Below are positions 1 to 64,000 of a stretch of DNA of 64,000 nt, in pieces. The stretch is from Quadrisphaera setariae. Its GTDB lineage: Bacteria; Actinomycetota; Actinomycetes; Actinomycetales; Quadrisphaeraceae. Location of the stretch: assembly GCF_008041935.1 (NCBI RefSeq), contig NZ_VKAC01000014.1:29053-93052 (forward strand), given 5' to 3'. Each line of letters opens with the position of its first letter. Position 1 is the stretch's first letter. The notes beneath the pieces are model-generated. The model was not told the DNA's origin. It saw only the letters and a list, made by a program, of their open reading frames with translations, and ran no database searches. Made by a program: the position numbers and the translations under genes.

Positions 1-200
1 GGGCCTCTCCGACGCCTGCGAGGTGAGCTGTCGGGTTCGGGAGGTGAGGTCCCCCGGCTCGCTAGGCGAGCTTCACCCCGAGGACGCGACGACGCTCCGA
101 AGAGCAGCGCGCCCGGAAGTGGTTCCCCCGTCCCCTGCCACAAGGATCTGCGGACCTCGAACGCGCTGGCAGGGGCTCGGCGTGCGCGACGAGAGCACTC
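1..200 (-). promoter_or_regulatory. c-di-AMP (ydaO/yuaA-type) riboswitch at the window edge
   Basis: On the minus strand this reads as an actinobacterial ydaO-yuaA riboswitch. It shows conserved blocks GGGGGAACC, CGGGGTGAA and CCGAACCCGACAGCTCACC, then the closing CGCAGGCGTCGGAG. Positions 3 to about 146 are identical to 12169-12312, the leader of the NlpC/P60 gene in this window; similarity continues with a few mismatches to about position 200. The controlled gene must lie to the left of position 1 on the minus strand and is not visible. Family knowledge: in actinobacteria this RNA switches off secreted cell-wall hydrolases when c-di-AMP binds. Confidence 0.85.
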
Positions 201-235
201 GGTCATGTCCGAGAGCGACCGAAAAGTACCTGAAA

Positions 236-844
236 GTTACAGATTCACTCAAGGGCGTCGTCGTCCGCGCCCGCCGCGCTGCAGCACCTCGCCGCAGCTC
301 CTCGGCGCTGCGGGCCTGACGGCGTCCCCGGCTCTTCGAGCTCTTGCCGGCTCAGCCGCGTCGGCGTAAAGGTCAGGATCTGCACCAGTGACGGCGGCTC
401 GGCAGCAGGCCCACCTGCGACGATCCAGACCACGATGTCGGCGGTGAGTGATGTCGCGACGGCGACCACGGACCTCCGTGCCGTCGAGGCCAGCGGCGGC
501 CAGCTGCGCCAGGTCTCGGACACCGTCACCGGCTTGGATGCTGCTCTGACGGCAGCACCCACGACCCGATGACCCTGCCTTCACGAGCACGCCGCTGATC
601 GTTACCTGGCTGGCGCCTGGCCGACCGTCGCCCACCGGCCATTGCGGCCGCCGTCACGCGTACAGCAGCCAGGGTGAGGCCCACGGCGCCCTGTATCGAT
701 GAGCGAATCTTCTCGGACCTGATAGTCGCCGGCGCAGCAACCGCGGCTCGTTCCGGTCGAGATGGTCAGGGGGTCACAGGCGGGCCGGCTTCACATGTCG
801 GGACGCCGGAGCCGCTCTGTTCCGCGACCTGCGCTCATCACTGA
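236..844. other. Gene-poor stretch between riboswitch and CDF gene
   Basis: No coding region here is convincing. The short open frames on the minus strand (around 245-635) have no recognisable domain, no good ribosome binding site and mutually overlapping frames. The stretch probably holds the promoter of the left riboswitch (minus strand, just right of 200) and the 3' region of the CDF gene. A decayed gene remnant cannot be excluded. Confidence 0.4.
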
Positions 845-1843
845 TCATGAGTGGGCGCCAGCTTCGTGGTGAGAGTGGCTGGACGGCTCGATCTGGAACG
901 TCGAGTGCGTCACGCTGATCGGGAAGTGACCGGCCAGGCACTGCTGCAGCGCGTCCAGCACCTGTGGGGCGTGTCCGTCGTGGAAGCAGGAGTCCTCCAC
1001 CACCACGTGTGCGCTCAGCACGGGCAACCCCGTGCTGATCTGGCTGGCGTGCAGGTCATGCACGGCCAGCACGTGCTCTTGAGCGAGGAGGTGCTCGCGC
1101 ACCGCGGCCAGGTCCAAGCCCCGGGGAGTGGACTCCAGCAGCACCTCAGCGCTCTCACGCAGCAGCCGCACCGTGCGCGGGATGATCAGAGCCCCGATGA
1201 GCAGGGAGGCGACGGCGTCGGCACGCGTCCAGCCGGTCGTGGCGATCACGACCGCGGCGATGATGACGGCCAGTGACCCGAGTGCGTCGTTGATGACCTC
1301 CAGCAGCGCCGCCTTCATGTTCAGCGACCGCAGCGCTGCGGGAGAGGAGCCGCCACCCTCGCCCTCGCCGTTCGAGGAGGAGCCGTGGGCGTGGCTGTGG
1401 CCGCCGCGGGTCAGCACCCAGATCGCCACGACGTTGCCCAGCAACCCCACCGCGCCGAACAGGACCATCCCCGAGGAGGCCACCTCCGGTGGCTCGCTGA
1501 AGCGGCGGATGGCCTCCACGATGACGAAGACGCCGATGCCCAACAGCGCCACGGCCTGCACGGCGGCGGCGATCACCTCAGCACGCCGGAAGCCCCACGT
1601 GCGCGCATCGGTGGCCGGGCGAAGCGCCAAGGTGGCCGCGACCAGAGCGATCGCCAGACCTGCGGCGTCGGTCAAGGCGTGGCCGGCGTCGGCGAGCAGG
1701 GCCAAGGAGCCAGTCAGCAGGCCACCGGTCAGGCCCGCTGCGGTGATGGCCACGGTGATGGTCAAGGCGATGGCGAGCCGACGTCGCTGGTCGCAGCCTG
1801 CGTGCTGCTCGCCCGCTGCAGCGCTGGAGTGATCGTGGGGCAT
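845..1843 (-). CDS. Cation diffusion facilitator (CzcD-like) metal efflux protein
   Basis: A CDF-family exporter of about 332 residues, expected to exchange Zn2+/Cd2+/Co2+ for protons across the inner membrane. It has six predicted membrane spans, the HALTD (HxxxD) metal site in TM2 near residue 55, a His-rich loop (HSHAHG) between TM4 and TM5, and a C-terminal cytoplasmic domain ending in a His-rich tail. The TM5 site reads EVIND, so Glu sits where classic zinc transporters have His, which may alter metal preference. The ATG at 1843 overlaps the TGA of the upstream repressor gene (TGATG), giving translational coupling; I prefer this start to the ATG three codons upstream. The pair is a repressor-pump module. 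Confidence 0.9.
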   Translation of the reverse strand: MPHDHSSAAAGEQHAGCDQRRRLAIALTITVAITAAGLTGGLLTGSLALLADAGHALTDAAGLAIALVAATLALRPATDARTWGFRRAEVIAAAVQAVALLGIGVFVIVEAIRRFSEPPEVASSGMVLFGAVGLLGNVVAIWVLTRGGHSHAHGSSSNGEGEGGGSSPAALRSLNMKAALLEVINDALGSLAVIIAAVVIATTGWTRADAVASLLIGALIIPRTVRLLRESAEVLLESTPRGLDLAAVREHLLAQEHVLAVHDLHASQISTGLPVLSAHVVVEDSCFHDGHAPQVLDALQQCLAGHFPISVTHSTFQIEPSSHSHHEAGAHS

Positions 1844-2163
1844 CAGCAGCACTCCTTCGGAGTCGAGCCGCAGACCAGCGGGTCCACGGCCAGGGTCAGG
1901 CGCAGCAGGTCCTCCAGGGCGTGCACGAGACCGGGGGCAACCAGCTCATAGCGCGTGCGCCGGCCTTCTGCGGTGGCCACCACGAGACCGCAGCCGCGCA
2001 GGCAGGTCAGGTGGTTGGACAGGCTCTGGCGCGAGGTGCCCAGGGAGGCTGCCAGCTCGGTGGGATACCCGGGACCTTCGCGCAAGGCCAGCAGCAGCCG
2101 GGCCCGGGTCGGGTCAGACAGCGCCTGGCCGAAGCGCGCCAGGACATCGGCATGGGTAGCCAC
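1843..2163 (-). CDS. ArsR/SmtB-family metal repressor, CmtR-like
   Basis: A winged-helix repressor of about 106 residues. The recognition helix region reads TSRQSLSNHLTCLRGCGLV; the two Cys of LTCLRGCGLV match the Cd/Pb-binding Cys pair of mycobacterial CmtR, and further Cys lie in the C-terminal tail (CGSTPKECC). It is probably a Cd(II)/Pb(II) (or Zn) sensor that derepresses itself and the coupled CDF pump. I chose the GTG at 2163 because it aligns with the start of the paralogue at 10373-10795 and leaves the palindrome at 2178-2197 upstream; an in-frame ATG at 2184 would lie inside that palindrome. The metal specificity is inferred from the Cys pattern only. Confidence 0.85.
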   Translation of the reverse strand: MATHADVLARFGQALSDPTRARLLLALREGPGYPTELAASLGTSRQSLSNHLTCLRGCGLVVATAEGRRTRYELVAPGLVHALEDLLRLTLAVDPLVCGSTPKECC

Positions 2164-2177
2164 CTGCACGCGCCAAA

Positions 2178-2197
2178 TGTACATCGACGCATGTACA
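2178..2197. promoter_or_regulatory. Palindromic operator of the CmtR-like gene
   Basis: Perfect inverted repeat TGTACAT-N6-ATGTACA, 15 bp upstream of the chosen GTG of the repressor gene. It is AT-rich against a GC-rich background. A related TGTAC-N5-GTACA element precedes the paralogous repressor at 10373-10795, which supports autoregulation through TGTAC half-sites. Confidence 0.75.
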
Positions 2198-2228
2198 AAC
2201 GGTAGGTCCGGCCGCACCTCCCCCGGGC

Positions 2229-3302
2229 TCACGAGCCCGTTCCCGGGCCCGTTGCCGAGCCTGTTTCCGAGCCTGTTTCCGAGCCTGATCTCGAGCTCGG
2301 GTCCGGGGTGGTCCTGCCATCCGCGTCGTGGCGCGCAGGCGAGCCGGCGGCCAGAGCCGCCAGGTGAGCGTTGTAGGCCTCCAGCTCGGCATCGCCGTGC
2401 TCCTCGACGTAGCGATCCCGAGCCGATGCCGCAGCCTCATCGCTGCGCCGCCACCGCACGAAGATGACCACCAGCAGCAGCACCGAAGGGATCTCCCCGT
2501 AGGACCACGCCAGACCCCCCGCCACGGCTTGGTCGGCCATCACGTCCACCCCCCATCCGGGCGGTGGGTCGGCGAAGTGGGGAACCAACGGCGTGGAAGC
2601 CATCATGATGATCACCCCGAAGAAGGCGTGCAGGAACGCCTCCAGCAGCACCTCCGCGGCCTGGGTCATAGGCGCGTGCACCGCGGGCAGCGGGTCATTG
2701 GACAGCACCGGCACGGTGAAGAGCACCCCGGCTGCCAAGAAGGCGACCTCAGCGGCGGTGTGCCCGGCAGGTGAGGACAGCAACACCCCAGCGAGGTCGG
2801 TCAGGTACATCCCGTAGAAGCACGCCAGGAACAGCGGCAGGCACACCACCGGGTGCAACAGCACCCTCCCGAGCCTGGAGCGCAGCCCCCACAGCGCTGC
2901 GGCGAGCACCGGCCGTCCCAGCACCGCAGCCCGCCCGCGCCGCGGCAGCGCCTTGAGCAGCAACGTCCCAGGACGGCCAAGCACCAGCAGCACGGGCGCT
3001 GCCATCATCAGCGTCAGCTGCTGGAACATGAAGATGGAGAAGATGCGGCTGCCGTAGACCTCCACCCCGCTCACCGTCACGGCCAGCACCAGCGCACAGC
3101 CCGCCATGAAGGACGTCGTGGCCCACACCGACCAGCGCCGGCCGCTGCGCCACAGCTTCACCGCCCCGGCGAAGTAGGCCAGCCCCACCACGCTGATCAG
3201 GACGGGCAGCACGTGCAGCCCCCCCGCTGTCAGGCTCAGCAGCGTCTGCAGCGAGGGGCCAGCCGCGGGCAGCTCACCCTCGCCCGACGCCAGCGCCATC
3301 AC
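2229..3302 (-). CDS. CtaG-like cytochrome c oxidase assembly membrane protein
   Basis: A membrane protein of 357 residues of the Caa3_CtaG type (as in Bacillus ctaG), with about seven hydrophobic segments. Typical features are the conserved FMFQQLTLMMAAPVLLVLG segment near residue 90 and His residues in later spans (VHAPMTQ, FLHAFFG). Family members help deliver copper to, or assemble, the CuA/caa3 oxidase. The C-terminus after about residue 310 is a hydrophilic tail ending in Ser/Glu/Thr/Gly repeats. It lies downstream of CopC, TlpA-like and CcdA-like genes, which fits a copper-trafficking operon. The gap to the next gene holds the CmtR operator. Confidence 0.85.
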   Translation of the reverse strand: MMALASGEGELPAAGPSLQTLLSLTAGGLHVLPVLISVVGLAYFAGAVKLWRSGRRWSVWATTSFMAGCALVLAVTVSGVEVYGSRIFSIFMFQQLTLMMAAPVLLVLGRPGTLLLKALPRRGRAAVLGRPVLAAALWGLRSRLGRVLLHPVVCLPLFLACFYGMYLTDLAGVLLSSPAGHTAAEVAFLAAGVLFTVPVLSNDPLPAVHAPMTQAAEVLLEAFLHAFFGVIIMMASTPLVPHFADPPPGWGVDVMADQAVAGGLAWSYGEIPSVLLLVVIFVRWRRSDEAAASARDRYVEEHGDAELEAYNAHLAALAAGSPARHDADGRTTPDPSSRSGSETGSETGSATGPGTGS

Positions 3303-3431
3303 GCGCCCGCCCCACAGGTGCGAGCGAGCGGCCTGGGAGCAGGGGCACAGGCGTCTGCCTCATCCACCACGAGCACCGCATGCAGCAGGGCACACCGTGC
3401 AGGGCCAGCCGAGGCAGGCCTGACCACGTCC

Positions 3432-4202
3432 TCACACCACCGTCTGAAATCCACCGATGACTCCTTGCATCTCAGCCAGCCAGCGGCCCCACAGACCCGT
3501 CAACAGCAGCACACCGATCACCACCAGGCCGACCCCTCCTACCCGAGAGATCAGCAAGCGGTGGCGGCGCAGCACCATCAGCAGCCGCTGGCTGCGCCCC
3601 ACGAAGAGCGCGACCACCAAGAAGGGCACGCCCAGTCCGGCGCAGTAGGCCGCCGTCAGCACAGCCCCTCGCCACGCACTGGCCTGATCGGTGGCCAAGC
3701 TCAGCACCGCCGACAGCGTCGGACCGATGCACGGCGCCCACCCCAACCCGAAGACCACCCCCAGCAACGGAGCGCCCGCCAGGCCAGCCGCCGGTCGCCA
3801 ACGCAGTGAGACCTGCCGCCCCGATCCGGGCAGCACACCCAGGAAGACCAGCCCCATGAGCACGACGACGCCCCCCAGCCAGCGCGAGAGCTGCACCTGA
3901 TGGCGCTGCAGCTGCTCACCGAGTGCACCGAAGGCAGCACCCAAACCGATGAAGACGACGGCGAAGCCGAGCACGAACAGTCCAGCACCGAGCACGACGC
4001 GCCAGCGGCGCCGGTCCTCCAACGCCACCGAGCTCAGACCCGTGACGTAGCTCAGGTAGCCCGGCACCAGAGGCAGCACGCAGGGCGAGGCGAAACTCAC
4101 CAGTCCAGCGACCCCCGCGACGGTCAAGGCCACGAGCAGCGGTCCGCTCAAGGCGCTCTGGGCGAACTGCGAACCCAGACCCGTCACCGTGGGAACGCTC
4201 AC
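3432..4202 (-). CDS. CcdA/DsbD-type thiol-disulfide transmembrane protein
   Basis: A polytopic membrane protein of about 256 residues. It carries the two family Cys motifs, [12 protein letters not shown] in the first span and GWAPCIGPTL in a central span; together these pass reducing equivalents from cytoplasmic thioredoxin to extracytoplasmic partners. It sits next to a TlpA-like lipoprotein, its expected partner. The frame is open to 4301, but the N-terminal 33 residues are Arg/Ala-rich and unlike the family, so I use the GTG at 4202, which precedes SVPTVTG and the first span. A close paralogue lies at 15871-16623 in the cytochrome c operon. Confidence 0.88.
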   Translation of the reverse strand: MSVPTVTGLGSQFAQSALSGPLLVALTVAGVAGLVSFASPCVLPLVPGYLSYVTGLSSVALEDRRRWRVVLGAGLFVLGFAVVFIGLGAAFGALGEQLQRHQVQLSRWLGGVVVLMGLVFLGVLPGSGRQVSLRWRPAAGLAGAPLLGVVFGLGWAPCIGPTLSAVLSLATDQASAWRGAVLTAAYCAGLGVPFLVVALFVGRSQRLLMVLRRHRLLISRVGGVGLVVIGVLLLTGLWGRWLAEMQGVIGGFQTVV

Positions 4203-4323
4203 GACCGCCCCACCAGGGGCTTGGGCCCGCCGAGGCACCGAGCCGCCGCTGCGCCGCGCGAAGACCCCTCTGCGCACGCACCTCTGTCGTGCCGGCGGCA
4301 CATCGGCACTGGCTGCGGCCTCG

Positions 4324-5154
4324 TCATCCGACGCCGACCGGGGTGATGGGCAGCCCCACCCCGAGCCCTCCGACGTTCAGCGACGCCGCAGCGCCAGCCG
4401 GTGCCGAGGGCGCCCGGGAAGCAGCATCGTTCGACGTCGGTGCCTGACCAGCTCCAGCGGAAGGCGACACAGAGGACAGACCCGCTACCTGCTCGATCAT
4501 GCCGCGCAGCACTCCTGGGTCAGCGCGCCCCACGATGCGTCCAGCGGGACGTCCCTGACGGTCCAGCACGATCGTGGTGGGAACCGCCAACGGCGGTACC
4601 ACCCCGCGCAGCGCGAGCAAGGCCTGTCCGGATCCGGAGTCCATCACGCTGGGATAGGGGACCGAGAACTGCCGCTCGAAGGTGTTCGCTGCTGCGAGTC
4701 CGTCCCGGGTGTTGATCCCCACGAAGCGCACGCCTGCCTCGGAGTACTCCCGGGCAGCTGCAGCCAGGTCGGGAGCCTCCACGCGGCAGGGTGCGCAGGC
4801 GGCGTACCAGACGTTGATGACCACGACGTGTCCGCGCAGGGCGCTGACGTCGACCGTCGAACCGTCGCTGCCGGGGCCGGTGATCTGCACGGCGTCGGTG
4901 CGGTCGGTCTCGGCCACCAGTTCCCAGGTGCCGTCGCCGGCCACGAAGCCCTGCTGGGAGCCGTCATCCCCTTGGACCCCGAGGCCGGCGCAGCTTGAGA
5001 GCGTCACGCTCAGTGCCACCAGCCCGGCGCCCCACAGCACCCGAGCCTGCTTGGGTGCTCGACCACGGCGCGCAGCCGGCCCAGCAGCTGACCAGACAGC
5101 TGACCGAGCAATTGACCGGGCAGCTGAGCGCCGCATCACCGGGTGGAGCCTCAT
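4324..5154 (-). CDS. TlpA/ResA-like thioredoxin lipoprotein
   Basis: A secreted thioredoxin-fold protein of 276 residues. A long basic N-region leads to a lipoprotein signal with lipobox LSSCAG. The thioredoxin core has WYAACAPC (active site CAPC) and a cis-Pro segment AVPTTIV. The last 50 residues are Ala/Ser/Pro-rich. It probably reduces disulfides in cytochrome c or copper-site proteins using electrons from the adjacent CcdA-like protein. The ATG overlaps the stop of copC by 4 bp. The core closely resembles the protein at 16620-17276, so the two are paralogues from an old duplication. Confidence 0.88.
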   Translation of the reverse strand: MRLHPVMRRSAARSIARSAVWSAAGPAARRGRAPKQARVLWGAGLVALSVTLSSCAGLGVQGDDGSQQGFVAGDGTWELVAETDRTDAVQITGPGSDGSTVDVSALRGHVVVINVWYAACAPCRVEAPDLAAAAREYSEAGVRFVGINTRDGLAAANTFERQFSVPYPSVMDSGSGQALLALRGVVPPLAVPTTIVLDRQGRPAGRIVGRADPGVLRGMIEQVAGLSSVSPSAGAGQAPTSNDAASRAPSAPAGAAASLNVGGLGVGLPITPVGVG

Positions 5155-5903
5155 CGCTGTGGCGATCTTTGAGTGGAGGCTTCCTCGGTCAAGGCCGTGC
5201 GCCGCCGTCGGCGCAGGACACTGACCGCGACGGCTACCAAGAGCAGCAGGGCAGCACCACCGGTGAGCAGAGCCCCGCCGGACATCCCCCCGCCGTCGTT
5301 CACCCCCGCGGTCGCCGAGACCTGCGGCCTTTCGGCTTGCGGTGAGGCGGAGGCGTCCGCAGCCGATGCCGGGCCGGCGCTGGGATCGCTCGGTGCGCCA
5401 CCGGTGGCGCCATCGTCAGCATCAGGAGTGCCCGTACCGGCTGCTGCACCACCAGCAGCGGACGATGCGCCACCAGCACCAGCACCAGCACCAGCACCGG
5501 CCGCGACGACGAAGCCCAGCTCCCCGGAGACCGGATGCCCATCCGCCGACGTCGCCCTCCAGGCGATGCGGTAGTTCCCCGGGGAAAGGCCCGGCTGCAG
5601 CGGCTGGGTCAGGCGGCGCTGGTCCAGCTGGACCTGGCCGGTGGAGACCACCGTGCCCTGCGCATCGGTGACGGCCACCGCCGTGCCCAGCGGCAGAGGA
5701 ACCTCGTTGAAATCCAGCACCACCTCCGTGGGTGCAACGCTCAGCTGCTCCCCTTCAGCCGGTGAGGTCGACTTCAACGCCCCATGAGCCGCCGCCGGCC
5801 CCGCCACGGTGAGCGCGAGAGCCTGCAGCACCACGGCGGCGACGAACGCAGCGACAAGCAGCGGCCCGATCGAGGTGCGCTCGCTGACCTGGAACCGCCT
5901 CAC
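5151..5903 (-). CDS. copC: CopC-domain copper-binding protein, membrane anchored
   Basis: A protein of 250 residues with a signal peptide ending in AHGAL. After cleavage the His becomes residue 1 or 2 of the mature protein, the usual Cu(II) ligand. The CopC beta-sandwich runs to about residue 135 and includes TSADGHPVSG, with the second conserved His. A low-complexity Ala/Gly/Asp/Ser linker and one C-terminal membrane span with an Arg-rich tail follow, the YcnJ/CopC-like layout of Gram-positives. It overlaps both neighbours by 4 bp and is part of the dsbA-copC-tlpA unit. Confidence 0.88.
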   Translation of the reverse strand: MRRFQVSERTSIGPLLVAAFVAAVVLQALALTVAGPAAAHGALKSTSPAEGEQLSVAPTEVVLDFNEVPLPLGTAVAVTDAQGTVVSTGQVQLDQRRLTQPLQPGLSPGNYRIAWRATSADGHPVSGELGFVVAAGAGAGAGAGGASSAAGGAAAGTGTPDADDGATGGAPSDPSAGPASAADASASPQAERPQVSATAGVNDGGGMSGGALLTGGAALLLLVAVAVSVLRRRRRTALTEEASTQRSPQR

Positions 5904-6793
5904 GAGTTGTCGCCCTCGGCTTCGGCCAGCGCCTGGTCCAACAACGCGCGGAACTCCTGCTCCGTTGCGGGCTGGATCTTCTCCTCGTTGACGAAGAAGG
6001 TCGGGGTGCCCTGCACCCCCAAGGCGATGCCGTCCTCGAAGTCGGAGGCCACCCTGGCCGCGGTGGCCGGATCAGCGACGGCGGCATCGAAGGCGGCCAT
6101 GTCCAACCCCAGCTCAACAGCCATGGCGCGGAAGACCTCAGGAGTGGGCTGCTGCTGCTCGCCCCACTGCTCCTGGGTCTGGTACATCCGCTGGTACATC
6201 GCCTCCAGCTGACCCTGCTCGGATGCGGCCTGAACGGCCACAGCAGCGGGGGTGGAGTTGGCGTGCCCGGGGATGGGGAAGTAGCGGACCACGAAGGTGA
6301 CGCGCCCGGCGTAGTCCTGCCGCAGCTGCTCCACCAGCGGGTAGGCAGCTCGACACGCCTCGCACTCGAAGTCCAAGAACTCCGTCAGCGTGACCCCGCT
6401 GCTGCCCGGCGCGCCCAGGCGGTGGCTGTCCTGGCGCACCACATCAGCGGCTTCGGCCTGCCCGCCGCCCGAGCGGCTGCCCAGCAGAGCCGCACCGAGC
6501 ACCGCCACCAGCGCCACCACGACGAACACCGACAACCTCACAGCCCTGCGCGCCGACGCTGGGCGAGCAGGCCGTGCCTCCTGGCGCACCTGCGCCTTGC
6601 CGACCTTGGTGGCCCTCACATGCGCGGAGGACGCAGCAGCTGTGCCGGCCGCAGTGGATGCCCCGGTTGGACCGGGCCCTCCCTTTGCCTTGGTCGGGGA
6701 GCCGGGGGTCGTGGGATCGGTGGTGGCACCCACGTCGTCGGGCTGTGGGTCGGGCGCCGATCCACGAGGCGCTGAGTTGTCCGCAGAGTTCAT
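5900..6793 (-). CDS. DsbA-like (thioredoxin-fold) membrane-anchored oxidoreductase
   Basis: A protein of 297 residues. A Pro/Thr/Ala-rich cytoplasmic N-region of about 85 residues precedes one membrane span (about 87-106), followed by a DSBA-like domain with the active site FECEAC (Cys144, Cys147) and the cis-Pro loop VQGTPTFFV. It resembles the DsbA/BdbD-type 'thioredoxin_4' proteins of actinobacteria, which oxidise or isomerise thiols of exported proteins. The ATG at 6793 has an AAGGA motif 8 nt upstream; the frame extends further but without such a site. It begins a tightly overlapping series running into copC. Confidence 0.87.
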   Translation of the reverse strand: MNSADNSAPRGSAPDPQPDDVGATTDPTTPGSPTKAKGGPGPTGASTAAGTAAASSAHVRATKVGKAQVRQEARPARPASARRAVRLSVFVVVALVAVLGAALLGSRSGGGQAEAADVVRQDSHRLGAPGSSGVTLTEFLDFECEACRAAYPLVEQLRQDYAGRVTFVVRYFPIPGHANSTPAAVAVQAASEQGQLEAMYQRMYQTQEQWGEQQQPTPEVFRAMAVELGLDMAAFDAAVADPATAARVASDFEDGIALGVQGTPTFFVNEEKIQPATEQEFRALLDQALAEAEGDNS

Positions 6794-6865
6794 GACGGAA
6801 GTCCTTCGCTGGTGATGGAGCAGGAGGGCCAAGCGGCAGCAGCGCCGCTCGGCGCTGGCCTCGGC

Positions 6866-6903
6866 GGTCCAGTGGTCAGGTGAAGGTCCAGTGGTCAGGT
6901 GAA
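6866..6903. repeat. 19-bp perfect tandem duplication
   Basis: GGTCCAGTGGTCAGGTGAA occurs twice back to back at 6866-6884 and 6885-6903. The second copy contains the stop codon of the small membrane protein gene at 6895-7011, so the duplication touches its 3' end. It looks like a recent slippage event. Confidence 0.9.
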
Positions 6904-7011
6904 CAGGTAGGACACGACCAGGAACAGGCAGAGGAGCCCGAAAGCCGTGGCGGCGATGGTGAAGCCGGCGCTGTTCAGCCAGTCGATGACGGCGCGGGTA
7001 CGAGCAGACAT
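6895..7011 (-). CDS. Small (38-aa) single-span membrane protein
   Basis: A short frame starts at ATG 7011 behind a strong AAGGAG site (spacing about 6) and encodes MSARTRAVIDWLNSAG followed by one hydrophobic helix ending in LVVSYLFT. The amphipathic N-terminus plus a single span resembles small accessory subunits of membrane complexes. It lies directly upstream of the dsbA-like gene on the same strand (about 100 bp apart) and is probably co-transcribed. I do not recognise a family. The good ribosome site and clean topology make it more likely real than chance. Confidence 0.65.
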   Translation of the reverse strand: MSARTRAVIDWLNSAGFTIAATAFGLLCLFLVVSYLFT

Positions 7012-7282
7012 GGGAGCTCCTTGCAGACGGGGAACAGCCAGGACGCAGATGGAGGAGGTGCAGCGCTGACCTCAACTCCCGACGTGACGAACTGCCAGGC
7101 AAGCCCTCGGATCAGCTGCACGGGTGGTGCCTGGACGACCCAGACACGTGGCGCACGCGAAGTCCACGGCGATGGACCCAGACGATGGGCCCATATCGGT
7201 CAGGGCACGGGCACACGGGCACAGCGACGCGACACCTTGCGAGGCGTCGTGGGGGGCAGCCAGCTCTAGCCGGCGCTAGCCG

Positions 7283-7906
7283 TTAATCGGGAGGAAGAAC
7301 GATGGGGGCATGCACCAGCGGTGGCGCTTGCCGAGAAGTGATCGTGGCGGCGGTGTTGACTGGCGCACCTGCGCGCGGGGCGACATCCATCAAGACGTCG
7401 TGCTCGACGTGCTGATGAGCGCCGCGTGAGCCGTCCTCGCCCTGGTCGTGACCACCGTCAGTCACGCTGGACCCGACTGACGGGTCCGTGAGGTGACTCT
7501 CCGGGGACGAGCTGGCAGACGAAGCCGCCGTCTCCGCCATCTCCGCCGTCACCGCCGGCTGCAGGCCAACTGGTGCTGCATCGACGAGGCTGCGCTGCAC
7601 CCCCATCGCCGCGGCCGCGGAGGCCCGGGCATCGCGGGCGTGGTCGGCGGTGTACGCACCCGCGAGGCAGAAGCTCAACACCGCCAGCACCAGCGCCAAC
7701 CCTGCCAGCAGCACGCGTCCTGGAAGGGCCTGTCGCACGCCTCGGGCGTCCTCGGCCAGGCCCCCGTGCACAGCGACGGCCAGACGCACTGATGGATCGA
7801 CTGGTAGGTCGACGTGTGTGCCACCGGATGCCGCGACTGCGGCGACTCGATGGCAACTCACCCTCTCGACGCTACAGCCACCGTCTGGCTCTCCCGCCGC
7901 GCGCAT
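7283..7906 (-). CDS. Hypothetical single-span protein with His/Asp/Glu-rich tail
   Basis: An open frame of about 200 residues downstream of the P-type ATPase. It has one clear hydrophobic segment (LLAGLALVLAVLSFCLAGA) and then an Ala/Ser-rich region with a His/Asp/Glu cluster (HDQGEDGSRGAHQHVEHD) that could bind metal. No family is recognised. The ATG at 7906 is used, but neither it nor nearby GTG codons has a convincing ribosome site. Position in the metal block and predicted export support a metal role only weakly; this could be a non-coding frame. Confidence 0.4.
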   Translation of the reverse strand: MRAAGEPDGGCSVERVSCHRVAAVAASGGTHVDLPVDPSVRLAVAVHGGLAEDARGVRQALPGRVLLAGLALVLAVLSFCLAGAYTADHARDARASAAAAMGVQRSLVDAAPVGLQPAVTAEMAETAASSASSSPESHLTDPSVGSSVTDGGHDQGEDGSRGAHQHVEHDVLMDVAPRAGAPVNTAATITSRQAPPLVHAPIVLPPD

Positions 7907-7982
7907 GGGCACGCTGCTGCGCGAGTCACACCGGTGAGCGACAGCACACCGACCGGCCGTGGGTCGCTGTGACGCACCGGGC

Positions 7983-10376
7983 TCAACGAGAGGGTGTGGC
8001 ACTGGCAGCGCGGCGGTTTGCGTTGTCGGTGCCGGTCACCTCGGCGCCTTCCAGGGTCACGCGGCGTCGTCGGGGCAGGCGCGCCGCGCGGGCGCCGTTG
8101 GCGATCACGATGACCTCGGCGACCTCGTGGACGAGCACCACCGCCGCCAGGCCCAGCACCCCGAACAGCGCCAGCGGCACCAGCACCACGATGATCGCCA
8201 GCGCGAGGGCGATGTTCGCGGTCATGATCGATCGGCCGCGGCGGGCGTGGGCGAACGCGCGGGGCAGCAGGCGCAGGTCGGTGCCGGTGAAGGCGACGTC
8301 GGCGGACTCGATCGCGGCGGCCGAGCCGGTCAGGCCCATGGCGATGCCGACGGTGGCAGTGGCCAGGGCGGGGGCGTCGTTGATTCCGTCCCCGACCATC
8401 GCCGTCCCACCTCGGGAGGATGCGGTGGGGTGGACGGCGCTGGCCTTGTCCGCCGGGGTCTGCGCAGCGCGCACGTCGGTGATGCCGGCCTGGGATGCCA
8501 GGGCGTGAGCGGTGCGGGCGTCGTCCCCGGTCAGCATTGACACCGCCAGGCCCTGCTGGCGCAGCAGGGCGACGGCCTCGGCGGCTTCGGGACGCAGCTC
8601 ATCGCGCACCCCGATGGCGCCGGTGAGGTGACCGTCGATCTCGACGAGGACGACGGTCATGCCCGCGGCGGTCATCTGCTCGACGTCGCCGGTCAGGGCA
8701 CCGGGGTCGATCCAGCGGGTGCTGCCCACCCGCACCGCGGTGCCGCCCCAGTGGCCGCTAATGCCCTGGCCGGGGTGCTCGTGCACGTCGGTGGCGTCGG
8801 GGAGGGTCGCGCTGTCTGCCTGTTCAAGGGTGGCCGCAGTCAGCAGGGCGTGAGCCAGGGGGTGGGTGCTGCCTGCCTCGATAGCAGCGGCCGCTCGCAG
8901 CACCCGGTCCGCAGACGTCCCCGAGGCGCTGCTGGAGATGTTGTAGGAGGTGCTGGCGGCAACGGGGGAGATGGTGGCCACAGCGACCACCTGAGGGGTG
9001 CCGCGGGTCAGGGTGCCGGTCTTGTCCAGGTGCACCTGGCGCACCGCGCCGAGGTCCTCGAAGGCCTGCCCGGACTTGATGACCACCCCCAGCTTGCTGG
9101 CCGCGCCGATCGCAGAGATCACGGTGACCGGGACCGCGATCGCCATCGCGCAGGGGGAGGCCGCCACCAGCACCACCAGAGCCCGCTGCAGCCACAGTTC
9201 CGGCTCGCCGACGAGCACGCCGTACAGCGCCACCAGCGCCGCCAGGGCCAGCACCGCTGGCACCAGGGGTCGGGCGATGCGGTCGGCCAGGCGGGCGCGC
9301 TGGCCCTTACGTGCGTGGGCTGCCTCCACCAGGCGCACGATCTGGGTCAGGGAGTTGTCCCGCCCATCGGCGACCGCCCGCAGGCGCAGCGTGCCGGTGC
9401 CGTTGACCGACCCGGCCGGGACGGGTTCGCCGGGGCCGACCGCGACGGGAATGGACTCACCGGTGACCGCGGAGGTGTCCAGGGCTGAGCGGCCGGTCAG
9501 GACGACGGCGTCGGTGGCCACGCGCTCACCGGCGGCTAGCAGCAGCACATCCCCGGTGCGCACCTGCACGGCGGGCACTACGTGCTCGCCTGGACTGCCG
9601 GTCGGCTGGGCGGGGCGCTCAACCCGTGCGGTCGGTGGGACTAGGGCGAGCAGAGCCCGCAGGCCGTGCTGAGCGCGGTCCATGGCGCGGTCCTCGAGGG
9701 CCTCGGCGATGGAGAACAGGAACGCCAGGGCGGCTGCTTCGCCGAGGTGGCCCAGGGCCACCGCGCCCGCGGCGGCGATCGTCATGAGCAGCCCGACCCC
9801 AAGACGGCCGCGCACCAGGCGGCGCAGCGCCCCGGGCATGAACGTCCACGCTCCCGCCAGCAGGGCGGCGGCGTTGAGCACGGCCGCGGCGGTCGGGGCG
9901 CCGGCGAGGTGGTCCAGCACCAGGGCGGCGGCGACCAGGAGCCCCGAGGCCGCCGGCAGGCGCAGCGCCGATTCGCGCCACCACGGCGGCAGGTCCTCGT
10001 GGACAAGTTCAGCGTCGGTAGGGCGGGCCTTGGGGGCGCAGCAGTCATCGAGGTCAGCAGGGCCTGGGCGATCTCTGCGGTCTGCGCCGTCAGTGATGTC
10101 GGCGATGTCGGTTAGGTGGGGGGCTGCTTCACCGGAGGTGGCCGGCCCGAGATCCAGGCGTACCCGTGTCGGAGCTGGGGAGCAGCAGTCGCACCCTGGT
10201 TCGGTGGTTGTGGTGCTCGTGGTGGCTGGGTCCGCGGGTTGGGCCTGCAGGGAGCCGCTCGGTGGTGCAGATTGCGGCTGGAGGGTGAGCTGGATGCGCT
10301 GGCTGGGTCGCTCACTGCGCCGCTGGCTCACTGGCGTGGAGCGGGGCTCGTCCTCACCGCAGCAGGCGCCGCTCAC
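7983..10376 (-). CDS. P1B-type heavy-metal ATPase, CtpG/CadA-like
   Basis: A P-type ATPase of 797 residues predicted to export Cd2+/Zn2+/Pb2+. It has the TGES actuator motif, the ASPC membrane metal site (ASPCAMAIAVPVT, P1B-2-like SPC), phosphorylation motif DKTGT, the HP motif THPLAHALL, and TGDD / GDGINDAPAL in the nucleotide-binding and hinge region. The N-terminus lacks a ferredoxin-like HMA domain and instead has Cys pairs or clusters at residues 5-6, 62-65 and 112-113 in a low-complexity region. It overlaps the repressor upstream by 4 bp, matching the mycobacterial cmtR-ctpG arrangement. The exact metal is inferred. Confidence 0.93.
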   Translation of the reverse strand: MSGACCGEDEPRSTPVSQRRSERPSQRIQLTLQPQSAPPSGSLQAQPADPATTSTTTTEPGCDCCSPAPTRVRLDLGPATSGEAAPHLTDIADITDGADRRDRPGPADLDDCCAPKARPTDAELVHEDLPPWWRESALRLPAASGLLVAAALVLDHLAGAPTAAAVLNAAALLAGAWTFMPGALRRLVRGRLGVGLLMTIAAAGAVALGHLGEAAALAFLFSIAEALEDRAMDRAQHGLRALLALVPPTARVERPAQPTGSPGEHVVPAVQVRTGDVLLLAAGERVATDAVVLTGRSALDTSAVTGESIPVAVGPGEPVPAGSVNGTGTLRLRAVADGRDNSLTQIVRLVEAAHARKGQRARLADRIARPLVPAVLALAALVALYGVLVGEPELWLQRALVVLVAASPCAMAIAVPVTVISAIGAASKLGVVIKSGQAFEDLGAVRQVHLDKTGTLTRGTPQVVAVATISPVAASTSYNISSSASGTSADRVLRAAAAIEAGSTHPLAHALLTAATLEQADSATLPDATDVHEHPGQGISGHWGGTAVRVGSTRWIDPGALTGDVEQMTAAGMTVVLVEIDGHLTGAIGVRDELRPEAAEAVALLRQQGLAVSMLTGDDARTAHALASQAGITDVRAAQTPADKASAVHPTASSRGGTAMVGDGINDAPALATATVGIAMGLTGSAAAIESADVAFTGTDLRLLPRAFAHARRGRSIMTANIALALAIIVVLVPLALFGVLGLAAVVLVHEVAEVIVIANGARAARLPRRRRVTLEGAEVTGTDNANRRAASATPSR

Positions 10377-10795
10377 GGTCGGACCCCGGTGGCGTCGGCG
10401 GGCTCGGTGCCGTCCGCGACCGGGGCGGCCTGGGGGGTCCTAGCCGTCTCAAGAGCGCCCGGGCCGCAGCACAGCGGGACGTCGCAGTCAGCATCAGCGC
10501 AGGGGCGTCCGTCATCGACGGCCAGGACGATGTCAACCAGGGCGGTGAGGGCCTTGACCAGGTGGGGGTCAGCGATCTCGTAGCTGGCCTTGCGACCCTG
10601 GGGGGTGACGACCACCAGGCCGCAGCCGCGCAGGCAGGTGAGGTGGTTGGAGACGTTGGAGGGGGTCAGCTGCAGGTCCCGGGCCAGTTGGGCGGGGTTG
10701 CAGGGGCCGTCCAGCAGCCGGCTCAGGATGCGGGAGCGGGTCGGGTCGGCCATCGCTCGACCGAGCCGCTGCATCACCTGCAGGCGGGACGCCAT
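10373..10795 (-). CDS. ArsR-family Cd/Pb sensor, CmtR-like
   Basis: A winged-helix repressor of about 140 residues very close to mycobacterial CmtR: RLGRAMADPTRSRIL, then SNVSNHLTCLRGCGLVVVT with the two metal-site Cys, and a Cys-rich tail (PCADADCDVPLCC) that could supply the third ligand. The remaining C-terminus is Pro/Ala-rich. It is the first gene of the operon with the P1B ATPase, whose start overlaps its stop. ATG 10795 is chosen over ATG 10804 because the latter would abut the TGTAC palindrome. It probably represses its own operon until Cd/Pb binds. Confidence 0.88.
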   Translation of the reverse strand: MASRLQVMQRLGRAMADPTRSRILSRLLDGPCNPAQLARDLQLTPSNVSNHLTCLRGCGLVVVTPQGRKASYEIADPHLVKALTALVDIVLAVDDGRPCADADCDVPLCCGPGALETARTPQAAPVADGTEPADATGVRP

Positions 10796-10803
10796 CGTCA
10801 GCA

Positions 10804-10818
10804 TGTACTGACTGTACA
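10804..10818. promoter_or_regulatory. TGTAC-type operator of the CmtR-ATPase operon
   Basis: Inverted repeat TGTAC-N5-GTACA immediately upstream of the repressor start. It shares half-sites with the 2178-2197 palindrome that precedes the other CmtR-like gene, so both repressors could bind both sites. Confidence 0.65.
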
Positions 10819-11138
10819 GCGGAGGTTGACCATATGGCCCGTCGGTGGTGCGGCAGGTGGTACCGATCTGGCGGCGTGCCCGGATCGCGTGACCTCCGTG
10901 TCGAGGCCACCTGCCCCTCGATGGTCAGCTGAGGTTGTCCGGCGCCAGGCAACACCCCTGGCCACTCATCGCCTCATCGCCTGACCAGTGACCGCCCGAC
11001 TGCATCGCCGACCAGGGCAGATGCGCGCAGACGCCCTGTCCTACCTGCTCAGAGAGGCGACGGGCGCAGCAGCCAGCGGTTGGGTCCGGAAAGGGTGCTG
11101 GAGTAAGCGAGACAGAGACGAGGCCCCGTGGGGCGGCG
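10819..11138. other. Intergenic stretch without recognisable gene
   Basis: About 320 bp upstream of the CmtR-like operon. I see no convincing coding frame on either strand and no strong hairpin. It should contain the minus-strand promoter of the repressor-ATPase operon. Confidence 0.5.
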
Positions 11139-11339
11139 TCAGTGCCCGCTCCTGTCATGGGAGTCCATGGACCTGCTGCCCGCGGACATGCCGCCGATAT
11201 TCATGCCGCTCACTTTCGAGCCGCTCATCGAGCCCTGCCCCGAAGGGTCGGACGGACCAAAGACCATCAAGCCGAACACGACGGCCGTCACAAGAATGAC
11301 GAAGGCCTGGACCATCGTCGCAGCACTGATGCGGGTCAC
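11139..11339 (-). CDS. Small membrane protein with Met/His-rich tail (putative)
   Basis: A frame of 66 residues starting at GTG 11339. One membrane span (MVQAFVILVTAVVFGLMVFG) is followed by a Ser/Gly/Met-rich extracytoplasmic tail ending in MDSHDRSGH with several Met and two His, a composition often seen in small copper- or silver-binding peptides. No family is assigned. The ribosome site is weak, so the start could instead be the ATG at residue 9. Nearby copper and cadmium genes fit a metal role, which is inference. Confidence 0.5.
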   Translation of the reverse strand: MTRISAATMVQAFVILVTAVVFGLMVFGPSDPSGQGSMSGSKVSGMNIGGMSAGSRSMDSHDRSGH

Positions 11340-11678
11340 GCCAACTTCATCGGCTGTCGACGAGCAGAACTACACCCCAGGAGCACCCCCGCGCCCGAGA
11401 GCGCCGTCGGTTCCACTGCCCGCTCGGAAAATACTGCTGCACGGCTTTCGCGCACACGTGAAGGGCCTGGCCGTCTGATGCCCCTGAAGACTTGTGGCAC
11501 GAGGACTGGCTTGGGTCGCCTTCGTGGTACCTGCTGCAGGAAGGGCAGGGCGTTGTGGGGCGTCCCCCTCGCGGTCAACCTCTCGATCACAGCACGACTC
11601 GTTCGTGAAGTTCCTTGGCGCCCACCTTGGGTCAGAGCGACCCTGTTCATCGGCCCCGAGGTGGGCGCCAAGGTGGGC
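11340..11678. other. Intergenic region with long inverted repeat
   Basis: No recognised gene. Its only clear feature is the inverted repeat at 11613-11673, annotated separately, just beyond the stop of the NlpC/P60 gene. Confidence 0.5.
11613..11673 (-). terminator. Long inverted repeat after the NlpC/P60 gene
   Basis: A perfect 15-bp inverted repeat, CCTTGGCGCCCACCT at 11613-11627 and its complement at 11659-11673, separated by 31 nt. It starts 6 bp past the stop of the minus-strand NlpC/P60 gene. A T-rich run is absent, as is common for high-GC terminators. It may equally be a protein-binding or recombination site because the loop is long. Confidence 0.5.
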
Positions 11679-12158
11679 TCACACGCGCGTGTAGATCACG
11701 TCTTCGGTCCAGATCGAGCGCTCACTGACCGACTTGCCTGTGCGCGGGGAGTCCATCATGCGGCCATCGCCGGTGTAAATGCCGACGTGGTAGGGCCGCC
11801 CCGCAGCGTTGACGAAGAACACCAGGTCGCCAGGGCGCGCTTCGGACTTGCTGATGCGCGTTGTCGTGGCCAGCTGCTCGGAAGTCGTGCGTGCCAGCGC
11901 GATGCCGTTGTCGGCGTAGACGTGCTGGGTGTAGCCCGAGCAGTCGAAGCCGGACGGGCTGGTGCCGCCGAAGCGGTAGGGGGTGCCGATGTACTGGCTC
12001 GCGGTGGCCAGGACGGCCCCGCTGTTCAGCACGGGTGCGGCGCTGGCCGGGATCGCGGCACCGGCGACGAGGCCGCCGGACAGTGCGAGGCCGGCGACGA
12101 GCCGGGTCAGGGCGCGCTGGTGCTTGCGGGCAGGCTTGAGGGCGGGAGTCATCGACAT
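11679..12158 (-). CDS. Secreted NlpC/P60 cell-wall endopeptidase
   Basis: A protein of 159 residues: signal peptide (cleavage near ASAAPV), then a compact NlpC/P60 domain. The catalytic Cys is in FDCSGYTQHVY, the His in YHVGIYTGDGRMMDSP, and a further polar residue is expected just downstream. These enzymes cut D-Glu-diaminopimelate bonds in peptidoglycan stem peptides. The gene is minimal, with no binding domain or coiled coil. Its leader is a c-di-AMP riboswitch, so expression should fall when c-di-AMP rises. A second hydrolase under the duplicated leader is expected left of the window. Confidence 0.93.
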   Translation of the reverse strand: MSMTPALKPARKHQRALTRLVAGLALSGGLVAGAAIPASAAPVLNSGAVLATASQYIGTPYRFGGTSPSGFDCSGYTQHVYADNGIALARTTSEQLATTTRISKSEARPGDLVFFVNAAGRPYHVGIYTGDGRMMDSPRTGKSVSERSIWTEDVIYTRV

Positions 12159-12168
12159 GTGGGGGTGA

Positions 12169-12366
12169 GCCTCTCCGACGCCTGCGAGGTGAGCTGTCGG
12201 GTTCGGGAGGTGAGGTCCCCCGGCTCGCTAGGCGAGCTTCACCCCGAGGACGCGACGACGCTCCGAAGAGCAGCGCGCCCGGAAGTGGTTCCCCCGTCCC
12301 CTGCCACAAGGATGTGTGGACCTCGACCGCGCTGGCAGGGGCTCGGCGTGCGCGTTGAGAGCTCTC
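12169..12366 (-). promoter_or_regulatory. c-di-AMP (ydaO/yuaA) riboswitch
   Basis: The leader of the NlpC/P60 gene on the minus strand. Conserved elements in order are GGCAGGGG, GGGGGAACC, CGGGGTGAA, CCGAACCCGACAGCTCACC and the closing CGCAGGCGTCGG, ending about 10 bp before the start codon. The family (Rfam ydaO-yuaA) senses cyclic di-AMP and in actinobacteria precedes rpf/NlpC-type hydrolases. The 3' part is identical to the element at the left end of the window. Confidence 0.9.
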
Positions 12367-12566
12367 GGATGCCCGAAAGTCACCAGAACGTACCCGAAAG
12401 CTACTTTTGGTCACAACCTTCCTGGCGCCTGAGCAGCGAGTCTGCCGCTGTGTGGTCCTGCCCAGGGTTCACGGCTCCCTACGGCTCGCGCGCCTCCCAC
12501 GGGCAGCCTGCGGGCACACGGACTGTCGCCTAGGGCCAAGGCGTGATGTCCACCACGGCGCGTCGC

Positions 12567-13115
12567 TCACTTGCGCTCGCGCAATTGCTGTGGATGCCCA
12601 GGAGGCTGGACGGGGTGCTGGGCGGAGGGATCCTGCAGCGCCTCCCCCATAAGCAGCACAGCAGCCAGGGCAGCGCCAAAGGTCAGCCACACATCGGCAA
12701 GGTTGCCGATGAAGAGGTGTCCGTAGGTCAGGAAGTCGGTGACGTGTCCCTGCCCGAAGCGGGGAGGGGCAAGCAGCCGATCAAGCAGGTTGCCGGTCAC
12801 GCCGCCCCACAGCAGACCGGTCGCCAGCGCCCATCCCCTCGAAGGGGCCCACAGCGCTGCCCGCGTCAAGGCCAAGAAGGCCAAGCCAGCCGCGACCGTC
12901 AGGAGCCACGTGCTGCCTGACCCCAGCCCCAAGACAGACCCCGGGTTGAAGGACAGCTGCAGCCCGAGGAAGTCACCCAACAATGGCTCGCGCGCCGAGC
13001 CGTCCAGCGTGCGCTCGGCCACTGCCTTGGTGACCTGGTCCAGGCCAGCGGCCGCAGCTGCCACTAGCAGGGCCAGGAGCCATCGCCGAGGACGCCGGCC
13101 AGCGTCAGCGCTCAC
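12567..13115 (-). CDS. lspA: Signal peptidase II (lipoprotein signal peptidase), copy 1
   Basis: A four-span membrane aspartyl protease of 182 residues that removes signal peptides from prolipoproteins. Family motifs are all visible: LDQVTK in span 1, FNPGSVLGLG, GNLLDRLL with the first catalytic Asp, and GNLADVWLTFG with the second. The hydrophilic tail is Pro/Gln-rich. It lies 66 bp downstream of ccsB on the same strand. A second, divergent lspA is at 17273-17797, so the cytochrome c operon between them is flanked by two lspA copies. The operon's TlpA-like protein is itself a lipoprotein substrate. Confidence 0.93.
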   Translation of the reverse strand: MSADAGRRPRRWLLALLVAAAAAGLDQVTKAVAERTLDGSAREPLLGDFLGLQLSFNPGSVLGLGSGSTWLLTVAAGLAFLALTRAALWAPSRGWALATGLLWGGVTGNLLDRLLAPPRFGQGHVTDFLTYGHLFIGNLADVWLTFGAALAAVLLMGEALQDPSAQHPVQPPGHPQQLRERK

Positions 13116-13181
13116 TGGATCCCCACCAGCGCAGGTCGATCAGGACCTTGAAAGCGCTCGAGGTGCATGGACGGCGCGCTC

Positions 13182-14213
13182 TCAACCGATACCAGCGTAG
13201 GAGTGGTTGCCCGGGAAGACCGTGTTGACCACGCCGTAGTTGATCATCAGGCAGGCGAAGCCGGCCATGGACAGGTACGCCGCGCGACGCCCGTTCCAGC
13301 CACCGGTGGCCCGGGCGTGCAGGTAGGCGGCGTAGACCACCCAGATGATGAAGGTCCACACCTCCTTGGGGTCCCAGTTCCAGTACCGGCCCCAGGCGAC
13401 CTCGGCCCAGATCGCGCCCGCCACCAGCGTGAACGCCCACAGCGGGAACGAGATGGCGATGAGGCGGTAGGAGAGCTTCTCCAGGTCGGCGGCGCTGGGG
13501 AGCGCCTCCATGAAGCGGCCGGCACCCGGGGTGGCGCCGGCGGCGCGCTGCGCCTCGCGGCGCTCCTGCACCAGCTGCAGCACGGTGGTGGAGAAGGCCA
13601 GCACGAACAGCGCCGAGCTCACGAACGCCACCGACACGTGGATGATCAGCCAGTAGCTCTGCAGCGCGGGCACCAGCGGCGCGGAGTCGGTGTAGAGGAC
13701 GGCGACGGCCAGGCCCAGGCTCAGGAGCACGGGGGCCAGCACGAAGGTGGAGAGCCAGCGCACGTCGCGCCGCGTGAGCACCAGCAGGTAGACGAGGACG
13801 ACGACGGAGGTGCCCGTCACGGAGAACTCGTACATGTTGCCCCAGGGCGCCCGGTGCGCCGAGAGACCGCGGGTGACCACGCCGCCGAGGTGCAGCAGCA
13901 GCGCCAGCACCGTCAGCGAGGTGGCGATGCCGGCCGCCTTGCGGGGGGCGCCGTCCTCGGCGAGGGGCACCGGCTCCTGCGTGGCGGAGGTGCGCACCAC
14001 CGGACCGGCAGCACCGGCCCCGACGACCGCCGGCTGGCGCGACGCCGCCTGCAGCGCCTGCCTGCCCTGCTGCTTGCGGCGGTTCCTCGCCGTGGCGCGC
14101 TCGCCGAGGCCGGCGAGGTCCATGGCGCTGGCGCCGAGGGCCAGGGTGTACACGGCCATGGCCGAGTAGACGAGGGAGTTGCTGGCCGAGGCCAGGGTCT
14201 CGTCGACGCTCAC
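13182..14213 (-). CDS. ccsB: System II cytochrome c heme handling protein CcsB/CcsA
   Basis: A membrane protein of 343 residues. After a first span and a variable Arg/Gln/Ala-rich loop, the core contains the heme-handling tryptophan motif WGRYWNWDPKEVW near residue 275 and conserved flanking His (LLHLGGVVTRG, HRAPWGNMYEFS, IIHVSVAF). With ResB it forms the synthase that moves heme out and ligates it to apocytochrome c. It starts at GTG 14213, overlapping the resB stop by 4 bp. Length is normal for actinobacteria. Confidence 0.95.
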   Translation of the reverse strand: MSVDETLASASNSLVYSAMAVYTLALGASAMDLAGLGERATARNRRKQQGRQALQAASRQPAVVGAGAAGPVVRTSATQEPVPLAEDGAPRKAAGIATSLTVLALLLHLGGVVTRGLSAHRAPWGNMYEFSVTGTSVVVLVYLLVLTRRDVRWLSTFVLAPVLLSLGLAVAVLYTDSAPLVPALQSYWLIIHVSVAFVSSALFVLAFSTTVLQLVQERREAQRAAGATPGAGRFMEALPSAADLEKLSYRLIAISFPLWAFTLVAGAIWAEVAWGRYWNWDPKEVWTFIIWVVYAAYLHARATGGWNGRRAAYLSMAGFACLMINYGVVNTVFPGNHSYAGIG

Positions 14214-15871
14214 GGCTCCTCCTGTCGCGGGGGCTTGTCGGACGGGGTCTGGTCAGTGTCTCGGGCGGGCAGGCGCGCGAGCACGGCGGACAGGACCGCG
14301 TCGGCCTCGCCGGCCAGGCCGTGGTCCTCGCTGCGCGCCAGGGCGCCGACCTCGAGCAGCGTCCGGCCCTGCGCGGCGTCACCGGTGGCGGGTGCTGCCC
14401 GCACCCAGACGCGCCGCCGCGGGACGAAAAGCGACGCGGTCAGGCCGACGATGGCCAGCAGGGAGAAGGTCAAGGCCATTGCGCGCGCCGGGTCGTGGCG
14501 CACGGTGAAGCCCGCGAACCTGTCGATCCTGTCCAGCGTCACCGAGCCGAGTCCGTTCGGCAGGTCATAGGTGTCACCGGGCTTCATCGAAAAGCGCAGT
14601 GGCTGCCCGTCCACGTCGGTCACGCGCTGCATGCGCGAGGTGTCCAGCTCGTAGACGTTCTGCGGTACACCATCGTCCAGACCGAGATCACCGGTGTAGG
14701 CGAAGAAGAGGACCTCGGGGTTGCGCAGATCGGGGAAGGTCGAGACGGGAGGCCCGGACGAGTCCTCGGAAGCTGTCGGCAGGAGCAGACCCTGCAGGCC
14801 GAGATCGCCGGCCGGGTCGGAAACCTTCACCACACCGGTGGAGGTGTAGTTGGCGTCCTGCACCAAGAACGGTGTGCCCTGGTCGAAGACGACCTCCCCG
14901 GCGCCGTTGCGCACGGTGATGACCGGGGCGTAGCCGTTCCCGGCGAGGTACACCGACGCCCCGCCGGCGCGCAGGGGCTCGTTGACGCGGATCTTCTCCT
15001 GCCGCGGTGCCTGTCCAGGGGCGTCGGTGACGGTGACGTCCGCCTCGAAGCTGCGGGGGGCGCCGAACTGGTTGCCGCTGGAGTCTTCGTCGAAGGCGAC
15101 GCGCAACGCGTTCAGAGCGAAGGAGAACGGCGGGAGAGCGGAGCCGTCGACGTAGGCACCCGGGTCCCAGCTGTCGTAGGCGGTGACCTGGTTGGTGTAC
15201 GCCTGCCCCTGCTGGACGATCACCTGGGCGCGGTAGCCGTACAGGCCGCCGATGCCCACGGCGATGAGCACCCCCACCAGGGCCAGGTGGAAGAGCAGGT
15301 TGCCGCTTTCTCGGAGCTCTCCGCGCTGCCCTGCCATAGACGGGCCGTGGCGGTCGTCGCCGAAGTCCGCGGTGCGGTACCGGCGGCTGCGCAGGACGTC
15401 TTGGGCGACGCGCAGCACGTCACCGGGAGCGGCATCGACCTCGACGGTGCGGTGCTCAGGCAACCGTGACAGGCGTGCCGGGGTGCGCGGAGGGGCCTGG
15501 CGCAAGTTGGCCACGTGCACCTTGGTGCGCGGCAGCACGCAGCCGACCAGGCTGATGAACAGCAGCAGGTAGACCGCGGAGAACCACGGCGAGGAGTAGA
15601 CGTCGAACAGGCTGAGCCGGTCCAGCCATGGCGCAGAGTCGGGGTTGTCCTGGAAGTACTGGGCCACGGCGACCTGGTCGATGTTGCGCTGGGGGAACAG
15701 CGAGCCGGGCACCGCCAGCACCGCGAGCAGCATCAGCAGCAGCAGCGCCGTGCGCATGCTCGTGAGCTGACGCCAGGTCCAGCGGGCCCAGCCCACCAGA
15801 CCGAGCCCTGCGGGGCGATCACTGCCCGGCGGCTCGGGCAGGGCCGGGCGGCGCTCTTGGACGCTCGTCAT
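14210..15871 (-). CDS. resB: System II cytochrome c biogenesis protein ResB
   Basis: A protein of 553 residues with three N-terminal spans (TALLLLMLLAVLAVPGSLFP; WFSAVYLLLFISLVGCVLP; LFHLALVGVLIAVGIGG), a large extracytoplasmic domain, and a last span near residue 470. It partners CcsB in heme delivery and ligation. The true start is ATG 15871, which overlaps the stop of ccdA as TGATG; the frame is open further upstream only antiparallel to coding sequence of ccdA. C-terminal residues are hydrophilic and acidic. Confidence 0.94.
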   Translation of the reverse strand: MTSVQERRPALPEPPGSDRPAGLGLVGWARWTWRQLTSMRTALLLLMLLAVLAVPGSLFPQRNIDQVAVAQYFQDNPDSAPWLDRLSLFDVYSSPWFSAVYLLLFISLVGCVLPRTKVHVANLRQAPPRTPARLSRLPEHRTVEVDAAPGDVLRVAQDVLRSRRYRTADFGDDRHGPSMAGQRGELRESGNLLFHLALVGVLIAVGIGGLYGYRAQVIVQQGQAYTNQVTAYDSWDPGAYVDGSALPPFSFALNALRVAFDEDSSGNQFGAPRSFEADVTVTDAPGQAPRQEKIRVNEPLRAGGASVYLAGNGYAPVITVRNGAGEVVFDQGTPFLVQDANYTSTGVVKVSDPAGDLGLQGLLLPTASEDSSGPPVSTFPDLRNPEVLFFAYTGDLGLDDGVPQNVYELDTSRMQRVTDVDGQPLRFSMKPGDTYDLPNGLGSVTLDRIDRFAGFTVRHDPARAMALTFSLLAIVGLTASLFVPRRRVWVRAAPATGDAAQGRTLLEVGALARSEDHGLAGEADAVLSAVLARLPARDTDQTPSDKPPRQEEP

Positions 15872-16623
15872 CACACCACCGTCTCGAAGGCACCGATGCT
15901 GCCCTGCAGAGCCAGCAGCCACTGCGTCCACAGGCCGCTGACCAGCAACACGCCAACCGCGACGAGCGCGGCGCCACCGACGCGGGTGATGGTCAAGCGC
16001 CGTCGGCGCACCCAGTCCAGGGCCCTCGTCGATCGTCCCAGTCCGAGCGCGACGAGCACGAACGGCAGCCCCAAGCCCAGGCAGTAGGCCACTGACAGCA
16101 GCACCCCGCGCGAGGCGGTGGCGGCATCGGTGGCCAGAGCCAGCACCACCGCCAGCGTCGGCCCCATGCACGGTGCCCACCCCAACCCGAAGGTCGCTCC
16201 CAGCAGCGGCGCTCCGGCCAAGCCTGCTGCCGGGCGCCATCGCACCTTCGCCTCCCCGCGCAGACCGGGCACGAGGCCGAGGAAGGCTAGCCCCATGAGG
16301 ACGACGACGACGCCCATCCACCGGGTCAGCTGCAGCTGGTGACTCACCAGGAAGGCACCCAGAGCCCCGAACGCTGCGCCGGCAGCGACGAAGACCGCCG
16401 AGAAACCGAGCACGAAGAGCACCGAGCCGAGCAGCAGCCTGCCGCGGCGCTGGCGCCCGAGGTCAACACCGGTCAGGCCGGTGACGTAGCCCAGATAGCC
16501 CGGCACCAGCGGTAGCACGCACGGGGAGGCGAAGCTGACGACGCCCGCCACAGCCGCGACGAGCGCGGCCACCACCAGCGGACCGCCGCCTGCCAGCTGC
16601 TGGAAGAGATCAGCCGCGCTCAC
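15871..16623 (-). CDS. ccdA: CcdA cytochrome c biogenesis thiol transporter
   Basis: A polytopic protein of 250 residues of the CcdA/DsbD-beta family, with [15 protein letters not shown] in span 1 and [10 protein letters not shown] in a central span, the redox-active Cys pair. It moves electrons from cytoplasmic thioredoxin to the TlpA/ResA lipoprotein encoded just upstream, keeping apocytochrome c CxxCH thiols reduced. It starts at GTG 16623 with a 4-bp overlap. It is a paralogue of the protein at 3432-4202; both end in a similar F(Q/E)TVV sequence. Confidence 0.94.
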
Positions 16624-17276
16624 GCGCCACCGCTGACGGTCGCTGCGCCACCGGAGCTGCCGGCGCCGTCGGCTCGGCCACTGCGGACCTCATCGATCAT
16701 GCCGCGCAGCACGCTCTCCTCCACGCGGCCGACCGCTCGTGCTGCCGGACGCCCCTCGGCGTCGAGCACGAGCGTGGAAGGCACGGCCTGCGGCGGGATG
16801 GTGCCGCGCAGCGACAGCAGCGCTTGGCCAGAGCCCGCGTCCAGGACACTGGAGTAGGGGATGGCGAACTCCTTCTCGAAGGTGTTCGCCACCGCTTGAC
16901 CGTCACGGGTGTTCAGCCCGAGGAAGCGCACGTCTGGGGTCTGTGAGGCGACCCGGGCCAGGTCAGGCGCCTCCAGGCGGCACGGCGCGCACGCCGCGTA
17001 CCAGACGTTGATCACTACCACCTGACCGCGCCAGTCGCCGACGTCCACGGTGTCGCCGTGTGTGGTTGTTCCGCTGAGCTGGACCGGTTCGCCCCGCTCG
17101 GCCGCGGGCAGCAGGGTCACGTCACCGTTGCCGGAGACGTAGCCCTGCTGGTTGCCCGAGTCCTGGCCGGGCTGGCCCAGTCCCGAGCAGCCTGCCAGCG
17201 CTGCTGTGGGTGCAGCGAACGCTCCGACTAGAAGCGCCCGACGCGTCAGGGGCCGGCGCGTGCGTCCAGCGCTCAT
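16620..17276 (-). CDS. ResA/TlpA-like thioredoxin lipoprotein for cytochrome c maturation
   Basis: A lipoprotein of 218 residues. The signal has a twin-Arg-like stretch ([10 protein letters not shown]) and lipobox LAGCSG. The thioredoxin core shows WYAACAPC and the cis-Pro [10 protein letters not shown]. It should reduce apocytochrome c on the outer face of the membrane with electrons from CcdA. It is a close relative of the lipoprotein at 4324-5154, sharing [15 protein letters not shown] and the SGSGQALL-LRG stretch. It overlaps lspA copy 2 by 4 bp, so substrate and processing enzyme are translationally coupled. Confidence 0.93.
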
Positions 17277-17797
17277 GCCTGTGCGCCTCTGTCGTCACCG
17301 TCGCTGGCACCGCCGTGGCGAAGGGAGCTCAACACCAGCAGGCCCGCTCCGACGACGATGGCGGTGTCTGCGAGGTTGAAGGTCGGAAACCAGCCGCTGT
17401 GCAGATAGTCGGTGACGACCCCGTCACGGCCGCGGTCCACCACGTTGGCCACTGCGCCCCCCAGGACCAGGGCGAGTGCGCCGAGGCGTCCTCGGTCAGG
17501 GGTCGCTGCGGTGCGCCAGGCGAACACTGCGACGGCCACAGTGATGAGCGCGGTGACGGCCAGGACGATCCCAGCCGGAGCGCTCGCCCCCACGGAGAAG
17601 GCCACCCCGGGGTTGTAGGCCAGGCGCAGGTCCACCGGCCCCAGCGGAACCACCCGGCCTTGCAGCGCGCTCTGCGCCCACGCCTTGGCGCTCAGGTCAA
17701 CAGCGACGACCGATGCTGCGATGGTTCCCGCCACGACCCGCCGCAGGAATGCCGCGCTGGTCCGAGCAGAGCCGCCGGCCGAAGTGTCGACGCTCAT
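17273..17797 (-). CDS. lspA: Signal peptidase II, copy 2
   Basis: A protein of about 174 residues with the LspA core: [12 protein letters not shown] in span 1, [31 protein letters not shown] with the first catalytic Asp, and [11 protein letters not shown] with the second. It is clearly divergent from copy 1 at 12567-13115, so the pair is not a recent duplication. It is the first gene of the tlpA-ccdA-resB-ccsB series. The start could be ATG 17797 or GTG 17803; no strong ribosome site distinguishes them. Confidence 0.93.
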
Positions 17798-17872
17798 CAC
17801 CACGCTCGCTGCCGGCGCTGACCGGTCAGACGGCGGGGCGTCACGCGCCCAGCACCACTGCTGAGCGCTGTC

Positions 17873-18277
17873 TCACTCACCGGGCTGCCCGAGCCCAGCA
17901 GGGACCAGTGCGCAGCTCTCGGGCGCCGAGTCCGCGTAGGAGGGGCACAGCGCCACGGCGTTCCCCGTCGCCTGCAGGAGGGCCTCAGCAGCGATCAGCA
18001 GGTCCATCAACTCAGGGCGAGTCAGGTGGTACACCGAGGCCCGCCCTTGTGGACGGAAGTCCACCAGGCCGCACTCACGAAGGCACGCCAGGTGGTTGGA
18101 CACCGTGGACTGTCCCAGTCCTAGTGCTGTGGACAGGTCCACCACGCGCGCTTCCCCGCGAGCCAGCTCACGCACCAACGACAGGCGTGTGGGGTCTCCG
18201 AGCCCCCGGAAGAGCGCGGCAGCCGGAGCCAGCACTGCACGGTCCGTCCCATGACCAGGCGTGGCTATCATCTGCAT
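17873..18277 (-). CDS. ArsR-family metal-responsive repressor (CadC/CmtR-like)
   Basis: A winged-helix protein of 134 residues. The recognition region is GLGQSTVSNHLACLRECGLV; its Cys pair falls where CmtR has its metal Cys, and two more Cys lie in the C-terminal region (ALCPSYAD, ESCALV). It is divergently transcribed from the cadD-like gene, 74 bp between starts, so it is the likely repressor of that transporter, and possibly of the lspA-tlpA-ccdA operon downstream on its own strand. The intergenic region has AT-rich partial dyads (TGCATGCA, ACATGT near 18273-18295). Confidence 0.87.
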   Translation of the reverse strand: MQMIATPGHGTDRAVLAPAAALFRGLGDPTRLSLVRELARGEARVVDLSTALGLGQSTVSNHLACLRECGLVDFRPQGRASVYHLTRPELMDLLIAAEALLQATGNAVALCPSYADSAPESCALVPAGLGQPGE

Positions 18278-18350
18278 GCACTGATGTTACATGTACTGCT
18301 TGATGACTCGGCGGGCAGCAACATCACCTTGATCATCGAAAGGTACGTCT

Positions 18351-18956
18351 ATGACCCTCGCCGTCTCCGCCTTGCAGGCCGTCGGGTTGTTCCTGGTGAC
18401 CAACATCGACGACATCATCGTGCTGTCACTCTTCTTCGCCCGCGGCGCTGGAGCCCCGGGCACCACGTTCAAGATCACAGTTGGTCAGTACCTCGGCTTC
18501 GGCGCCATCTTGGTGACCTCCATCCTCATCGCTCTTGGCGCCGGCGCCTTCCTGCCCGAAGGAGTCATTCCCTACTTCGGGCTCATCCCGCTGCTCATCG
18601 GCCTGCGCGCCGCCTGGCAGGCCTGGCGCAACCGTGACGACGACGATGATGATGATGACGACGACCCCGGCAGGGCCGTGGCCATCTGGAGCGTGGCCGC
18701 TGTCACCTTCGCCAACGGCGGGGACAACATCGGCGTCTACGTCCCGGTCTTCTTGGCCGTCGGCCCGGCCGCGATCACCGCCTACGTGGTGGTCTTCCTC
18801 GCCCTGGTCGCCGTGCTGGTCCTGGCCGCCCGCTACATCGCCACCCGCCGACCGATCGCCGAGGTCCTCGAGCGGTGGGAGCACATCCTGTTCCCGCTCG
18901 TGCTGATCGTTCTCGGCGTGGTGATCCTGGTCGAAGGTGGCGCTTTCGGCCTTTGA
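18351..18956 (+). CDS. CadD-family cadmium resistance transporter
   Basis: A membrane protein of 201 residues of the CadD / cadmium-resistance transporter family (LysE superfamily-like). The N-terminal TNIDDI and the central FANGGDNIGVYVP motifs are family signatures. It has about five spans. Between spans 3 and 4 lies an uninterrupted run of ten Asp codons (18636-18665 region), an unusual acidic loop that could bind divalent metal or be simple-repeat expansion. The neighbouring ArsR-type repressor supports metal-inducible expression. The exact substrate (Cd) is from family knowledge. Confidence 0.9.
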   Translation: MTLAVSALQAVGLFLVTNIDDIIVLSLFFARGAGAPGTTFKITVGQYLGFGAILVTSILIALGAGAFLPEGVIPYFGLIPLLIGLRAAWQAWRNRDDDDDDDDDDPGRAVAIWSVAAVTFANGGDNIGVYVPVFLAVGPAAITAYVVVFLALVAVLVLAARYIATRRPIAEVLERWEHILFPLVLIVLGVVILVEGGAFGL

Positions 18957-19092
18957 GCACGCGAGCAGCGGTAGGGCGCACCCGCCCTTGACGCTGGCCT
19001 GGCAGCTGCAGGCGGTCGGACAGGGATCGGCGCGCGGTCGCTGCACCCTGCGAGCACACCGATCGATCATGCAGCGCGCGCACCTCGTTCAG

Positions 19093-19111
19093 CCCTCAGT
19101 CCACCTGAGGG
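19093..19111 (+). terminator. Short hairpin between cadD-like gene and uppP
   Basis: Perfect 7-bp stem CCCTCAG / CTGAGGG with a 5-nt loop, 136 bp after the cadD-like stop and 62 bp before uppP. No U-tract follows, so termination is only a possibility. Confidence 0.35.
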
Positions 19112-19172
19112 CGGCTAGCCATGCGCTCGCATCCATTGCAGCGCCAGTCCGTCCACGAGAGGAGCACCTCAG

Positions 19173-20009
19173 GTGCAGTGGTGGCACGCCGTCCTGTTGG
19201 GAGCTGTGGAAGGGGTCACCGAGTTCCTTCCGGTCTCCTCTACCGGGCACTTGACAATCCTGGAGAAGCTGCTGGGCTACAGGGTCAACGATCCCGACGT
19301 CACCGCCTTCACCGTCATCATCCAGATCGGCGCGGTGCTGGCGACGTTGCTGTACCTGCGCCGCGACCTCATCCGCCTCATCGCTGCTGTTCTGGACGGG
19401 CTGCGCCACTCCCAGGCCCGCCACAACGCCGACTGGCGGATGGCGGTCGGCGTCATCGTCGGCTCCCTGCCCATCGGGATCGTCGGGTTCCTCTTCTCCG
19501 ACCTCATCGAGACCACCCTGCGCAGCCTGTGGGTGGTGGGCATCGCGCTCATCGGGTGGAGCGTCGTCATGCTCTACGCCGACCGCACCGCCAGCCAGAA
19601 CAAGCCCGAGAGCGCGGTGACCTGGCGCGACACCCTCGCCATCGGCCTGGTGCAGTGCCTGGCGCTGGTCCCGGGCGTCTCCCGCTCGGGCGCCACCATG
19701 TCGATCGGCCTGCTTCGCGGCCTGGACCGCGTCACCGTCACCCGGCTGTCCTTCTTCCTGTCCATCCCCGCGCTGGCCGCGGCCAGCGTCTACCAGAGCG
19801 TCAGCGCCGCGCCGCAGATCTCCAGCGGCATCGGCTGGGGCCCAACGCTGCTGGCCACCCTCGTCAGCTTCGTGGTCGCCTACCTCACCGTGGACTGGCT
19901 ACTGAAGTTCATCGCCCGCCACAGCTACTCGCTGTTCATCGCCTACCGCATCATTGCGGGATCGCTGGTCCTAGCCCTGGTGGGCACCGGCGTGGTGGCC
20001 GCCACGTGA
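19173..20009 (+). CDS. uppP: Undecaprenyl-diphosphatase UppP/BacA
   Basis: A polytopic protein of 278 residues that dephosphorylates undecaprenyl pyrophosphate to recycle the cell-wall lipid carrier. Signature motifs are EGVTEFLPVSSTGHL near the N-terminus and the phosphate-binding PGVSRSGAT near residue 165. It starts at GTG 19173 with GAGAGGAG upstream. Length is typical. It sits among lipoprotein and cell-envelope genes; as actinobacteria often have several uppP copies, this may be an accessory one. Confidence 0.95.
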   Translation: MQWWHAVLLGAVEGVTEFLPVSSTGHLTILEKLLGYRVNDPDVTAFTVIIQIGAVLATLLYLRRDLIRLIAAVLDGLRHSQARHNADWRMAVGVIVGSLPIGIVGFLFSDLIETTLRSLWVVGIALIGWSVVMLYADRTASQNKPESAVTWRDTLAIGLVQCLALVPGVSRSGATMSIGLLRGLDRVTVTRLSFFLSIPALAAASVYQSVSAAPQISSGIGWGPTLLATLVSFVVAYLTVDWLLKFIARHSYSLFIAYRIIAGSLVLALVGTGVVAAT

Positions 20010-20196
20010 AGCGGGACACCCGAGGACGGCGCAACCTGCCACGACGATCACCGCTCAGCGCTGATGCGAGGGGCTGCGGTCAAGGACGGGCCCCGCGCGA
20101 CCACCGCGGGCACGCTCGCCCACGGGCTGCAGCGGCGTGCATGCAAGACGTCCGTGACGGCCAGGGTGCCGTGCGCATCAGGAACTGACGCCCGCC

Positions 20197-22197
20197 GTGG
20201 AGATCACTCGGCTGGGATCCCGGGATCGATCCCGGCTGGTCCCTCACGGCGCATCACTGACGATCACGCCGTGGGACCACGAGATGGCACACCGACGGGC
20301 CCTGCTCGGGTGGGCGTCCAGCAAGCGAAAGGGTGACGACATCAACGTCTTGCGACGACACGGCGCGCGTGGCTCGAGGACACGCTGGAGTGGTCCGGCC
20401 GGTGACCGTGTCGGGGGTCCTGTTGCCGGTCTCGTCCGTGCTTTTGGGTGGACGTCGGCACCGTTATGGTCGGCAACATCGCTGCTCACGGGTGTCTTGG
20501 TGTGGTTCTTGTCCGCCCCCCCGCGCTCGTGGTGGTGGTGCCTGCCTGCGGGGTCACTGCTGGTGGTGATGGGGCTGGACGGTCTGCGGGGCCGAAGTCG
20601 CGCATGGAGCTGTTGGGTTGCTGGATGGCTGTGGGCGACGGCGTCGCTGTGGTGGTTGACCGAGATCACGGTGATCGGGTACGTCGCAGCCAGCGTTGTC
20701 ATCGGCAGCCTGCTCACCCTTGCGCTGCGGTTGGCGGCCCCTCCGGGGCGACTGCCCCGCCCCGCCAGCCGGTCCACCACTGGCCCTGGGCGGCGTGTGC
20801 CCCTCGGGGGAACTGGCCGGACAACCGCGGCAGATCTGGTGCGCGACTACGGGGCCTTACCTGCCTGCATGGCCCTGCTGGAGATGGTGCTGGCGCGCTT
20901 TCCGCTGCAGGGGTTCCCCCTGCCGGCCCTGTCGCTGGGGCAGGCCTCAGGCCCGTTCGCGGTGGCCGCTGCGTGGGGTGGGGCACCGTTGGTGACCTTG
21001 GTGTCGGTGGCCAGCGGTGTCGCACTGGCTCGTGTGCTGCAGACGGGGTGGGCCGAGCGGGCGGGCCATCGAGCAGTCCGCGTCAGCCCAGCGCCCGCCA
21101 GGACGCGAGACCATCACCGCACCGGTGGTCGCTGGCTCCTGTCAGCGGGGAAGCGGTCACTGCCGTCCTTGGCGGTTCTCGCAGCTGCAGCCTTGGTGCT
21201 GGCAACACCGATCGCGCTGGGCGCGCAGGTGCACTCCCAGAGCAACGGGCAGCTGCACCTGTCCCTGGTCCAAGGCGGTGGGCCGCGTGGACTGCGAGCT
21301 GTCTTCAGCGATCCGAACCAGGTGACGCAGCGTCACCTGGTCTTGGCGGAGGACTTGGGCGACGACATCGCGACCGGGAAGGTACCGCCGGTGGACCTGG
21401 TGCTGCTGCCGGAGAACGTCTTGAGCGTGTCCGGTCCGGTCGCCAGCGCACCGCAACAGCGTCGTGTCGCCGCCCTGGCCGAGCGCCTGCGCGCTGCGGT
21501 GGTGGTGGGGGTGGTGGAGACGGCTTCGACCACCTTCCGCAATGCAGCAGTGCTGTGGGACGGCGAAGGGCGCATCGTGGGGCGCTACGAGAAGGAGCAC
21601 CGGGTTCCCTTCGGTGAGTACCTGCCTGCGAGGGCTCTGCTGTCGCGCATCTCCTCAGCCGGGACCCTGGTGCCACGCGATGCGCTGGTCGGGGTGGGAA
21701 CAGCCGCCCTGGACGTCCCTACCGCACGAGGAACGGTCCGGCTCGGCACGGTGATCTCATATGAGGGGTTCTTCGCCGACCGGGTACGAGAGGCGGTGCA
21801 GGCGGGAGGCCAGGCGATCCTGGTGCCCACCAACGCTGCGTCCTACTCCTACGATGTCGTCCCTGCGCTGCAGCTCGCAGCCGCCCAGCTACGGGCCCGG
21901 GAAAGCCATCGCACGGTGGTGCAGAGCGCCCCCACCGGGTACAGCGCGATCGTCGACGCTGACGGCCAGATCGTCCAGACCAGCGATCTGGGTAGAGCGC
22001 AGGTGCTGACGGCCACGGTGGATCTGCACGAGGGTCAGACGCCCTACATCCGCTGGGCTGACCTACCGGTGTTCGCCTTCTGCCTGATGGTCATGGTCAT
22101 GGTCAGCCTGAGAGTCCGCCTGCGGGATTCCCGCTCTGCACCCCCAGCTGGCAATCCGAACGGCGAAAGCTCTCACGGACAGCATCAGACACTTTGA
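20197..22197 (+). CDS. lnt: Apolipoprotein N-acyltransferase-like protein (Lnt)
   Basis: A membrane-bound nitrilase-fold protein that would N-acylate the Cys of mature lipoproteins. After several N-terminal spans the nitrilase domain shows the catalytic Glu (LLPENVLS) and Lys (YEKEHRVPFGEYLP). At the third catalytic position, where Escherichia coli has ICYE (Cys387), this protein reads VISYEGFF, so the nucleophilic Cys is replaced by Ser. That suggests altered or absent thioester chemistry, or a clade-specific variant. The start is uncertain: codon 1 at 20197 or ATG 20284. It fits functionally with the lspA genes and lipoproteins to its left. Confidence 0.85.
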   Translation: MEITRLGSRDRSRLVPHGASLTITPWDHEMAHRRALLGWASSKRKGDDINVLRRHGARGSRTRWSGPAGDRVGGPVAGLVRAFGWTSAPLWSATSLLTGVLVWFLSAPPRSWWWCLPAGSLLVVMGLDGLRGRSRAWSCWVAGWLWATASLWWLTEITVIGYVAASVVIGSLLTLALRLAAPPGRLPRPASRSTTGPGRRVPLGGTGRTTAADLVRDYGALPACMALLEMVLARFPLQGFPLPALSLGQASGPFAVAAAWGGAPLVTLVSVASGVALARVLQTGWAERAGHRAVRVSPAPARTRDHHRTGGRWLLSAGKRSLPSLAVLAAAALVLATPIALGAQVHSQSNGQLHLSLVQGGGPRGLRAVFSDPNQVTQRHLVLAEDLGDDIATGKVPPVDLVLLPENVLSVSGPVASAPQQRRVAALAERLRAAVVVGVVETASTTFRNAAVLWDGEGRIVGRYEKEHRVPFGEYLPARALLSRISSAGTLVPRDALVGVGTAALDVPTARGTVRLGTVISYEGFFADRVREAVQAGGQAILVPTNAASYSYDVVPALQLAAAQLRARESHRTVVQSAPTGYSAIVDADGQIVQTSDLGRAQVLTATVDLHEGQTPYIRWADLPVFAFCLMVMVMVSLRVRLRDSRSAPPAGNPNGESSHGQHQTL

Positions 22198-22835
22198 TCG
22201 CTCTACTGCCGTCGCTGCGAGAGGCCGGCGAAAGAGTGATTGGTCAGCTCGATCCGCTGCGCTGCGTCCCGCGCCGGTACGTTTCGCGAGTGCCCGCTCC
22301 GGTCATGGCCCGTCTGCGCGAGCAGACGTGCGCGCAGCGACGACGCAGTCGCTGTGGGGCAGGTGGGTATCTGCTTGCCCTGACTGCGCTGATGGTCGTC
22401 GGCCTGTTGAACCTGCCGTTGTCGGAGCCCTTGAACAGAGCTATCAGCTCCGGCTACGCGTTGATCGGCTTTGGAGGCACTGAAGCAGTCGCGGCCGGCG
22501 ACACTGCATCCTCACCGCAGCCGAACATGCTCAAAGCTGGTGGCTCCTTCACCAACGCACCCGATCCGGCTTCCTCGGCCTCCTTGGTGCAGGCACCCCT
22601 GACGACCTTCGAGGAACCGACCGCTGATGCGTGGGGAGCCGCAGCAGCCGCCTCGTCCTCTGAGGTCACCGAGCCCTCCTCGAAGTACACCTGCGTCGAC
22701 CACCGCTGCGTCGGCCTCGACACCCGAACCGCCGATGTGTCCCTGGTCTACCCATCGACTCTGACCACGCCAGCTCCCGGCGCTACAACTTCGTTGCTGC
22801 TGGTCGACCTCGTCACCGACGTCTTTCCTGACTGA
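22194..22835 (+). CDS. Hypothetical single-span secreted protein
   Basis: Translationally linked to the Lnt-like gene: a TTG at 22194 overlaps its stop, though GTG 22290 or ATG 22305 are also possible starts. A basic N-terminus (about 60 residues) leads to one membrane span (GGYLLALTALMVVGLLNLPL), then an extracytoplasmic Ser/Ala/Thr-rich region with a short Cys pair segment (YTCVDHRCVGLD). No family is recognised. It resembles exported linker-rich proteins of actinobacteria; a role with the Lnt-like protein is guesswork. Confidence 0.55.
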   Translation: MIALLPSLREAGERVIGQLDPLRCVPRRYVSRVPAPVMARLREQTCAQRRRSRCGAGGYLLALTALMVVGLLNLPLSEPLNRAISSGYALIGFGGTEAVAAGDTASSPQPNMLKAGGSFTNAPDPASSASLVQAPLTTFEEPTADAWGAAAAASSSEVTEPSSKYTCVDHRCVGLDTRTADVSLVYPSTLTTPAPGATTSLLLVDLVTDVFPD

Positions 22836-23333
22836 GCTGCCGCGCCGGGATGTCCAACCCCGCCGGGAACTGACAGGCAGCGACTCATTGGATGCGGTGT
22901 CACACAAGGCCGCCCAGCGAGGCCGCTGGGAGGGCCGTCGCTGACACGCCTGGGGCAGGTCAGCGTGACGGAGCCGGCAGGTAGCGCTCTGCTGTCGAGC
23001 AGCCGCACCTGTTCGCAACGACGCCAGCCTGTGGTTGTTCACCGCGGGCCGTCCTAGGGCTGTCTCGCGACTGTCCCGCGCTCAGCCTGGGAAGAACCGT
23101 GCACGGCCGTCCGCACTCCCGAATGACGGCTGTGCGGGCGGGCACCAGCGGTGACACCACCTCCTGCAGGCCGCTCACTAGTTGACCGCGACGTCCCCGG
23201 TGAGCACTTCATCAGCACCGCCTGACCGACCCGCCGGTGACGGCGTCCCCGGTCGGTCTCGGCCCCCCACCACGACCCACGCCCGCGCTCATGGCGATCT
23301 TCGTCGCCGTAGCCGGGCTCGAAGGGAGCACCC
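22836..23333. other. Intergenic region with hairpin 22913-22930
   Basis: About 500 bp without a convincing gene. A CCCAGCG / CGCTGGG stem with a 4-nt loop at 22913-22930, about 80 bp past the preceding stop, may terminate the lnt transcript. The right part should hold the acyltransferase promoter. Confidence 0.5.
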
Positions 23334-24530
23334 ATGCCTCAGACAGCTCCACCTGTGCAAGGCCAGCCAGCGACCAGGCACCGCAGCGCCTTTCGTCCCG
23401 ACATCGAGGGCATGCGCGCTCTGGCGCTCGGGCTGGTGCTGCTCTACCAAGCCGGAGTGCCCGGGATCGCCGGCGGGCGGCTCGGTGTCGATGTCTTCTT
23501 CGTGATCTCCGGATTTCTGATCACCGGACTGTTGGTGCGGGAGGTTGAAACCTCCGGTCGGGTGGACCTGGCGCGCTTCTACGCCCGCCGGGCGCGGCGC
23601 ATCCTTCCCAGCGCCGTGAGCGTCACCATCGCGGTCCTGCTCATCGTCGCCGTGGTCGCCCCGGCGACCTTGGCGCGCGTCGGCGTCGACGCAGTCGCGG
23701 CGAGCCTGCAGGCCGCCAACTGGCGCTACGTCCTAGCCGACGTGGCAGGTCTGAACCCGATCGGGGTGGGCAGTCCGCTGCTGCACTACTGGTCGTTGGC
23801 CGTTGAGGAGCAGTTCTACCTGGCCTGGCCGCCGCTGGTGATGCTGACCGCCTGGCTAGCTCACAAGCGCGGGGGCTCGGTGCGCCGTTGGCTGGCCGTG
23901 GTCGCTGGTGGACTGGCGCTGGTCTCCCTCAGCACCTCCATCATCCTGACGCCCCTGTCGGGAACCGTGGCCTACCTGTCCACGCCGACGCGCGCCTGGC
24001 AGCTGGCCGCCGGTGCGCTCCTGGCGCTTGCCGTCCCGGCTGTGCACGAGCTCATCCACAGATCCTGGTGGCCGGCCGCTGCGGCATGCGCGAGCACCAC
24101 CGGCCTGCTGCTGATCGCGACGAGTGCTCAATGGACAGGCACGGTGGACTACCCAGGGTCAGCTGCCATCATCCCCACCTTGGGTGCCGTCGCCCTCATC
24201 GCCGGCGGCGCAGGAGCGCCAGGTCTGGCGCAGCGCATCCTGTCCTGGGCGCCCGTGCAAGCAGCCGGTCGACTGTCGTACGTGTGGTACCTCTGGCACC
24301 TGCCCGTGATCTACGTCGCCGAGGATGTAGGCATCCAGGGCTGGCCGCTGCTACTGACCCTGGAGATCGTGGTGGCCGGTTCGCTGGCATGGGTCACAGC
24401 TGTGGTGATCGAGCGACCGTGCCGCTTCGCGCCAGCATGGAGCACCAGCTCGCGCCGAGGACTCCTGCTAGGGGCCTGCTTCACCGGTGCAGGAGTGCTC
24501 GCTGGCGCCCTGGCCATCGCCGCCGCGTGA
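23334..24530 (+). CDS. Acyltransferase-3 family membrane protein (OafA-like)
   Basis: A polytopic protein of 398 residues of the acyltransferase 3 family, which transfers acetyl or other acyl groups to sugars of envelope polymers. It has FRPDIEGMRALAL at the N-terminus, GVDVFFVISGFLITG, HYWSLAVEEQFYLAWPP near residue 150 and YVWYLWHLP near residue 325. The first conserved motif normally ends in YHAG with a catalytic His; here it is YQAGVPG, with Gln instead. It lacks the C-terminal SGNH domain found in longer relatives. ATG 23334 follows GAAGGGAG. Activity is therefore uncertain though the fold is clear. Confidence 0.9.
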   Translation: MPQTAPPVQGQPATRHRSAFRPDIEGMRALALGLVLLYQAGVPGIAGGRLGVDVFFVISGFLITGLLVREVETSGRVDLARFYARRARRILPSAVSVTIAVLLIVAVVAPATLARVGVDAVAASLQAANWRYVLADVAGLNPIGVGSPLLHYWSLAVEEQFYLAWPPLVMLTAWLAHKRGGSVRRWLAVVAGGLALVSLSTSIILTPLSGTVAYLSTPTRAWQLAAGALLALAVPAVHELIHRSWWPAAAACASTTGLLLIATSAQWTGTVDYPGSAAIIPTLGAVALIAGGAGAPGLAQRILSWAPVQAAGRLSYVWYLWHLPVIYVAEDVGIQGWPLLLTLEIVVAGSLAWVTAVVIERPCRFAPAWSTSSRRGLLLGACFTGAGVLAGALAIAAA

Positions 24531-24661
24531 GGTCGACGCGTGCGCTGCAAGCGACGAGGCGGAGAAAGCACCGTGGCTGTGCCGCGGGCGGGGGCAGGCG
24601 GGGGGCGGGTGGGCGTTGTCGGCTCGAGGGCCCTCACGGGAGGGCGGTGCGCCGGCCTGGC

Positions 24662-26983
24662 CTACACCGACCGCACCTGCTTGCCCTTGAGGGCGTCCAT
24701 GATCTGCGTCACCGTGCTGTTGGAGACGGCGCTGGCGCCGCCGACGACGATGACCTGACTGATGGCACGGCTACGCAGCCACTGCACGGTGGCACCAGGC
24801 AGGTCCCCGCGGGGCACCAGCAGTGTCAGGCGGCCGTGGGCTCCGGCGGAGATGGCGTCGGCGACGTTGGCCTGCTCACCCGAGGCGATGATGATCGTAT
24901 GCGTTCCGGTCTTGCCCGACCACGCTGAAGCGATGGCCGTAGCGGTGCTGTAGCGGTCAGGGCCAGCGATGCGGACCAAGGACTTGGTCGTCAGGCCGAC
25001 CTTGGCCAGCGCTGCAGCGGCGCTGTGTGGCGAGACGGACGCAGAGCCGCCCACCACGACGAGGGACTTCGGCTTCAGGCGCTGCAGGGCATCCAAAGTG
25101 ACCTGCGGAGTCCCGCCGGCGCGGGTCAGCAGGATGGGACGCGCGGTCAGACCGGCCGGGCCCCCGACCGCCAGAGCGTCAATCATGTGCTCGGTCTCCC
25201 CCGAGGCCAGCACCGCGACGTCGTCGGTGCCCGCCTCAGCCATCTTCAGAGCCACCTGGGCCGCTGTGTCATACCGGTCGGTGCCTGCGATGCGGACCAG
25301 CTGGGTGACACCGCACGCGCGCAGCGCCTGCTCGACCCCTTCCCCCAAGGAGGAAGCACCACCGATGAGGTAGGCCGTGTTCGCTGCTCGTCGCTGCACC
25401 TCTCGGGCTACGACATCAGGCAGGTGGTCCCGCCTCGAGAGCAGGATCGGTGCTTGGCGTTGCACGGCCAGGGGTGCGGCCACCAAGCCGTCGACGAGGT
25501 GGTCGTCCTCCCCGGCCACGATGAGGACGGTGCGGCTGTCCGGGTAGATCTCCCGCGCCTGGGCGGCGCTGGTCTCATAGCGGTCACCACCGGCCAGCCG
25601 GGTCACTTCGGGGTCGACGTCCGCGTCCAGGTAGGACGAGACCGTGGAGCGGATCTGATCCATCTGGGCGTACAGGTGCTCACCGGGACATGCAGTGGCC
25701 CCCACATCGCGGTGGCCGATGATCGTCGCTACGTCGACCACGGTCCCAGCGCCGTAGCGAGAGGTCCCCCCACCTTCGGAGACGAGCTGGGTCGTGGCGT
25801 TGGGGTCCACTCCGTGCAGTCCGAGCTTCCACGCCGTCACGCGGGCGACGCTGTCCACGATGGCCGGGGTAGCAGCTGCTGTCTCGTAGTTGCCGAGCAC
25901 CGAGACACCGAAGGTGTCGGTGTTGAAGCCACCGGCGTGGGCACCTCGCACGGGCCGGTCGACGCCGCCGGCGCGCCCTTCGTAGATCGTGCCGAACCTG
26001 TCCACGAGGAAGTGGTAGCCGATGTCATCCCACCCCAGGCTTCGCGTGTGGTAGGCGTAAACGCTTCGGACCTCGCCTTGGGCCTCGGCTGGGCTCGTGT
26101 AGTCGTTGCTCCCGGCCGTGTGGTGGATGACGGCAGCCTTGATGGTGGCGTTGTAGTGGGGGACGTCATTGCGGTAGCTCTCATCTGCGCCCCACTGCGC
26201 GCGGGTGACGATCGCGGGCTGGTTGGTGAACGTCGTCGGCGCGACCCGGGCCGTGCCATCAGCTGTCCCCTCAGCTGTGCCGTGGGCTGTGGACTCGCCG
26301 GGGTCGATGAGCTCAAGACGCAGCCCGGCAGGTGCCGCGACCGTCTCGGAGGACACGCGTACCTGGACGGCGTCGCTGCTGGCCACTGCCAGCGGCTCTG
26401 TGCCCTCCCGCACCTGCGCCGAGGAAGCCTCCGACCTGGCTGGGGCGGTCTCCATCACCTCGAGCACCTGCCAGGCACTCCACTGCCCACCGCTGCGCAC
26501 TCGCACCGCCAGCACCAGCTGGGCCCCCTGACGAGCAGCTGCCGGCCACGTCATGCCCAGCAGCCGAAACGATCGGACCTCGTGGGTGGCGCTGACCCAC
26601 TTACCGCCCACATCAGCTCTCACCGTGGCCGCCAGCCCGCTCGAGCCCGCCACGCGCGAGGCGGTCATGTCCTGCACGTCGATCTGCTGGACCTGCGTCT
26701 GCGGCACCTGCATCTGCATCTGCGAGGGTGAGACCGCCTCAGCTGCGATCAGGCGCACCTGGCCCGTGCCGCCAGCCCGTGGGAGCTGCCCGTCGACCTG
26801 CGCCTCAGCACCCAGGCGTACGCGTCCCTCGCCGGCACAAGCAGCCAAGATCACTGTTCCGCCCAGCACGCCCGCGCCCGTGAGGAACGCCCGTCGACGG
26901 ATCGCCCCGGCAGACGCACCAGGGTCACTCACCGTCACCCTCCTCCGCCTGGGCTCACCTCGTGGCTCATCATCGGTAGCCAT
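24662..26983 (-). CDS. Tat-exported N-acetylmuramoyl-L-alanine amidase with CWB2 repeats
   Basis: A protein of 773 residues. The N-terminus has a twin-Arg signal (RRRAFLTGAG) with lipobox-like LAAC, then a low-complexity stretch including MQMQVPQTQVQQ. A PGRP/amidase_2 domain runs from about 255 to 440 with zinc-site segments VIHHTAGSNDY and GHRDVGATACPG and the YHFLVDRFGTIYEGRAGG core. Three cell wall binding repeat 2 units follow (RLAGGDRYETS, RIAGTDRYDTA, RIAGPDRYSTA) to the C-terminus. It should cleave the amide bond between MurNAc and L-Ala while anchored to wall polymers. The gene stands alone, convergent with the acyltransferase. Confidence 0.93.
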   Translation of the reverse strand: MATDDEPRGEPRRRRVTVSDPGASAGAIRRRAFLTGAGVLGGTVILAACAGEGRVRLGAEAQVDGQLPRAGGTGQVRLIAAEAVSPSQMQMQVPQTQVQQIDVQDMTASRVAGSSGLAATVRADVGGKWVSATHEVRSFRLLGMTWPAAARQGAQLVLAVRVRSGGQWSAWQVLEVMETAPARSEASSAQVREGTEPLAVASSDAVQVRVSSETVAAPAGLRLELIDPGESTAHGTAEGTADGTARVAPTTFTNQPAIVTRAQWGADESYRNDVPHYNATIKAAVIHHTAGSNDYTSPAEAQGEVRSVYAYHTRSLGWDDIGYHFLVDRFGTIYEGRAGGVDRPVRGAHAGGFNTDTFGVSVLGNYETAAATPAIVDSVARVTAWKLGLHGVDPNATTQLVSEGGGTSRYGAGTVVDVATIIGHRDVGATACPGEHLYAQMDQIRSTVSSYLDADVDPEVTRLAGGDRYETSAAQAREIYPDSRTVLIVAGEDDHLVDGLVAAPLAVQRQAPILLSRRDHLPDVVAREVQRRAANTAYLIGGASSLGEGVEQALRACGVTQLVRIAGTDRYDTAAQVALKMAEAGTDDVAVLASGETEHMIDALAVGGPAGLTARPILLTRAGGTPQVTLDALQRLKPKSLVVVGGSASVSPHSAAAALAKVGLTTKSLVRIAGPDRYSTATAIASAWSGKTGTHTIIIASGEQANVADAISAGAHGRLTLLVPRGDLPGATVQWLRSRAISQVIVVGGASAVSNSTVTQIMDALKGKQVRSV

Positions 26984-27364
26984 GGGCCACCGGCAGTCAG
27001 CCCTTCGCAGCCTAGGAGCGCTCGCCCGACGAGCAGCGCAGACTCGCCGAAGGCGAGGACAGCAACAGCAGCGTGACCGGAACTCCTCCGCCCACCGATA
27101 GTTCGTTTCACGTCAACGCAATCAGTGATGGACCGGCGGCCAAGGCGGTCTCCGTCGTCTCGCGGAGCAAGCCCGCGCACGCGCCGAGCATGGCCTGGTC
27201 CACCCTGACCAGGCTCGCGCTGATCTTCCCCGACGCACCTCACTGAGAGGGACCACCGAACACGACAAAAGCGAAATGGGCTCGCGAGGTGACGATGCTG
27301 GACGCGCCAGCCTCGCGGCCGTCCGGTCGGGGTGGTCAGCGAGACACTGACCGGGCAGCGGTCG
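26984..27364. other. Intergenic stretch, no gene recognised
   Basis: About 380 bp between the amidase start and the MerR stop. Open frames here run through both neighbours' ends and have no family features. The amidase promoter is expected near 26985-27100. Confidence 0.5.
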
Positions 27365-27784
27365 TCATATGACACTGGCAGGACGTTGCAGTACCACCAA
27401 CGCACACTCCGAACGGCACGCCGACTCACTGTCCGGACATCCAGCCACTTGCTCGACGGCCTCCACCAGCTGCCCCCTCAACAGCGCTAACGCCTCCAGC
27501 GCAGCCTCCACCCGCTTCAGCTCGGCCACCAGCACCGGATGCAGGCGCTGCTTGACCTGGGTGCATGTGCCCTCGCGCGACAGCCTCAACAGCTCCGCGA
27601 TCTGCGGCAGCTCCAGCCGCAGCGCCTTCGCCGAGGCGATGAAGCCCAGTTGCTCGAAGACCGCCTCGTCGTAGTCGCGGTAGCCGTTGGCCGAGCGCCG
27701 CGAGCTCACCAGGCCCAGCGCCTCGTAGTAGCGCAGCGTCGTCGCCGGAACGCCGCTGCGCTGAACGACCTCGGAGATGCGCAC
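27365..27784 (-). CDS. MerR-family metal-responsive activator
   Basis: A protein of about 139 residues. The N-terminal MerR HTH reads VRISEVVQRSGVPATTLRYYEALGLV, then the wing RRSANGYRDYDE, a long dimerisation helix, and a C-terminal effector segment GCPDSESACRSECALV with three Cys, plus TCTQV midway. This is the thiol-metal type rather than a multidrug type. GTG 27784 is used because homologues begin just before RISEV. It is divergent from the BASS-like transporter gene and flanks a promoter with the distorted spacing that MerR proteins activate. Confidence 0.88.
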   Translation of the reverse strand: MRISEVVQRSGVPATTLRYYEALGLVSSRRSANGYRDYDEAVFEQLGFIASAKALRLELPQIAELLRLSREGTCTQVKQRLHPVLVAELKRVEAALEALALLRGQLVEAVEQVAGCPDSESACRSECALVVLQRPASVI

Positions 27785-27799
27785 ACACCACCGTAAAGC

Positions 27800-27831
27800 T
27801 TGACCTTCGAGTCGACTCCAACGTTTACGGT
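27800..27831 (+). promoter_or_regulatory. MerR-type promoter with 20-bp spacer and operator dyad
   Basis: TTGACC at 27800 and TACGGT at 27826 are spaced 20 bp apart. Between them is an imperfect dyad centred on GAGTCGACTC (27809-27818), very like ZntR/CueR-type operators. The overlong spacer and central dyad are hallmarks of promoters untwisted by MerR activators. It points toward the transporter gene starting at 27874. Confidence 0.8.
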
Positions 27832-27873
27832 CCACCGCATGCACCTCGATGCGACCGCCTCGAGCCCGAACTG

Positions 27874-28929
27874 ATGAGTCGGCTGAGCGCCACCACCGAG
27901 CGCCTGGAGCGCCACCAGATCGCCATCTACCTGGCCGGGATCGCCGCCGGAGTGGCTACTGGACTGCTCATTCCCGGTGCACGCCACCTCGAGGCGGCCA
28001 TCAACCCCGTCATCGCGCTGCTGCTGTACGCCACCTTCCTCGGGGTCCCCTTCACCGCTATCAGCCGCGCCTTCACCGACGCCCGCTTCCTCCTGACCGT
28101 GCTGGCGCTGAACTTCGCCCTCGTGCCCGTGGTCGTGTACGCCCTCAGCCGTGTGGTTGCCGATGAGCCGGCGGTGCTGTTCGGGGTGCTGCTGGTGCTG
28201 CTTTCCCCGTGCATTGACTACGTCATCGTCTTCGCCCGCCTGGCCGGCGGAGCCGCAGACCGTCTGCTGGCGGCGGCGCCGCTGCTGATGCTCGCCCAGG
28301 CGCTGCTACTTCCGGTGTACCTGTGGGTGATGGTCGGTCCCCGGGCCGCCCGGGCCGTGGAGGTGGGCCCTTTCGCGCACGCCCTCGTGGTGCTGATCGT
28401 GCTGCCACTGGCAGCAGCGGCGCTGACCCAGGTCCTGGTAGGCCAAAGCACTCAGAGCCAGGGCAAGGATGACCGTCGACGGCCGTGGTGGGCGCGGTGG
28501 GCCGCTCAGCTGCAGGAGGTGACGCTAGCGGCGATGGTGCCGCTGATGTTCGCCACCTTGGCTGTTGTGATCGCCTCCCAGGTGCGGGCGGTCAGCGGTC
28601 AACTCGGGAGGTTGATGGAGCTGGTGCCGCTGTACGTGGGCTTCGCGGTGGCGATGGTCCTGCTGGGCCTGGTCGTCGCGCGATTCGCGCGTCTGGACGT
28701 GACCTCGGGTCGGGCGGTGGTGTTCAGCGGTGTCACCCGCAACTCCCTGGTGGTGCTGCCACTGGCCTTGGCGTTGCCGGCGTCGCAGTCTCTGACGCCG
28801 CTGGTGGTAGTGACCCAGACACTGGTGGAGCTGGTGGTCATGGTGGTGCTGGTTCGGGTCTTGCCGTTAACGAACCGGCCCAAGCCTGCAGGTGCCGAGG
28901 CCGTGGCCCTCGACGAGGTCGAGCGCTAG
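27874..28929 (+). CDS. Bile acid:sodium symporter / arsenite (ACR3-like) superfamily transporter
   Basis: A membrane protein of 351 residues with about ten spans. It resembles arsenic-resistance-type members of the BASS superfamily: SPCIDYVIVFARLAGG in span 4 corresponds to the ACR3 Cys motif, and GVTRNSLVVLPLALALP to the later conserved helix. The substrate may be arsenite or another soft metalloid or anion; the adjoining thiol-type MerR regulator supports a metal(loid). It is clearly distinct from the true ACR3 at 62567-63715. The C-terminus is short and acidic. Confidence 0.8.
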   Translation: MSRLSATTERLERHQIAIYLAGIAAGVATGLLIPGARHLEAAINPVIALLLYATFLGVPFTAISRAFTDARFLLTVLALNFALVPVVVYALSRVVADEPAVLFGVLLVLLSPCIDYVIVFARLAGGAADRLLAAAPLLMLAQALLLPVYLWVMVGPRAARAVEVGPFAHALVVLIVLPLAAAALTQVLVGQSTQSQGKDDRRRPWWARWAAQLQEVTLAAMVPLMFATLAVVIASQVRAVSGQLGRLMELVPLYVGFAVAMVLLGLVVARFARLDVTSGRAVVFSGVTRNSLVVLPLALALPASQSLTPLVVVTQTLVELVVMVVLVRVLPLTNRPKPAGAEAVALDEVER

Positions 28930-29388
28930 CCACCCGACAACAGTGCCCGGTCGACGACCGCCCACCGGACGCGGGCGAGGCAACCGTGCCTGCTGACGTC
29001 ACACCGCGTGCTGGAGTCTTATTTGCCCAGTTCGGTGTTCCGTCTACCCCAACGGGCGGCGATTGAAGATCGAAACTTGGCCTATGGGTGGTGCGGTGGC
29101 CCAGGGAGCTGAGCGAGGAGGCCATACCCGAGCGCAGCGTCCCGGAAATCGTCTCCGGACGAGCACGTGGGACGGCGTAAAGAACACGACCTCTGAGACG
29201 GCGCGTCGAGCGTCGCGCGTGATCTTGGTTGGGTCAGACCGCGACCGTCCCACTATCTAGGAAGTGGGACGGCGCTCGTCGCGTGGATCGCGTACCGCCC
29301 TTGTCCGCCGATCTGCTGCCCTCCTGCAGTCACGGGCTGTCGGTGGTCGCCTCTAGGGTCCGCCGCAACGACCAAGGGGGGGGCTTCC
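28930..29388. other. Intergenic region, probable left flank of accessory region
   Basis: About 460 bp with no convincing gene. It contains the strong hairpin at 29245-29272. Codon and base character changes beyond this point, with AT-rich codons appearing in the following genes, so the boundary between ordinary and acquired DNA may lie here. Confidence 0.5.
29245..29272. terminator. Perfect 10-bp hairpin
   Basis: CCGTCCCACT at 29245-29254 and its complement at 29263-29272 with an 8-nt loop. It could be a bidirectional terminator or a binding site. Part of the right arm and loop (CTAGGAAGTG) recurs at 35906-35915. Confidence 0.5.
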
Positions 29389-30393
29389 ATGATTGAAGTT
29401 GACTTCATGTGGGTGGGCGAGAAGACGAAGACCGGTGACGCCATCGCATGCCGGTTCACGCATCCGTCCACAGGTCAGTACGTCGTCATGGTCATCGACG
29501 GCGGTTTCCGAGATGATGGAGCTAGGCTCGCAGCGCTCATCAAGAAGTACTACGACACCACTCATGCTGACCTCGTTGTCTGTACACATCCAGATGATGA
29601 CCACATTCAGGGTCTTTTCGGAATTTTCGAGAACATGAGCGTTGGCGAGTTGCTCGTCCACCGCCCCTCTCTCTACGGGTACTCCAGCGATGCCGTGAAG
29701 AGCGGCACTGTCGAGGACTTGGTCAAAGCTGCCGTCGAGCAGGGGACAACGCTGAGGCACGACTTTGCGGGCGTTGACCTATTCGGTGGCGCGCTGCGGG
29801 TCGCTGGCCCCAGTGAGGAATACTACGAGCTGCAACTCAGCGCGCAGCTTCTGCTGGCGCAGAAGTCGCAAGGTCTCGGCGGACTCGTAACCAAGGCCAC
29901 CCAAGCCATCCGCCAGGTTTTTAACTGGCGTAGCAGTGACCCCGGAGAAACGCTTACTGACGACAATGGGGGAACTACCCCGAGAAATAACTCCAGCATT
30001 ATTATGGATCTGCAGGTCGATGGCTACCGCGTGCTCTTCACTGGAGACGCCGGTGCACCGGCCCTGACGCTTGCCGCCGACCACCTCGACGCGGCGGGAC
30101 GCTCATCTGCTATCTCTTTATTCGACGTTCCCCACCATGGTTCTCGGCACAACCTGACCAAGGATCTGCTCGATCGGCTTCTCGGCGTAGAGACATTTAC
30201 TCATCGCGGTGAGTCCATCATCAGCGTCGGTAAGGAGGCGGATGACTTCCCCCGCCCCGAGGTGGCGAACGCACTCAAACGGCGCGGTTATCCCTGGCAG
30301 GCCACGCGCGGAAAGGACATCTGCTGGAGCCGCGGTGCTGACGCGCGTCCCGACTACTCGCCGATGGTCACGCAGGATTGGCTTGACGAATAA
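29389..30393 (+). CDS. ComEC-like MBL-fold metallo-hydrolase
   Basis: A soluble protein of 334 residues with a metallo-beta-lactamase fold. The metal motif is THPDDDH near residue 66, the HPDxDH form typical of ComEC/Rec2-related stand-alone hydrolases. Later motifs are NNSSIIMDL, FTGDAG near 215 and PHHGSRHN near 250, also ComEC-like. No membrane span is seen. Such proteins are nucleases or phosphodiesterases and often occur in defence islands. It precedes a multi-TM protein and a HEPN-like protein on the same strand and has less GC-biased codons than the flanks. Its substrate is unknown. Confidence 0.8.
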   Translation: MIEVDFMWVGEKTKTGDAIACRFTHPSTGQYVVMVIDGGFRDDGARLAALIKKYYDTTHADLVVCTHPDDDHIQGLFGIFENMSVGELLVHRPSLYGYSSDAVKSGTVEDLVKAAVEQGTTLRHDFAGVDLFGGALRVAGPSEEYYELQLSAQLLLAQKSQGLGGLVTKATQAIRQVFNWRSSDPGETLTDDNGGTTPRNNSSIIMDLQVDGYRVLFTGDAGAPALTLAADHLDAAGRSSAISLFDVPHHGSRHNLTKDLLDRLLGVETFTHRGESIISVGKEADDFPRPEVANALKRRGYPWQATRGKDICWSRGADARPDYSPMVTQDWLDE

Positions 30394-30543
30394 TGGCCAC
30401 CTAGTCTCAATCTGGCGGCACCATGCTCAGCCTGGCTTCGGCATTCTGGTGGATACCGAAGCCGGCTAAGATGCCCCATCGACATCTTCGACACGCGAGC
30501 CCGGCTGGGGCCGGCCGTTGCCGCGGCATCCCCGGCGATCGTC

Positions 30544-31209
30544 ATGGCGATCTTGGTGTTCCGGTTCACTTACTCCGCTGACGTTCTCACGGCCGGTTTG
30601 GTGGCTGTGCTCGCGATCATCTCGGCCATCGTGCGCACCCGGGGACGGGCATTGCAGCGCACGCTGGCCAAGCGCTGGGGCGTGCTCCCCCTCGAGGCGC
30701 TGCTCCAGGCGACGGGGGAGGGCAACCCCCTGATCAGGGCACGCCGCCGTGAGCTGCTCGCCCAGCTGGTCGGACGGCCGCTGCCGACGGCGAGAGAAGA
30801 GTGTCTGCGGCCGGAGGAGGCCAAGCACCGCTACGCGGCGGCGACCAAGCGCTTGCAGATTCAGGCGCGCCGGTTTCCCAAGGAAGCGCCGCTGGTGCGT
30901 GAGGAGCTGGTCAACTACAACTTCGCGCGCAACATGCTGGCAATCAAGTGGGTGGGTGTCGCAGTGGCGCTGCTTATCGCCGGCGAAGGCGTGCGCCGCC
31001 TGCTGGCCGAGGATGACTGGCAGATGCCAGTGGTCCTGTCCACCGCCTACTCGCTAGTCATGGTCGTCGTGTGGCTGGCGTTCGTGCGCGAGAGCTGGGT
31101 GCGAGACGTCGCGAAGATCTACGCCGACCGTCTCCTGGACGCCTTGGAGGGCTTGGTCGGAGCTGTCGACGTGTCGCGACCTCCGTGGTGGTCCCGTCGC
31201 CGACGATAG
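30544..31209 (+). CDS. Multi-span membrane protein of unknown function (possible frameshift at 5' end)
   Basis: At least 221 residues: a hydrophobic N-terminal pair of spans, a cytoplasmic basic/acidic region (about 40-120), then two more spans (AIKWVGVAVALLIAGEGV and VLSTAYSLVMVVVWLAFV) and a tail. The segment VNYNFARNMLAIKW precedes span 3. The frame remains open upstream to an ATC-initial stretch encoding IDIFDTRARLGPAVAA that looks like the natural N-terminus. An ATG at 30471 would join it if the CCCC run at 30474-30477 had one base less. Four-span proteins beside nuclease-like genes are common effectors in defence systems; the role here is inferred. Confidence 0.7.
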   Translation: MAILVFRFTYSADVLTAGLVAVLAIISAIVRTRGRALQRTLAKRWGVLPLEALLQATGEGNPLIRARRRELLAQLVGRPLPTAREECLRPEEAKHRYAAATKRLQIQARRFPKEAPLVREELVNYNFARNMLAIKWVGVAVALLIAGEGVRRLLAEDDWQMPVVLSTAYSLVMVVVWLAFVRESWVRDVAKIYADRLLDALEGLVGAVDVSRPPWWSRRRR

Positions 31210-31246
31210 CCACCTCACCACTCCACCGGTTGAAGGAGGAGACCCT

Positions 31247-32284
31247 GTGCCCTCGACGATGGAGGAGCTAGAACGCATCGCCGTCCAGCTCTTCGAAGCT
31301 AGGCGGCTGGCCGCCTACGACGACGTCGCCCACGTCCGCCTGGCGTTCCTGCTGCTGGACAACGCCGCGGAAATCTCCTTAATGCGTACCGCACGCGCTG
31401 GACTGGTCTGGGCTGAGAAGTACCGCGACCTCGCCGAGTCCCTAGGAGCCGCTGAGGACCTCGACGAGGAGGGCAAGGCTCTTCAATTAGATTTGATGAG
31501 CCAAGCTATTTCCAGGAAACGTCAAGACAAAATTGAATCAAATTTCAAGGACCTCGTTACCTACGCCCTGGGTGCTTCAGGCTTGGATCTACCTGAGGAG
31601 TACGGCGCCTGCGCGAAAGCGCTTCACCGATTTCGAAACGCCGCCTACCACCGCGACCACCTGCACCCTGACATCCTACAGGCGACCAATAGCATCTACT
31701 TCTTCTTGTGCTGTACCTTCCTGCTGCACGAGAAGTGGGTTATGAGTGAAATTGGCATCATCCCATCAGGGGTACGGGAAATCCTGGGGGAGGACACGCC
31801 TCAAGGGACTGGACCGAAGAGCACCGGAAGCGTACAGATGCTGACGCGGGCCGTCGCCGAGCACCTCCTGAAAGACCTAAACCTTGACGTCCAGGAAGTC
31901 GCTTCGGCGCTATCTAGACATCTTTTGGGAAGACTGACGGCGTTAGAAGCTGACCTGCAAAAGATCGAATCGGAAACCTTCCCGGGCCTAGGTCGAGACT
32001 TCATCTTAAGGGTGCTTCAGCAACTCCCAGAAGACAGGCGCGCGGCTGAGAGTGAACCACCTGCAAACTTCCTCACCCGCCAGCTACCCGTTACTTCAGG
32101 AACTCTGACGTCGTGGCGCACCCGCGCTGAATCGCTGCAACGTACTGATGAGGTCCTGAAAGCATTGAGGGCGTTTGCTGACGTCGAAGAACCCCTTACG
32201 ACCTTGGAAAAGCCGGTGGCGCGGTTCATCGATGAGATTGATATGGAGGTTCAGCGGGAGGTCGACCGCCGACTCGGGAAGTAG
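31247..32284 (+). CDS. HEPN-like protein with RNxxxH motif
   Basis: A helical soluble protein of 345 residues. Residues 120-140 contain ALHRFRNAAYHRDHLHPD, where RNAAYH (R130-H135) is the RNxxxH signature of HEPN ribonucleases; the preceding helix LAFLLLDNAAEISL fits the fold. The C-terminal half is charged and helical with no recognised domain. GTG 31247 follows GAAGGAGGAG. Codons such as TTA and ATT are frequent (for example 31480-31520), unlike flanking core genes, suggesting acquisition. It follows the membrane protein by 37 bp and is probably co-transcribed. It could be the toxic RNase of a defence module. Confidence 0.7.
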   Translation: MPSTMEELERIAVQLFEARRLAAYDDVAHVRLAFLLLDNAAEISLMRTARAGLVWAEKYRDLAESLGAAEDLDEEGKALQLDLMSQAISRKRQDKIESNFKDLVTYALGASGLDLPEEYGACAKALHRFRNAAYHRDHLHPDILQATNSIYFFLCCTFLLHEKWVMSEIGIIPSGVREILGEDTPQGTGPKSTGSVQMLTRAVAEHLLKDLNLDVQEVASALSRHLLGRLTALEADLQKIESETFPGLGRDFILRVLQQLPEDRRAAESEPPANFLTRQLPVTSGTLTSWRTRAESLQRTDEVLKALRAFADVEEPLTTLEKPVARFIDEIDMEVQREVDRRLGK

Positions 32285-32302
32285 CTGCAGGTGCGCCCAG
32301 AA

Positions 32303-32485
32303 TCACCCAGCAGCGGCATGGTCAGTCGACCGCTGGCGGCAGCGTTTGGGGGTCCACACGTTCGTGTGGATGACGCGTCGGTGCAGGGTCTCGTTGAGGT
32401 GTGCCTCGGGGCGGAAGAAGCGGCCAGCTGAGACCTGCAACATCAGCTGCCCAGCAAGGTCCGCCGGAGCAGTGCGCTTCGCCAT
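32303..32485 (-). CDS. Short hypothetical protein, possibly truncated
   Basis: A frame of about 60 residues starting at ATG 32485 (MAKRTAPADLAGQLMLQVS), just 10 bp downstream of the recombinase stop. The N-terminal part looks like an ordinary globular protein (GRFFRPEAHLNETLHRRVIHTN), but the last 15 residues are basic low-complexity and the frame stops abruptly. It may be the 5' remnant of a longer gene cut at the element edge. No family is assigned. Confidence 0.45.
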   Translation of the reverse strand: MAKRTAPADLAGQLMLQVSAGRFFRPEAHLNETLHRRVIHTNVWTPKRCRQRSTDHAAAG

Positions 32486-32495
32486 GTCCACGTCC

Positions 32496-33812
32496 CTACA
32501 GCCCCAGAGCCGTTGCCGCGTTGTCGGTCCAAGCGTGTGAGACCCGCACGTATCCGCCCAGGGAGGCCATCGAGCGGTGCCGGGTCTGGTGGGCGATCGC
32601 GCGGTCGCTCGAGCCCCGCAGGTGGGCGTAGGTGACGAACCCTGCCCGCAGGGAGTGCCCGCTGTACCCCGTCGTCGGGGCGCCGGTGCGGGCCAGGGCG
32701 CCTTTGACGAGGGTGGTCACCGATTCTGGGTGCAGGCGGCGCTGAGCTGGACGGTTGGCCTTGGTGACGCCGCGGAACACCGGGCCCTCGGTGATGTCGG
32801 CGAGCTCGAGCCAGCGCTGCATCGCCAGGACGGGGCAGCGGTCGGGGTTGCCGGCGCGGGGCAGGACGACGAGCTCGGCGCGGCTGCCGGTCTGGTTGGT
32901 CTTGGATCGCGGTAGGGACAGCACCAGGCCGTTGGGGTGCTCGGCGACGTCGGCGACCTCCAGGGCTGCCAGCTCGCTGCGGCGTAAGGCGCCCACGAAG
33001 CCGACCAGCAGCAGCGCGCGGTCACGCGCCCCGGTCAGATCCGGCTCCGGTGCTCGGACTGCTGCCCTCGAGGGGCGCCCCGACGCGGTCAAGGCTGGCG
33101 CGGGCCAGGTCCTGGTGACCGGACAGGCCGCCAGCACGTCAAACAGCAGCGGCGGCATCAGCGGGGCCGCCTGCTGCGGCGGGGCGCCGTGGAGGCGGCG
33201 GATGCCTTCCCAGACGGCCATGACCCGGGGGTGGGTGGCGGGGTCGGGGTGGCCGGCGCTGGCGTGGGCGAACTTGATCGAGCTCAAGCGCCGGGACAGG
33301 GTGCCGACCTTCGCGCCGGCCTCGGCCAGCGCGACCAGGTAGCCGGTCAGCGCTGAGGGAGAAGCGGGCATCGGCTCTGCGGCGTGGGTGGTGCACCAGG
33401 TGGTGAAGTCGGCCCAGTCGAAGCGGTACCCGCGCAGGGTGTTCTCCGCCCGGGCGGCGCGGGCGTAAGCCGCCTCGCGCTCGGGCAACCCCGCCAGCTG
33501 TGGCAGCACTCCGAGCGAGGCCAGCTCCAGCTGCCCCTCGATCGCCGCTCCATCGAGGACGGCTTCGTCGCCAAGGTCCTCATCGACGCTGTCGCGATCA
33601 TCGCCGTCCACGGCGATGCCGGTATCCAGCCCCGGGACGATCTCAGGAGCGAAGCCGTCGTCGACCACGCCGTCGAGGCCGACGCTCTCGGAGGCGTCGA
33701 CGTCGGCGTCGGCATCGACACCGGGAGAGGCGGGGAAGGCCACCACCTGACGGTAGGCGCCGCCCCCGACCGTGCGGGAAAGGTTGCCGGCATAGGACGG
33801 GATTCCCCTCAT
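32496..33812 (-). CDS. Tyrosine recombinase / integrase
   Basis: A site-specific recombinase of 438 residues. Catalytic residues are recognisable: Arg in ALRRSELAAL, Lys in RSKTNQTG, HSLRAGF (HxxR), His in HQTRHRSMASLGGY and the Tyr nucleophile in GGYVR. An N-terminal SAM-like core-binding domain spans about 115-200. It is preceded by an acidic Asp/Val-rich extension of about 100 residues that is unusual for the family. It probably integrates and excises the mobilizable element to its right. The adjacent attachment site was not identified and no tRNA gene is next to it. Confidence 0.92.
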   Translation of the reverse strand: MRGIPSYAGNLSRTVGGGAYRQVVAFPASPGVDADADVDASESVGLDGVVDDGFAPEIVPGLDTGIAVDGDDRDSVDEDLGDEAVLDGAAIEGQLELASLGVLPQLAGLPEREAAYARAARAENTLRGYRFDWADFTTWCTTHAAEPMPASPSALTGYLVALAEAGAKVGTLSRRLSSIKFAHASAGHPDPATHPRVMAVWEGIRRLHGAPPQQAAPLMPPLLFDVLAACPVTRTWPAPALTASGRPSRAAVRAPEPDLTGARDRALLLVGFVGALRRSELAALEVADVAEHPNGLVLSLPRSKTNQTGSRAELVVLPRAGNPDRCPVLAMQRWLELADITEGPVFRGVTKANRPAQRRLHPESVTTLVKGALARTGAPTTGYSGHSLRAGFVTYAHLRGSSDRAIAHQTRHRSMASLGGYVRVSHAWTDNAATALGL

Positions 33813-33853
33813 TATCCCGTGCTACCGCGCCAGCGCGACACGCCGCAGCGCTC

Positions 33854-33888
33854 TGCTAGCGCCTAGCACTGCGCTGCGCGCTGCTAGG
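33854..33888. promoter_or_regulatory. CTAG-containing inverted repeats before the RHH gene
   Basis: TGCTAG-N3-CTAGCA at 33854-33868 followed by a further TGCTAGG at 33882-33888, just upstream of the start at 33897. CTAG is rare in GC-rich actinobacterial DNA. The site lies in the divergent interval between the recombinase and the RHH-YfbU gene and probably is its autoregulatory operator. Confidence 0.55.
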
Positions 33889-33896
33889 TTGCTGCC

Positions 33897-34841
33897 ATGG
33901 CGCAGCTCAACATCCGCATCGACGAGGCCGCCCGCGCCGGGCTGGACGCCTACGCCGAAGCCCGCGGCATCGCCACCGGCGACCTCGTGCGTCAGCTCAT
34001 CGACCAGGCGATCAAAGATCCTGGCGCCGCCGGAGCCGAGGGCTACGTCAACCCCTACAACCACACCCGCCCCGCCACCCTGAGCTACGTCGAGCGGCGC
34101 ACCCTGGCCATGCAGCACCGCATCCTGGCGCTGCTGGGCACGCGACCCTCCGGGCAGACAACGGGGCAGAACTTCGGGCAGCGCGCCAACCCGTCACATG
34201 GCGCGGCGGGGCGCGCCGTCGAGGACCAGTGGGGCGAGCGCTTCGACCCCATGGACCTGGCCGACGGCGACGCCGGCAGTCACCTGCGCGCCGCCGAAGC
34301 CCTCGAGCACGGCTACACCGCGGAGTACCCCGACCTGTTCGTGGCCATGGAGCCCGAGCTGAGCGACCAGGCCTGTGACCTGGTCCACGAGATCCTCACG
34401 ATGTTCCGCGTCCTGCAGTTCGCCTGGTCCCAGCTGGCGCCCGATGAGCAGCAGGCCATCGAGCGCAGCGAGCGCTACGCCCAAGACATGCTGAGTTTTC
34501 GCGGCTTCGACGCCAACGATCCCGTCGAGTCCCGGCTGCTCGGCTACGCGCGCTACCTGCTCAGCAAGGGCCTCTACGTCGACCTGCGCGAGACCTTCGC
34601 CGCCCACGACGACGGCAACTCCCACGCCCGTCAGCTGGGTCTCTACCAGCGACTGCTGGCGGCCTACCGGCCCCTGTGGCGCGCCAAGCAGGACGAGGCC
34701 GTTCGCGGCTTCGGCCTGGGACGTGGCGCACTGACCCTGACCGCCGAAGAGCTGCACGGCCTGGCCAGGGCCTCGATGCTGCCCAGGACCCGCCTGGCTA
34801 CGAACCCGCCCGCAGGCGACGGCGGTTCTGCCGTCTCATGA
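33897..34841 (+). CDS. RHH (CopG/Arc-like) DNA-binding protein with YfbU-like C-terminal domain
   Basis: A protein of 314 residues. Residues 1-40 form a ribbon-helix-helix domain (QLNIRIDEAARAGLDAYAE, then GDLVRQLIDQAI). After a linker, residues about 150-280 resemble YfbU: LVHEILTMFRVLQFAWSQL, FRGFDANDPVESRLLGYARYLL and LYQRLLAAYRPLW. YfbU proteins are linked to toxin-induced death in Escherichia coli, and RHH domains are typical antitoxin or operator-binding modules. Its stop overlaps the start of a DUF3800-like gene (ATGA), so the two are coupled and may form a toxin-antitoxin-like pair. Confidence 0.75.
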   Translation: MAQLNIRIDEAARAGLDAYAEARGIATGDLVRQLIDQAIKDPGAAGAEGYVNPYNHTRPATLSYVERRTLAMQHRILALLGTRPSGQTTGQNFGQRANPSHGAAGRAVEDQWGERFDPMDLADGDAGSHLRAAEALEHGYTAEYPDLFVAMEPELSDQACDLVHEILTMFRVLQFAWSQLAPDEQQAIERSERYAQDMLSFRGFDANDPVESRLLGYARYLLSKGLYVDLRETFAAHDDGNSHARQLGLYQRLLAAYRPLWRAKQDEAVRGFGLGRGALTLTAEELHGLARASMLPRTRLATNPPAGDGGSAVS

Positions 34842-35614
34842 CTCCCCAGAACCGCTCTGGGCGGCGCGCCTCAACGACTATCTCCGGGTCTGCCCAGCGG
34901 GCACGCTCAGCCAGCCAGCTCGTCGCCTTCGTCGATGAGTCCTCCCGCCGCCTCGGCGCCAGCGCGCACGCCGGTGGCTTCACCGCTCGCGTGCGCGGTG
35001 CGTCAGCCGATGATGCAGGCAGCCCCGCGCTCGACGCGCGGGGCACTGAGCGGCCCCTCGGGCCTGCGCTCTTAGCCCAGCCCGGGGAACGCATCTACCT
35101 CATGGCTGCTGCCATCTGCACCGCCGAGGAGCAGGAGCGACTGCGCGCGGCCCTGCGGGGACTGCTGCTGCCGCGCCAGGACCGCCTGCACTGGCGCGAC
35201 GAGAGCGAGGCACGTCGACTGCAGATCACTGCGGGCATCGCTGCCCTCAGCGCTGCACTGCACTCCGTCGTCGTCGTGGCCGCGCCCGTTCCCGACGCCA
35301 AGCAGGAGCGCGCCCGCCGTCTGTGCCTGGAGACGCTGCACCCAGCCCTGGAGGCCCACGGGGTCAGCCTCATCGTCCAAGAACAGCGCACCCCGCAGCA
35401 GAACCGCCGCGACCTGCAGATGGTCGACGCCCTGCGCTCGGCGCACCTGCTGTCCGCCGCCGTCCGCGTCGAGTTCGCCCAGCCCATCGAAGAGCCACTG
35501 CTGTGGCTGCCCGACACCATCGCGGGGGCCGCAGGCCTGGCACGAGAGGGGCACCCTGAGCACCTGGCCAGGCTCTCGCTGGCGATCCAGCACCACGACG
35601 TGCCGATGCGCTGA
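34838..35614 (+). CDS. DUF3800-like protein (RNase H-like fold)
   Basis: A protein of 258 residues coupled by a 4-bp overlap to the RHH-YfbU gene. After a basic Ser/Arg-rich start it has LVAFVDESSRRLG, then YLMAAAIC, LRAALRGLLLPRQDRLHWRDE, and near the C-terminus LWLPDTIAGAAG. The spaced acidic residues (VDES, HWRDE, PDTIAG) match the layout of DUF3800 proteins, which are predicted RNase H-fold nucleases found on mobile elements. This assignment is by motif resemblance. It may act as the effector whose expression or activity is controlled by the RHH partner. Confidence 0.65.
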   Translation: MTPQNRSGRRASTTISGSAQRARSASQLVAFVDESSRRLGASAHAGGFTARVRGASADDAGSPALDARGTERPLGPALLAQPGERIYLMAAAICTAEEQERLRAALRGLLLPRQDRLHWRDESEARRLQITAGIAALSAALHSVVVVAAPVPDAKQERARRLCLETLHPALEAHGVSLIVQEQRTPQQNRRDLQMVDALRSAHLLSAAVRVEFAQPIEEPLLWLPDTIAGAAGLAREGHPEHLARLSLAIQHHDVPMR

Positions 35615-35709
35615 AGGCCGCTCGTTTCGGCGTGGCAGCGGCAGAGTGAGAGCGCAGCGTGTCCACGAGAGCGCACATGATGATCGCTAGCCAGAGCCAG
35701 ACAGCGCGA

Positions 35710-35745
35710 AGGCCGGGTCCCGTCGTCCGGCGGGGGTCCCGGCCT
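35710..35745 (+). terminator. GC-rich hairpin after the DUF3800-like gene
   Basis: AGGCCGGG / CCCGGCCT arms separated by 20 nt that can extend the stem through a GTCCC/GGGGT pairing. It lies about 95 bp past the DUF3800-like stop and is followed by CACTT, so it may be its terminator. Confidence 0.5.
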
Positions 35746-36057
35746 CACTTCCCAACCCCCAGCGGGAGCGGGCTACCACCAGTCTAGCGCGTTTGCCCTT
35801 GATGACGACGGGATGCAGCACGCTCCAGCTGGCAGTCCCTCCATCGGCGCTACCTACGCGAAACCTGAGCGTTGGCCGCCAAGCGAGCACTCATCGTCTC
35901 AGAACCTAGGAAGTGACACGGTTGCTCACCGAAAGCACGCGGAGGCCTTCGCGCAGCGATCGCAAGGTGGGGCGAGAGTCCGGCCGGCCGCCGTCAGAGC
36001 CTTCGCGGTCACAGGCAACAGACGTGCAGACTCATGGACCGGGCGGCACCACCCGAT

Positions 36058-36079
36058 CGTGATAGCATGGGCTATCACG
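36058..36079. promoter_or_regulatory. Operator palindrome of the zeta toxin-antitoxin operon
   Basis: Perfect inverted repeat CGTGATAGC-N4-GCTATCACG, directly before the AAGGAGG site (36083-36089) and ATG (36094) of the HTH antitoxin. Position and AT-rich arms fit autoregulation by the antitoxin. Confidence 0.75.
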
Positions 36080-36093
36080 GGCAAGGAGGCGGC

Positions 36094-36555
36094 ATGACTC
36101 TCATCAACGATCTGCCTGCGGCGCGCACCCTGGTGAGGCTTCATCACCAGAGCGAGATCGTCGACATGGATGAGCGCCGCGCCATGCTGCAGCTCGCTGC
36201 GGGTGGGGTGAGTCAGCGCGAGATCGCCGCCCTTCTGGGCGTGACCCAGCCCACGGTGAACGGCATCCTGAAGCGAGCTGCGAACCTGCCGCAGCCTGCG
36301 GAGGGCTTCTCCAGTGCGACGCCGATGGAGGCCTGCAAGCGGTACGCCGCCGGCCTGCTCGCACGGGATCAGTTGGTCGACGAGCTGGTGCGCTTCCCCT
36401 ACGCCGCGGTCGAGCGTGACCCCTTCGACGACTTCAGTGCCGACCCGCCAGGGGCGTGGTCGGAGGTGGAAGACGCCGAGGGGCTCGGTCTGATCGAGGA
36501 GGACGTCTACGAAGAGATTTTCAACCGGCGCCACCCTGCCCCCGAAGGCCAGTGA
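36094..36555 (+). CDS. HTH antitoxin-like protein of zeta toxin
   Basis: A protein of 153 residues. The segment MLQLAAGGVSQREIAALLGVTQPTVNGIL is a clear helix-turn-helix near residues 30-60. The C-terminal half is acidic and helical (DPFDDF, VEDAEGLGLIEEDVYEEIF), as expected for a domain that neutralises a toxin. The start ATG 36094 has a strong AAGGAGG site. Its stop overlaps the GTG of the zeta-like toxin gene by 4 bp, the order and coupling of PezAT and related systems. It probably represses its own promoter via the palindrome just upstream. Confidence 0.82.
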   Translation: MTLINDLPAARTLVRLHHQSEIVDMDERRAMLQLAAGGVSQREIAALLGVTQPTVNGILKRAANLPQPAEGFSSATPMEACKRYAAGLLARDQLVDELVRFPYAAVERDPFDDFSADPPGAWSEVEDAEGLGLIEEDVYEEIFNRRHPAPEGQ

Positions 36556-37802
36556 GCAACCCCAGCGACGGCGCCGGTGGCAGTGCCGGTGGTGGTGCTG
36601 GCCGCGCGGTGAGTGACCTCGACGCTCAGGTGGCCGCGCACATGGCGCAGGTCCGCCGCCTGAGCCGAGCTGGCGGACCGCTGTCGGTGGAAGGGTCGAC
36701 GGCGACGACGAATGTCGGTGCCTGGTTCAGGGGCGGAGAACCCACACCCCTCAGACGGCGACTGCACCGGCAGCTGCTCGTCGAGGCCAACGCAGGTGCT
36801 CGAGCCGACCAGGAGCGGCACGCCATCGTCATGGCCGGGCCCCCCGGCGCCGGCAAGTCCACGGTGCGGGTTCCGTTCATGGCAGCCGAAGGTCTGGACC
36901 CGGCGTCCTACACCGTCATCGACGCCGACCACTTCAAGGAGGGGCTGGTCCACGCGGCCCTGGCGGATGGCTCCTACGAGCGGTTCATCAAGCCCAGCGA
37001 GATCCGACAGTTAGAGGCTGCGGGGGAGCGGTTCTTCCCCTTGGAGATGTCCGCGCTGCTGCAGGAGGAGTCCGGTCTGCTGGCGCGGGCGCAGCAGCGT
37101 CAGCTGCTGCGGGCAGGTGCCAACGTCATCATCGACACGGTCCTGTCGAACCCCGACAAGGCGGTCGAGCTGGGCGGCCGGCTGGAGGCGATGGGCTACA
37201 CCGTGACGGTCCTGGACGTGGAGGTCTCCGCCGAGCTCTCCCAGGCGCGCATCGAGCACCGCTGGGCTCTGGCCTACCGCGAAGCACTCACCGGTGTGGG
37301 CAGCGCTGGCGGTGGCCGCTGGGTGCCCTCGGAGTACGCCCGCCAGGTCTTCGACGGCCCACAGGGCCCGGGTGGCCCCTCGCGTTCAGAGGCGGCCGCG
37401 GCCGGGCTGGCACAGACCTGCCCGGCGGTCCTGCGCTACCAGGTTCTCCGCACCCCGGGGGGCCGAGAGCAGGTCCTCCAGGGCCAGCCCCAGCTCGAGG
37501 TCGACCTGGCGCGCAGCGGCCCGGGAGGGCCCCTGCAGCCGGTTGCTCGCTCGACCCGCAGCGTGGCGGCACCAACGGCACCGGGCGACGGCCGCCAGTC
37601 CTCGGCGCCGGTCCAGTCGGGCCGGACGGACCCGCCGCGTGGGCCGGCGTCGATGTCCTTGGCTGATCGCGTCACGCGGCAAGCGCAGTTCCGTGAGGCG
37701 GCACAGCGCAGCGCTGCCGCACCAGGCTGGACGTCGCCGGCTGGGCGCGGGCCTAACCTGAGTCCGGGAGGGAAGCCGCGCGGTCCTGGCGGCTCTCGGT
37801 GA
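36552..37802 (+). CDS. Zeta-toxin family kinase
   Basis: A protein of 416 residues. The P-loop AGPPGAGKST lies at about 95-104, then VIDADHFKE (the zeta-type substrate Asp region) and VIIDTVLSNPDKA near 195. Zeta toxins phosphorylate UDP-N-acetylglucosamine or related nucleotides and block wall synthesis unless bound by their antitoxin. The C-terminal 130 residues are Pro/Ala/Gly-rich low complexity, unusually long for the family, as on conjugative-element versions in actinobacteria. It starts at GTG 36552, overlapping the antitoxin stop; GTG 36609 is an alternative. It likely stabilises the mobilizable element. Confidence 0.88.
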   Translation: MSNPSDGAGGSAGGGAGRAVSDLDAQVAAHMAQVRRLSRAGGPLSVEGSTATTNVGAWFRGGEPTPLRRRLHRQLLVEANAGARADQERHAIVMAGPPGAGKSTVRVPFMAAEGLDPASYTVIDADHFKEGLVHAALADGSYERFIKPSEIRQLEAAGERFFPLEMSALLQEESGLLARAQQRQLLRAGANVIIDTVLSNPDKAVELGGRLEAMGYTVTVLDVEVSAELSQARIEHRWALAYREALTGVGSAGGGRWVPSEYARQVFDGPQGPGGPSRSEAAAAGLAQTCPAVLRYQVLRTPGGREQVLQGQPQLEVDLARSGPGGPLQPVARSTRSVAAPTAPGDGRQSSAPVQSGRTDPPRGPASMSLADRVTRQAQFREAAQRSAAAPGWTSPAGRGPNLSPGGKPRGPGGSR

Positions 37803-38328
37803 GATGACGCCGTGGCGGCCGCCGTCATGGTCGTCCTCGTGGTCGACGTCGTGGTCGGCGTCGCGGTGAGGGGTCTGACGGCTGCTGGTGGCCGGCGGTG
37901 GTGGTGTAGGCCCTACAGCAGGTGGAGAACCGCTGAGCGCGAGGAGCGCCCGCTGGAACCGGGGCCCACGTCGAGCACTCTCGTGGGCTCGGTAGTGCCC
38001 GTGGCGGATGACTCCACCACCGCGGGACCCCTCCCCCTTCCAGGGCCTCCCTAGACCCAGCGCCCGCGACTGGTGGGGGGACGCGCAGCCCGCCGCCAGT
38101 GGTCGACCCATCGCGCCGAGGGGCGCATCCGGCGCCCCGAGGGATTACTGATGCTGGCGGCCGGGGCGCTTGCGCCCCGGCCGCCAGTGCTAGTGAACCC
38201 ACGTGCTGCCCGCTCACGGATTGACGTGGTGTCGGTCGGTCGGGGCATGCTGTCCTGATCCACGACCGCATCTCGACCGCCTCTGGATCGGTCCGCGGTG
38301 CAGAGGCAGGGCCGAAGGGAGGCGTCAC
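37803..38328. other. Intergenic region with very strong hairpin
   Basis: About 525 bp between the zeta toxin and a small membrane protein. No credible gene. It contains GGGGCGC-N5-GCGCCCC near 38119-38137 and the 16-bp perfect hairpin 38154-38187, listed separately. Confidence 0.5.
38154..38187. terminator. 16-bp perfect hairpin
   Basis: CTGGCGGCCGGGGCGC at 38154-38169 and its exact complement at 38172-38187 with only TT between. It is by far the strongest stem in this part of the window. It most likely terminates the toxin operon, but its position 780 bp before the mobilization genes also allows a replication or transfer role. Confidence 0.6.
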
Positions 38329-38535
38329 ATGCAGGCCATGACGACGTTCCTGTTCGCCATTGCCATCGCGGTGTTCCTGTTCTGCCTCCGCGTGCTGGCC
38401 ATGATTGTCGTGCTGCTGGTCCGGGTGCTGTGGGCGTTGCTGCTAGCGAGCCTGAGGCTGCTGTCGTGGCTGCTGGGCCTCGTCGTCGACGGCGGTACCG
38501 AGGTCTTCGCCCGGGCCAGGGCCCGTCGCGCCTGA
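38329..38535 (+). CDS. Small two-span membrane protein
   Basis: A protein of 68 residues that is almost entirely hydrophobic from residue 6 to 52 (FLFAIAIAVFLFCLRVLAMIV and a second helix LLASLRLLSWLLGLVV), with an Arg-rich C-terminus. ATG 38329 follows GAAGGGAGG. No family is assigned; similar tiny proteins are common on actinobacterial conjugative elements. Its 3' end overlaps the opposite-strand HTH gene by about 93 bp, so one of the two annotations may need trimming. Confidence 0.55.
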   Translation: MQAMTTFLFAIAIAVFLFCLRVLAMIVVLLVRVLWALLLASLRLLSWLLGLVVDGGTEVFARARARRA

Positions 38536-38967
38536 GTCATCCGAGGCCGAGGCGTCCTCGGCCCCGGCGGCGAGCTCGGCGGTGCTGGCGGTTCCCGCGG
38601 AGCGGGGTCGACGAGGGAAGAACTGGGCCACCTCATCGCGGGACAGCCCGAACGCATTGGTGAGCTCTCGCTGGCTGAACCCAAGGTCGCGCAGCGTCTG
38701 CAGCGCATCGCGTGCGTCTGCGCTGGCACGTCGCACAGCTTCCAAGGACTTGGCGCCGGCGTTGATCGCCTGGCGCTTGCGCGCCAGAGCACTCTCTTCG
38801 CGCTCGAGCAGGGATCGGCCGCTGTCAGCATCGCGGGTGTCGGGGAAGACCATGGCCGCACGGTAGCGGCGCCGGCCCTGCGGGCCAGTCGCCGGGCCGG
38901 TCGGCGGGTGCTCACCGAGGGTGTCCGGCCCATCGTCTATGGTGCCGACCACCGGAGCAGCAAGCAT
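38443..38967 (-). CDS. HTH-containing protein divergent from mobilization genes
   Basis: Up to 174 residues. The central part has a charged coiled stretch (LLEREESALARKRQAINAG) followed by a helix-turn-helix-like LRDLGFSQRELTNAFGLSRDEVAQF near residues 92-117, then a low-complexity Ala/Ser/Gly/Pro tail that overlaps the opposite-strand small protein. The start may be ATG 38967, next to the palindrome 38968-38988, or ATG 38853. It is a plausible regulator of the mobilization operon or a relaxosome accessory protein. Not a recognised family. Confidence 0.6.
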   Translation of the reverse strand: MLAAPVVGTIDDGPDTLGEHPPTGPATGPQGRRRYRAAMVFPDTRDADSGRSLLEREESALARKRQAINAGAKSLEAVRRASADARDALQTLRDLGFSQRELTNAFGLSRDEVAQFFPRRPRSAGTASTAELAAGAEDASASDDSGATGPGPGEDLGTAVDDEAQQPRQQPQAR

Positions 38968-38988
38968 AGCAAATGTTAAACATTTGCT
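38968..38988. promoter_or_regulatory. AT-rich palindrome in the divergent HTH/mobC region
   Basis: Perfect inverted repeat AGCAAATGT-TAA-ACATTTGCT. It directly abuts the upstream start of the minus-strand HTH gene and precedes the mobC-relaxase operon, so it is a good candidate operator for both. Confidence 0.7.
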
Positions 38989-39036
38989 GGTCTAGCGGCT
39001 TCGCCGCAGACCGTTATGGGCTCCGCCCAAACCCGT
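38989..39036 (+). other. Candidate origin of transfer (oriT)
   Basis: Between the palindrome and mobC are two small stems, GCGGC-TTC-GCCGC (about 38995-39007) and TGGGC-TCC-GCCCA (about 39017-39029), in a short non-coding gap immediately upstream of mobC and a MOBP relaxase. Transfer origins of MOBP elements usually sit exactly here with hairpins beside the nic site. The nic sequence itself is not identifiable by eye. Confidence 0.45.
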
Positions 39037-39050
39037 TAGGAGGTGGTCCC

Positions 39051-39467
39051 GTGGCACGTCGCGCCGCCTCCGATGGCCGTGAGGTCTTCAAGGCCCTGCG
39101 ACTGACGACGATGGACTGGGAGCGCATTCAGCAGCGCATGGCGCTGGCTGGGACTTCGAACTTCAGCGCTTACGCGCGACGTGTTCTGGTCGACGGGGAG
39201 CTGCGCGTGCAGACGGTCGCGTTCGACGCGGAGGTGCTGCGCGCGGAGCTCGGGCGGATCGGCAACAACCTCAACCAGATCGCCCGCCACGCGAACACGG
39301 AGTCATCGCTGACGCTGTCGGAGGCCGTCGCTGCACGTCGGCTGATGCAGGAGGTGCAGCAGCTCCTGAGTGCGGCCACCCGCCCGCAAGATCGCGTCAA
39401 CGAACGCACCGAAGACCGCACCGAAGACCGCACCGAAGACCGCACCGTCGAGACGGGCGGGGACTAG
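39051..39467 (+). CDS. mobC: MobC-like relaxosome accessory protein
   Basis: A protein of 138 residues. An RHH-like N-terminus (LRLTTMDWERIQQRM, then NFSAYARRVLVDG) is followed by the MobC family core IGNNLNQIARHAN near residue 80. Such proteins bind oriT and help the relaxase open the nic site. GTG 39051 is chosen because of the TTAGGAGGTGG site just upstream. The C-terminus carries a 12-bp DNA repeat encoding (RTED)n. It is immediately followed by the relaxase gene. Confidence 0.9.
   Translation: MARRAASDGREVFKALRLTTMDWERIQQRMALAGTSNFSAYARRVLVDGELRVQTVAFDAEVLRAELGRIGNNLNQIARHANTESSLTLSEAVAARRLMQEVQQLLSAATRPQDRVNERTEDRTEDRTEDRTVETGGD
39405..39446 (+). repeat. 12-bp tandem repeat in mobC
   Basis: CGCACCGAAGAC repeated three and a half times in frame, encoding a charged RTED repeat at the MobC C-terminus. 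A slippage-prone track. Confidence 0.9.
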
Positions 39468-39469
39468 CG

Positions 39470-41644
39470 GTGGCGGTCGTGACGATGCACCAGATCAAGT
39501 CGACTCTGGGCAAGGCGCTGCGGTACATCGTGCGACCGGAGGCGACCCAGGGCGGGCTGCTGGTGTCCACGACGGCGGCGGTCATCGACCCCAGTGACTG
39601 GAACGCGACGGCGGAATCCTTCGAGGCCTCACGGGAGCTGAGGCAGGGTTCGGGTCGCAAGTCCACCGTGCTCGCCCATCACGTCATCCAGGCGTTCGCG
39701 CCCGGTGAAATCACCTCCGGAGCCCAGGCCCATGACCTCGGAGTGGCCTTCGCCGACCGCATCACGCAGGGCCGGTTCGCGTACACGCTGGCGACGCACC
39801 TGGACAAGGGCCACCTGCACAACCACCTCATCATCAACGCCGTCAGCCACGTCGACGGCAGGGCCTTGCGGGTGCAGAAGCAGACACTCGGGGACTACCG
39901 CGCCATCAGTGACGAGCTGTGCCGCGGGATGGGTCTGAGCGTCATCGAGCGGACCGTCGAGCGTGATGAGACGCGCACGGACACGGTGGTGCGTCCGCGG
40001 CTGGCGGAGGTCTACACGCGTGCTCGTGGCGCCTCGCGGCACGAGCAGGTGCGCCTCGCGATCGACCATGCGGTGTCTGCGTCTAGCAACTGGCTTGACT
40101 ACGAGCTGACGTTGGAGGCCCAGGGCATCGAGGTCGGTCGCAGCCAGAAGCGAGCAGTGACCTACCGCACCGAGTCGATGGCCCGCGCGGTGCGCGACGT
40201 TCGGCTCGGGCCTGCTTATGCCGAAGGGGCGGTGATGGCGCGGCTGGGTAAGACCAGCGTGCTGCGCTTCGATGCCCACGAGTCCCTGGTCGTGCCGGTC
40301 CGAGCATCCTCACGAGCGTCCAGCCGCGTGCCTGTGCAGTCGCATGGAGAGGTGCACCGGGAGGCGCCTGGAACTGCGCCCGTGCATGACGCGGCCAACG
40401 CCTCGATGCAGCACGCCGTGACCATCAAGGTGCCGGGCACAGCAGGGCAGCGCTGCATCGCGGTGCACCCTGACCAAGTCGTTCAGCATGGCAAGATGCT
40501 GCGGATCTACCTGCCCGAGCACGGCACCCAGGCGATCCTGAACCGCAGCGGAGGCATCGTGGCCAACGTCCCGACCAAAGCCCTCTACGCGGCCTTCACG
40601 CCGCCCGCGCGGGAACTCGCGGGTCGCCTCCACCAGATCGAAAGCTCGCGTGGGCTGCGCGGCGGCAAGCGTGTTCGTGAGCAGGTGGAGCGCCTAGCGA
40701 CGAGCGCGAACCTGCTCAATGTGCGGGGCCGCTTCGGGATCCTCACCGAGACCGACGCGCTGGCGCATGTCGCTGCGCTGGGCGCGGAGATCGAGCGCGC
40801 GGAGACCCGCATCCAGCACCTGGCGGTCGCCCTGGATGAGAGCGCCCCGGGGAGCCAGGAACGCGCGGACCTGCGCGTGCAGCTCGCCGACGCCAGTCGC
40901 AGCATGGGGGACCTGCAAACCACCGCGACCGAACTGATCCAGTGGGCCAAGACCGCGCCGCCGCGGGAGAACGGGCACCCCGGAACAGGCCGCACCGAGC
41001 TGGCTGACCTGGCCGACGTGGCGCTGCGCGAGCGGCTGGGCGACGTCGACCCCGTTGACCTCAGCGCCATAGGCGTCCCTGCGGAACGCGTGAGCCAGCT
41101 GCTGGACCAGCCGGCCTCCGGCGGAGTCTCGGAGCGGCCGGAACAGGGGCCGGCGGGAGGGCCGGCCAACGCGTCGGCAGACCGTGTCGACGTGTCAGCT
41201 GAGGCACCGGCCGACCTGTTGGCCGACGCGCCAGAGCGGGCGCGCGAGGCGCCTGGGCGGAGTGACCATGGCGACCTCGCGGGGGACGAGACGCTCCCCC
41301 CGCAGGCCGCCGAAGGTCGTGACGGCCAGCACGCCCAGCCGCGCGAGGACGCCGTCGAGATGTCCTGGGAGGACGTCGTGGAGATGTCCGACAGCTTGGT
41401 CCGCCCGGCTGGCCCGGGCGACGGCGCCAGTGACCCCGGAGGTCTCGACGTGGAAGAGGAGCGCGCCGCGCGTCCTACCGAGCGTCGCAGTGCCTCACGT
41501 GGTGGGCCAGGGCGGGACGTGTCCCAGCGGCCCGCGGGATGGAAGACGATGAGCCTGACGGAGCGCGCTGCCTGGCTCAGTGGCAGGTCGGTGCGCGAGA
41601 GCGCACGCGACACCGACGACAACACACCGAAGCGGAGGCGCTGA
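39470..41644 (+). CDS. MOBP-type relaxase (MobA/VirD2 family)
   Basis: A relaxase of 724 residues. The N-terminal domain shows the three-His metal motif in HLDKGHLHNHLIIN (His110, 115, 117, 119) and a candidate catalytic Tyr near the N-terminus (LRYIV, about residue 19). It nicks oriT and stays covalently bound to the transferred strand. The middle region is a helical domain; the last 200 residues are acidic, Ala/Pro/Glu-rich and likely carry the coupling-protein recruitment signal. It starts at GTG 39470, directly after mobC, and is followed by PcfB-like and VirD4-like genes. Confidence 0.93.
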   Translation: MAVVTMHQIKSTLGKALRYIVRPEATQGGLLVSTTAAVIDPSDWNATAESFEASRELRQGSGRKSTVLAHHVIQAFAPGEITSGAQAHDLGVAFADRITQGRFAYTLATHLDKGHLHNHLIINAVSHVDGRALRVQKQTLGDYRAISDELCRGMGLSVIERTVERDETRTDTVVRPRLAEVYTRARGASRHEQVRLAIDHAVSASSNWLDYELTLEAQGIEVGRSQKRAVTYRTESMARAVRDVRLGPAYAEGAVMARLGKTSVLRFDAHESLVVPVRASSRASSRVPVQSHGEVHREAPGTAPVHDAANASMQHAVTIKVPGTAGQRCIAVHPDQVVQHGKMLRIYLPEHGTQAILNRSGGIVANVPTKALYAAFTPPARELAGRLHQIESSRGLRGGKRVREQVERLATSANLLNVRGRFGILTETDALAHVAALGAEIERAETRIQHLAVALDESAPGSQERADLRVQLADASRSMGDLQTTATELIQWAKTAPPRENGHPGTGRTELADLADVALRERLGDVDPVDLSAIGVPAERVSQLLDQPASGGVSERPEQGPAGGPANASADRVDVSAEAPADLLADAPERAREAPGRSDHGDLAGDETLPPQAAEGRDGQHAQPREDAVEMSWEDVVEMSDSLVRPAGPGDGASDPGGLDVEEERAARPTERRSASRGGPGRDVSQRPAGWKTMSLTERAAWLSGRSVRESARDTDDNTPKRRR

Positions 41645-41646
41645 CC

Positions 41647-42447
41647 ATGTCGGTCGAGAGCATCGAGAGCACAGCCCGTCGAGTCTCGTTCGAGATGGGT
41701 GTGGAGGCGGTCAAACTCGTCGGGCCGCTCAGCAACCTCCTGTGGGCTGCCTCGCGCGCCCTGGTCACCAAGGCGCTCACGACGATGCCGGGCCGCGGCG
41801 GGTCCATGGGTGGTCGCGTCTCCACGGTGGACCTGGAGAAGTTCACCAACGGCCAGCGCGCCATCGTCAACCTGGAGGACCCGCGCACCTTTCGCGTGGT
41901 GCGCCAGACGCTGCGGCGCTACGGCGTCACGTTCGCGGTGACCAAGGAGGCCGGGGAGTTCCGCGTGCACATCGGCGCCGGCAACGCCGCGCTCCTGGAC
42001 GCCGCAATGAAGCACGCCGAGTCGACCGTGGCCCGCCAGATCCAGCGGGAGCAGGACCGCGCAGCTAAGCGGGAGGCAGCAACCCCCCAGCGCAGGACGA
42101 CCACGCCGGAGCGCACCGCGGACCGCGTCGTGGACCGCACCGTGCCTTCCCAGACTCGACAGCCGGACCCAGCTCCTTCCCGAGAGGTTGCCCGGGAGGC
42201 CGTCGGCCCGGTCGCGGGGCGGTCGCGTGCAGCAGGAGTTGTGAGCCGCACCGATGGCCCAGAAGTCCCGGCGAACTTCGCCCGCATGAGCTTGGAGCAG
42301 CGCACCCCCTACCTGGCGCGGCAGCGGGCAACCGGCGCGCGCACTGGGGAGGCTCGCCCTCGTGGCGCTGCTCGCTCGGCGCCGGTGCGCGCGGGACGGT
42401 CCACGTCCGCACGTACGGCATCACGCACCCCGCGCGGTCCCCGGTGA
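41647..42447 (+). CDS. PcfB-like (DUF3801) conjugation accessory protein
   Basis: A protein of 266 residues. Residues about 55-130 (RVSTVDLEKFTNGQRAIVNL, then FRVVRQTLRRYGVTFAV and FRVHIGAGNAALLDAAM) match the DUF3801/PcfB pattern of proteins found between relaxase and coupling protein genes in Gram-positive conjugative elements. PcfB helps dock the relaxosome to the coupling protein. The C-terminal half is disordered and Arg/Ala/Pro-rich. Start ATG 41647 lies 3 bp after the relaxase stop, and its stop overlaps the next GTG. Confidence 0.85.
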   Translation: MSVESIESTARRVSFEMGVEAVKLVGPLSNLLWAASRALVTKALTTMPGRGGSMGGRVSTVDLEKFTNGQRAIVNLEDPRTFRVVRQTLRRYGVTFAVTKEAGEFRVHIGAGNAALLDAAMKHAESTVARQIQREQDRAAKREAATPQRRTTTPERTADRVVDRTVPSQTRQPDPAPSREVAREAVGPVAGRSRAAGVVSRTDGPEVPANFARMSLEQRTPYLARQRATGARTGEARPRGAARSAPVRAGRSTSARTASRTPRGPR

Positions 42448-44195
42448 AGGGCCGGATCGCCCCTGGGCTGGGGGCCGTGCTGCTGGTCGCCGTCGGCGCC
42501 AAGGCCACCCGCGCGGTGCGCGAGTCCTGGGCCAGCTCTGACGTGATCACCGAGCGTCTGGGGGCGATCACCCCCGCACTGCAGCAGGAAGGCCGCCGGT
42601 GGTGGTCCCTGGACGTCCAGGGGATGGACTGGCTCGGCGGACTCGGGCTGCTGGTGGTGGTCCTGCTGATGATCGCCTACAGCCGTGCTGGACGGCAGAC
42701 CGAGCGCATCGGCGAGGAGCACGGATCAGCGGCCTGGGGAGGGGGACGTGACATCGCCCCTTACGCGGGACGACGGGGTGAGCCGAGGCTGCGCTTCACC
42801 GCCACTGAGACGCTGTCGTTGGACACCCGGACCACCCGGCGCAACCTCAACGTCCTGGCCGTCGGAGGCGCAGGCAGTCGCAAGACCCGCAGCTTCGTGC
42901 TGCCGAACCTGCTCTCGGGCAACGGCGTCTCCTTCGCTGCCACCGACCCCAAGGGTGAGCTGTACCGCGAGGCTGCCGAGCCGCTGCGAGCCGCCGGGTA
43001 CGACGTGCGGGCGCTGAACCTGGTCGACCTGCGCTCCTCGAGCGGGTTCAACCCGCTGGCCTACATCGACCGCGACCAGCCCGAGGTCGGTATCGCACAG
43101 CTGGCGGCCACCATCGTCAGCAACACCGAGAGCAAGGGCGTCGACGGCAAGGACGCGTTCTGGGACCGTGCCGAGCGGGCGCTGCTGACGTCGCTGACCG
43201 CGTACGCCTACTTCATGGGTGAGGCAGCGCGGCTCGCGGCGCTGGCCGATGAGGCCAAGAGCCCCGGGTCGGTACCGCCCAAGGGCCTGGGGCCGGCCTC
43301 CCTCATCGACGTGGTCGAGTTGGTCAAGAAGCTCGAAGCCAGCGAGGACAACGAAAAGCACACCTCCGAGGTCGACGAGATGATGGAAGTCGTCCGCGAC
43401 CTGCTGGACAACTGGAGCGACCTTCCGGACATGCGCCCGGAGGAGTCCGACCACATCCGCGACGGCCTGCACTTCGCCGCCGGCCAGTACCGCATCTTCC
43501 AGCAGGGCGCCGGTGAGACCAAGAAGGGAGTCATCATCTCCCTGGGGGTTCGCCTGGCCGTGTTGGATGTTCCCGACGTGCGCCGGTTGCTTTCACATGA
43601 CGAACTCGCGATCGAGCAGCTGGGGCTCAATCCAGGCGTATTGTTCTGCATCCTGCCGGACACTCACCAGACCTTCCGCTTCATCTCGGCACTGTTCTGG
43701 CACTCGATGTTCTCAGTGAATGTCTACGCGGCCGATCACTCCCCTGAAGGTCAGCTAGAAGTACCGATCCAGTGCTACCTGGACGAGTTCGCCAACATCG
43801 GACGCATCCCGGACTTCCCGCAGGTAATCTCCACCATCCGCAGCCGCGGCATCAGCGTCGCCGTCATCTTGCAGACCCTCGGTCAACTGAAAGCTCTGTA
43901 CCGCGACGAGTGGGAAGTCATCGCCGGCAACTGCGACAGCTTCCTCTTCCTGGGCGGGAACGACGCGACGACGCTGGACTGGCTGTCCAAACGCCTGGGC
44001 CGCTCCACGATCAAGGTGGAAGACACCAGCCAGAGCAGCGGGCGCAACAGCTCTTCCTCACGCAGCCTCAAGAAGACCCACCGCGACCTCATGACCCCCG
44101 ACGAGCTGGGTCGGATGAACGAGGAGGAGTGCATCTACCTGCTGCGCGGAGTCAAGCCGTTCAAGTCCCGCAAGGTGCCGATCTACGTCGGGTGA
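42444..44195 (+). CDS. VirD4/TraG-type conjugative coupling protein
   Basis: A coupling ATPase of 583 residues. Two N-terminal spans (PGLGAVLLVAVGAKA; GGLGLLVVVLLMIAYS) precede the ATPase domain with Walker A-like VGGAGSRKTRSFVLPNL, the conserved DPKGELYRE and Walker B CYLDEFANIGRIPDF. The second-last Gly of the P-loop is Arg (GSRKT), unusual for this family. It delivers the relaxase-DNA complex to a type IV secretion channel, presumably supplied in trans, since no channel genes are present. It starts at GTG 42444 with a 4-bp overlap. Confidence 0.93.
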   Translation: MKGRIAPGLGAVLLVAVGAKATRAVRESWASSDVITERLGAITPALQQEGRRWWSLDVQGMDWLGGLGLLVVVLLMIAYSRAGRQTERIGEEHGSAAWGGGRDIAPYAGRRGEPRLRFTATETLSLDTRTTRRNLNVLAVGGAGSRKTRSFVLPNLLSGNGVSFAATDPKGELYREAAEPLRAAGYDVRALNLVDLRSSSGFNPLAYIDRDQPEVGIAQLAATIVSNTESKGVDGKDAFWDRAERALLTSLTAYAYFMGEAARLAALADEAKSPGSVPPKGLGPASLIDVVELVKKLEASEDNEKHTSEVDEMMEVVRDLLDNWSDLPDMRPEESDHIRDGLHFAAGQYRIFQQGAGETKKGVIISLGVRLAVLDVPDVRRLLSHDELAIEQLGLNPGVLFCILPDTHQTFRFISALFWHSMFSVNVYAADHSPEGQLEVPIQCYLDEFANIGRIPDFPQVISTIRSRGISVAVILQTLGQLKALYRDEWEVIAGNCDSFLFLGGNDATTLDWLSKRLGRSTIKVEDTSQSSGRNSSSSRSLKKTHRDLMTPDELGRMNEEECIYLLRGVKPFKSRKVPIYVG

Positions 44196-44486
44196 GCGGC
44201 CAACTCTGATGATCACTCTTCGTGCTCCTCTGTGACCGGTGATGCCCAGACGCGATGTTCGTATGTCGTACCTGAACGAGACGCTTCAACGAACAGGCCA
44301 AATGCGACTCGAGCACGCGGCGTGACGAGACCCAGACCGGCGACGCCCAGTCCGTCCGCTCAGCGGTCGTCATGTGCGACCTCACTCACCAGGATCGAGC
44401 AGACAGCTCCACAGCCGCCTAGCGACATCGGGAGCTGGCTCTGGCACCTCATTTCTCAACACCCAGCGATCGCGTCGCATGACGCG
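44196..44486. other. Right flank of the mobilizable element
   Basis: About 290 bp with no credible gene between the coupling protein stop and the convergent CDP-alcohol phosphatidyltransferase. The right end of the element is probably here, but I could not find a repeat matching the recombinase side. Confidence 0.45.
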
Positions 44487-45254
44487 TCACCCGCGGCAGC
44501 GGTCCTCACGCACGAGGGTGAGCCCATCACGCCCGAACGACCAGGCGAGTGACGCTAGTGCACCTGCCGCCAGGACCACAGCGAGCGGCTGCGGCAGGCC
44601 GGGGACGGCGACGGCGGCGAGGACGACGCCCTGGACGGCGGCGACCAGCTTGCGGGAGAACAGCGGAGCCAGCTGGCCCCGCAGCGGCGGCCACACCGCG
44701 CCGACCGCCACCCACGCGTAGCGCATGCCGCCGATGGCCAGCACCCACCACCCGACGACCGCGGCGGACGGCAGGCACAGCACCGCGATCAGTGCGGCGT
44801 CCACCTCCATGTCCAACCGGGCGCCCGCCGCGCTGGCGGTGCGGGTCCGGCGGGCCACCGCGCCGTCGACGGCGTCCAGCGCCAGCGCCGGCGCTGCGAG
44901 CAGCACCACCGGCCAGGACGAACCCAGCTCACCCCGGAGCAGGTCGAGGGCGACCAGGGTCGCCACCCCGCCCCCGAGGACCGTCCGCAGGAGCGTGACG
45001 CGGTCGGCCGGACCGCTCCACCCGTCGCGGCGTCGAGCCACGCCGAGGGCCGCGACCCCCACCAGCAGGGTGCCCGTCCCGGCCGCCAGGGCCGCCCGGT
45101 GACCGCCGCCCGGCATCACCGAGGTGAGTGACACCAGCGCGCACACCACCGCGGCGGCGAGCACCGTGAGGAGCGCGTCACGCCGCGCCGAGCCGTCTCC
45201 GTCCGCTCGCGCCGCCTGACCGGTCGGTCTCGCCGAGCCGCTCACCTCGCCCAC
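44487..45254 (-). CDS. CDP-alcohol phosphatidyltransferase
   Basis: A membrane enzyme of 255 residues. The family signature D-x2-DG-x2-AR-x8-G-x3-D-x3-D is present as DAVDGAVARR followed by GARLDMEVDA (residues about 127-152), in a protein with about six spans. It transfers a phosphoalcohol from a CDP-activated donor to an acceptor alcohol; the acceptor cannot be told from sequence. Its start is only 29 bp from the divergent dehydrogenase gene, so the two probably share a bidirectional promoter and belong to the same pathway. Confidence 0.9.
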   Translation of the reverse strand: MGEVSGSARPTGQAARADGDGSARRDALLTVLAAAVVCALVSLTSVMPGGGHRAALAAGTGTLLVGVAALGVARRRDGWSGPADRVTLLRTVLGGGVATLVALDLLRGELGSSWPVVLLAAPALALDAVDGAVARRTRTASAAGARLDMEVDAALIAVLCLPSAAVVGWWVLAIGGMRYAWVAVGAVWPPLRGQLAPLFSRKLVAAVQGVVLAAVAVPGLPQPLAVVLAAGALASLAWSFGRDGLTLVREDRCRG

Positions 45255-45283
45255 CCCAGGAGCCTCGCGTACCTTGCTCGATC

Positions 45284-46366
45284 ATGCCCGTGCAGGCCTT
45301 GCAGTCCTCTGAGCCGTCCGGGCAGCCGGGTCGTTCCCCCCTGCACGCCACGGCGTACTGGACGACCGGGCCCGGGACCGGTGAGCTCCGCAGCGAGACC
45401 CTCTCGCCCCCCGGTGCGGGTCAGGTGCTGGTGCGGACCCTGCACTCCGGGGTCTCCCGCGGCAGTGAGCTGCTGGTCCACCGCGGCGGTGTGCCACCGG
45501 AGGTGGCGCAGAGCATGCGGGCACCGTTCCAGCAGGGCGACCTGCCCGGCCCGGTCAAGTACGGGTACCTCTCGGTCGGGGTGGTCGAGGCCGTCGGCCG
45601 GGGAGCCGACAAGGACGACGAGCAGGGCGGCTCTCCGCTGCTGGGGAAGACCGTCTTCTGCCTGCACCCCCACCAGGACCGCTACGTCGTCCCCGCCGAC
45701 GCCGTCCACCCCGTCCCCACCACCGTCCCGGCGCGGCGGGCGGTGCTCGCGGGCACGGTCGAGACCGCCCTGAACGCCCTGTGGGACGCCGCACCCCGGT
45801 TCGGCGACCGCGTCGCCGTGGTCGGCGCCGGCATGGTCGGGGCCGCCGTCGCCGCGCTGGCGCGCCGCTTCCCCCTGCAGCGCCTGCAGCTGGTCGACCG
45901 CGATCCCTCCCGGGCGGAGCTGGCCGCCTCCCTCGGCGTTGACTTCGCCCTGCCCGAGCAGGCCGCCGGGGGGTGCGACATCGTCGTGCACGCCTCCGCC
46001 AGCGGCGAGGGCCTCTCGCGGGCTCTGGAGCTGCTGGGCCCGGAGGGTGAGGTGGTGGAGGTCTCCTGGTATGGCGACGCACCGGTGACCGTCAGGCTCG
46101 GAGCGGGCTTCCACGCCCGGCGCCTGGCCATCCGCGCCTCCCAGGTGGGCACTGTCGCCACAGCCCGCCGAGCGCGGCGCAGCACTTCCGAGCGCCTCCA
46201 GTTGGCGCTGGAACTGCTCTCGGACCCGGTCTTCGACGCCCTGCTGTCCGGATCCGTGGGTCTGGACGACCTGCCGGCGGCCATGGTCGACCTCGCCACG
46301 GGACGGCGAAGCGCGCTCTGCCTGGTCGTCGACCATCCGACCGTACCCTCCGACCTCGCCTCCTGA
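45284..46366 (+). CDS. MDR-superfamily (alcohol-dehydrogenase-like) oxidoreductase
   Basis: A protein of 360 residues. An N-terminal GroES-like domain (SGVSRGSELLVHRGG) is followed by a Rossmann fold with VAVVGAGMVGAAVAALA near residue 180 and a VDRD acidic end of beta-2. Typical structural-zinc Cys clusters are absent, so it is an atypical, perhaps zinc-free, member. It heads a plus-strand run with the PTPS-like, glycosyltransferase, methyltransferase and flippase-like genes. The substrate is unknown; a keto or aldehyde intermediate of a pteridine- or sugar-linked product is possible. Confidence 0.85.
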   Translation: MPVQALQSSEPSGQPGRSPLHATAYWTTGPGTGELRSETLSPPGAGQVLVRTLHSGVSRGSELLVHRGGVPPEVAQSMRAPFQQGDLPGPVKYGYLSVGVVEAVGRGADKDDEQGGSPLLGKTVFCLHPHQDRYVVPADAVHPVPTTVPARRAVLAGTVETALNALWDAAPRFGDRVAVVGAGMVGAAVAALARRFPLQRLQLVDRDPSRAELAASLGVDFALPEQAAGGCDIVVHASASGEGLSRALELLGPEGEVVEVSWYGDAPVTVRLGAGFHARRLAIRASQVGTVATARRARRSTSERLQLALELLSDPVFDALLSGSVGLDDLPAAMVDLATGRRSALCLVVDHPTVPSDLAS

Positions 46367-46375
46367 GGAGCCGCC

Positions 46376-46780
46376 GTGTACCGCGTCAGCGTCCGCGACC
46401 ACGTGATGGTCGCCCACTCCCTGCCTCGCCCCTTCTTCGGCCCCGCGCAGGGCAAGCACGGGGCGACCTACGTCGTGGAGCTGGTGCTGGCGGCCACGGC
46501 GCTGGACGAGAACGGCGTGGTGGTCGACATCGGGGCGGCCTCGGCGGCGCTGGGCTCCGTGCTGGACGAGCTGCGCTACCGCGACCTCGACGAGCACCCC
46601 GCCTTCGCCGGTCAGCTCACCACCACCGAGGTCCTCGCCCGCTGGGTGGCCGACCGCGTGGCGGCTGCCTCGCACTGCGAAGGACCGGCCGCGGGTCTGG
46701 TCAAAGGGCTGGACCACCTCGAGGTGGTGCTCCACGAGACCCCCGACGCCTGGGCCAGCTACCGCCTCGACGCCCTGTGA
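46376..46780 (+). CDS. 6-pyruvoyl-tetrahydropterin synthase / QueD-fold protein (atypical)
   Basis: A protein of 134 residues with the T-fold layout: N-terminal strand VSVRDHVMVAHSL (first zinc-type His), KHGATYVVELVL, the TTEVLARWVADRV helix and the C-terminal LEVVLHETPDAWASY. In PTPS/QueD the second motif is CxxxHGHNY, with a catalytic Cys and two zinc His; here the Cys is absent and HGH reads HGA, so one zinc ligand is missing. It may catalyse a different reaction or bind a pterin without the classic chemistry. It is 9 bp after the dehydrogenase gene. Confidence 0.82.
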   Translation: MYRVSVRDHVMVAHSLPRPFFGPAQGKHGATYVVELVLAATALDENGVVVDIGAASAALGSVLDELRYRDLDEHPAFAGQLTTTEVLARWVADRVAAASHCEGPAAGLVKGLDHLEVVLHETPDAWASYRLDAL

Positions 46781-46798
46781 CGCTCCCGTGATGGTGCT

Positions 46799-47965
46799 GT
46801 GACGACCGCTGAGGCGGCTACTGAGACGGCTACTGAGACGGAGCGGAGCCTCGCCGTCGTCGTCCCGGCGCCGTGGCAGGCCCTGTCCGGCGGCAGCACC
46901 TACGACCGGCGGCTCGTCGCCGCGCTGCGCACCCGTGGGACCCCGGTGCGCGTGGAGGTCGTGGACGGCGCGTGGCCGCGACCGTCGCCGGGCGAGCGAC
47001 GAGCGCTGGCAGAGGCGCTGGTCCGCTCCGGGGCGGCGGACGTCGTCGTCGACGGCCTCGTGGCTGCCGCCGCACCCACCGAGGTGCTGGCGGCGGTCGA
47101 CGACGGGACGCGGGTGCACGTCCTGGTGCACCTGCCCCTGGCGCTGGAGAGCGGCCTGGACCCGGCCGTCGCGGCCGAGCTCGACCGGAGCGAGGCAGCA
47201 GCGCTGCGCGCAGCGACCTCCGTGCTGGCCACCAGCGGCTGGGCGGCCACCGAGCTGCAGCGGCGCCACGGCCTGGGAGCCGTCGGCGTGGCGCGGCCGG
47301 GGGCCGAGCCCGCCCCGGCAGCACGGGGCTCCCGGGACCGGCCGCCGCGCGTCCCGCAGCTGCTGCACCTGGCCTCGCTCAGACCCGTCAAGGACCAGCT
47401 CGGGGTGGTCGCCGCCCTCAGCCGGCTCCAGGACCTCCCGTGGAGCGCCGTCCTGGCCGGACCCGTCGGCGATGCCGAGTACTCCGCGGCCGTCGAGGCC
47501 GCCGTCGACGCCGCTGGGCTCCGCGACCGCGTGCGTCTGCCGGGTCCGGTGGTCGACGACGAGCTCGAGCGCCTCTGGGACGCCACCGACCTGCTCCTGC
47601 TGCCCTCGCGCGCCGAGACGTGGGGCATGGTCGTCACCGAGGCCCTCGCCCGTGGGGTCCCCGCCGTCGTCAGCGCCGGCACCGGCGCCGTCGAGGCCCT
47701 CGGAGGCCCGCACGAGGGGGGGCTGCCCGGTGCCGTGGTCGCTCCCGGTGACCCCGAGCAGCTGTCCGCCGCGCTGCGACGCCTCCTCGGCCCCGAGGGT
47801 GCCGCCGCCCGTGCCGCAGCTGGCGCCGCGCGGCGACAGCTGGTCGACGGCGGAGGCTGGGACAGCACCGCGGCGGCGGTCCTCGACCACGTCCGCGCCG
47901 CCCGACAACCCGGCCGACGACGCGTGCGAGGCCCTGACCGACGACCCGACCGACGACCCGAGTGA
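46799..47965 (+). CDS. GT4-family glycosyltransferase
   Basis: A GT-B glycosyltransferase of 388 residues. The C-terminal donor-binding domain shows LHLASLRPVKDQL and the E-x7-E motif in SRAETWGMVVTEALARGVPAVVS near residue 265. The N-terminal 15 residues are a Thr/Glu/Ala repeat and the C-terminus an Arg/Pro/Asp tail. It should transfer a sugar from a nucleotide donor, probably to a small or lipid acceptor made by this cluster. Starts at GTG 46799; its stop overlaps the methyltransferase start. Confidence 0.88.
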   Translation: MTTAEAATETATETERSLAVVVPAPWQALSGGSTYDRRLVAALRTRGTPVRVEVVDGAWPRPSPGERRALAEALVRSGAADVVVDGLVAAAAPTEVLAAVDDGTRVHVLVHLPLALESGLDPAVAAELDRSEAAALRAATSVLATSGWAATELQRRHGLGAVGVARPGAEPAPAARGSRDRPPRVPQLLHLASLRPVKDQLGVVAALSRLQDLPWSAVLAGPVGDAEYSAAVEAAVDAAGLRDRVRLPGPVVDDELERLWDATDLLLLPSRAETWGMVVTEALARGVPAVVSAGTGAVEALGGPHEGGLPGAVVAPGDPEQLSAALRRLLGPEGAAARAAAGAARRQLVDGGGWDSTAAAVLDHVRAARQPGRRRVRGPDRRPDRRPE

Positions 47966-48810
47966 GGTCACGACCCGTGAGTGATGGCGCCACCCCGACG
48001 CTGACCGAGTGGCTCGCGCTGCGCGAGGGCGCGGACGAGCGCGCCCGGCGCAGCGCGACCCCGCAGCTGCTGCACCACCTGGGGCTCGACACCACCGCTG
48101 CGCCGCAGGGGCGCCTCCGGGTGGTGGACGTGGGCGCGGGCACCGGCGCCAACCTGCGCCACCTGGCCCCGGTCCTCTCGAGCGCACAGGACTGGCTCCT
48201 GCTCGACCACGACCCCGAGGTGCTGGAGCGCGCCGAGGAGCTCCTGGACGAGGAGCCCGTCGCCGCGCGTGCCACGGTCACCACCCGTCTCGGTGACCTC
48301 GCAGGGGTGGACCTGCGCGGCAGCGCCGACTTGCTGACCTGCACGGCGCTGCTCGACGTGCTGCGCGCCGACCAGGTCGACGGACTCGTGGCCGCGCTGG
48401 CGGCGGCGCGGGTGCCTGCGCTGATGGCCCTGACGGTCACCGGTGAGGTGCAGCTGGACCCGCCGCACCCCGCTGACGCGGAGCTGGCGAGGACCTTCGA
48501 CGACCACCAGCAGCGCGACGGGCGCCTCGGCCCGCTCGCTGCTGGACACACCGTCCAGGCCCTCGCGCGGGCCGGCTTCTCGGTGCTGACCGTGCCCACG
48601 CCGTGGCGGCTGGGGCCTGAGGAACCCGAGCTGGTGCTGGAGTGGGCCGCCGGGCGGGTCGAGGCGGCGGTGGAGCAGGATCCCGCGCTGGCCGGTACCG
48701 GGCGCAGCTGGCTGCAGCAGCGCAGCCGGGAGGTCGACCGGGGTGAGCTGCACGCAGTGGTCCACCACGTCGACCTGGCAGCGGGACCCCCGGCGGGCGC
48801 GACCTCGTGA
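47962..48810 (+). CDS. Class I SAM-dependent methyltransferase
   Basis: A protein of up to 282 residues. Motif I is VVDVGAGTGANLRHL near residue 55, then LLLDHDPEVLERAEELL (acidic ribose-binding end), LGDLAGVDL and the post-motif LLTCTALLDVL. GTG 47962 overlaps the glycosyltransferase stop; GTG 47977 is an alternative start. The acceptor is unknown. Its placement between a glycosyltransferase and a flippase-like protein suggests methylation of a glycosylated intermediate. Confidence 0.87.
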   Translation: MRSRPVSDGATPTLTEWLALREGADERARRSATPQLLHHLGLDTTAAPQGRLRVVDVGAGTGANLRHLAPVLSSAQDWLLLDHDPEVLERAEELLDEEPVAARATVTTRLGDLAGVDLRGSADLLTCTALLDVLRADQVDGLVAALAAARVPALMALTVTGEVQLDPPHPADAELARTFDDHQQRDGRLGPLAAGHTVQALARAGFSVLTVPTPWRLGPEEPELVLEWAAGRVEAAVEQDPALAGTGRSWLQQRSREVDRGELHAVVHHVDLAAGPPAGATS

Positions 48811-49793
48811 ACCGGTGGCTGCGGGCCTCGCTCCAGGCGGCTGCCGGAGTCGGGCTGCTGGCCCTGACGGTGCACCTGGTGGGCGCCGGGCCCTTCCGCC
48901 AGGCCCTGGGCGTGCTCACCCCGCCCACCGCGGTCGCGGCCCTCGCGCTGGGCGCGGTGGCCACGGCGGCCCAGGCGCTGCGGTGGCGCGCTGTGGCAGC
49001 GGTGCGGGCCGGCGGCTCGGACGTGGGCTCAGACGGCGGCTCAGACGGCGGCTCAGACGGCGGCTCGGACGACGCCGGGACGGGGCGGGCGATGGGCCCC
49101 GGCCGCGCCGTCGGGGAGTGCTACCGCGCTGGGGTGCTGAACGCCGTCCTGCCCGGGGGTCTGGCCGGCGACGCGCTGCGCGCTCACCGGGCCCGGCGGC
49201 ACGGTGGGTGGTGGCGCAGCGCCACCTCGGTGGGCGTGGAGCGGCTGGCGGGCACCGCCCTGCTGCTCGCCGTCGCGGCGGTGGTGCTGTGGACGGCCGC
49301 TGATCAGTTGGAGCAGCTGCAGCGGTGGGCGCTGGCGGTGGCGGTGACCGCGGCGGTGCTGGTGTTCCTGGTCACCCGCGCGCTCGCGTCGGCGCCCGCG
49401 GTCGTGCACCTGGCGGTCTGGGGGTGGTCGGCCCTGGGCCTGGCGGCGCTGGTGACGCTCTTCGCCGTCGCTGCTGCAGCGCTGCGCGCGGGCCCGGACG
49501 CGGCGGGGACCGCAGTCCTGGCCGTCCTGGCGCTGCTGGGGATGTCCCTGCCGGTCGGTGCCGGCGGCTTCGGCCCGCGGGAGGCGCTGGCGGCAGCGGC
49601 CTCCGACGCCGCCGGCACCACACCGGGGGTCGCTGTCGCCCTCGCCGCCGGGTACGGGGTGCTGGCCGTGCTGTCGACCGCACCCGGCGCGGTGCTGCTG
49701 CTCGCCGACCTCACGGGGTCCTCGCGCCCCCGAGCGCTCAGCCGCGTGCTCGGCCGGGTCCGCAGTCGAGTGCACGGTCGAGTGCGCGGCTGA
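48807..49793 (+). CDS. Flippase-like integral membrane protein (LPG synthase TM/UPF0104 family)
   Basis: A membrane protein of 328 residues with about eight spans, of the lysylphosphatidylglycerol-synthase-TM (UPF0104) type. Recognisable are LNAVLPGGLAGDALRAHRARR near 113 and LLGMSLPVGAGGFGPREALAAAA near 250. The cytoplasmic loop after span 2 contains an in-frame 12-bp DNA repeat (49028-49063) encoding SDGGSDGGSDGG. It may move or help make a glycolipid. Overlaps the methyltransferase by 4 bp and is the last gene of the plus-strand run, converging on the RibA-RibD gene. Confidence 0.85.
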   Translation: MNRWLRASLQAAAGVGLLALTVHLVGAGPFRQALGVLTPPTAVAALALGAVATAAQALRWRAVAAVRAGGSDVGSDGGSDGGSDGGSDDAGTGRAMGPGRAVGECYRAGVLNAVLPGGLAGDALRAHRARRHGGWWRSATSVGVERLAGTALLLAVAAVVLWTAADQLEQLQRWALAVAVTAAVLVFLVTRALASAPAVVHLAVWGWSALGLAALVTLFAVAAAALRAGPDAAGTAVLAVLALLGMSLPVGAGGFGPREALAAAASDAAGTTPGVAVALAAGYGVLAVLSTAPGAVLLLADLTGSSRPRALSRVLGRVRSRVHGRVRG

Positions 49794-49808
49794 CCCACCG
49801 CGCCACGG

Positions 49809-51299
49809 CTACGAAGTACCGGAGGCGCTGGACGCTCTGGCCGCAGCCAGGTCGAGCTCGACAGCGACGTCCTCCCCGAGCACGAACCGCCGTGAAGGGG
49901 CCCGCAGCGCGTCGGCCATCAGGTCGGCGCCGTCGAAGCGCAGACCCGGGACGCCGTCGCCCACCAGGACCGGCGCGGTGGTGATCCAGAGCCGGTCCAG
50001 CGCACCGGCGGCTAGGAACGCCGAGACCGTGGTGGCTCCCCCCTCGACCAGCACGCGGCCGAAGCCGCGGTCGTGCAGGGCGCGCAGGACCGTGGTGACG
50101 ACCCGGGAGCGCTCCAGCGCTCCCGCCGGGACGACGGAAGGGACGTCGATCCCGACCACCTGCACGTGACTGCGTCCGGCCACCCCCTGGGCCGCGGCCT
50201 CGGCGCGCTCGGAGCTGGTGCACCACAGCACCGGCGCTGCGCCGTCGGTGAAGACCCGGGCGCCCAGGGGCGCACGGGCCCGCGGGTCCAGGACCACCCG
50301 CACCGGGTGGGGCCCGGGACACGCGCGGACGGTCAGCTGGGGGTCGTCGGCGACGACGGTGCTGACCCCCACCACGACGGCGTCCACCAGGGCGCGCAAC
50401 CGGTGCAGGTGCTCGCGGTCCTGCGCTCCTGAGACGTAGTGGGCGTCGCCCGTGCGCGCCGCGGTGAAGCCGTCCAGGCTCTGCGCGACCTGGGCGATGA
50501 CCAGCGCCCTGCCGGTCGCCAGCGGTGAGTACCGCTCCAGCAGCACCGACGCCGCTGCGTCGGTGTCGGCGTGCGCGTCAGGCAGGTCGTCCGCCAGGTC
50601 GTCCGCGCCGCTGTGGGAGCTGGCGGCGAGCAGCGCCTCCCAGGCGCGCTCACCTGACCACCGCGGGCCGACCGGGGGCAGGTGCCCCATCCGCTGGACC
50701 TTGGTCTGGCGGTAGCGGGCGCTGTCGGTCCTGACGGGCACCGGCACACCGACCACCTGCTCGACCTCGACCCCGCCCGCGCGCAGCGCTGCGGCCTTGT
50801 CGGGGTTGGAGGTCATCAGCCGGACCCGCCGCAGCCCCAGGTGCCTCAGCACGGCGGCTGCTGCGGCGTAGTCGCGGGCGTCGACGGGCAGGCCCAGGGA
50901 GGTGTTCGCATCGACGGTGTCGGCGCCGGCGTCCTGCAGCGCGTAGGCGCTGAGCTTGGCCATCAGCCCGATGCCCCTCCCCTCCTGCCCGCGCAGGTAG
51001 ACCACGACCCCGCGGCCCTCGGCGGCGATGGCCCGCTGCGCGGCCAGGAGCTGGTCGCCGCAGTCGCAGCGCCACGACCCCAGCGCGTCACCGGTCAGGC
51101 ATTCAGAGTGCACCCGCACCAGCGGGGCGGCGGCGTCGTCAGCGAGGAGCGCCTCAGGGGTGCCCAGCACCAGGGCCACGTGCTCCTCACCGCGTCCGTC
51201 GCGGAACCCGTGGACGGCGAAGACCCCGTGGGCGGTGGGCAGCTGGGTCGTGGCGACGTGTTGCACCTGGCCGCCGCCCTGGACCGGTACTTCGATCAT
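49809..51299 (-). CDS. GTP cyclohydrolase II fused to RibD C-terminal reductase-like domain
   Basis: A fusion of 496 residues. Residues about 1-200 are RibA: zinc Cys in CLTGDALGSWRCDCGDQL and catalytic GQEGRGIGLMAKL. A spacer follows, then from about 275 a RibD_C-type reductase (VIAQVAQSLDGFTAARTG, VVVGVSTVVADDPQLTVR, VLVEGGATTVSAFL). It should open GTP to a pyrimidine and reduce its ribosyl group, making a riboflavin- or pteridine-like precursor. The standard RibB and deaminase domains are missing. The ATG at 51299 overlaps the stop of the upstream transporter; the frame is open further only antisense-phase through that transporter. Confidence 0.9.
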   Translation of the reverse strand: MIEVPVQGGGQVQHVATTQLPTAHGVFAVHGFRDGRGEEHVALVLGTPEALLADDAAAPLVRVHSECLTGDALGSWRCDCGDQLLAAQRAIAAEGRGVVVYLRGQEGRGIGLMAKLSAYALQDAGADTVDANTSLGLPVDARDYAAAAAVLRHLGLRRVRLMTSNPDKAAALRAGGVEVEQVVGVPVPVRTDSARYRQTKVQRMGHLPPVGPRWSGERAWEALLAASSHSGADDLADDLPDAHADTDAAASVLLERYSPLATGRALVIAQVAQSLDGFTAARTGDAHYVSGAQDREHLHRLRALVDAVVVGVSTVVADDPQLTVRACPGPHPVRVVLDPRARAPLGARVFTDGAAPVLWCTSSERAEAAAQGVAGRSHVQVVGIDVPSVVPAGALERSRVVTTVLRALHDRGFGRVLVEGGATTVSAFLAAGALDRLWITTAPVLVGDGVPGLRFDGADLMADALRAPSRRFVLGEDVAVELDLAAARASSASGTS

Positions 51300-52561
51300 C
51301 AACGAAGGGTAGTCGGACGGGCAGCGGCGGCCGTGGCCAGGAGCTGTCCGCTCCAGACCCCGCGGGCGGTGCGCACCGCGACCACGGCCCAGGCCAGCAG
51401 CAGACCGACGTAGAACACCACTGCGGCCACGACCAGCAGGTCCGAGCCGGTGTGAGCGGCCAGGCCCGAGGTCCCGGTGACCACGGTGCCGACGGGGAAG
51501 GTGAAGGACCACCACGTCAGGGAGAACGGCATCCCGGCCCGGACGGTGCGCATGGTGATGGCGACCGCCAGGGCCGCCCACATCAGGGCGAAGCCCCACA
51601 CCGGCACCCCGAAGACCACCCCGAGGGCCTGCAGCGCCGGTCCATAGGGAGCGGGGAGGTCGTTGGCGGCCTGGGTGCCGAGGTTGTTGGCGGCTGTGAT
51701 CGACTGCCCCAGCGGACCGAGGACGATCCACAGGGTGGGCACCGCGGCAGCAGCACCGACCTTGTGGTGCAGCAGCCGGTTCCAGATCTGGGTGATGACC
51801 ACCAGCGACGCCAGCAGCGTCAGACCGAACATGGCGTAGCAGGCCACGAGCATGCTCGAGCGCCACTGCCCCACGGGCAGGTGGGCCACCAGCAGCGCTC
51901 CCGTGGCCGCCGAGACCATCGGCGGCACCACCGGCATCAGCCAGCCGCCGAACGCCGAGGCCGGCTCGACCCGGTGGCGGGTGAAGGCCTGGTAGGGGAC
52001 GGCCACCGCGGTCCACAGACCCAGCGCGGTCCCCGCGGTCCACAGCGCCGCTGAGGTCCACACCGCGGCGGTGGTGCCCAGCAGCGGGGTGGCGACCAGC
52101 AGCGCCCCGGCCCCGACGGTCATCAGGGCCATGGCAGGGGCGCCGTAGAAGTGCGACATGATCGGGTGCGCCAGCCAGCCGCGGGCGGTGTCCGGGTGGC
52201 GCACCCAGTGCACGACGGTCGCGGCGGACACGAGCAGGAGCAGCGCCGTGGCCAGGCACCACACGACCTCGGCGAAGACGCCCTGGCCCGGGACGCGCAC
52301 CGGCAGCGTCGCGGCGGCGTTGGCGACGATGCCGGTCCCCATGACCGAGGCGTACCAGTTCGGCCCGATGGCGGCGAAGGCCAGCCGACGGTCCTCCAGG
52401 GCGTGCAGGAAACCCCGCTCCAGTCGGCTCCCCCGGCTCTGCGTCCGGTCCGCGGCGGAGGGGACGGCGGAGGGGACGGTGGAAGGGACGGTGGAGGGGA
52501 CGGTGGAGGGGGCAGGAGCACTCGGTCGCGGGGCCCAGGTCGTCGCGTGCAGCGTCTTCAC
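51299..52561 (-). CDS. TDT/SLAC1-type (TehA-like) anion transporter
   Basis: A ten-span membrane protein of about 420 residues of the tellurite-resistance/dicarboxylate transporter family. It has IGPNWYASVMGTGIVANAA at the first span, a GGWLMPVVPPMVSAATGALL segment and later GLAAHTGSDLL. The N-terminal 40 residues are a Pro/Ser/Thr/Val repeat (STVPSTVPSTVPS). GTG 52561 is used because it lies inside the LysR-divergent unit and leaves the operator at 52616-52636 upstream. It might export sulfite or dicarboxylates, or a product of the adjacent cluster. Stop overlaps the RibA-RibD start. Confidence 0.85.
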   Translation of the reverse strand: MKTLHATTWAPRPSAPAPSTVPSTVPSTVPSAVPSAADRTQSRGSRLERGFLHALEDRRLAFAAIGPNWYASVMGTGIVANAAATLPVRVPGQGVFAEVVWCLATALLLLVSAATVVHWVRHPDTARGWLAHPIMSHFYGAPAMALMTVGAGALLVATPLLGTTAAVWTSAALWTAGTALGLWTAVAVPYQAFTRHRVEPASAFGGWLMPVVPPMVSAATGALLVAHLPVGQWRSSMLVACYAMFGLTLLASLVVITQIWNRLLHHKVGAAAAVPTLWIVLGPLGQSITAANNLGTQAANDLPAPYGPALQALGVVFGVPVWGFALMWAALAVAITMRTVRAGMPFSLTWWSFTFPVGTVVTGTSGLAAHTGSDLLVVAAVVFYVGLLLAWAVVAVRTARGVWSGQLLATAAAARPTTLR

Positions 52562-52615
52562 CCCTCGAGGGTGGTCCCCCGGCCAGGGCACCGGTAGGGA
52601 CCGAGTGGCTGTGGG

Positions 52616-52636
52616 GTCACAGGCAGAAGCTGTGAC
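52616..52636. promoter_or_regulatory. LysR-type operator between TDT transporter and lysR
   Basis: Perfect dyad GTCACAG-N7-CTGTGAC in the 93-bp divergent interval, 18 bp before the LysR start. Position fits an autoregulatory/activation site for the adjoining LysR protein. Confidence 0.7.
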
Positions 52637-52654
52637 GACCACTACTGTGGCGTT

Positions 52655-53617
52655 GTGACGCTGAGCGCCCGTCTCCCCGATCTGCGCACATTGGAGCTCT
52701 TCTGCGAGGTCCTCGCCGGAGGCAGCATCGGCGCCGCGGCGCGCGCGCAGGACATCACCCAGCAGTCCGCCTCAGCACGGCTGCGAGCCCTGGAGGTGCA
52801 GGTGGGTGCGGTGCTGCTGGTCCGCGGTCCGCGCGGTGCCGCCCCCACCCCAGCCGGGGTCGTCTTGGTGGAGTGGGCCCAGCGCCTGCTGGAGGTGGCC
52901 GGGCAGGTCGACACGGCCCTGGGAGCCTTGCGGGAGCAGGGGCGCAGCGAGCTGTCGATCACGGCGAGCATGACGGTGGCCGAGCACCTGGTGCCGGGCT
53001 GGCTGGTGGCGCTGCGCTCTCGTCAGCTGCGGGCCGCCCATGCGCCGACCGCGGTCTCCCTGCGGGCCACGAACACCGCCGCGGTGGTGGCCGCCGTGCG
53101 CGAGGGAACTGCCCAGATCGGCTTCACCGAGGGCAGCCAGCCCCCGGTGGGACTGTCCTGGCGGGCGGTCGGGCAGGACGAGCTGGTCGCCGTCGTGGGC
53201 CCCGGTCACCCGTGGGCGCGCCGTCGTGGTCCGGTGCAGGTCCGCGACCTGGTCGCAGCCCCCCTGGTGTGCCGGGAGGTCGGTTCCGGGACCCGGCAGG
53301 TGCTGGATGAGGCGCTGGCCGCAGCCGGACACGCCCCGGTGGTGCCCCTGCTGGAGCTGACCACCGCGACCGCCGTTCGCGAGGCGGTGCGGGCGGGGGC
53401 GGCGGCCGCCGTCCTGTCGCGCCTGGCCGTCGCCTCCGATGTCGCGGCCGGGGCGCTGGTGGCTCGCCAGGTGGCGGGTGTGGACCTGAGCCGCACCCTG
53501 CGGGCGGTGTGGGCGAGCGGACAGCATCCCCCGGCCGGTCCGGCGCGAGACCTCGTCGCCCTCGCCGCGGCCAGGAGGTCCACCCCCGGGAGCGCGCGCG
53601 AGCCCCGCCTCCGGTGA
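52655..53617 (+). CDS. LysR-family transcriptional regulator
   Basis: A protein of 320 residues. N-terminal winged HTH (RTLELFCEVLAGGSIGAAARA, then QQSASARLRALEVQVGAVLLVRG), followed by a substrate-binding domain beginning SITASMTVAEHLVPGWLVAL. Divergent from the TDT transporter, which it probably controls. It is a clear paralogue of the LysR at 59145-60062, sharing the ASMTVAEHL-PGWLV stretch, the GF-EG segment and the VDL-R-LRAVW C-terminal block, and that one is divergent from another transporter. CysB/CmbR-like ligand (a sulfur or carboxylate compound) is a guess. Confidence 0.9.
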   Translation: MTLSARLPDLRTLELFCEVLAGGSIGAAARAQDITQQSASARLRALEVQVGAVLLVRGPRGAAPTPAGVVLVEWAQRLLEVAGQVDTALGALREQGRSELSITASMTVAEHLVPGWLVALRSRQLRAAHAPTAVSLRATNTAAVVAAVREGTAQIGFTEGSQPPVGLSWRAVGQDELVAVVGPGHPWARRRGPVQVRDLVAAPLVCREVGSGTRQVLDEALAAAGHAPVVPLLELTTATAVREAVRAGAAAAVLSRLAVASDVAAGALVARQVAGVDLSRTLRAVWASGQHPPAGPARDLVALAAARRSTPGSAREPRLR

Positions 53618-53624
53618 CCGGCGG

Positions 53625-54332
53625 TCAGCTGCGGGCGCTGGTACCGGCCTCACAGCGGGGAGCGGATGGGCGGTCCGCCAGGGCCCCGAGGACGAGTGGA
53701 CTGCGCACCAGGCCAGCGGCGCAGGTCAGTGCCCTGTCGATGCGCTCCAGCGCCTCCTGACGAGCCCGGGTGTTCCGCTGGGAGGGGTGGGGCACCGCCA
53801 GCGCCGGGAGCAGGACCGGCGGGTCCGCCTGGGTCGAGGCCGTCGCCAGCACGGCCGCTGCGGTGCCGCCGAAGGTGATGACCACCTGCAGCCGCGGCAG
53901 GTGTGCCAGCACCTGGCGCAACCGGGAGGCAGCTCGGGCCAGGTCGGGGGCGCGGTGCGGCGTGGTGGAGGCCCACGGCACCGCGTTCCACTTCACGCAG
54001 GCGCTGCGCGGCAGGCCCGCAGCCAGACGCCGGCTCCGCAGGAGCCGGTTCGTGGCATCGGCGTTGTCCTCTGAACACAGGTGCGAGCCCGCCGAGGAGG
54101 TGGTCGAGGGGGCCGGTGACTCCAGCAGCAGCAACACCGAGGCGGTGGTGCCGCCGTCGGCCGGGTCGAACCACGGGACCACTCGCTCCGGTTCCTCCTG
54201 CCTCCAGGTCTGCACCAGGGCGTTCAGCTCAGCCACGTGCGCCTCGAGCACACGGGCCCGTCGCTCCTCCGCCCAGGCAGTCGACTGCGGGCCCGTCATA
54301 CCTACTCCTCCCTCGCCAGTCAACATCGGCAC
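53625..54332 (-). CDS. Uracil-DNA glycosylase-superfamily-like protein
   Basis: A protein of up to 235 residues. The layout matches the UDG fold: VPWFDPADGG, then ASVLLLLESPAPST, WNAVPWAS near 115 and the late PHPSQRN (HPS motif) near 183. Members excise uracil or act on mispaired bases, but the catalytic motif of classic families is not clear here, and stand-alone relatives of unknown role are common. The start may be ATG 54332 or ATG 54299. A long inverted repeat (54338-54378) lies immediately upstream. Confidence 0.65.
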   Translation of the reverse strand: MPMLTGEGGVGMTGPQSTAWAEERRARVLEAHVAELNALVQTWRQEEPERVVPWFDPADGGTTASVLLLLESPAPSTTSSAGSHLCSEDNADATNRLLRSRRLAAGLPRSACVKWNAVPWASTTPHRAPDLARAASRLRQVLAHLPRLQVVITFGGTAAAVLATASTQADPPVLLPALAVPHPSQRNTRARQEALERIDRALTCAAGLVRSPLVLGALADRPSAPRCEAGTSARS

Positions 54333-54337
54333 GCGCT

Positions 54338-54378
54338 ACCTCGGGTCGTCGCAGCCGAGTGCTGCGACGACCCGAGGT
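54338..54378. repeat. 17-bp perfect inverted repeat upstream of the UDG-like gene
   Basis: ACCTCGGGTCGTCGCAG at 54338-54354 and its exact complement at 54362-54378, 7-nt loop. It begins 6 bp upstream of the first possible start codon of the UDG-like gene and would form a strong RNA hairpin in either direction. It could be a terminator for a remnant transcript, an operator, or an RNA element occluding translation. Confidence 0.75.
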
Positions 54379-54640
54379 GCGGGCGTGCTCATCTTCCCTT
54401 CGACGGCGACGGTCTCCCAAGGGCCGCCTTCGGCCCACAGCTCTGGTCACCACCGCCACCCACGCGGGTATGAGGCTCTTCGGAGCGTCGAGGTGGGTCA
54501 GGCGTAGCCGTGACGACGATCTAACGAGCGGGCGGCGCGCAGGGCCAAGACCCTGCTTGAGGTTCGTCGACAAGGCGGCTATGAGGTGATCTCCCAACCG
54601 CATCTCACTGCCGTCTCTCAGCAGCGTGCCCAGCTCCGCC
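54379..54640. other. Intergenic stretch, possible gene remnant
   Basis: About 260 bp between the inverted repeat and the DUF305 stop. One plus-strand frame reads protein-like for a short distance (AARRAKTLLEVRRQGGYEVIS near 54530-54590) without a start or a family, which could be the end of a decayed gene. Confidence 0.3.
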
Positions 54641-55462
54641 CTACAGAGACTCCAGGAGCTGTCCCATCTCGGCGATCTCCGCGGTCTGGGAGGTCACGAT
54701 CGCCCCGGCCAGCTCGATGGCCTGGGGGTTGGACCCCTCGGCCTGCTCGGTCTTGGCCATGTCGACAGCGCCCTGATGGTGCACGGCCATCTGCTCCAGG
54801 AAGAGCTTGTCGAACTCCGCGCCAGAGGCCCCCTCCAACGCGGCCATGTCCTGCTCGCTCATGCCCATGGAACCCATGGAACCCATCGAGCCCATCGAGC
54901 CCATCGAGCCCATCGAGCCCATCGAGCCCATCGAGCCCATCGAGCCCATGTCCATCGACCCGCCCATGGAGCTGCGGTCCATCGAGCCCATCTGCCCGCC
55001 GCCGGAGCCAGCCGTCGTCGGCGCGCCCCAGGCCTGCAACCACCCCGTCATCGAGGAGATCTCAGGGGTCTGGGTGGCCTGGATGCGCGAGGCGAGGTCA
55101 CGCACCGCGGGGTCCCCGGCGCGGTCGGGCGCGAGCACCGCCATCGCCACCGCGCCCTGGTGGTGGACGATCATCTGCTGGGCGAACGTGATGTCGGCGT
55201 CGTTGTGCACTGCGGAGACCGCCGAGGAGGCCGAGGCCACGGCAGCCGGGTCAGGCGTGACCGCGGCCGAGCTCATCGGCGTCTGAGAGGCGGACGCGCT
55301 CGAACCGGGTGTGGCCGAGGACATCGAGGCCATGTCGTGTCCGCCGCCGGAGCAGGCGGCCAGGACCACCGCCAGGGCGACGACGCCGCCGCCGGCGCCC
55401 AGGGCTCGCAGGGCGGAGGTGCGGGCGAGGTGGTGACGCAGGTCGCAACTCGTGCGAGGCAT
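54641..55462 (-). CDS. DUF305 lipoprotein with Met-Gly-Ser repeat
   Basis: A lipoprotein of about 273 residues. The signal ends in lipobox LAACSG. Two DUF305 signature helices flank a linker: FAQQMIVHHQGAVAMA near residue 95 and LEQMAVHHQGAVDMAK near 235. The linker is a Met-Gly-Ser repeat of about nine units, potentially a Cu(I)-binding thioether array. DUF305 proteins are four-helix, ferritin-like and are linked to copper handling. ATG 55462 with AGGAGAG upstream is chosen. It sits 51 bp after the DUF6153-like gene behind a CsoR-like box, so copper induction is likely. Confidence 0.88.
   Translation of the reverse strand: MPRTSCDLRHHLARTSALRALGAGGGVVALAVVLAACSGGGHDMASMSSATPGSSASASQTPMSSAAVTPDPAAVASASSAVSAVHNDADITFAQQMIVHHQGAVAMAVLAPDRAGDPAVRDLASRIQATQTPEISSMTGWLQAWGAPTTAGSGGGQMGSMDRSSMGGSMDMGSMGSMGSMGSMGSMGSMGSMGSMGSMGMSEQDMAALEGASGAEFDKLFLEQMAVHHQGAVDMAKTEQAEGSNPQAIELAGAIVTSQTAEIAEMGQLLESL
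54864..54950. repeat. 9-bp simple repeat encoding (Met-Gly-Ser)n
   Basis: Nine CCCAT(C/G)GA(G/A) units in tandem, seven of them identical CCCATCGAG, plus a partial unit. In frame inside the DUF305 gene, so copy number changes only lengthen or shorten the Met-rich linker. Confidence 0.92.
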
Positions 55463-55513
55463 GACTCTCCTAGATGTGGGTGTGCGGATCACAGGGGCGG
55501 GGTGAGCCCGCTC

Positions 55514-56059
55514 CTAGACCCGGATCACGCACAGGGAGAGACCCAGCAGTTGGCCCTGAGGCGGGCCCCGGCGCTGGCGCCACCCGCCCGCTGCCGCACC
55601 ACTGGGCAGTGAAAGCAGGGCCACCAGGACGACGGCGACCAGTACGGCCGCCCCGAGCGCAATCGCGGCGTTCACCTGGGGCGCGAAGAGGTCGCACGCG
55701 ACGGCGTGCGCGTGAGTGTCGGGACCGTGATCGGTGCCGCCTGCTGGGTGTGCTGGCGCTGCCGCCGAGGGCTCCGACCCGGGACCGGTCCAGATCGCGG
55801 TGGGCCTCGCTCCCATCCACAGCGCAGCTGCCCACAGGAGATGGCTGGGGACGGGTGGGGAGGCCTGCACCTCGGTCATCGCTGCAGGTGTCGGGTCAGG
55901 TGTCGCGGCGTGAGCGCTCGAAGAGCCCACCCCGTCTGAAGTGCCCACCAACGGCGTGTGCATGGACAGGAGACCGACCAGAACGACCACGACCAGCAGC
56001 AGGAGCGCCCCGCGCAGAGACCGGCGGCGCTTCGCCGACCCTCCCTGCTGATCCCGCAT
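55514..56059 (-). CDS. Membrane/exported protein, DUF6153-like, copper operon
   Basis: A protein of 181 residues: an N-terminal span (LRGALLLLVVVVLVGLLSMH), a low-complexity extracytoplasmic stretch, a His-rich segment (GGTDHGPDTHAHAVACDLF) near residue 115, a second span and a basic tail. The layout (GLLSMH, His cluster, Cys, second hydrophobic helix) resembles DUF6153 proteins of actinobacteria, though this is by eye. The start codon is 9 bp from a CsoR/RicR-like box, and DUF305 follows, so it is probably a copper-responsive envelope protein. Confidence 0.7.
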   Translation of the reverse strand: MRDQQGGSAKRRRSLRGALLLLVVVVLVGLLSMHTPLVGTSDGVGSSSAHAATPDPTPAAMTEVQASPPVPSHLLWAAALWMGARPTAIWTGPGSEPSAAAPAHPAGGTDHGPDTHAHAVACDLFAPQVNAAIALGAAVLVAVVLVALLSLPSGAAAGGWRQRRGPPQGQLLGLSLCVIRV

Positions 56060-56067
56060 GGGACGAC

Positions 56068-56086
56068 AATACCCCTGGGGGGTATT
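56068..56086 (-). promoter_or_regulatory. CsoR/RicR-type copper operator
   Basis: AATACCCC-TGG-GGGGTATT, a perfect 8-bp-arm palindrome of the TACCCC/GGGGTA type bound by copper-sensing CsoR-family repressors, lying directly upstream of the DUF6153-like start. No csoR gene is in the window, so the repressor would act in trans. Confidence 0.8.
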
Positions 56087-56198
56087 AGTCGCGCTCCTCC
56101 CAACCGACGCCGTGCTGCTGGACCAGGTCGACCTCGAGCCGGTTCTCACCACCGAGGTGCAGCCGCGACGGACCACCACGAGCCGGACCGGGCACGGC

Positions 56199-56579
56199 TC
56201 ACACCGCCGCCACCAGGGACAGTCCCGCAGCCGCCGCCAGCAGCGTCCCTGACACCATCACCGCCAGATGGACCCCCGCCGCGCGCCACCGACCCTGCCT
56301 CGCCAGGCGCACCGTCTCGAAGGAGGCGGTGGAGAACGTGGTGTACCCACCCAGGAAGCCCGTCCCCACGATCAGCGCCGCCGCGCTCGGCGCGCCGCCG
56401 ACGGTGACCAGTCCCACGACCACCCCCAGGGCGAAGGACCCCGTGACGTTGATCAGGGTGGTGGCCCACGGCAGCACCGACCCACCGCGACGGTCCACGA
56501 ACGCGGTGAACGCGCCGTCGGCGACGAACCGCGCAGCAGCGCCCAGCCCACCGGCCAGCGCTGCGAGGAGCTCGGTCAC
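56199..56579 (-). CDS. crcB: Fluoride channel subunit CrcB/Fluc (second)
   Basis: A four-span protein of 126 residues: GGLGAAARFV at the N-terminus, INVTGSFALGVVVG in span 2, GFLGGYTTFSTASFE around the ion path. Fluc proteins are dual-topology fluoride channels; when two homologues are adjacent they form heterodimers. GTG 56579 overlaps the stop of the upstream crcB by 4 bp, and I reject the longer upstream-open frame because it is antisense-phase to that gene. Under the fluoride riboswitch of the operon. Confidence 0.93.
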   Translation of the reverse strand: MTELLAALAGGLGAAARFVADGAFTAFVDRRGGSVLPWATTLINVTGSFALGVVVGLVTVGGAPSAAALIVGTGFLGGYTTFSTASFETVRLARQGRWRAAGVHLAVMVSGTLLAAAAGLSLVAAV

Positions 56580-57070
56580 ACCGACCGCCTCCGGCGCAGC
56601 CCAGCTGCGGCCACACCGGCCAGGGTGGCCACCGCTCCCAGCATCAGCGTGGCGGCCACGTAGGCCAGCGCCAGGCCGAGCTGGCCGGCGCGCAGCAGCT
56701 CGTCGGTGTCCACGGCGAAGGAGCTGTAGGTGGTGAACGCCCCGCAGAACCCCGTGCCCGCCCACAGCCGCGCCAACCGGCGGCGTCCCTGATCGGGCCC
56801 GGCATCGGACAGGCCCTGCAGCAGCAGTCCCAGCACGAAGGCGCCGACGACGTTGACCACGAAGGTGGCCAGGGGGAACCCCGCCGGCGCCGGGCTCAGG
56901 TGGGTCACCCCGATGCGGGCGGCGGCCCCCAGGACTCCTCCGGAGGCGACCCACAGGATGAGTCGTGGCTGCAGGTGCAGCGGCCGCCGGGAGGTCCGTT
57001 CAGCTTCGGTGACCTCCGAGTCGGGATCGACCGGCTGGGGCTGGGACTGTGGGCTGCTGGGCGGGGTCAC
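56576..57070 (-). CDS. crcB: Fluoride channel subunit CrcB/Fluc (first)
   Basis: A protein of 164 residues. A 35-residue hydrophilic N-terminal extension precedes a four-span Fluc domain: GGVLGAAARIG, VNVVGAFVLGLLLQ, GFCGAFTTYSSFAVD. It pairs with the next gene as a probable heterodimeric fluoride exporter. It starts at GTG 57070, overlapping the universal stress protein gene by 4 bp, so all three are translationally coupled behind the fluoride riboswitch. Confidence 0.93.
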   Translation of the reverse strand: MTPPSSPQSQPQPVDPDSEVTEAERTSRRPLHLQPRLILWVASGGVLGAAARIGVTHLSPAPAGFPLATFVVNVVGAFVLGLLLQGLSDAGPDQGRRRLARLWAGTGFCGAFTTYSSFAVDTDELLRAGQLGLALAYVAATLMLGAVATLAGVAAAGLRRRRSV

Positions 57071-57666
57071 CGCCGCACCGCCCTCTCGTGCGCAAGGCCG
57101 TCACCGTGGGGCACCACGAGCACCGGGCGGTGCTGGCGGTGGGCCAGGTGGACCGCGACCGAACCGCTGAAGACCTCACCCACCGATCCTCGCCAGCCCC
57201 CCGCACCGGCACCTACCACGATCACTCGCGCGTCGACGCGCTCGGCCGCCGCCGCGAGCTCGCGGACCGGGTCGCCCGTGACGTGCACCGTGGTGACAGG
57301 CACGCCACCGGCGGCCGCTTGGACGAGGTCGTCCAGGTCAGCGCATTCCCGGCTGCCGTCCTCGCCCTCACCCCCGTCCTCACTCCCGTCCTCGCTGGCA
57401 GCGGCATCGCCACCGCTGTCGGGGTCGATGGGAAACCAGTGCTCCTGGCCGTCGGGGCCGCTGCGGCGGTAGTGGGTGGTGTCCACGTGCACCGCGAGCA
57501 GTGAGCCGCCGAGGTCACGGGCCAGGGCTGCAGCTTCGTGCAGCACCCGCGCAAGTTGGCCGGGAAGGACGCCGACGACCACGGTGGGCCGTGAGTCGCG
57601 GTGATCTCGGTGGTCACGGTGGTCGGTCGAGGGCCGGGTCGGTGGTTGGATCGGTGATGAAGACAT
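57067..57666 (-). CDS. Universal stress protein (UspA family)
   Basis: A USP-fold protein of about 199 residues. The N-terminus is a His/Asp/Arg repeat (DHRDHRDHRDS), then VVVGVLPGQLARVLHEAAALA, a long acidic insertion (GSEDGGEGEDGS), and the ATP-binding tail GSVGEVFSGSVAVHLAHRQH followed by PVLVVP. ATG 57666 follows GCAGGAGGACC. It is the first gene after the fluoride riboswitch and overlaps crcB, which ties it to fluoride stress. How USP proteins help is unknown. Confidence 0.9.
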   Translation of the reverse strand: MSSSPIQPPTRPSTDHRDHRDHRDSRPTVVVGVLPGQLARVLHEAAALARDLGGSLLAVHVDTTHYRRSGPDGQEHWFPIDPDSGGDAAASEDGSEDGGEGEDGSRECADLDDLVQAAAGGVPVTTVHVTGDPVRELAAAAERVDARVIVVGAGAGGWRGSVGEVFSGSVAVHLAHRQHRPVLVVPHGDGLAHERAVRR

Positions 57667-57689
57667 GGTCCTCCTGCCCACGTCCAGCG

Positions 57690-57755
57690 GACAGGAACCA
57701 TCAGCCGAGTGGCGGTTCGGGCTGGTGCACAGCCCCGGCGGGATCCATCGCCGCA
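57690..57755 (-). promoter_or_regulatory. Fluoride riboswitch (crcB motif)
   Basis: On the minus strand the leader reads GGCGATGGATCCCGCC, then a GGGGCTG/CAGCCC stem, GAACCGCC, and GGCTGATGGTTCCTGTC. The GGCGATGG start, the AACCGCC pseudoknot partner and the TGATG element are the crcB-motif hallmarks. It is 25 bp upstream of the usp start and heads a usp-crcB-crcB operon, exactly the expected target genes. Confidence 0.88.
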
Positions 57756-57864
57756 AGGAGCGTACTGCCGCCCGGTGCACGCTCGCCCGCGAGACCTGAG
57801 GACCCCCGTCCCGAGCATCCACACGACTCATCGCCATCTCCTGGGTGTTTGCCCACAGCGGTGC

Positions 57865-58917
57865 TCAGCTGCCGAGCAGGCGCACCCCCGTGTAGGCCAC
57901 CCCCGCCACCAGCACCCACGAGCTCAGGCCCAGCACCAGCGCCCGGCCCCCGGTGCGCCGCAGCACCGCCACGTGGATGCCCGTGCCCAGCCCCACCAGC
58001 GCCGCCACCAGCAGCACCTCCTGCACGGTCTTGGCCGCCGACAGCACCCCCGCCGGTACCCACCCGGTGCTGGTCAGCGCGATCGCGGCGAGGAACCCGA
58101 CCACGAACAGCGGCACCAGCGGAGGTCGCCGGCCCGCGACCGCGGTGCCTGAGGCCGCAGCGCGGCGGCTGCGGGCCAGAGCGACCCCGGCCACCAGCGG
58201 CGCCAGCAGCACCACCCGGCTGAGCTTGACCACCACCGCCGCCGTCAGCGCCCCCGGCACCCGGGAGGCGGTGGCCACCGTCTGACCGACGTCATGGACG
58301 CTGGCACCCACCCAGGACCCGAATGCCGCCGGGTCCAGCCCCAGCGGCCCGCGCAGCAGCGGGAGCAACACGATCGCCAGGCTCCCGCAAAGGGTCACCA
58401 GCGCGATCGCGACCGCGGTGTCGTCCTCATCGCCGTCGGCGACGTCCTTCATTGCCGCCACCGCCGAGGCACCGCAGATGGAGAACCCGGTCGCCACCAG
58501 CAGGGCCCGTGCGGGCGGGACCCCCAGCCAGCGGCCGATCAAGCGGGTACCGGTGAAGGTGACCGCCACCGTGATCACCACCACCGCCAGTCCGCTCAGG
58601 CCCAGGGCCGCCAGCTGCGGCAGGGCCAGCTGCAGGCCCAGCAGCACTACCGCGATCCGCAGGAGGCGCCGGGCGGCGAACGCCGTCCCCGGGCGCAGCG
58701 CCGCGCCGTGCAGGCCGGCGTTGGCCAGCATCGCACCCAGCACCACCGCCGCAGTCGAAGCGTTGAGCCCCGGCAGCAGGTGGGCGGCAGCGAAGGAGAG
58801 CGCCGTGGCGCCCGCCACCACGGCGAGCCCGGGCAGCAGGTCGCGCTGCGCCGGCAGCCGGGCCAGCAACCCGGCGCGGGTGCTCGTCGTGCTGCTGCCT
58901 GGTCCTGCGGTCATCAT
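57865..58917 (-). CDS. YeiH-family (UPF0324) putative sulfate/anion exporter
   Basis: A membrane protein of 350 residues with about ten spans. Family features include STAAVVLGAMLANAG near residue 55, GFSICGASAVAAM near 145 and SWVGASVHDVGQTVATA near 205. YeiH-like proteins are linked to sulfur compounds and are controlled by divergent LysR regulators, as here. A short variable cytoplasmic loop (SRRAAASGTAVAGRR) interrupts the spans. ATG 58917 or the next codon is used. Confidence 0.9.
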   Translation of the reverse strand: MMTAGPGSSTTSTRAGLLARLPAQRDLLPGLAVVAGATALSFAAAHLLPGLNASTAAVVLGAMLANAGLHGAALRPGTAFAARRLLRIAVVLLGLQLALPQLAALGLSGLAVVVITVAVTFTGTRLIGRWLGVPPARALLVATGFSICGASAVAAMKDVADGDEDDTAVAIALVTLCGSLAIVLLPLLRGPLGLDPAAFGSWVGASVHDVGQTVATASRVPGALTAAVVVKLSRVVLLAPLVAGVALARSRRAAASGTAVAGRRPPLVPLFVVGFLAAIALTSTGWVPAGVLSAAKTVQEVLLVAALVGLGTGIHVAVLRRTGGRALVLGLSSWVLVAGVAYTGVRLLGS

Positions 58918-59097
58918 GCTGGTGCGGCTCCCGTGTCATCGCTGTCGTCTGCACCACTGCTGTCAGCTCCGCCGCCGTCGCCGCGACCGCGGTTCGCGCC
59001 CGGCTCAGGGCTGGTGGTGACGACGAGCACCGTGGTGCGCCTCCCCCAGCGTGGTCGTGCGCCCGCTGCGCCAGTAGGGGTCTTCTCCTGCTGAGCT

Positions 59098-59114
59098 CAT
59101 CAGCGGCGCTGATG
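59098..59114. promoter_or_regulatory. Palindromic operator before the second lysR
   Basis: CATCAGC-GGC-GCTGATG, perfect. It overlaps an in-frame ATG (59112), which argues for the GTG at 59145 as the true start of the LysR gene. It lies in the divergent yeiH-lysR interval. Confidence 0.65.
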
Positions 59115-59144
59115 GGTGGGGCTCCGGACGGCTACCGTGAGCCG

Positions 59145-60062
59145 GTGGCGCTGGAACGGGTCCCCGACCTGGACTCCCTGCAGCTGCTGCTGAGGGTGGC
59201 AGCCACCGGCAGCCTGGGGCGCGCCGCGGGCGAGCACGGCATCAGCCAGCCCGCGGTCTCAGCGCGCATCCGCACCATGGAGCGGCTCATCGGGGTGCCG
59301 CTAATCGTCCGCGGCCCCCGGGGATCCACCCTCACCCCGGCCGGGGAGCTGGTGGCGGGCTGGGCGCAGCAGGTGCTCGCAGCCGCACAGGCGCTGGACG
59401 CGGGCGCCAGCTCACTGCGCGGGGAAGGCGCCAGCCGGCTGCGGGTGGCCGCCAGCATGACCGTGGCCGAGCACCTGCTGCCCGGGTGGCTGGTGCGCCT
59501 GGCCCAGCAGCGCCCCCAGACGCAGGTGAGCCTGCGGGCGATGAACTCCGTGGAGGTCGCTGCCGCGGTGCTCACCGGGGAGGCTGAGCTGGGGTTCGTC
59601 GAAGGCCCCGACCTCCCCGCGGGACTGAACGCGCGCGTGGTGGCCCGTGACTGGCTGGTCGTCGTCGTCGCCCCTGCACACGCATGGGCGCGGCGCCGCT
59701 CACCGGTGAGCGCAGCCGAGCTGGCTACGACGCGGCTGGTGCAGCGCGAGCCCACCTCCGGCACCCGCGCCGCCCTCGAGACCGCGCTGCACGCAGCCCT
59801 GGGTGAGCCGGTCAGTGCGGTGCCGCTGCTGGAGCTGTCGACCGCCAGCGCGATCCGCGCGGCCGTGGCCAGCGGCGCCGGTCCGGCGGTGCTAAGCGAG
59901 CAAGCCGTGCGCGACGACGTGGTTGCTGGTCGTCTCGTCGAGGTCGAGGTCGGTGGTGTGGACCTGACCCGGGTGCTGAGGGCGGTGTGGCCGCACGGGC
60001 AGCGCCTGAGCGGTCCCGCTCAAGAGCTGCTGGCCCTTGCTGGTGGAGCACCACGGACGTGA
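59145..60062 (+). CDS. LysR-family regulator, paired with YeiH transporter
   Basis: A protein of about 305 residues. HTH: LQLLLRVAATGSLGRAAGEHG, then ISQPAVSARIRTMERLIG. Effector domain begins RVAASMTVAEHLLPGWLV. Divergent from the yeiH gene, hence its probable activator, likely sensing a sulfur or small anionic metabolite. Paralogue of the LysR at 52655-53617: the same domain and the same divergent-transporter layout occur twice within 7 kb. GTG 59145 is preferred; ATG 59112 is the alternative. Confidence 0.9.
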   Translation: MALERVPDLDSLQLLLRVAATGSLGRAAGEHGISQPAVSARIRTMERLIGVPLIVRGPRGSTLTPAGELVAGWAQQVLAAAQALDAGASSLRGEGASRLRVAASMTVAEHLLPGWLVRLAQQRPQTQVSLRAMNSVEVAAAVLTGEAELGFVEGPDLPAGLNARVVARDWLVVVVAPAHAWARRRSPVSAAELATTRLVQREPTSGTRAALETALHAALGEPVSAVPLLELSTASAIRAAVASGAGPAVLSEQAVRDDVVAGRLVEVEVGGVDLTRVLRAVWPHGQRLSGPAQELLALAGGAPRT

Positions 60063-60224
60063 GCGACCGCGACATCGCCGAGAAGGCGTCGGCCCAATCC
60101 GGTGAGCCATCCCACCTGCGACGGCTGGCGGCGTCGGCCGGTGAAGCGGCCCGAGGGCCTCACGTCGTCCGGTGACCGGTCGTCAGCGAGACGACGGACC
60201 GATTCCTGCCCCCCTCACAGCCGC

Positions 60225-60596
60225 TCACGCCTCAAGCCGCTCAGCTGCGCCCACCCACTGGATGAGGCGTCGCTCGGCGCCCAGGCCGTCAGCCCAGCCG
60301 ACGTCAAGGACTTCTCCACGACCGGTGGGGTCCCACAGGTCGTCCCAAAAGACGATCTCCGCCAAGACGGGTGGCGGAGGGGTCGGCGCGAAGAGGCTGA
60401 CGTGCAGTTGCAGGTTGTAGCGCCTGCCGAGGATGGGACCGCCGTCGAACTCGCGATACAGCACCACCACGTCCCGCTCACCGAAGGCACCGCACGCCAC
60501 GAGTTCGGGTGCGCTGGGGTCACGGCTGCCCTCCTCTTCAGCGATCTGACGGAGTGCGAGCAGGAACTCCTGACGGTAGCCGTGACCTTCCCTCAC
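60225..60596 (-). CDS. Conserved-looking hypothetical protein
   Basis: A soluble protein of 123 residues starting at GTG 60596. It reads as a globular alpha/beta protein (YRQEFLLALRQIAEEEGSRD, DVVVLYREFDGGPILGRR, EIVFWDDLWDP) with no repeats or spans. No family is recognised. It stands alone between LysR and the acetyltransferase, on the minus strand; the ribosome site is weak, so moderate confidence only. Confidence 0.55.
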   Translation of the reverse strand: MREGHGYRQEFLLALRQIAEEEGSRDPSAPELVACGAFGERDVVVLYREFDGGPILGRRYNLQLHVSLFAPTPPPPVLAEIVFWDDLWDPTGRGEVLDVGWADGLGAERRLIQWVGAAERLEA

Positions 60597-60666
60597 GCCA
60601 CTGAGTGTGGATCACCACTCATCAGACGTGCAGGCGTTCGGAGAGCGGTCCCTGGGTGCAACAGGC

Positions 60667-61197
60667 TTAGAGCGAGGCGCTACGGCGCTCGAGCAGCACC
60701 ACGTCTCGCCACTGCCCCACCATCGGGCCGTGGCTCATCCGCCCGAGCCGCTGGCGCACCCCAACGGTGCGGAAGCCGGCGGCGGCGTGCAGCGCCAAGC
60801 TGGCGGTGTTCTCCGGGAAGACGCCCGACTGGATCGTCCAGACGCCGGCGGCCTCGGTGGAGGCGACCAGCGCGTCCAGCAGCAGCCGGCCCACTCCGCG
60901 GCACTGCGCGTCTGGGGCGACGTAGACGGAGTGCTCCACCACCCCGGCGTAGACGCAGCGGTCCGAGACCGCCACGACGGCTGCCCATCCCAGCACTCGC
61001 CCTGCGGCGTCGACGGCGACGAGGCGGTGCTCGGGCGCCTTGGCGGCGTCGAGGTCCTCCCACCTCGGCGGGGACGCCTCGAAGGTGGCATGGCCGGTGG
61101 CGATGCCGGAGGCGTAGATCTCGTGGACAGCCGACCAGTCCTGCGCGGTCATCGGCCGGACGGCCACATCACTGCCACCGACGTCGGTGCCGCCCAT
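60667..61197 (-). CDS. arsN1: GNAT acetyltransferase, ArsN1/phosphinothricin-acetyltransferase-like
   Basis: A protein of 176 residues with the GNAT core: YASGIATGHATFEASPPRWED at the substrate side, VEHSVYVAPDAQCRGVGRLLLDAL (acetyl-CoA motif Q-x2-G-x-G), FPENTASLALHAAAGFRTVGV and the late GQWRDVVLLERR. This arrangement is that of PAT/Bar-type enzymes, and in ars loci such proteins are ArsN1, which N-acetylates arsinothricin, an organoarsenic antibiotic. It is adjacent to arsR and an arsM/acr3/arsC operon, supporting that role. It starts at ATG 61197. Confidence 0.82.
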   Translation of the reverse strand: MGGTDVGGSDVAVRPMTAQDWSAVHEIYASGIATGHATFEASPPRWEDLDAAKAPEHRLVAVDAAGRVLGWAAVVAVSDRCVYAGVVEHSVYVAPDAQCRGVGRLLLDALVASTEAAGVWTIQSGVFPENTASLALHAAAGFRTVGVRQRLGRMSHGPMVGQWRDVVLLERRSASL

Positions 61198-61243
61198 CGC
61201 CAGGTTCCCCTTCCGCCGCGTTCGCCCCGGTCCCTCGGGCTGA

Positions 61244-61621
61244 TCAGCAGGTGGTCAGGACCCCGGCCAGGGAGTCAAGGGCGCCGGGGACCAAGGCGTA
61301 GTAGGCCCACACACCCCGCTTGTCCCGGGTCAGCAGCCCCGCCTCCACCAGCACCTTCAGGTGGTGGCTGACGGTGGGCTGGGTCAGGCCGAGCGGCTCG
61401 GTCAGGTCACACACGCAGGCCTCGCCGCCCTCGTGGGCAGCGACCAGGCTGAGCAGTCGCAGCCGCGCGGGGTCGGCCAGGGCCTTGAGTGTGCGGGCCA
61501 GGACGACGGCGTCCTCGGCCCCGAGGGGCTCGCGCGCCAGCGGAGCACAGCAGGCAACGCCTGCTGTCGCGCCCTCGCTCGACGAGCGCGCGGACGGGGC
61601 GATCTGCACAGCGGTGGCCAT
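61244..61621 (-). CDS. arsR: ArsR-family arsenite-responsive repressor
   Basis: A protein of 125 residues. The wHTH is EPLGLTQPTVSHHLKVLVEAGLL. Metal Cys: an N-terminal ACCAPL pair and CVCDL at the recognition-helix side, the arrangement of actinobacterial ArsR such as the Corynebacterium type (two N-terminal Cys plus one in the wHTH region). It should repress both the divergent arsM-acr3-arsC operon and, by read-through, the acetyltransferase gene downstream on its own strand, until As(III) binds. Confidence 0.93.
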   Translation of the reverse strand: MATAVQIAPSARSSSEGATAGVACCAPLAREPLGAEDAVVLARTLKALADPARLRLLSLVAAHEGGEACVCDLTEPLGLTQPTVSHHLKVLVEAGLLTRDKRGVWAYYALVPGALDSLAGVLTTC

Positions 61622-61689
61622 CGCTGGAGTCTGTCACCAGACATTCACTTCTGTCGATATTGACGATCGTCCATGTCCGTGGCAGGGTC

Positions 61690-61711
61690 GGCATCGATGA
61701 TCGTCGATGCC
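61690..61711. promoter_or_regulatory. ArsR operator palindrome in the arsR-arsM interval
   Basis: Perfect inverted repeat GGCATCGA-N6-TCGATGCC, with a further related TCGATATTGACGATCG stretch just to its left (about 61653-61668). It lies between the divergent starts and fits ArsR binding to both promoters. Confidence 0.75.
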
Positions 61712-61743
61712 ACCTTTGCGGGGGCCTGCCCAGGAGGACGGAC

Positions 61744-62532
61744 ATGACCACCACGACGCACCACAGCGACGACGCCGACCTGCGCGAGCAGGTCCGCGCC
61801 CGCTACGCCGACGCCGCCCGCGCCGCCTCGGAGCCCAACGGGGCCAGCTGCTGCGCTCCGAGTCCCGCTGCCGCCATTGAGGTCGATGACCGCTTCGGCG
61901 CAGCCCTCTACGACTCCGCCTCCACCACCGACCTGCCCGCAGCGGCGGTGCTGGCCTCCCTGGGCTGCGGCAACCCCACCGCGGTCGCCGACCTGCACCC
62001 CGGCGAGCGCGTGCTGGACTTGGGCTCCGGCGGCGGCATCGACGTCCTGCTCTCCGCGCGGCGCGTCGGGCCCACCGGCTTCGCCTACGGCGTGGACATG
62101 ACAGGCGAGATGCTCGACCTGGCCCGCACCAATGCCACCGCCGCTGGCGTCAGCAACGTCGAGTTCCGCGAGGGCACCATCGAGGCGCTGCCCTTCGATG
62201 ACGCCAGCATCGACGTCGTCATCTCCAACTGCGTGGTCAACCTGTCCACCGACAAGCCCGCCGTCCTCGCCGAGACCTACCGCGTGCTCGCCCCCGGCGG
62301 ACGGGTCGGGATCTCCGACGTCGTGGCCGAGGACGATGTCACCCCCGACCAGCGTGCCGAGCGCGGCTCCTACGTCGGCTGCATCGCTGGAGCCCTGTCC
62401 CGCGGTGAGTACCTCGAGGGACTGGCAGCGGCCGGGTTCACCGACGCCAGCGTGGACTTCACCCACGAGGTCGCCCCCGGCCTGCACGGCGCGATCGTCA
62501 AGGCCACCAAGCCCACCGCCCAGACCAGCTGA
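61744..62532 (+). CDS. arsM: Arsenite S-adenosylmethionine methyltransferase ArsM
   Basis: A protein of 262 residues. SAM motif I is [16 protein letters not shown], near residue 95. Conserved arsenic-binding Cys occur as the SCCAP pair (about 39-40), Cys in SNCVVNLS near 163 and YVGCIAG near 213, matching the ArsM As(III) site. It methylates As(III) to mono- and dimethyl species. ATG 61744 is preceded by CAGGAGGA. First gene of a plus-strand operon under ArsR. Confidence 0.95.
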
Positions 62533-62566
62533 CCCCTCAGCCAACGAAGTACGAGGACCCCACCCG

Positions 62567-63715
62567 ATGAGCGATGTTGTCTCCGAGCGTCCCGCCGCTG
62601 GGCCCCAGGCCCCGGTGCTCGCTCGCCTGTCCACCCTGGACCGCTTCCTGCCGGTCTGGATCATCGCCGCGATGGTCCTCGGTCTGGCCCTTGGCCGGCT
62701 GGTCCCCGGTTTGGACGACGCCTTGTCCGCCGTCGAGGTCGGCTCGGTCAGCCTGCCGATCGCCCTCGGCCTGCTGATCATGATGTACCCCGTGCTGGCG
62801 AAGGTCCGCTACACCCAGCTCGGCAGGGTCACCGGCGACCGCAAGCTCCTCATCGCCTCCCTGGTCCTCAACTGGGTCCTCGGCCCGGCGCTGATGTTCG
62901 CCCTGGCCTGGCTGCTCCTGCCCGACCAGCCCGAGTTCCGCACCGGCCTGGTCATCGTCGGCCTGGCCCGCTGCATCGCCATGGTCCTCATCTGGAACGA
63001 CCTGGCCTGCGGCGACCGGGAGGCCGCCGCGGTACTGGTGGCCATCAACTCCGTCTTCCAGATCCTCGCCTTCGCCGCCCTGGGCTGGTTCTACCTGCAG
63101 GTGCTGCCCGCCTGGCTCGGTCTGCCCACCACGAGTGCGGACTTCTCCGTGGTCGCCATCGTCGTGAGCGTGCTGGTCTTCCTCGGCATCCCGCTCGTCG
63201 CCGGCTTCCTGACCCGCACCCTGGGCGAACGCGCCAAGGGACGGGACTGGTGCGAGCAGCGCTTCCTGCCCAAGCTCGGCCCCTGGGCCCTCTACGGGCT
63301 GCTCTTCACGATCGTGCTGCTCTTCGCCCTGCAGGGAGATGCGATCACCTCCGCCCCCGGTGACGTGGCGCGGATCGCGCTGCCGCTGCTGGCCTACTTC
63401 GTCCTCATGTTCGGCGGCAGCTTCCTCCTCGGCCGCCTCATCGGGCTGGACTACGCCCGCACCACCACGCTGTCCTTCACCGCCGCGGGCAACAACTTCG
63501 AACTCGCCATCGCCGTGGCCATCGGCACCTTCGGGGTCACCTCCGGCCAGGCCCTGGCCGGCGTCGTCGGCCCCCTCATCGAGGTCCCGGTGCTGGTCGC
63601 GCTGGTCTACGTCGCCCTGTGGGCCGGGCGCCGCTTCTTCCCCGACGACCCCACCGTCCCTGCCCCTCGCATCGCTGCCTCGACTGCCTCGACGACTTCT
63701 GGGAGCACCCGATGA
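62567..63715 (+). CDS. acr3: ACR3-type arsenite efflux transporter
   Basis: A membrane protein of 382 residues with ten spans. The key ACR3 Cys motif is ARCIAMVLIWNDLACGD near residue 145, and the later AAGNNFELAIAVAIG helix is the second signature. It exports As(III) (and in some members Sb(III)). It begins at ATG 62567, 34 bp after arsM, and overlaps arsC by 4 bp. The less similar BASS-type transporter at 27874-28929 is a separate gene. Confidence 0.95.
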   Translation: MSDVVSERPAAGPQAPVLARLSTLDRFLPVWIIAAMVLGLALGRLVPGLDDALSAVEVGSVSLPIALGLLIMMYPVLAKVRYTQLGRVTGDRKLLIASLVLNWVLGPALMFALAWLLLPDQPEFRTGLVIVGLARCIAMVLIWNDLACGDREAAAVLVAINSVFQILAFAALGWFYLQVLPAWLGLPTTSADFSVVAIVVSVLVFLGIPLVAGFLTRTLGERAKGRDWCEQRFLPKLGPWALYGLLFTIVLLFALQGDAITSAPGDVARIALPLLAYFVLMFGGSFLLGRLIGLDYARTTTLSFTAAGNNFELAIAVAIGTFGVTSGQALAGVVGPLIEVPVLVALVYVALWAGRRFFPDDPTVPAPRIAASTASTTSGSTR

Positions 63716-64000
63716 GCACCGACCAGGCCACCGTTCCCGTCTCGACCGCGACGGGGCTGATCGACCCCCGCGCGGTGCTGGACCGCCACGTCGATGACCT
63801 CACCACCCGCTTCGCCGGCGTGGTCAGCCGCGAGACCATCGAGCGCATCGTCTTCGAGTCCTACACCGCCCTCGGGCGCACCGCGAAGGTCAAGACTCAC
63901 GTGCCGGTGCTGGCCTGCCGCTTCGCCACCGAGCGCCTGACCGCCCTTGCCCAGGCCAAGGGCACCTGGGCCAAGGACGTACCCGAGGTCCTGTTCGTCT
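63712..64000 (+). CDS. arsC: Arsenate reductase ArsC with N-terminal helical domain (3' truncated by window)
   Basis: Only 96 residues are visible. After ATG 63712, which overlaps the acr3 stop, the N-terminal region (LIDPRAVLDRHVDDLTTRFA, TIERIVFESYTALGRTAKV) is the three-helix dimerisation domain found in front of mycothiol-linked ArsC proteins of actinobacteria; the sequence then reaches VPEVLFV, where the catalytic VCVHNAGRS-type P-loop should follow outside the window. It would reduce As(V) to As(III) for ArsM and ACR3. Partial. Confidence 0.85.
   Translation, partial: MSTDQATVPVSTATGLIDPRAVLDRHVDDLTTRFAGVVSRETIERIVFESYTALGRTAKVKTHVPVLACRFATERLTALAQAKGTWAKDVPEVLFV

Follow-up and report, generated by a model that had tools for sequence, protein, structure and literature searches.

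In Hachiman, Avs1 and Canu the MBL nuclease is under protease control, and gated MBL pro-nucleases have been described in Hachiman and Avs1 with related MBLs in Lamassu, DRT and Canu (PMC12799240). Membrane-localised DNA-targeting systems have also been published including Kiwa, Zorya and SNIPE, in which a membrane component places an effector that acts on DNA where injection occurs (PMC12904381). The PADLOC library includes PDC-M48, of which PDC-M48A is a small membrane protein adjoining related MBLs, while the ubiquitin-like operons of the anti-phage system 6A-MBL carry an MBL (NF058524) and the E1/JAB gene cap2_3 (NF058523). The letters PDC presumably stand for "phage defence candidate". 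No paper on PDC-M48 was found in the open-licence PMC literature, a search of the same literature for an MBL-membrane pair or 6A-MBL defence gave no paper on such a pair among the matches listed, and the words lactamase, MBL and metallo were absent from the main text of a paper on P2-like hotspots (PMC9122126).

Organisation of the locus

The window, which is the whole stretch of 64,000 nucleotides of Quadrisphaera setariae that was analysed, contains three consecutive same-strand open reading frames, as an earlier note on this DNA had reported, at 29389-30393, 30544-31209 (221 aa from the first ATG) and 31247-32284. A tyrosine recombinase adjoins them and mobilisation genes lie at 38973-44195, which may belong to the mobilizable element said to be next to the three genes.

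29389..30393, + strand: ComEC-like hydrolase of the MBL fold (334 aa), close to PADLOC PDC-M48B and predicted to be a metal-dependent DNase
30478..31209, + strand: small polytopic membrane protein of the A3/A5 alignment family, recurrently paired with the MBL; conservation at the N-terminus begins near 30478, first in-frame ATG at 30544
31247..32284, + strand: stand-alone HEPN-like protein, 345 aa, GTG start, RNxxYH at residues 130-135, adjacent to the pair but not conserved with it
32496..33812, - strand: tyrosine recombinase (Phage_integrase), adjoining the HEPN-side end of the three genes
38973..39467, + strand: NikA/MobC-like mobilisation protein, nearby
39470..41644, + strand: MobA/VirD2-type relaxase, nearby
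42444..44195, + strand: T4SS-DNA_transf/TraG-type coupling protein, nearby

The codons of the first and third genes had been described as less GC-biased than the flanks, and this was right because their GC3 (0.69 for the MBL gene and 0.66 for the HEPN-like gene) was below the 0.80-0.90 found in the closest called genes, two on either side. The membrane gene had a GC3 of 0.85. When the left flank was compared in four further genomes of the genus a single match of 202 bases was found, and no empty site of the element was seen among these four.

The MBL enzyme and its membrane partner

The first gene does encode the ComEC-like MBL hydrolase previously proposed, with HPDDDH at residues 67-72, a ComEC-type metal site (HxDxDH, a later Asp and HH) and the ComEC chains 9ic4 and 30bt as its best sequence relatives in the PDB. 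Residues H67, D71, H72, D220 and H249 were kept in all 38 non-redundant relatives and D69 and H250 in 37 of the 38. The PADLOC model PDC-M48B (PDLC04676) was matched at full length (E=4.3e-56, residues 3-326), so that the earlier description of the locus as undescribed fails for the MBL half, and weaker matches were obtained to the LmuA (2.5e-22), RTasMBL (1.7e-17) and Avs1a (6.4e-13) models of Lamassu, DRT and Avs1. The MBL fold is not confined to nucleases; judged from its sequence this enzyme is probably a metal-dependent DNase.

Between its two aligned halves the MBL was approximately 52 residues longer than ComEC 9ic4 in a sequence comparison, and the segment Y146-T196 was 47-62 residues long in all 38 relatives. 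The gated MBL pro-nucleases (PMC12799240) are likewise ComEC-like with extra residues relative to ComEC, but they have a protease partner where the window has a membrane protein, and no trypsin, caspase or other protease was found among the three open reading frames and ten flanking genes. The cap2_3 E1/JAB gene of 6A-MBL was also absent from these genes, and the MBL scored 46.7 bits against the NF058524 cut-off of 220. KwaA, KwaB and Zorya models from PADLOC did not match any of the three window proteins, while one PDC-M48A-type relative (L126) weakly matched KwaA (9.6e-5).

Related MBL genes and small membrane genes form a recurring two-gene pair. A small membrane gene lay beside the MBL in 32 of 37 viral MBL loci, with three loci lacking a nearby membrane partner and two cut by a contig edge. 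Thirteen of the 32 viral partners were of the window's type, fifteen of the PDC-M48A type and four of other types, a split that is not independent because the same loci supplied part of the sequences for profiles A5 and A6. Thirty-one of the 32 were 110-330 aa long with at least two spans, compared with 5 of 303 called genes more than 400 nt from the MBL. An MBL-fold gene also adjoined four of the five best non-self copies of the membrane family in a search of 396 genomes, the fifth being a broken copy in G312, and no MBL was present near the copies of G312, G452 and G529 in the short stretches examined. In eleven plasmid loci, hand-picked from 46 records, an MBL enzyme was near the membrane-family gene in every case and eight had 6A-MBL-type neighbours; the window's membrane family held third place in a cassette after MBL and E1/JAB genes at seven plasmid loci and adjoined such genes at an eighth (L164). 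One membrane family thus serves both the two-gene pairs and the 6A-MBL operons, and the pairs would make a tractable minimal system in which to ask what the ubiquitin-like enzymes contribute. Assignment of the window's membrane gene to PDC-M48A by sequence was rejected as it had no PADLOC match at E<=1 and its A5 profile failed to align with A6, the PDC-M48A-type set (hhalign probability 0.1).

The AF2 model of the membrane protein, in the form that begins at the ATG, had a mean pLDDT of 85.9, yet neither the model against the PDB with Foldseek (E<=0.001) nor the profile against PDB sequences (E<=1) gave a match. Among the best 50 Foldseek matches listed, MotA/PomA stators came first with ExbB lower, all with E of at least 0.26 and a TM-score of at most 0.31, and this weak likeness was not used.

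Four membrane spans had been given as probable for this protein. Three hydrophobic spans were found from the first ATG (30544), and a fourth is gained only if translation starts near 30478, where the conserved N-terminus begins. The window's copy may be damaged because no in-frame ATG, GTG or TTG precedes the conserved N-terminus; the ATGs at 30423 and 30471 lie in another frame, and in most relatives of the window's type the membrane gene overlaps the MBL gene or begins no more than some 30 bases away from the MBL stop codon. That the window holds a decaying remnant, with a membrane gene deprived of its start and a pair that is now non-functional, is nevertheless unlikely in our view, since the membrane frame runs without a stop to 31209 and shows strong coding bias, and the sister genome G009 is identical in letters across the start region. 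Rare start codons also exist.

Proposed function of the pair

The reading we lean towards is that the locus consists of two adjacent but independent units, namely an MBL DNase paired with a membrane protein that gates or anchors it, and a stand-alone HEPN-like RNase. A defence role for these parts is plausible given the PADLOC match of the MBL and the occurrence of the pairs on plasmids, on viral contigs and in some cases by probable prophage genes, although the MBL was present in only 4 of 50,697 phage records. In the first unit the membrane protein would most likely act as a membrane sensor of invading phages or plasmids, holding or releasing the MBL nuclease at the point of DNA entry, a logic that would resemble Kiwa, Zorya and SNIPE (PMC12904381). 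The approximately 50 extra MBL residues may gate the active site as do the insertions that proteases cut in HamM and Avs1a, with contact to the membrane protein taking the place of proteolysis. A membrane-tied version, if true, would be a second mode of control for an MBL nuclease and might connect it directly with DNA entry.

A broader and tentative proposal, which we would sooner doubt than accept, is that a four-span membrane protein serves as a portable switch for ComEC-like MBLs, gating them directly through the approximately 50 extra residues in the pairs and being regulated by E1-JAB in the 6A-MBL operons. On that view the two-gene pair would represent a minimal core, resembling an ancestor, of an immune family that degrades DNA on a membrane trigger, in parallel to the protease-gated MBL nucleases.

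Related MBLs have partners from different small membrane families, and the partner types were intermixed on an MBL tree from which L114, L127, L128 and L134 were left out for a cut or broken MBL. Such mixing of partners, together with a weak match of the L013 membrane partner to one PADLOC 2TM effector model (E=0.00096), would suit a membrane protein that is itself the toxic effector, as a pore former that the MBL triggers or restrains so that the pair kills the infected cell, an arrangement also assumed for other membrane effectors. We judge this rather unlikely as the MBL retains its ComEC-type metal site and no solved structure, whether of a pore or of another protein, significantly matched the model of the window's membrane protein.

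A housekeeping role for the MBL, or one as a ComEC-like uptake hydrolase, with the gene linkage due to DNA uptake or plasmid functions rather than to defence, is quite improbable. ComEC chains are its closest solved sequence relatives and many MBL copies are plasmid-borne, but its best match is a model from a defence library and some MBL-membrane pairs lie next to genes for terminase and replication that probably belong to P2-like prophages (tested for L106 and L117).

The HEPN-like gene

The canonical RNxxxH HEPN motif attributed to the third gene was confirmed as RNxxYH at residues 130-135. R130, N131, Y134 and H135 were invariant in an alignment of six members that had not been selected by motif, R130, N131 and H135 were invariant in 30 of 30 family members for which the motif itself had been used as the search pattern, and the upstream acidic residues D38 and E42 were also invariant in these thirty. 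Of 49 stretches tried, 39 passed on length, frame and absence of stops and 29 of these entered alignment A4; the failures were L057, L069 and L088 for stops or frame and seven for length. A confident helical model was obtained in which the motif ends the helix 117-135.

These features, an Rx4H with N after the R at a helix end and conserved upstream acidic residues, are shared with the DUF4145-like members of the HEPN superfamily (PMC3710099). DUF4145 itself was matched at E<=0.1 by just six of the thirty members, the best at 2.7e-4, and no Pfam family matched the window's protein. Neither its model against the PDB with Foldseek (E<=0.001) nor its profile against PDB sequences (E<=1) gave a match. 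From these sequence features the gene product is HEPN-like and probably an RNase, which in the reading of two separate units would act alone as an abortive-infection or toxin gene. The 131 neighbours of 41 HEPN loci, after 13 loci that were mostly near-duplicates had been dropped, included matches to AriA, GajA, Old, methyltransferases and integrases, which are a hint only because the survey had no control and no counts per locus.

The three genes had been proposed as one candidate defence module, but beyond the near-identical sister genome co-conservation of the trio was not seen in the loci examined. In a search with one MBL and five membrane query sequences (E<=1e-3), both MBL and membrane genes occurred near the HEPN family in one of 60 loci within the stretches examined, and this was the near-identical sister genome; some of the 60 end at a contig edge, some are near-duplicates, and distant MBLs were possibly missed because a single MBL query was used at this threshold. 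HEPN relatives were found in none of the 37 viral MBL loci and none lay beside the MBL pairs of G183, G097 and G009:C57, the last being a second MBL-membrane pair in the sister genome. Co-transcription of the HEPN-like gene with the pair is possible because it is on the same strand after a gap of 37 nt, with a good ribosome-binding site (GAAGGAGG) upstream of its GTG, and low GC3 is common to the MBL and HEPN-like genes, but against these linkage counts a single abortive-infection module of all three genes is highly improbable and was rejected. Setting the HEPN-like gene apart from the pair keeps a false three-gene system out of defence catalogues. Within the order the HEPN gene was carried by 2 of 297 genomes.

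The locus and its flanks

Three ORFs on one strand, encoding a ComEC-like metallo-hydrolase (MBL), a membrane protein and a HEPN-like protein, were present in the window as the earlier note had placed them, between regulatory and transport genes on one side and a mobilisation region on the other.

Genes at the locus; the three ORFs share one strand
MerR regulator, upstream of the three ORFs
SBF-family transporter, upstream of the three ORFs
29389-30393, MBL gene, 334 aa
about 30478-31209, membrane gene, from its conserved N-terminus to the ORF end
31247-32284, HEPN gene
32496-33812, tyrosine recombinase, downstream of the three ORFs
YfbU-domain gene, after the recombinase
36456-37802, zeta-toxin-like gene (Zeta-toxin domain), within the mobilisation region
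NikA/MobC-like protein, after the zeta-toxin-like gene
Relaxase, after the NikA/MobC-like protein
Coupling protein, after the relaxase

The near-identical sister genome G009, compared from position 3979 on (1-3978 only in part), was 98.8-100% identical across 3979-44368 and 60644-64000, with a short difference near 38102-38175 inside this otherwise matching part. A block of ~16 kb (about 44369-60643) was missing from the sister contig G009:C123, where its flanks join with a 7-base overlap, reflecting either a recent insertion in the window or a deletion in G009. Relatives of the recombinase stretch occur at another place in the same genome (G000:C7:171781-173095, 80% identity) and in genome G011 (83%).

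Linkage of the MBL and membrane genes

On plasmids of Rhodococcus and Curtobacterium, as well as at three other genomic loci, a membrane-family gene came after the MBL gene or overlapped it. Among 37 viral-contig MBL loci, a set that includes near-duplicates, the neighbour belonged to the window-type membrane family in 13 and to the family of PDC-M48A (the membrane part of the PADLOC model set PDC-M48) in 15, as assigned by profiles built partly from those same loci, while the remainder had another small membrane protein (4), no partner (3) or were edge-cut (2). Of the 32 membrane neighbours, 31 measured 110-330 aa and had two spans or more, the exception being a 91-aa piece in locus L114; 5 of 303 genes called more than 400 nt from the MBL were similar in this respect. 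After exclusion of four cut or broken loci, 44 MBL sequences from viral, plasmid and genome loci were reduced at 90% identity to 38, whose partners were window-type (21), PDC-M48A type (9), other (5) or absent (3).

An MBL-fold gene was nearby in all 11 plasmid membrane-family loci picked for diversity from 46 records, ten by the MBL profile and L167 by NCBIfam. A membrane-family search of 396 phylum genomes returned 7 matches including the window's own. Of the five best other copies, four lay next to MBL-fold genes: two are in G297, while G318 and G426 have one apiece, these last two genomes having distant MBLs (profile E 2.2e-21, 6e-8 and 5e-12). No MBL was found in the short stretches examined around the fifth copy, which is broken (G312), and around two weak matches in G452 and G529. 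At locus L160, a 1082-aa ORF (1893-5141) matching the MBL profile at 2.2e-21 is convergent to a membrane-family gene.

The window MBL matched PDC-M48B at 4.3e-56 over residues 3-326, with PADLOC LmuA, RTasMBL and Avs1a scoring below, and ComEC chains were its best PDB sequence relatives. Metal-site residues were conserved in 37-38 of the 38 non-redundant relatives. The interhalf stretch was ~52 residues longer than in ComEC chain 9ic4, and the Y146-T196 segment measured 47-62 residues in 38 of 38 relatives. Insertions relative to ComEC in HamM and Avs1a seem to block the active site until protease cleavage (PMC12799240, in part), and by analogy we infer that the extra residues may be equivalent to these. 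The window MBL also matched part of the PHROG 7043 profile (1.8e-44), which is labelled 'tail protein', and in RefSeq the MBL gene of Peduovirus P24E6b (L175, LR595885.1 / NC_049389.1) carries the same name; the label is probably wrong for the MBL part because a ComEC-type site lies there.

The membrane copy, affiliation and predicted role

Alignments of the window-type membrane family showed conserved residues in the soluble part. The conserved N-terminus starts at ~30478 with no in-frame ATG, GTG or TTG ahead of it; the earliest ATG in this frame lies at 30544. The four spans predicted earlier were recovered as hydropathy maxima when the conserved N-terminus was included, and only three remained from ATG 30544. 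In the interval 30391-30544 an ATG overlaps the stop codon of the MBL gene (TAATG). The membrane gene shares its reading frame with the MBL, and this frame is open from directly past that stop to 31209. The window copy may use a rare start codon or may be damaged, and G009 is identical at this start. That the copy is dead is rather unlikely; such a reading fits either mechanism considered below in relatives, and the likelihoods given are thus not shares of one whole.

Neighbours of the type found in 6A-MBL, an NCBIfam-labelled system of an MBL enzyme and an E1-JAB gene, occurred in 8 of the 11 plasmid loci. NCBIfam confirmed the enzyme in L164, L167 and L169 and E1-JAB in L167 and L169, while the other five were based on annotation, gene size and the MBL profile (L166 on size and profile alone). 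In the Acinetobacter plasmid locus L164, two distinct MBL genes occurred together with genes for a ThiF-type E1 and a WYL-domain regulator and with a membrane-family gene. The window pair belongs to neither system by sequence, as its membrane gene did not match the A part of PDC-M48 and, for 6A-MBL, its MBL fell under the cut-off and E1-JAB was not found in the three ORFs or in ten flanking genes. Judged on these matches, it is a variant joining a PDC-M48-type MBL to the membrane family occurring in 6A-MBL.

In viral contigs L106 and L117 the MBL pair lay between a terminase gene, joined on its side by a portal gene in L106, and a replication nickase. Four of 50,697 named-phage records contained the MBL, namely two of Peduovirus P24E6b, where a PDC-M48A-type gene and a replication gene follow it, and two Escherichia phages. 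P2-like phages have a hotspot for antiviral systems (PMC9122126, in part), to which the position of the pair may correspond, and the main text of that paper contains no mention of lactamase, MBL or metallo. An anti-invader role is likely for the pair, as predicted from the phage context and the PADLOC and NCBIfam labels.

We lean slightly toward a reading in which the membrane protein would sense or mark the entry point and control the predicted ComEC-like DNase, the HEPN gene acting independently; Kiwa and SNIPE (PMC12904381, in part) would offer a similar logic. A reading in which the membrane protein is itself the effector is unlikely.

The HEPN gene

The HEPN locus set comprised 60 loci (54 genome contigs, 1 viral contig and 5 of 12 plasmid records), and 42 of the 54 were actinobacterial judging from record titles. 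The MBL and membrane genes both lay near HEPN in only one of these, the sister locus L048, within stretches of at most 5 kb per side, and no HEPN relative occurred in the 37 viral MBL loci. Among 297 genomes sampled from the order, HEPN was found in two, the window's and its sister, and strong MBL matches at five places in four genomes; no HEPN relative adjoined the second MBL-membrane pair of G009 or the pairs of genomes G183 and G097. Most probably, then, the three genes are merely juxtaposed at this locus, and the single abortive-infection-like module proposed earlier, which the sister locus alone reproduces, is very improbable.

The RNxxxH motif reported earlier held up, as RNxxYH was invariant in all 6 members of a set that had not been chosen by motif; it was likewise invariant in a 30-member set collected with the motif as search pattern, as were R31, D38 and E42 outside that pattern. 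Twenty-nine aligned homologues were 19-39% identical to the window protein. Six of the 30 members matched DUF4145 with E<=0.1, the lowest value being 2.7e-4; PADLOC models matched none of the 30 at E<=0.01, and Foldseek returned no significant match for the AlphaFold model. The model had a mean pLDDT of 91.7, and its motif ends helix 117-135, a helix-end placement described for HEPN domains (PMC3710099, in part).
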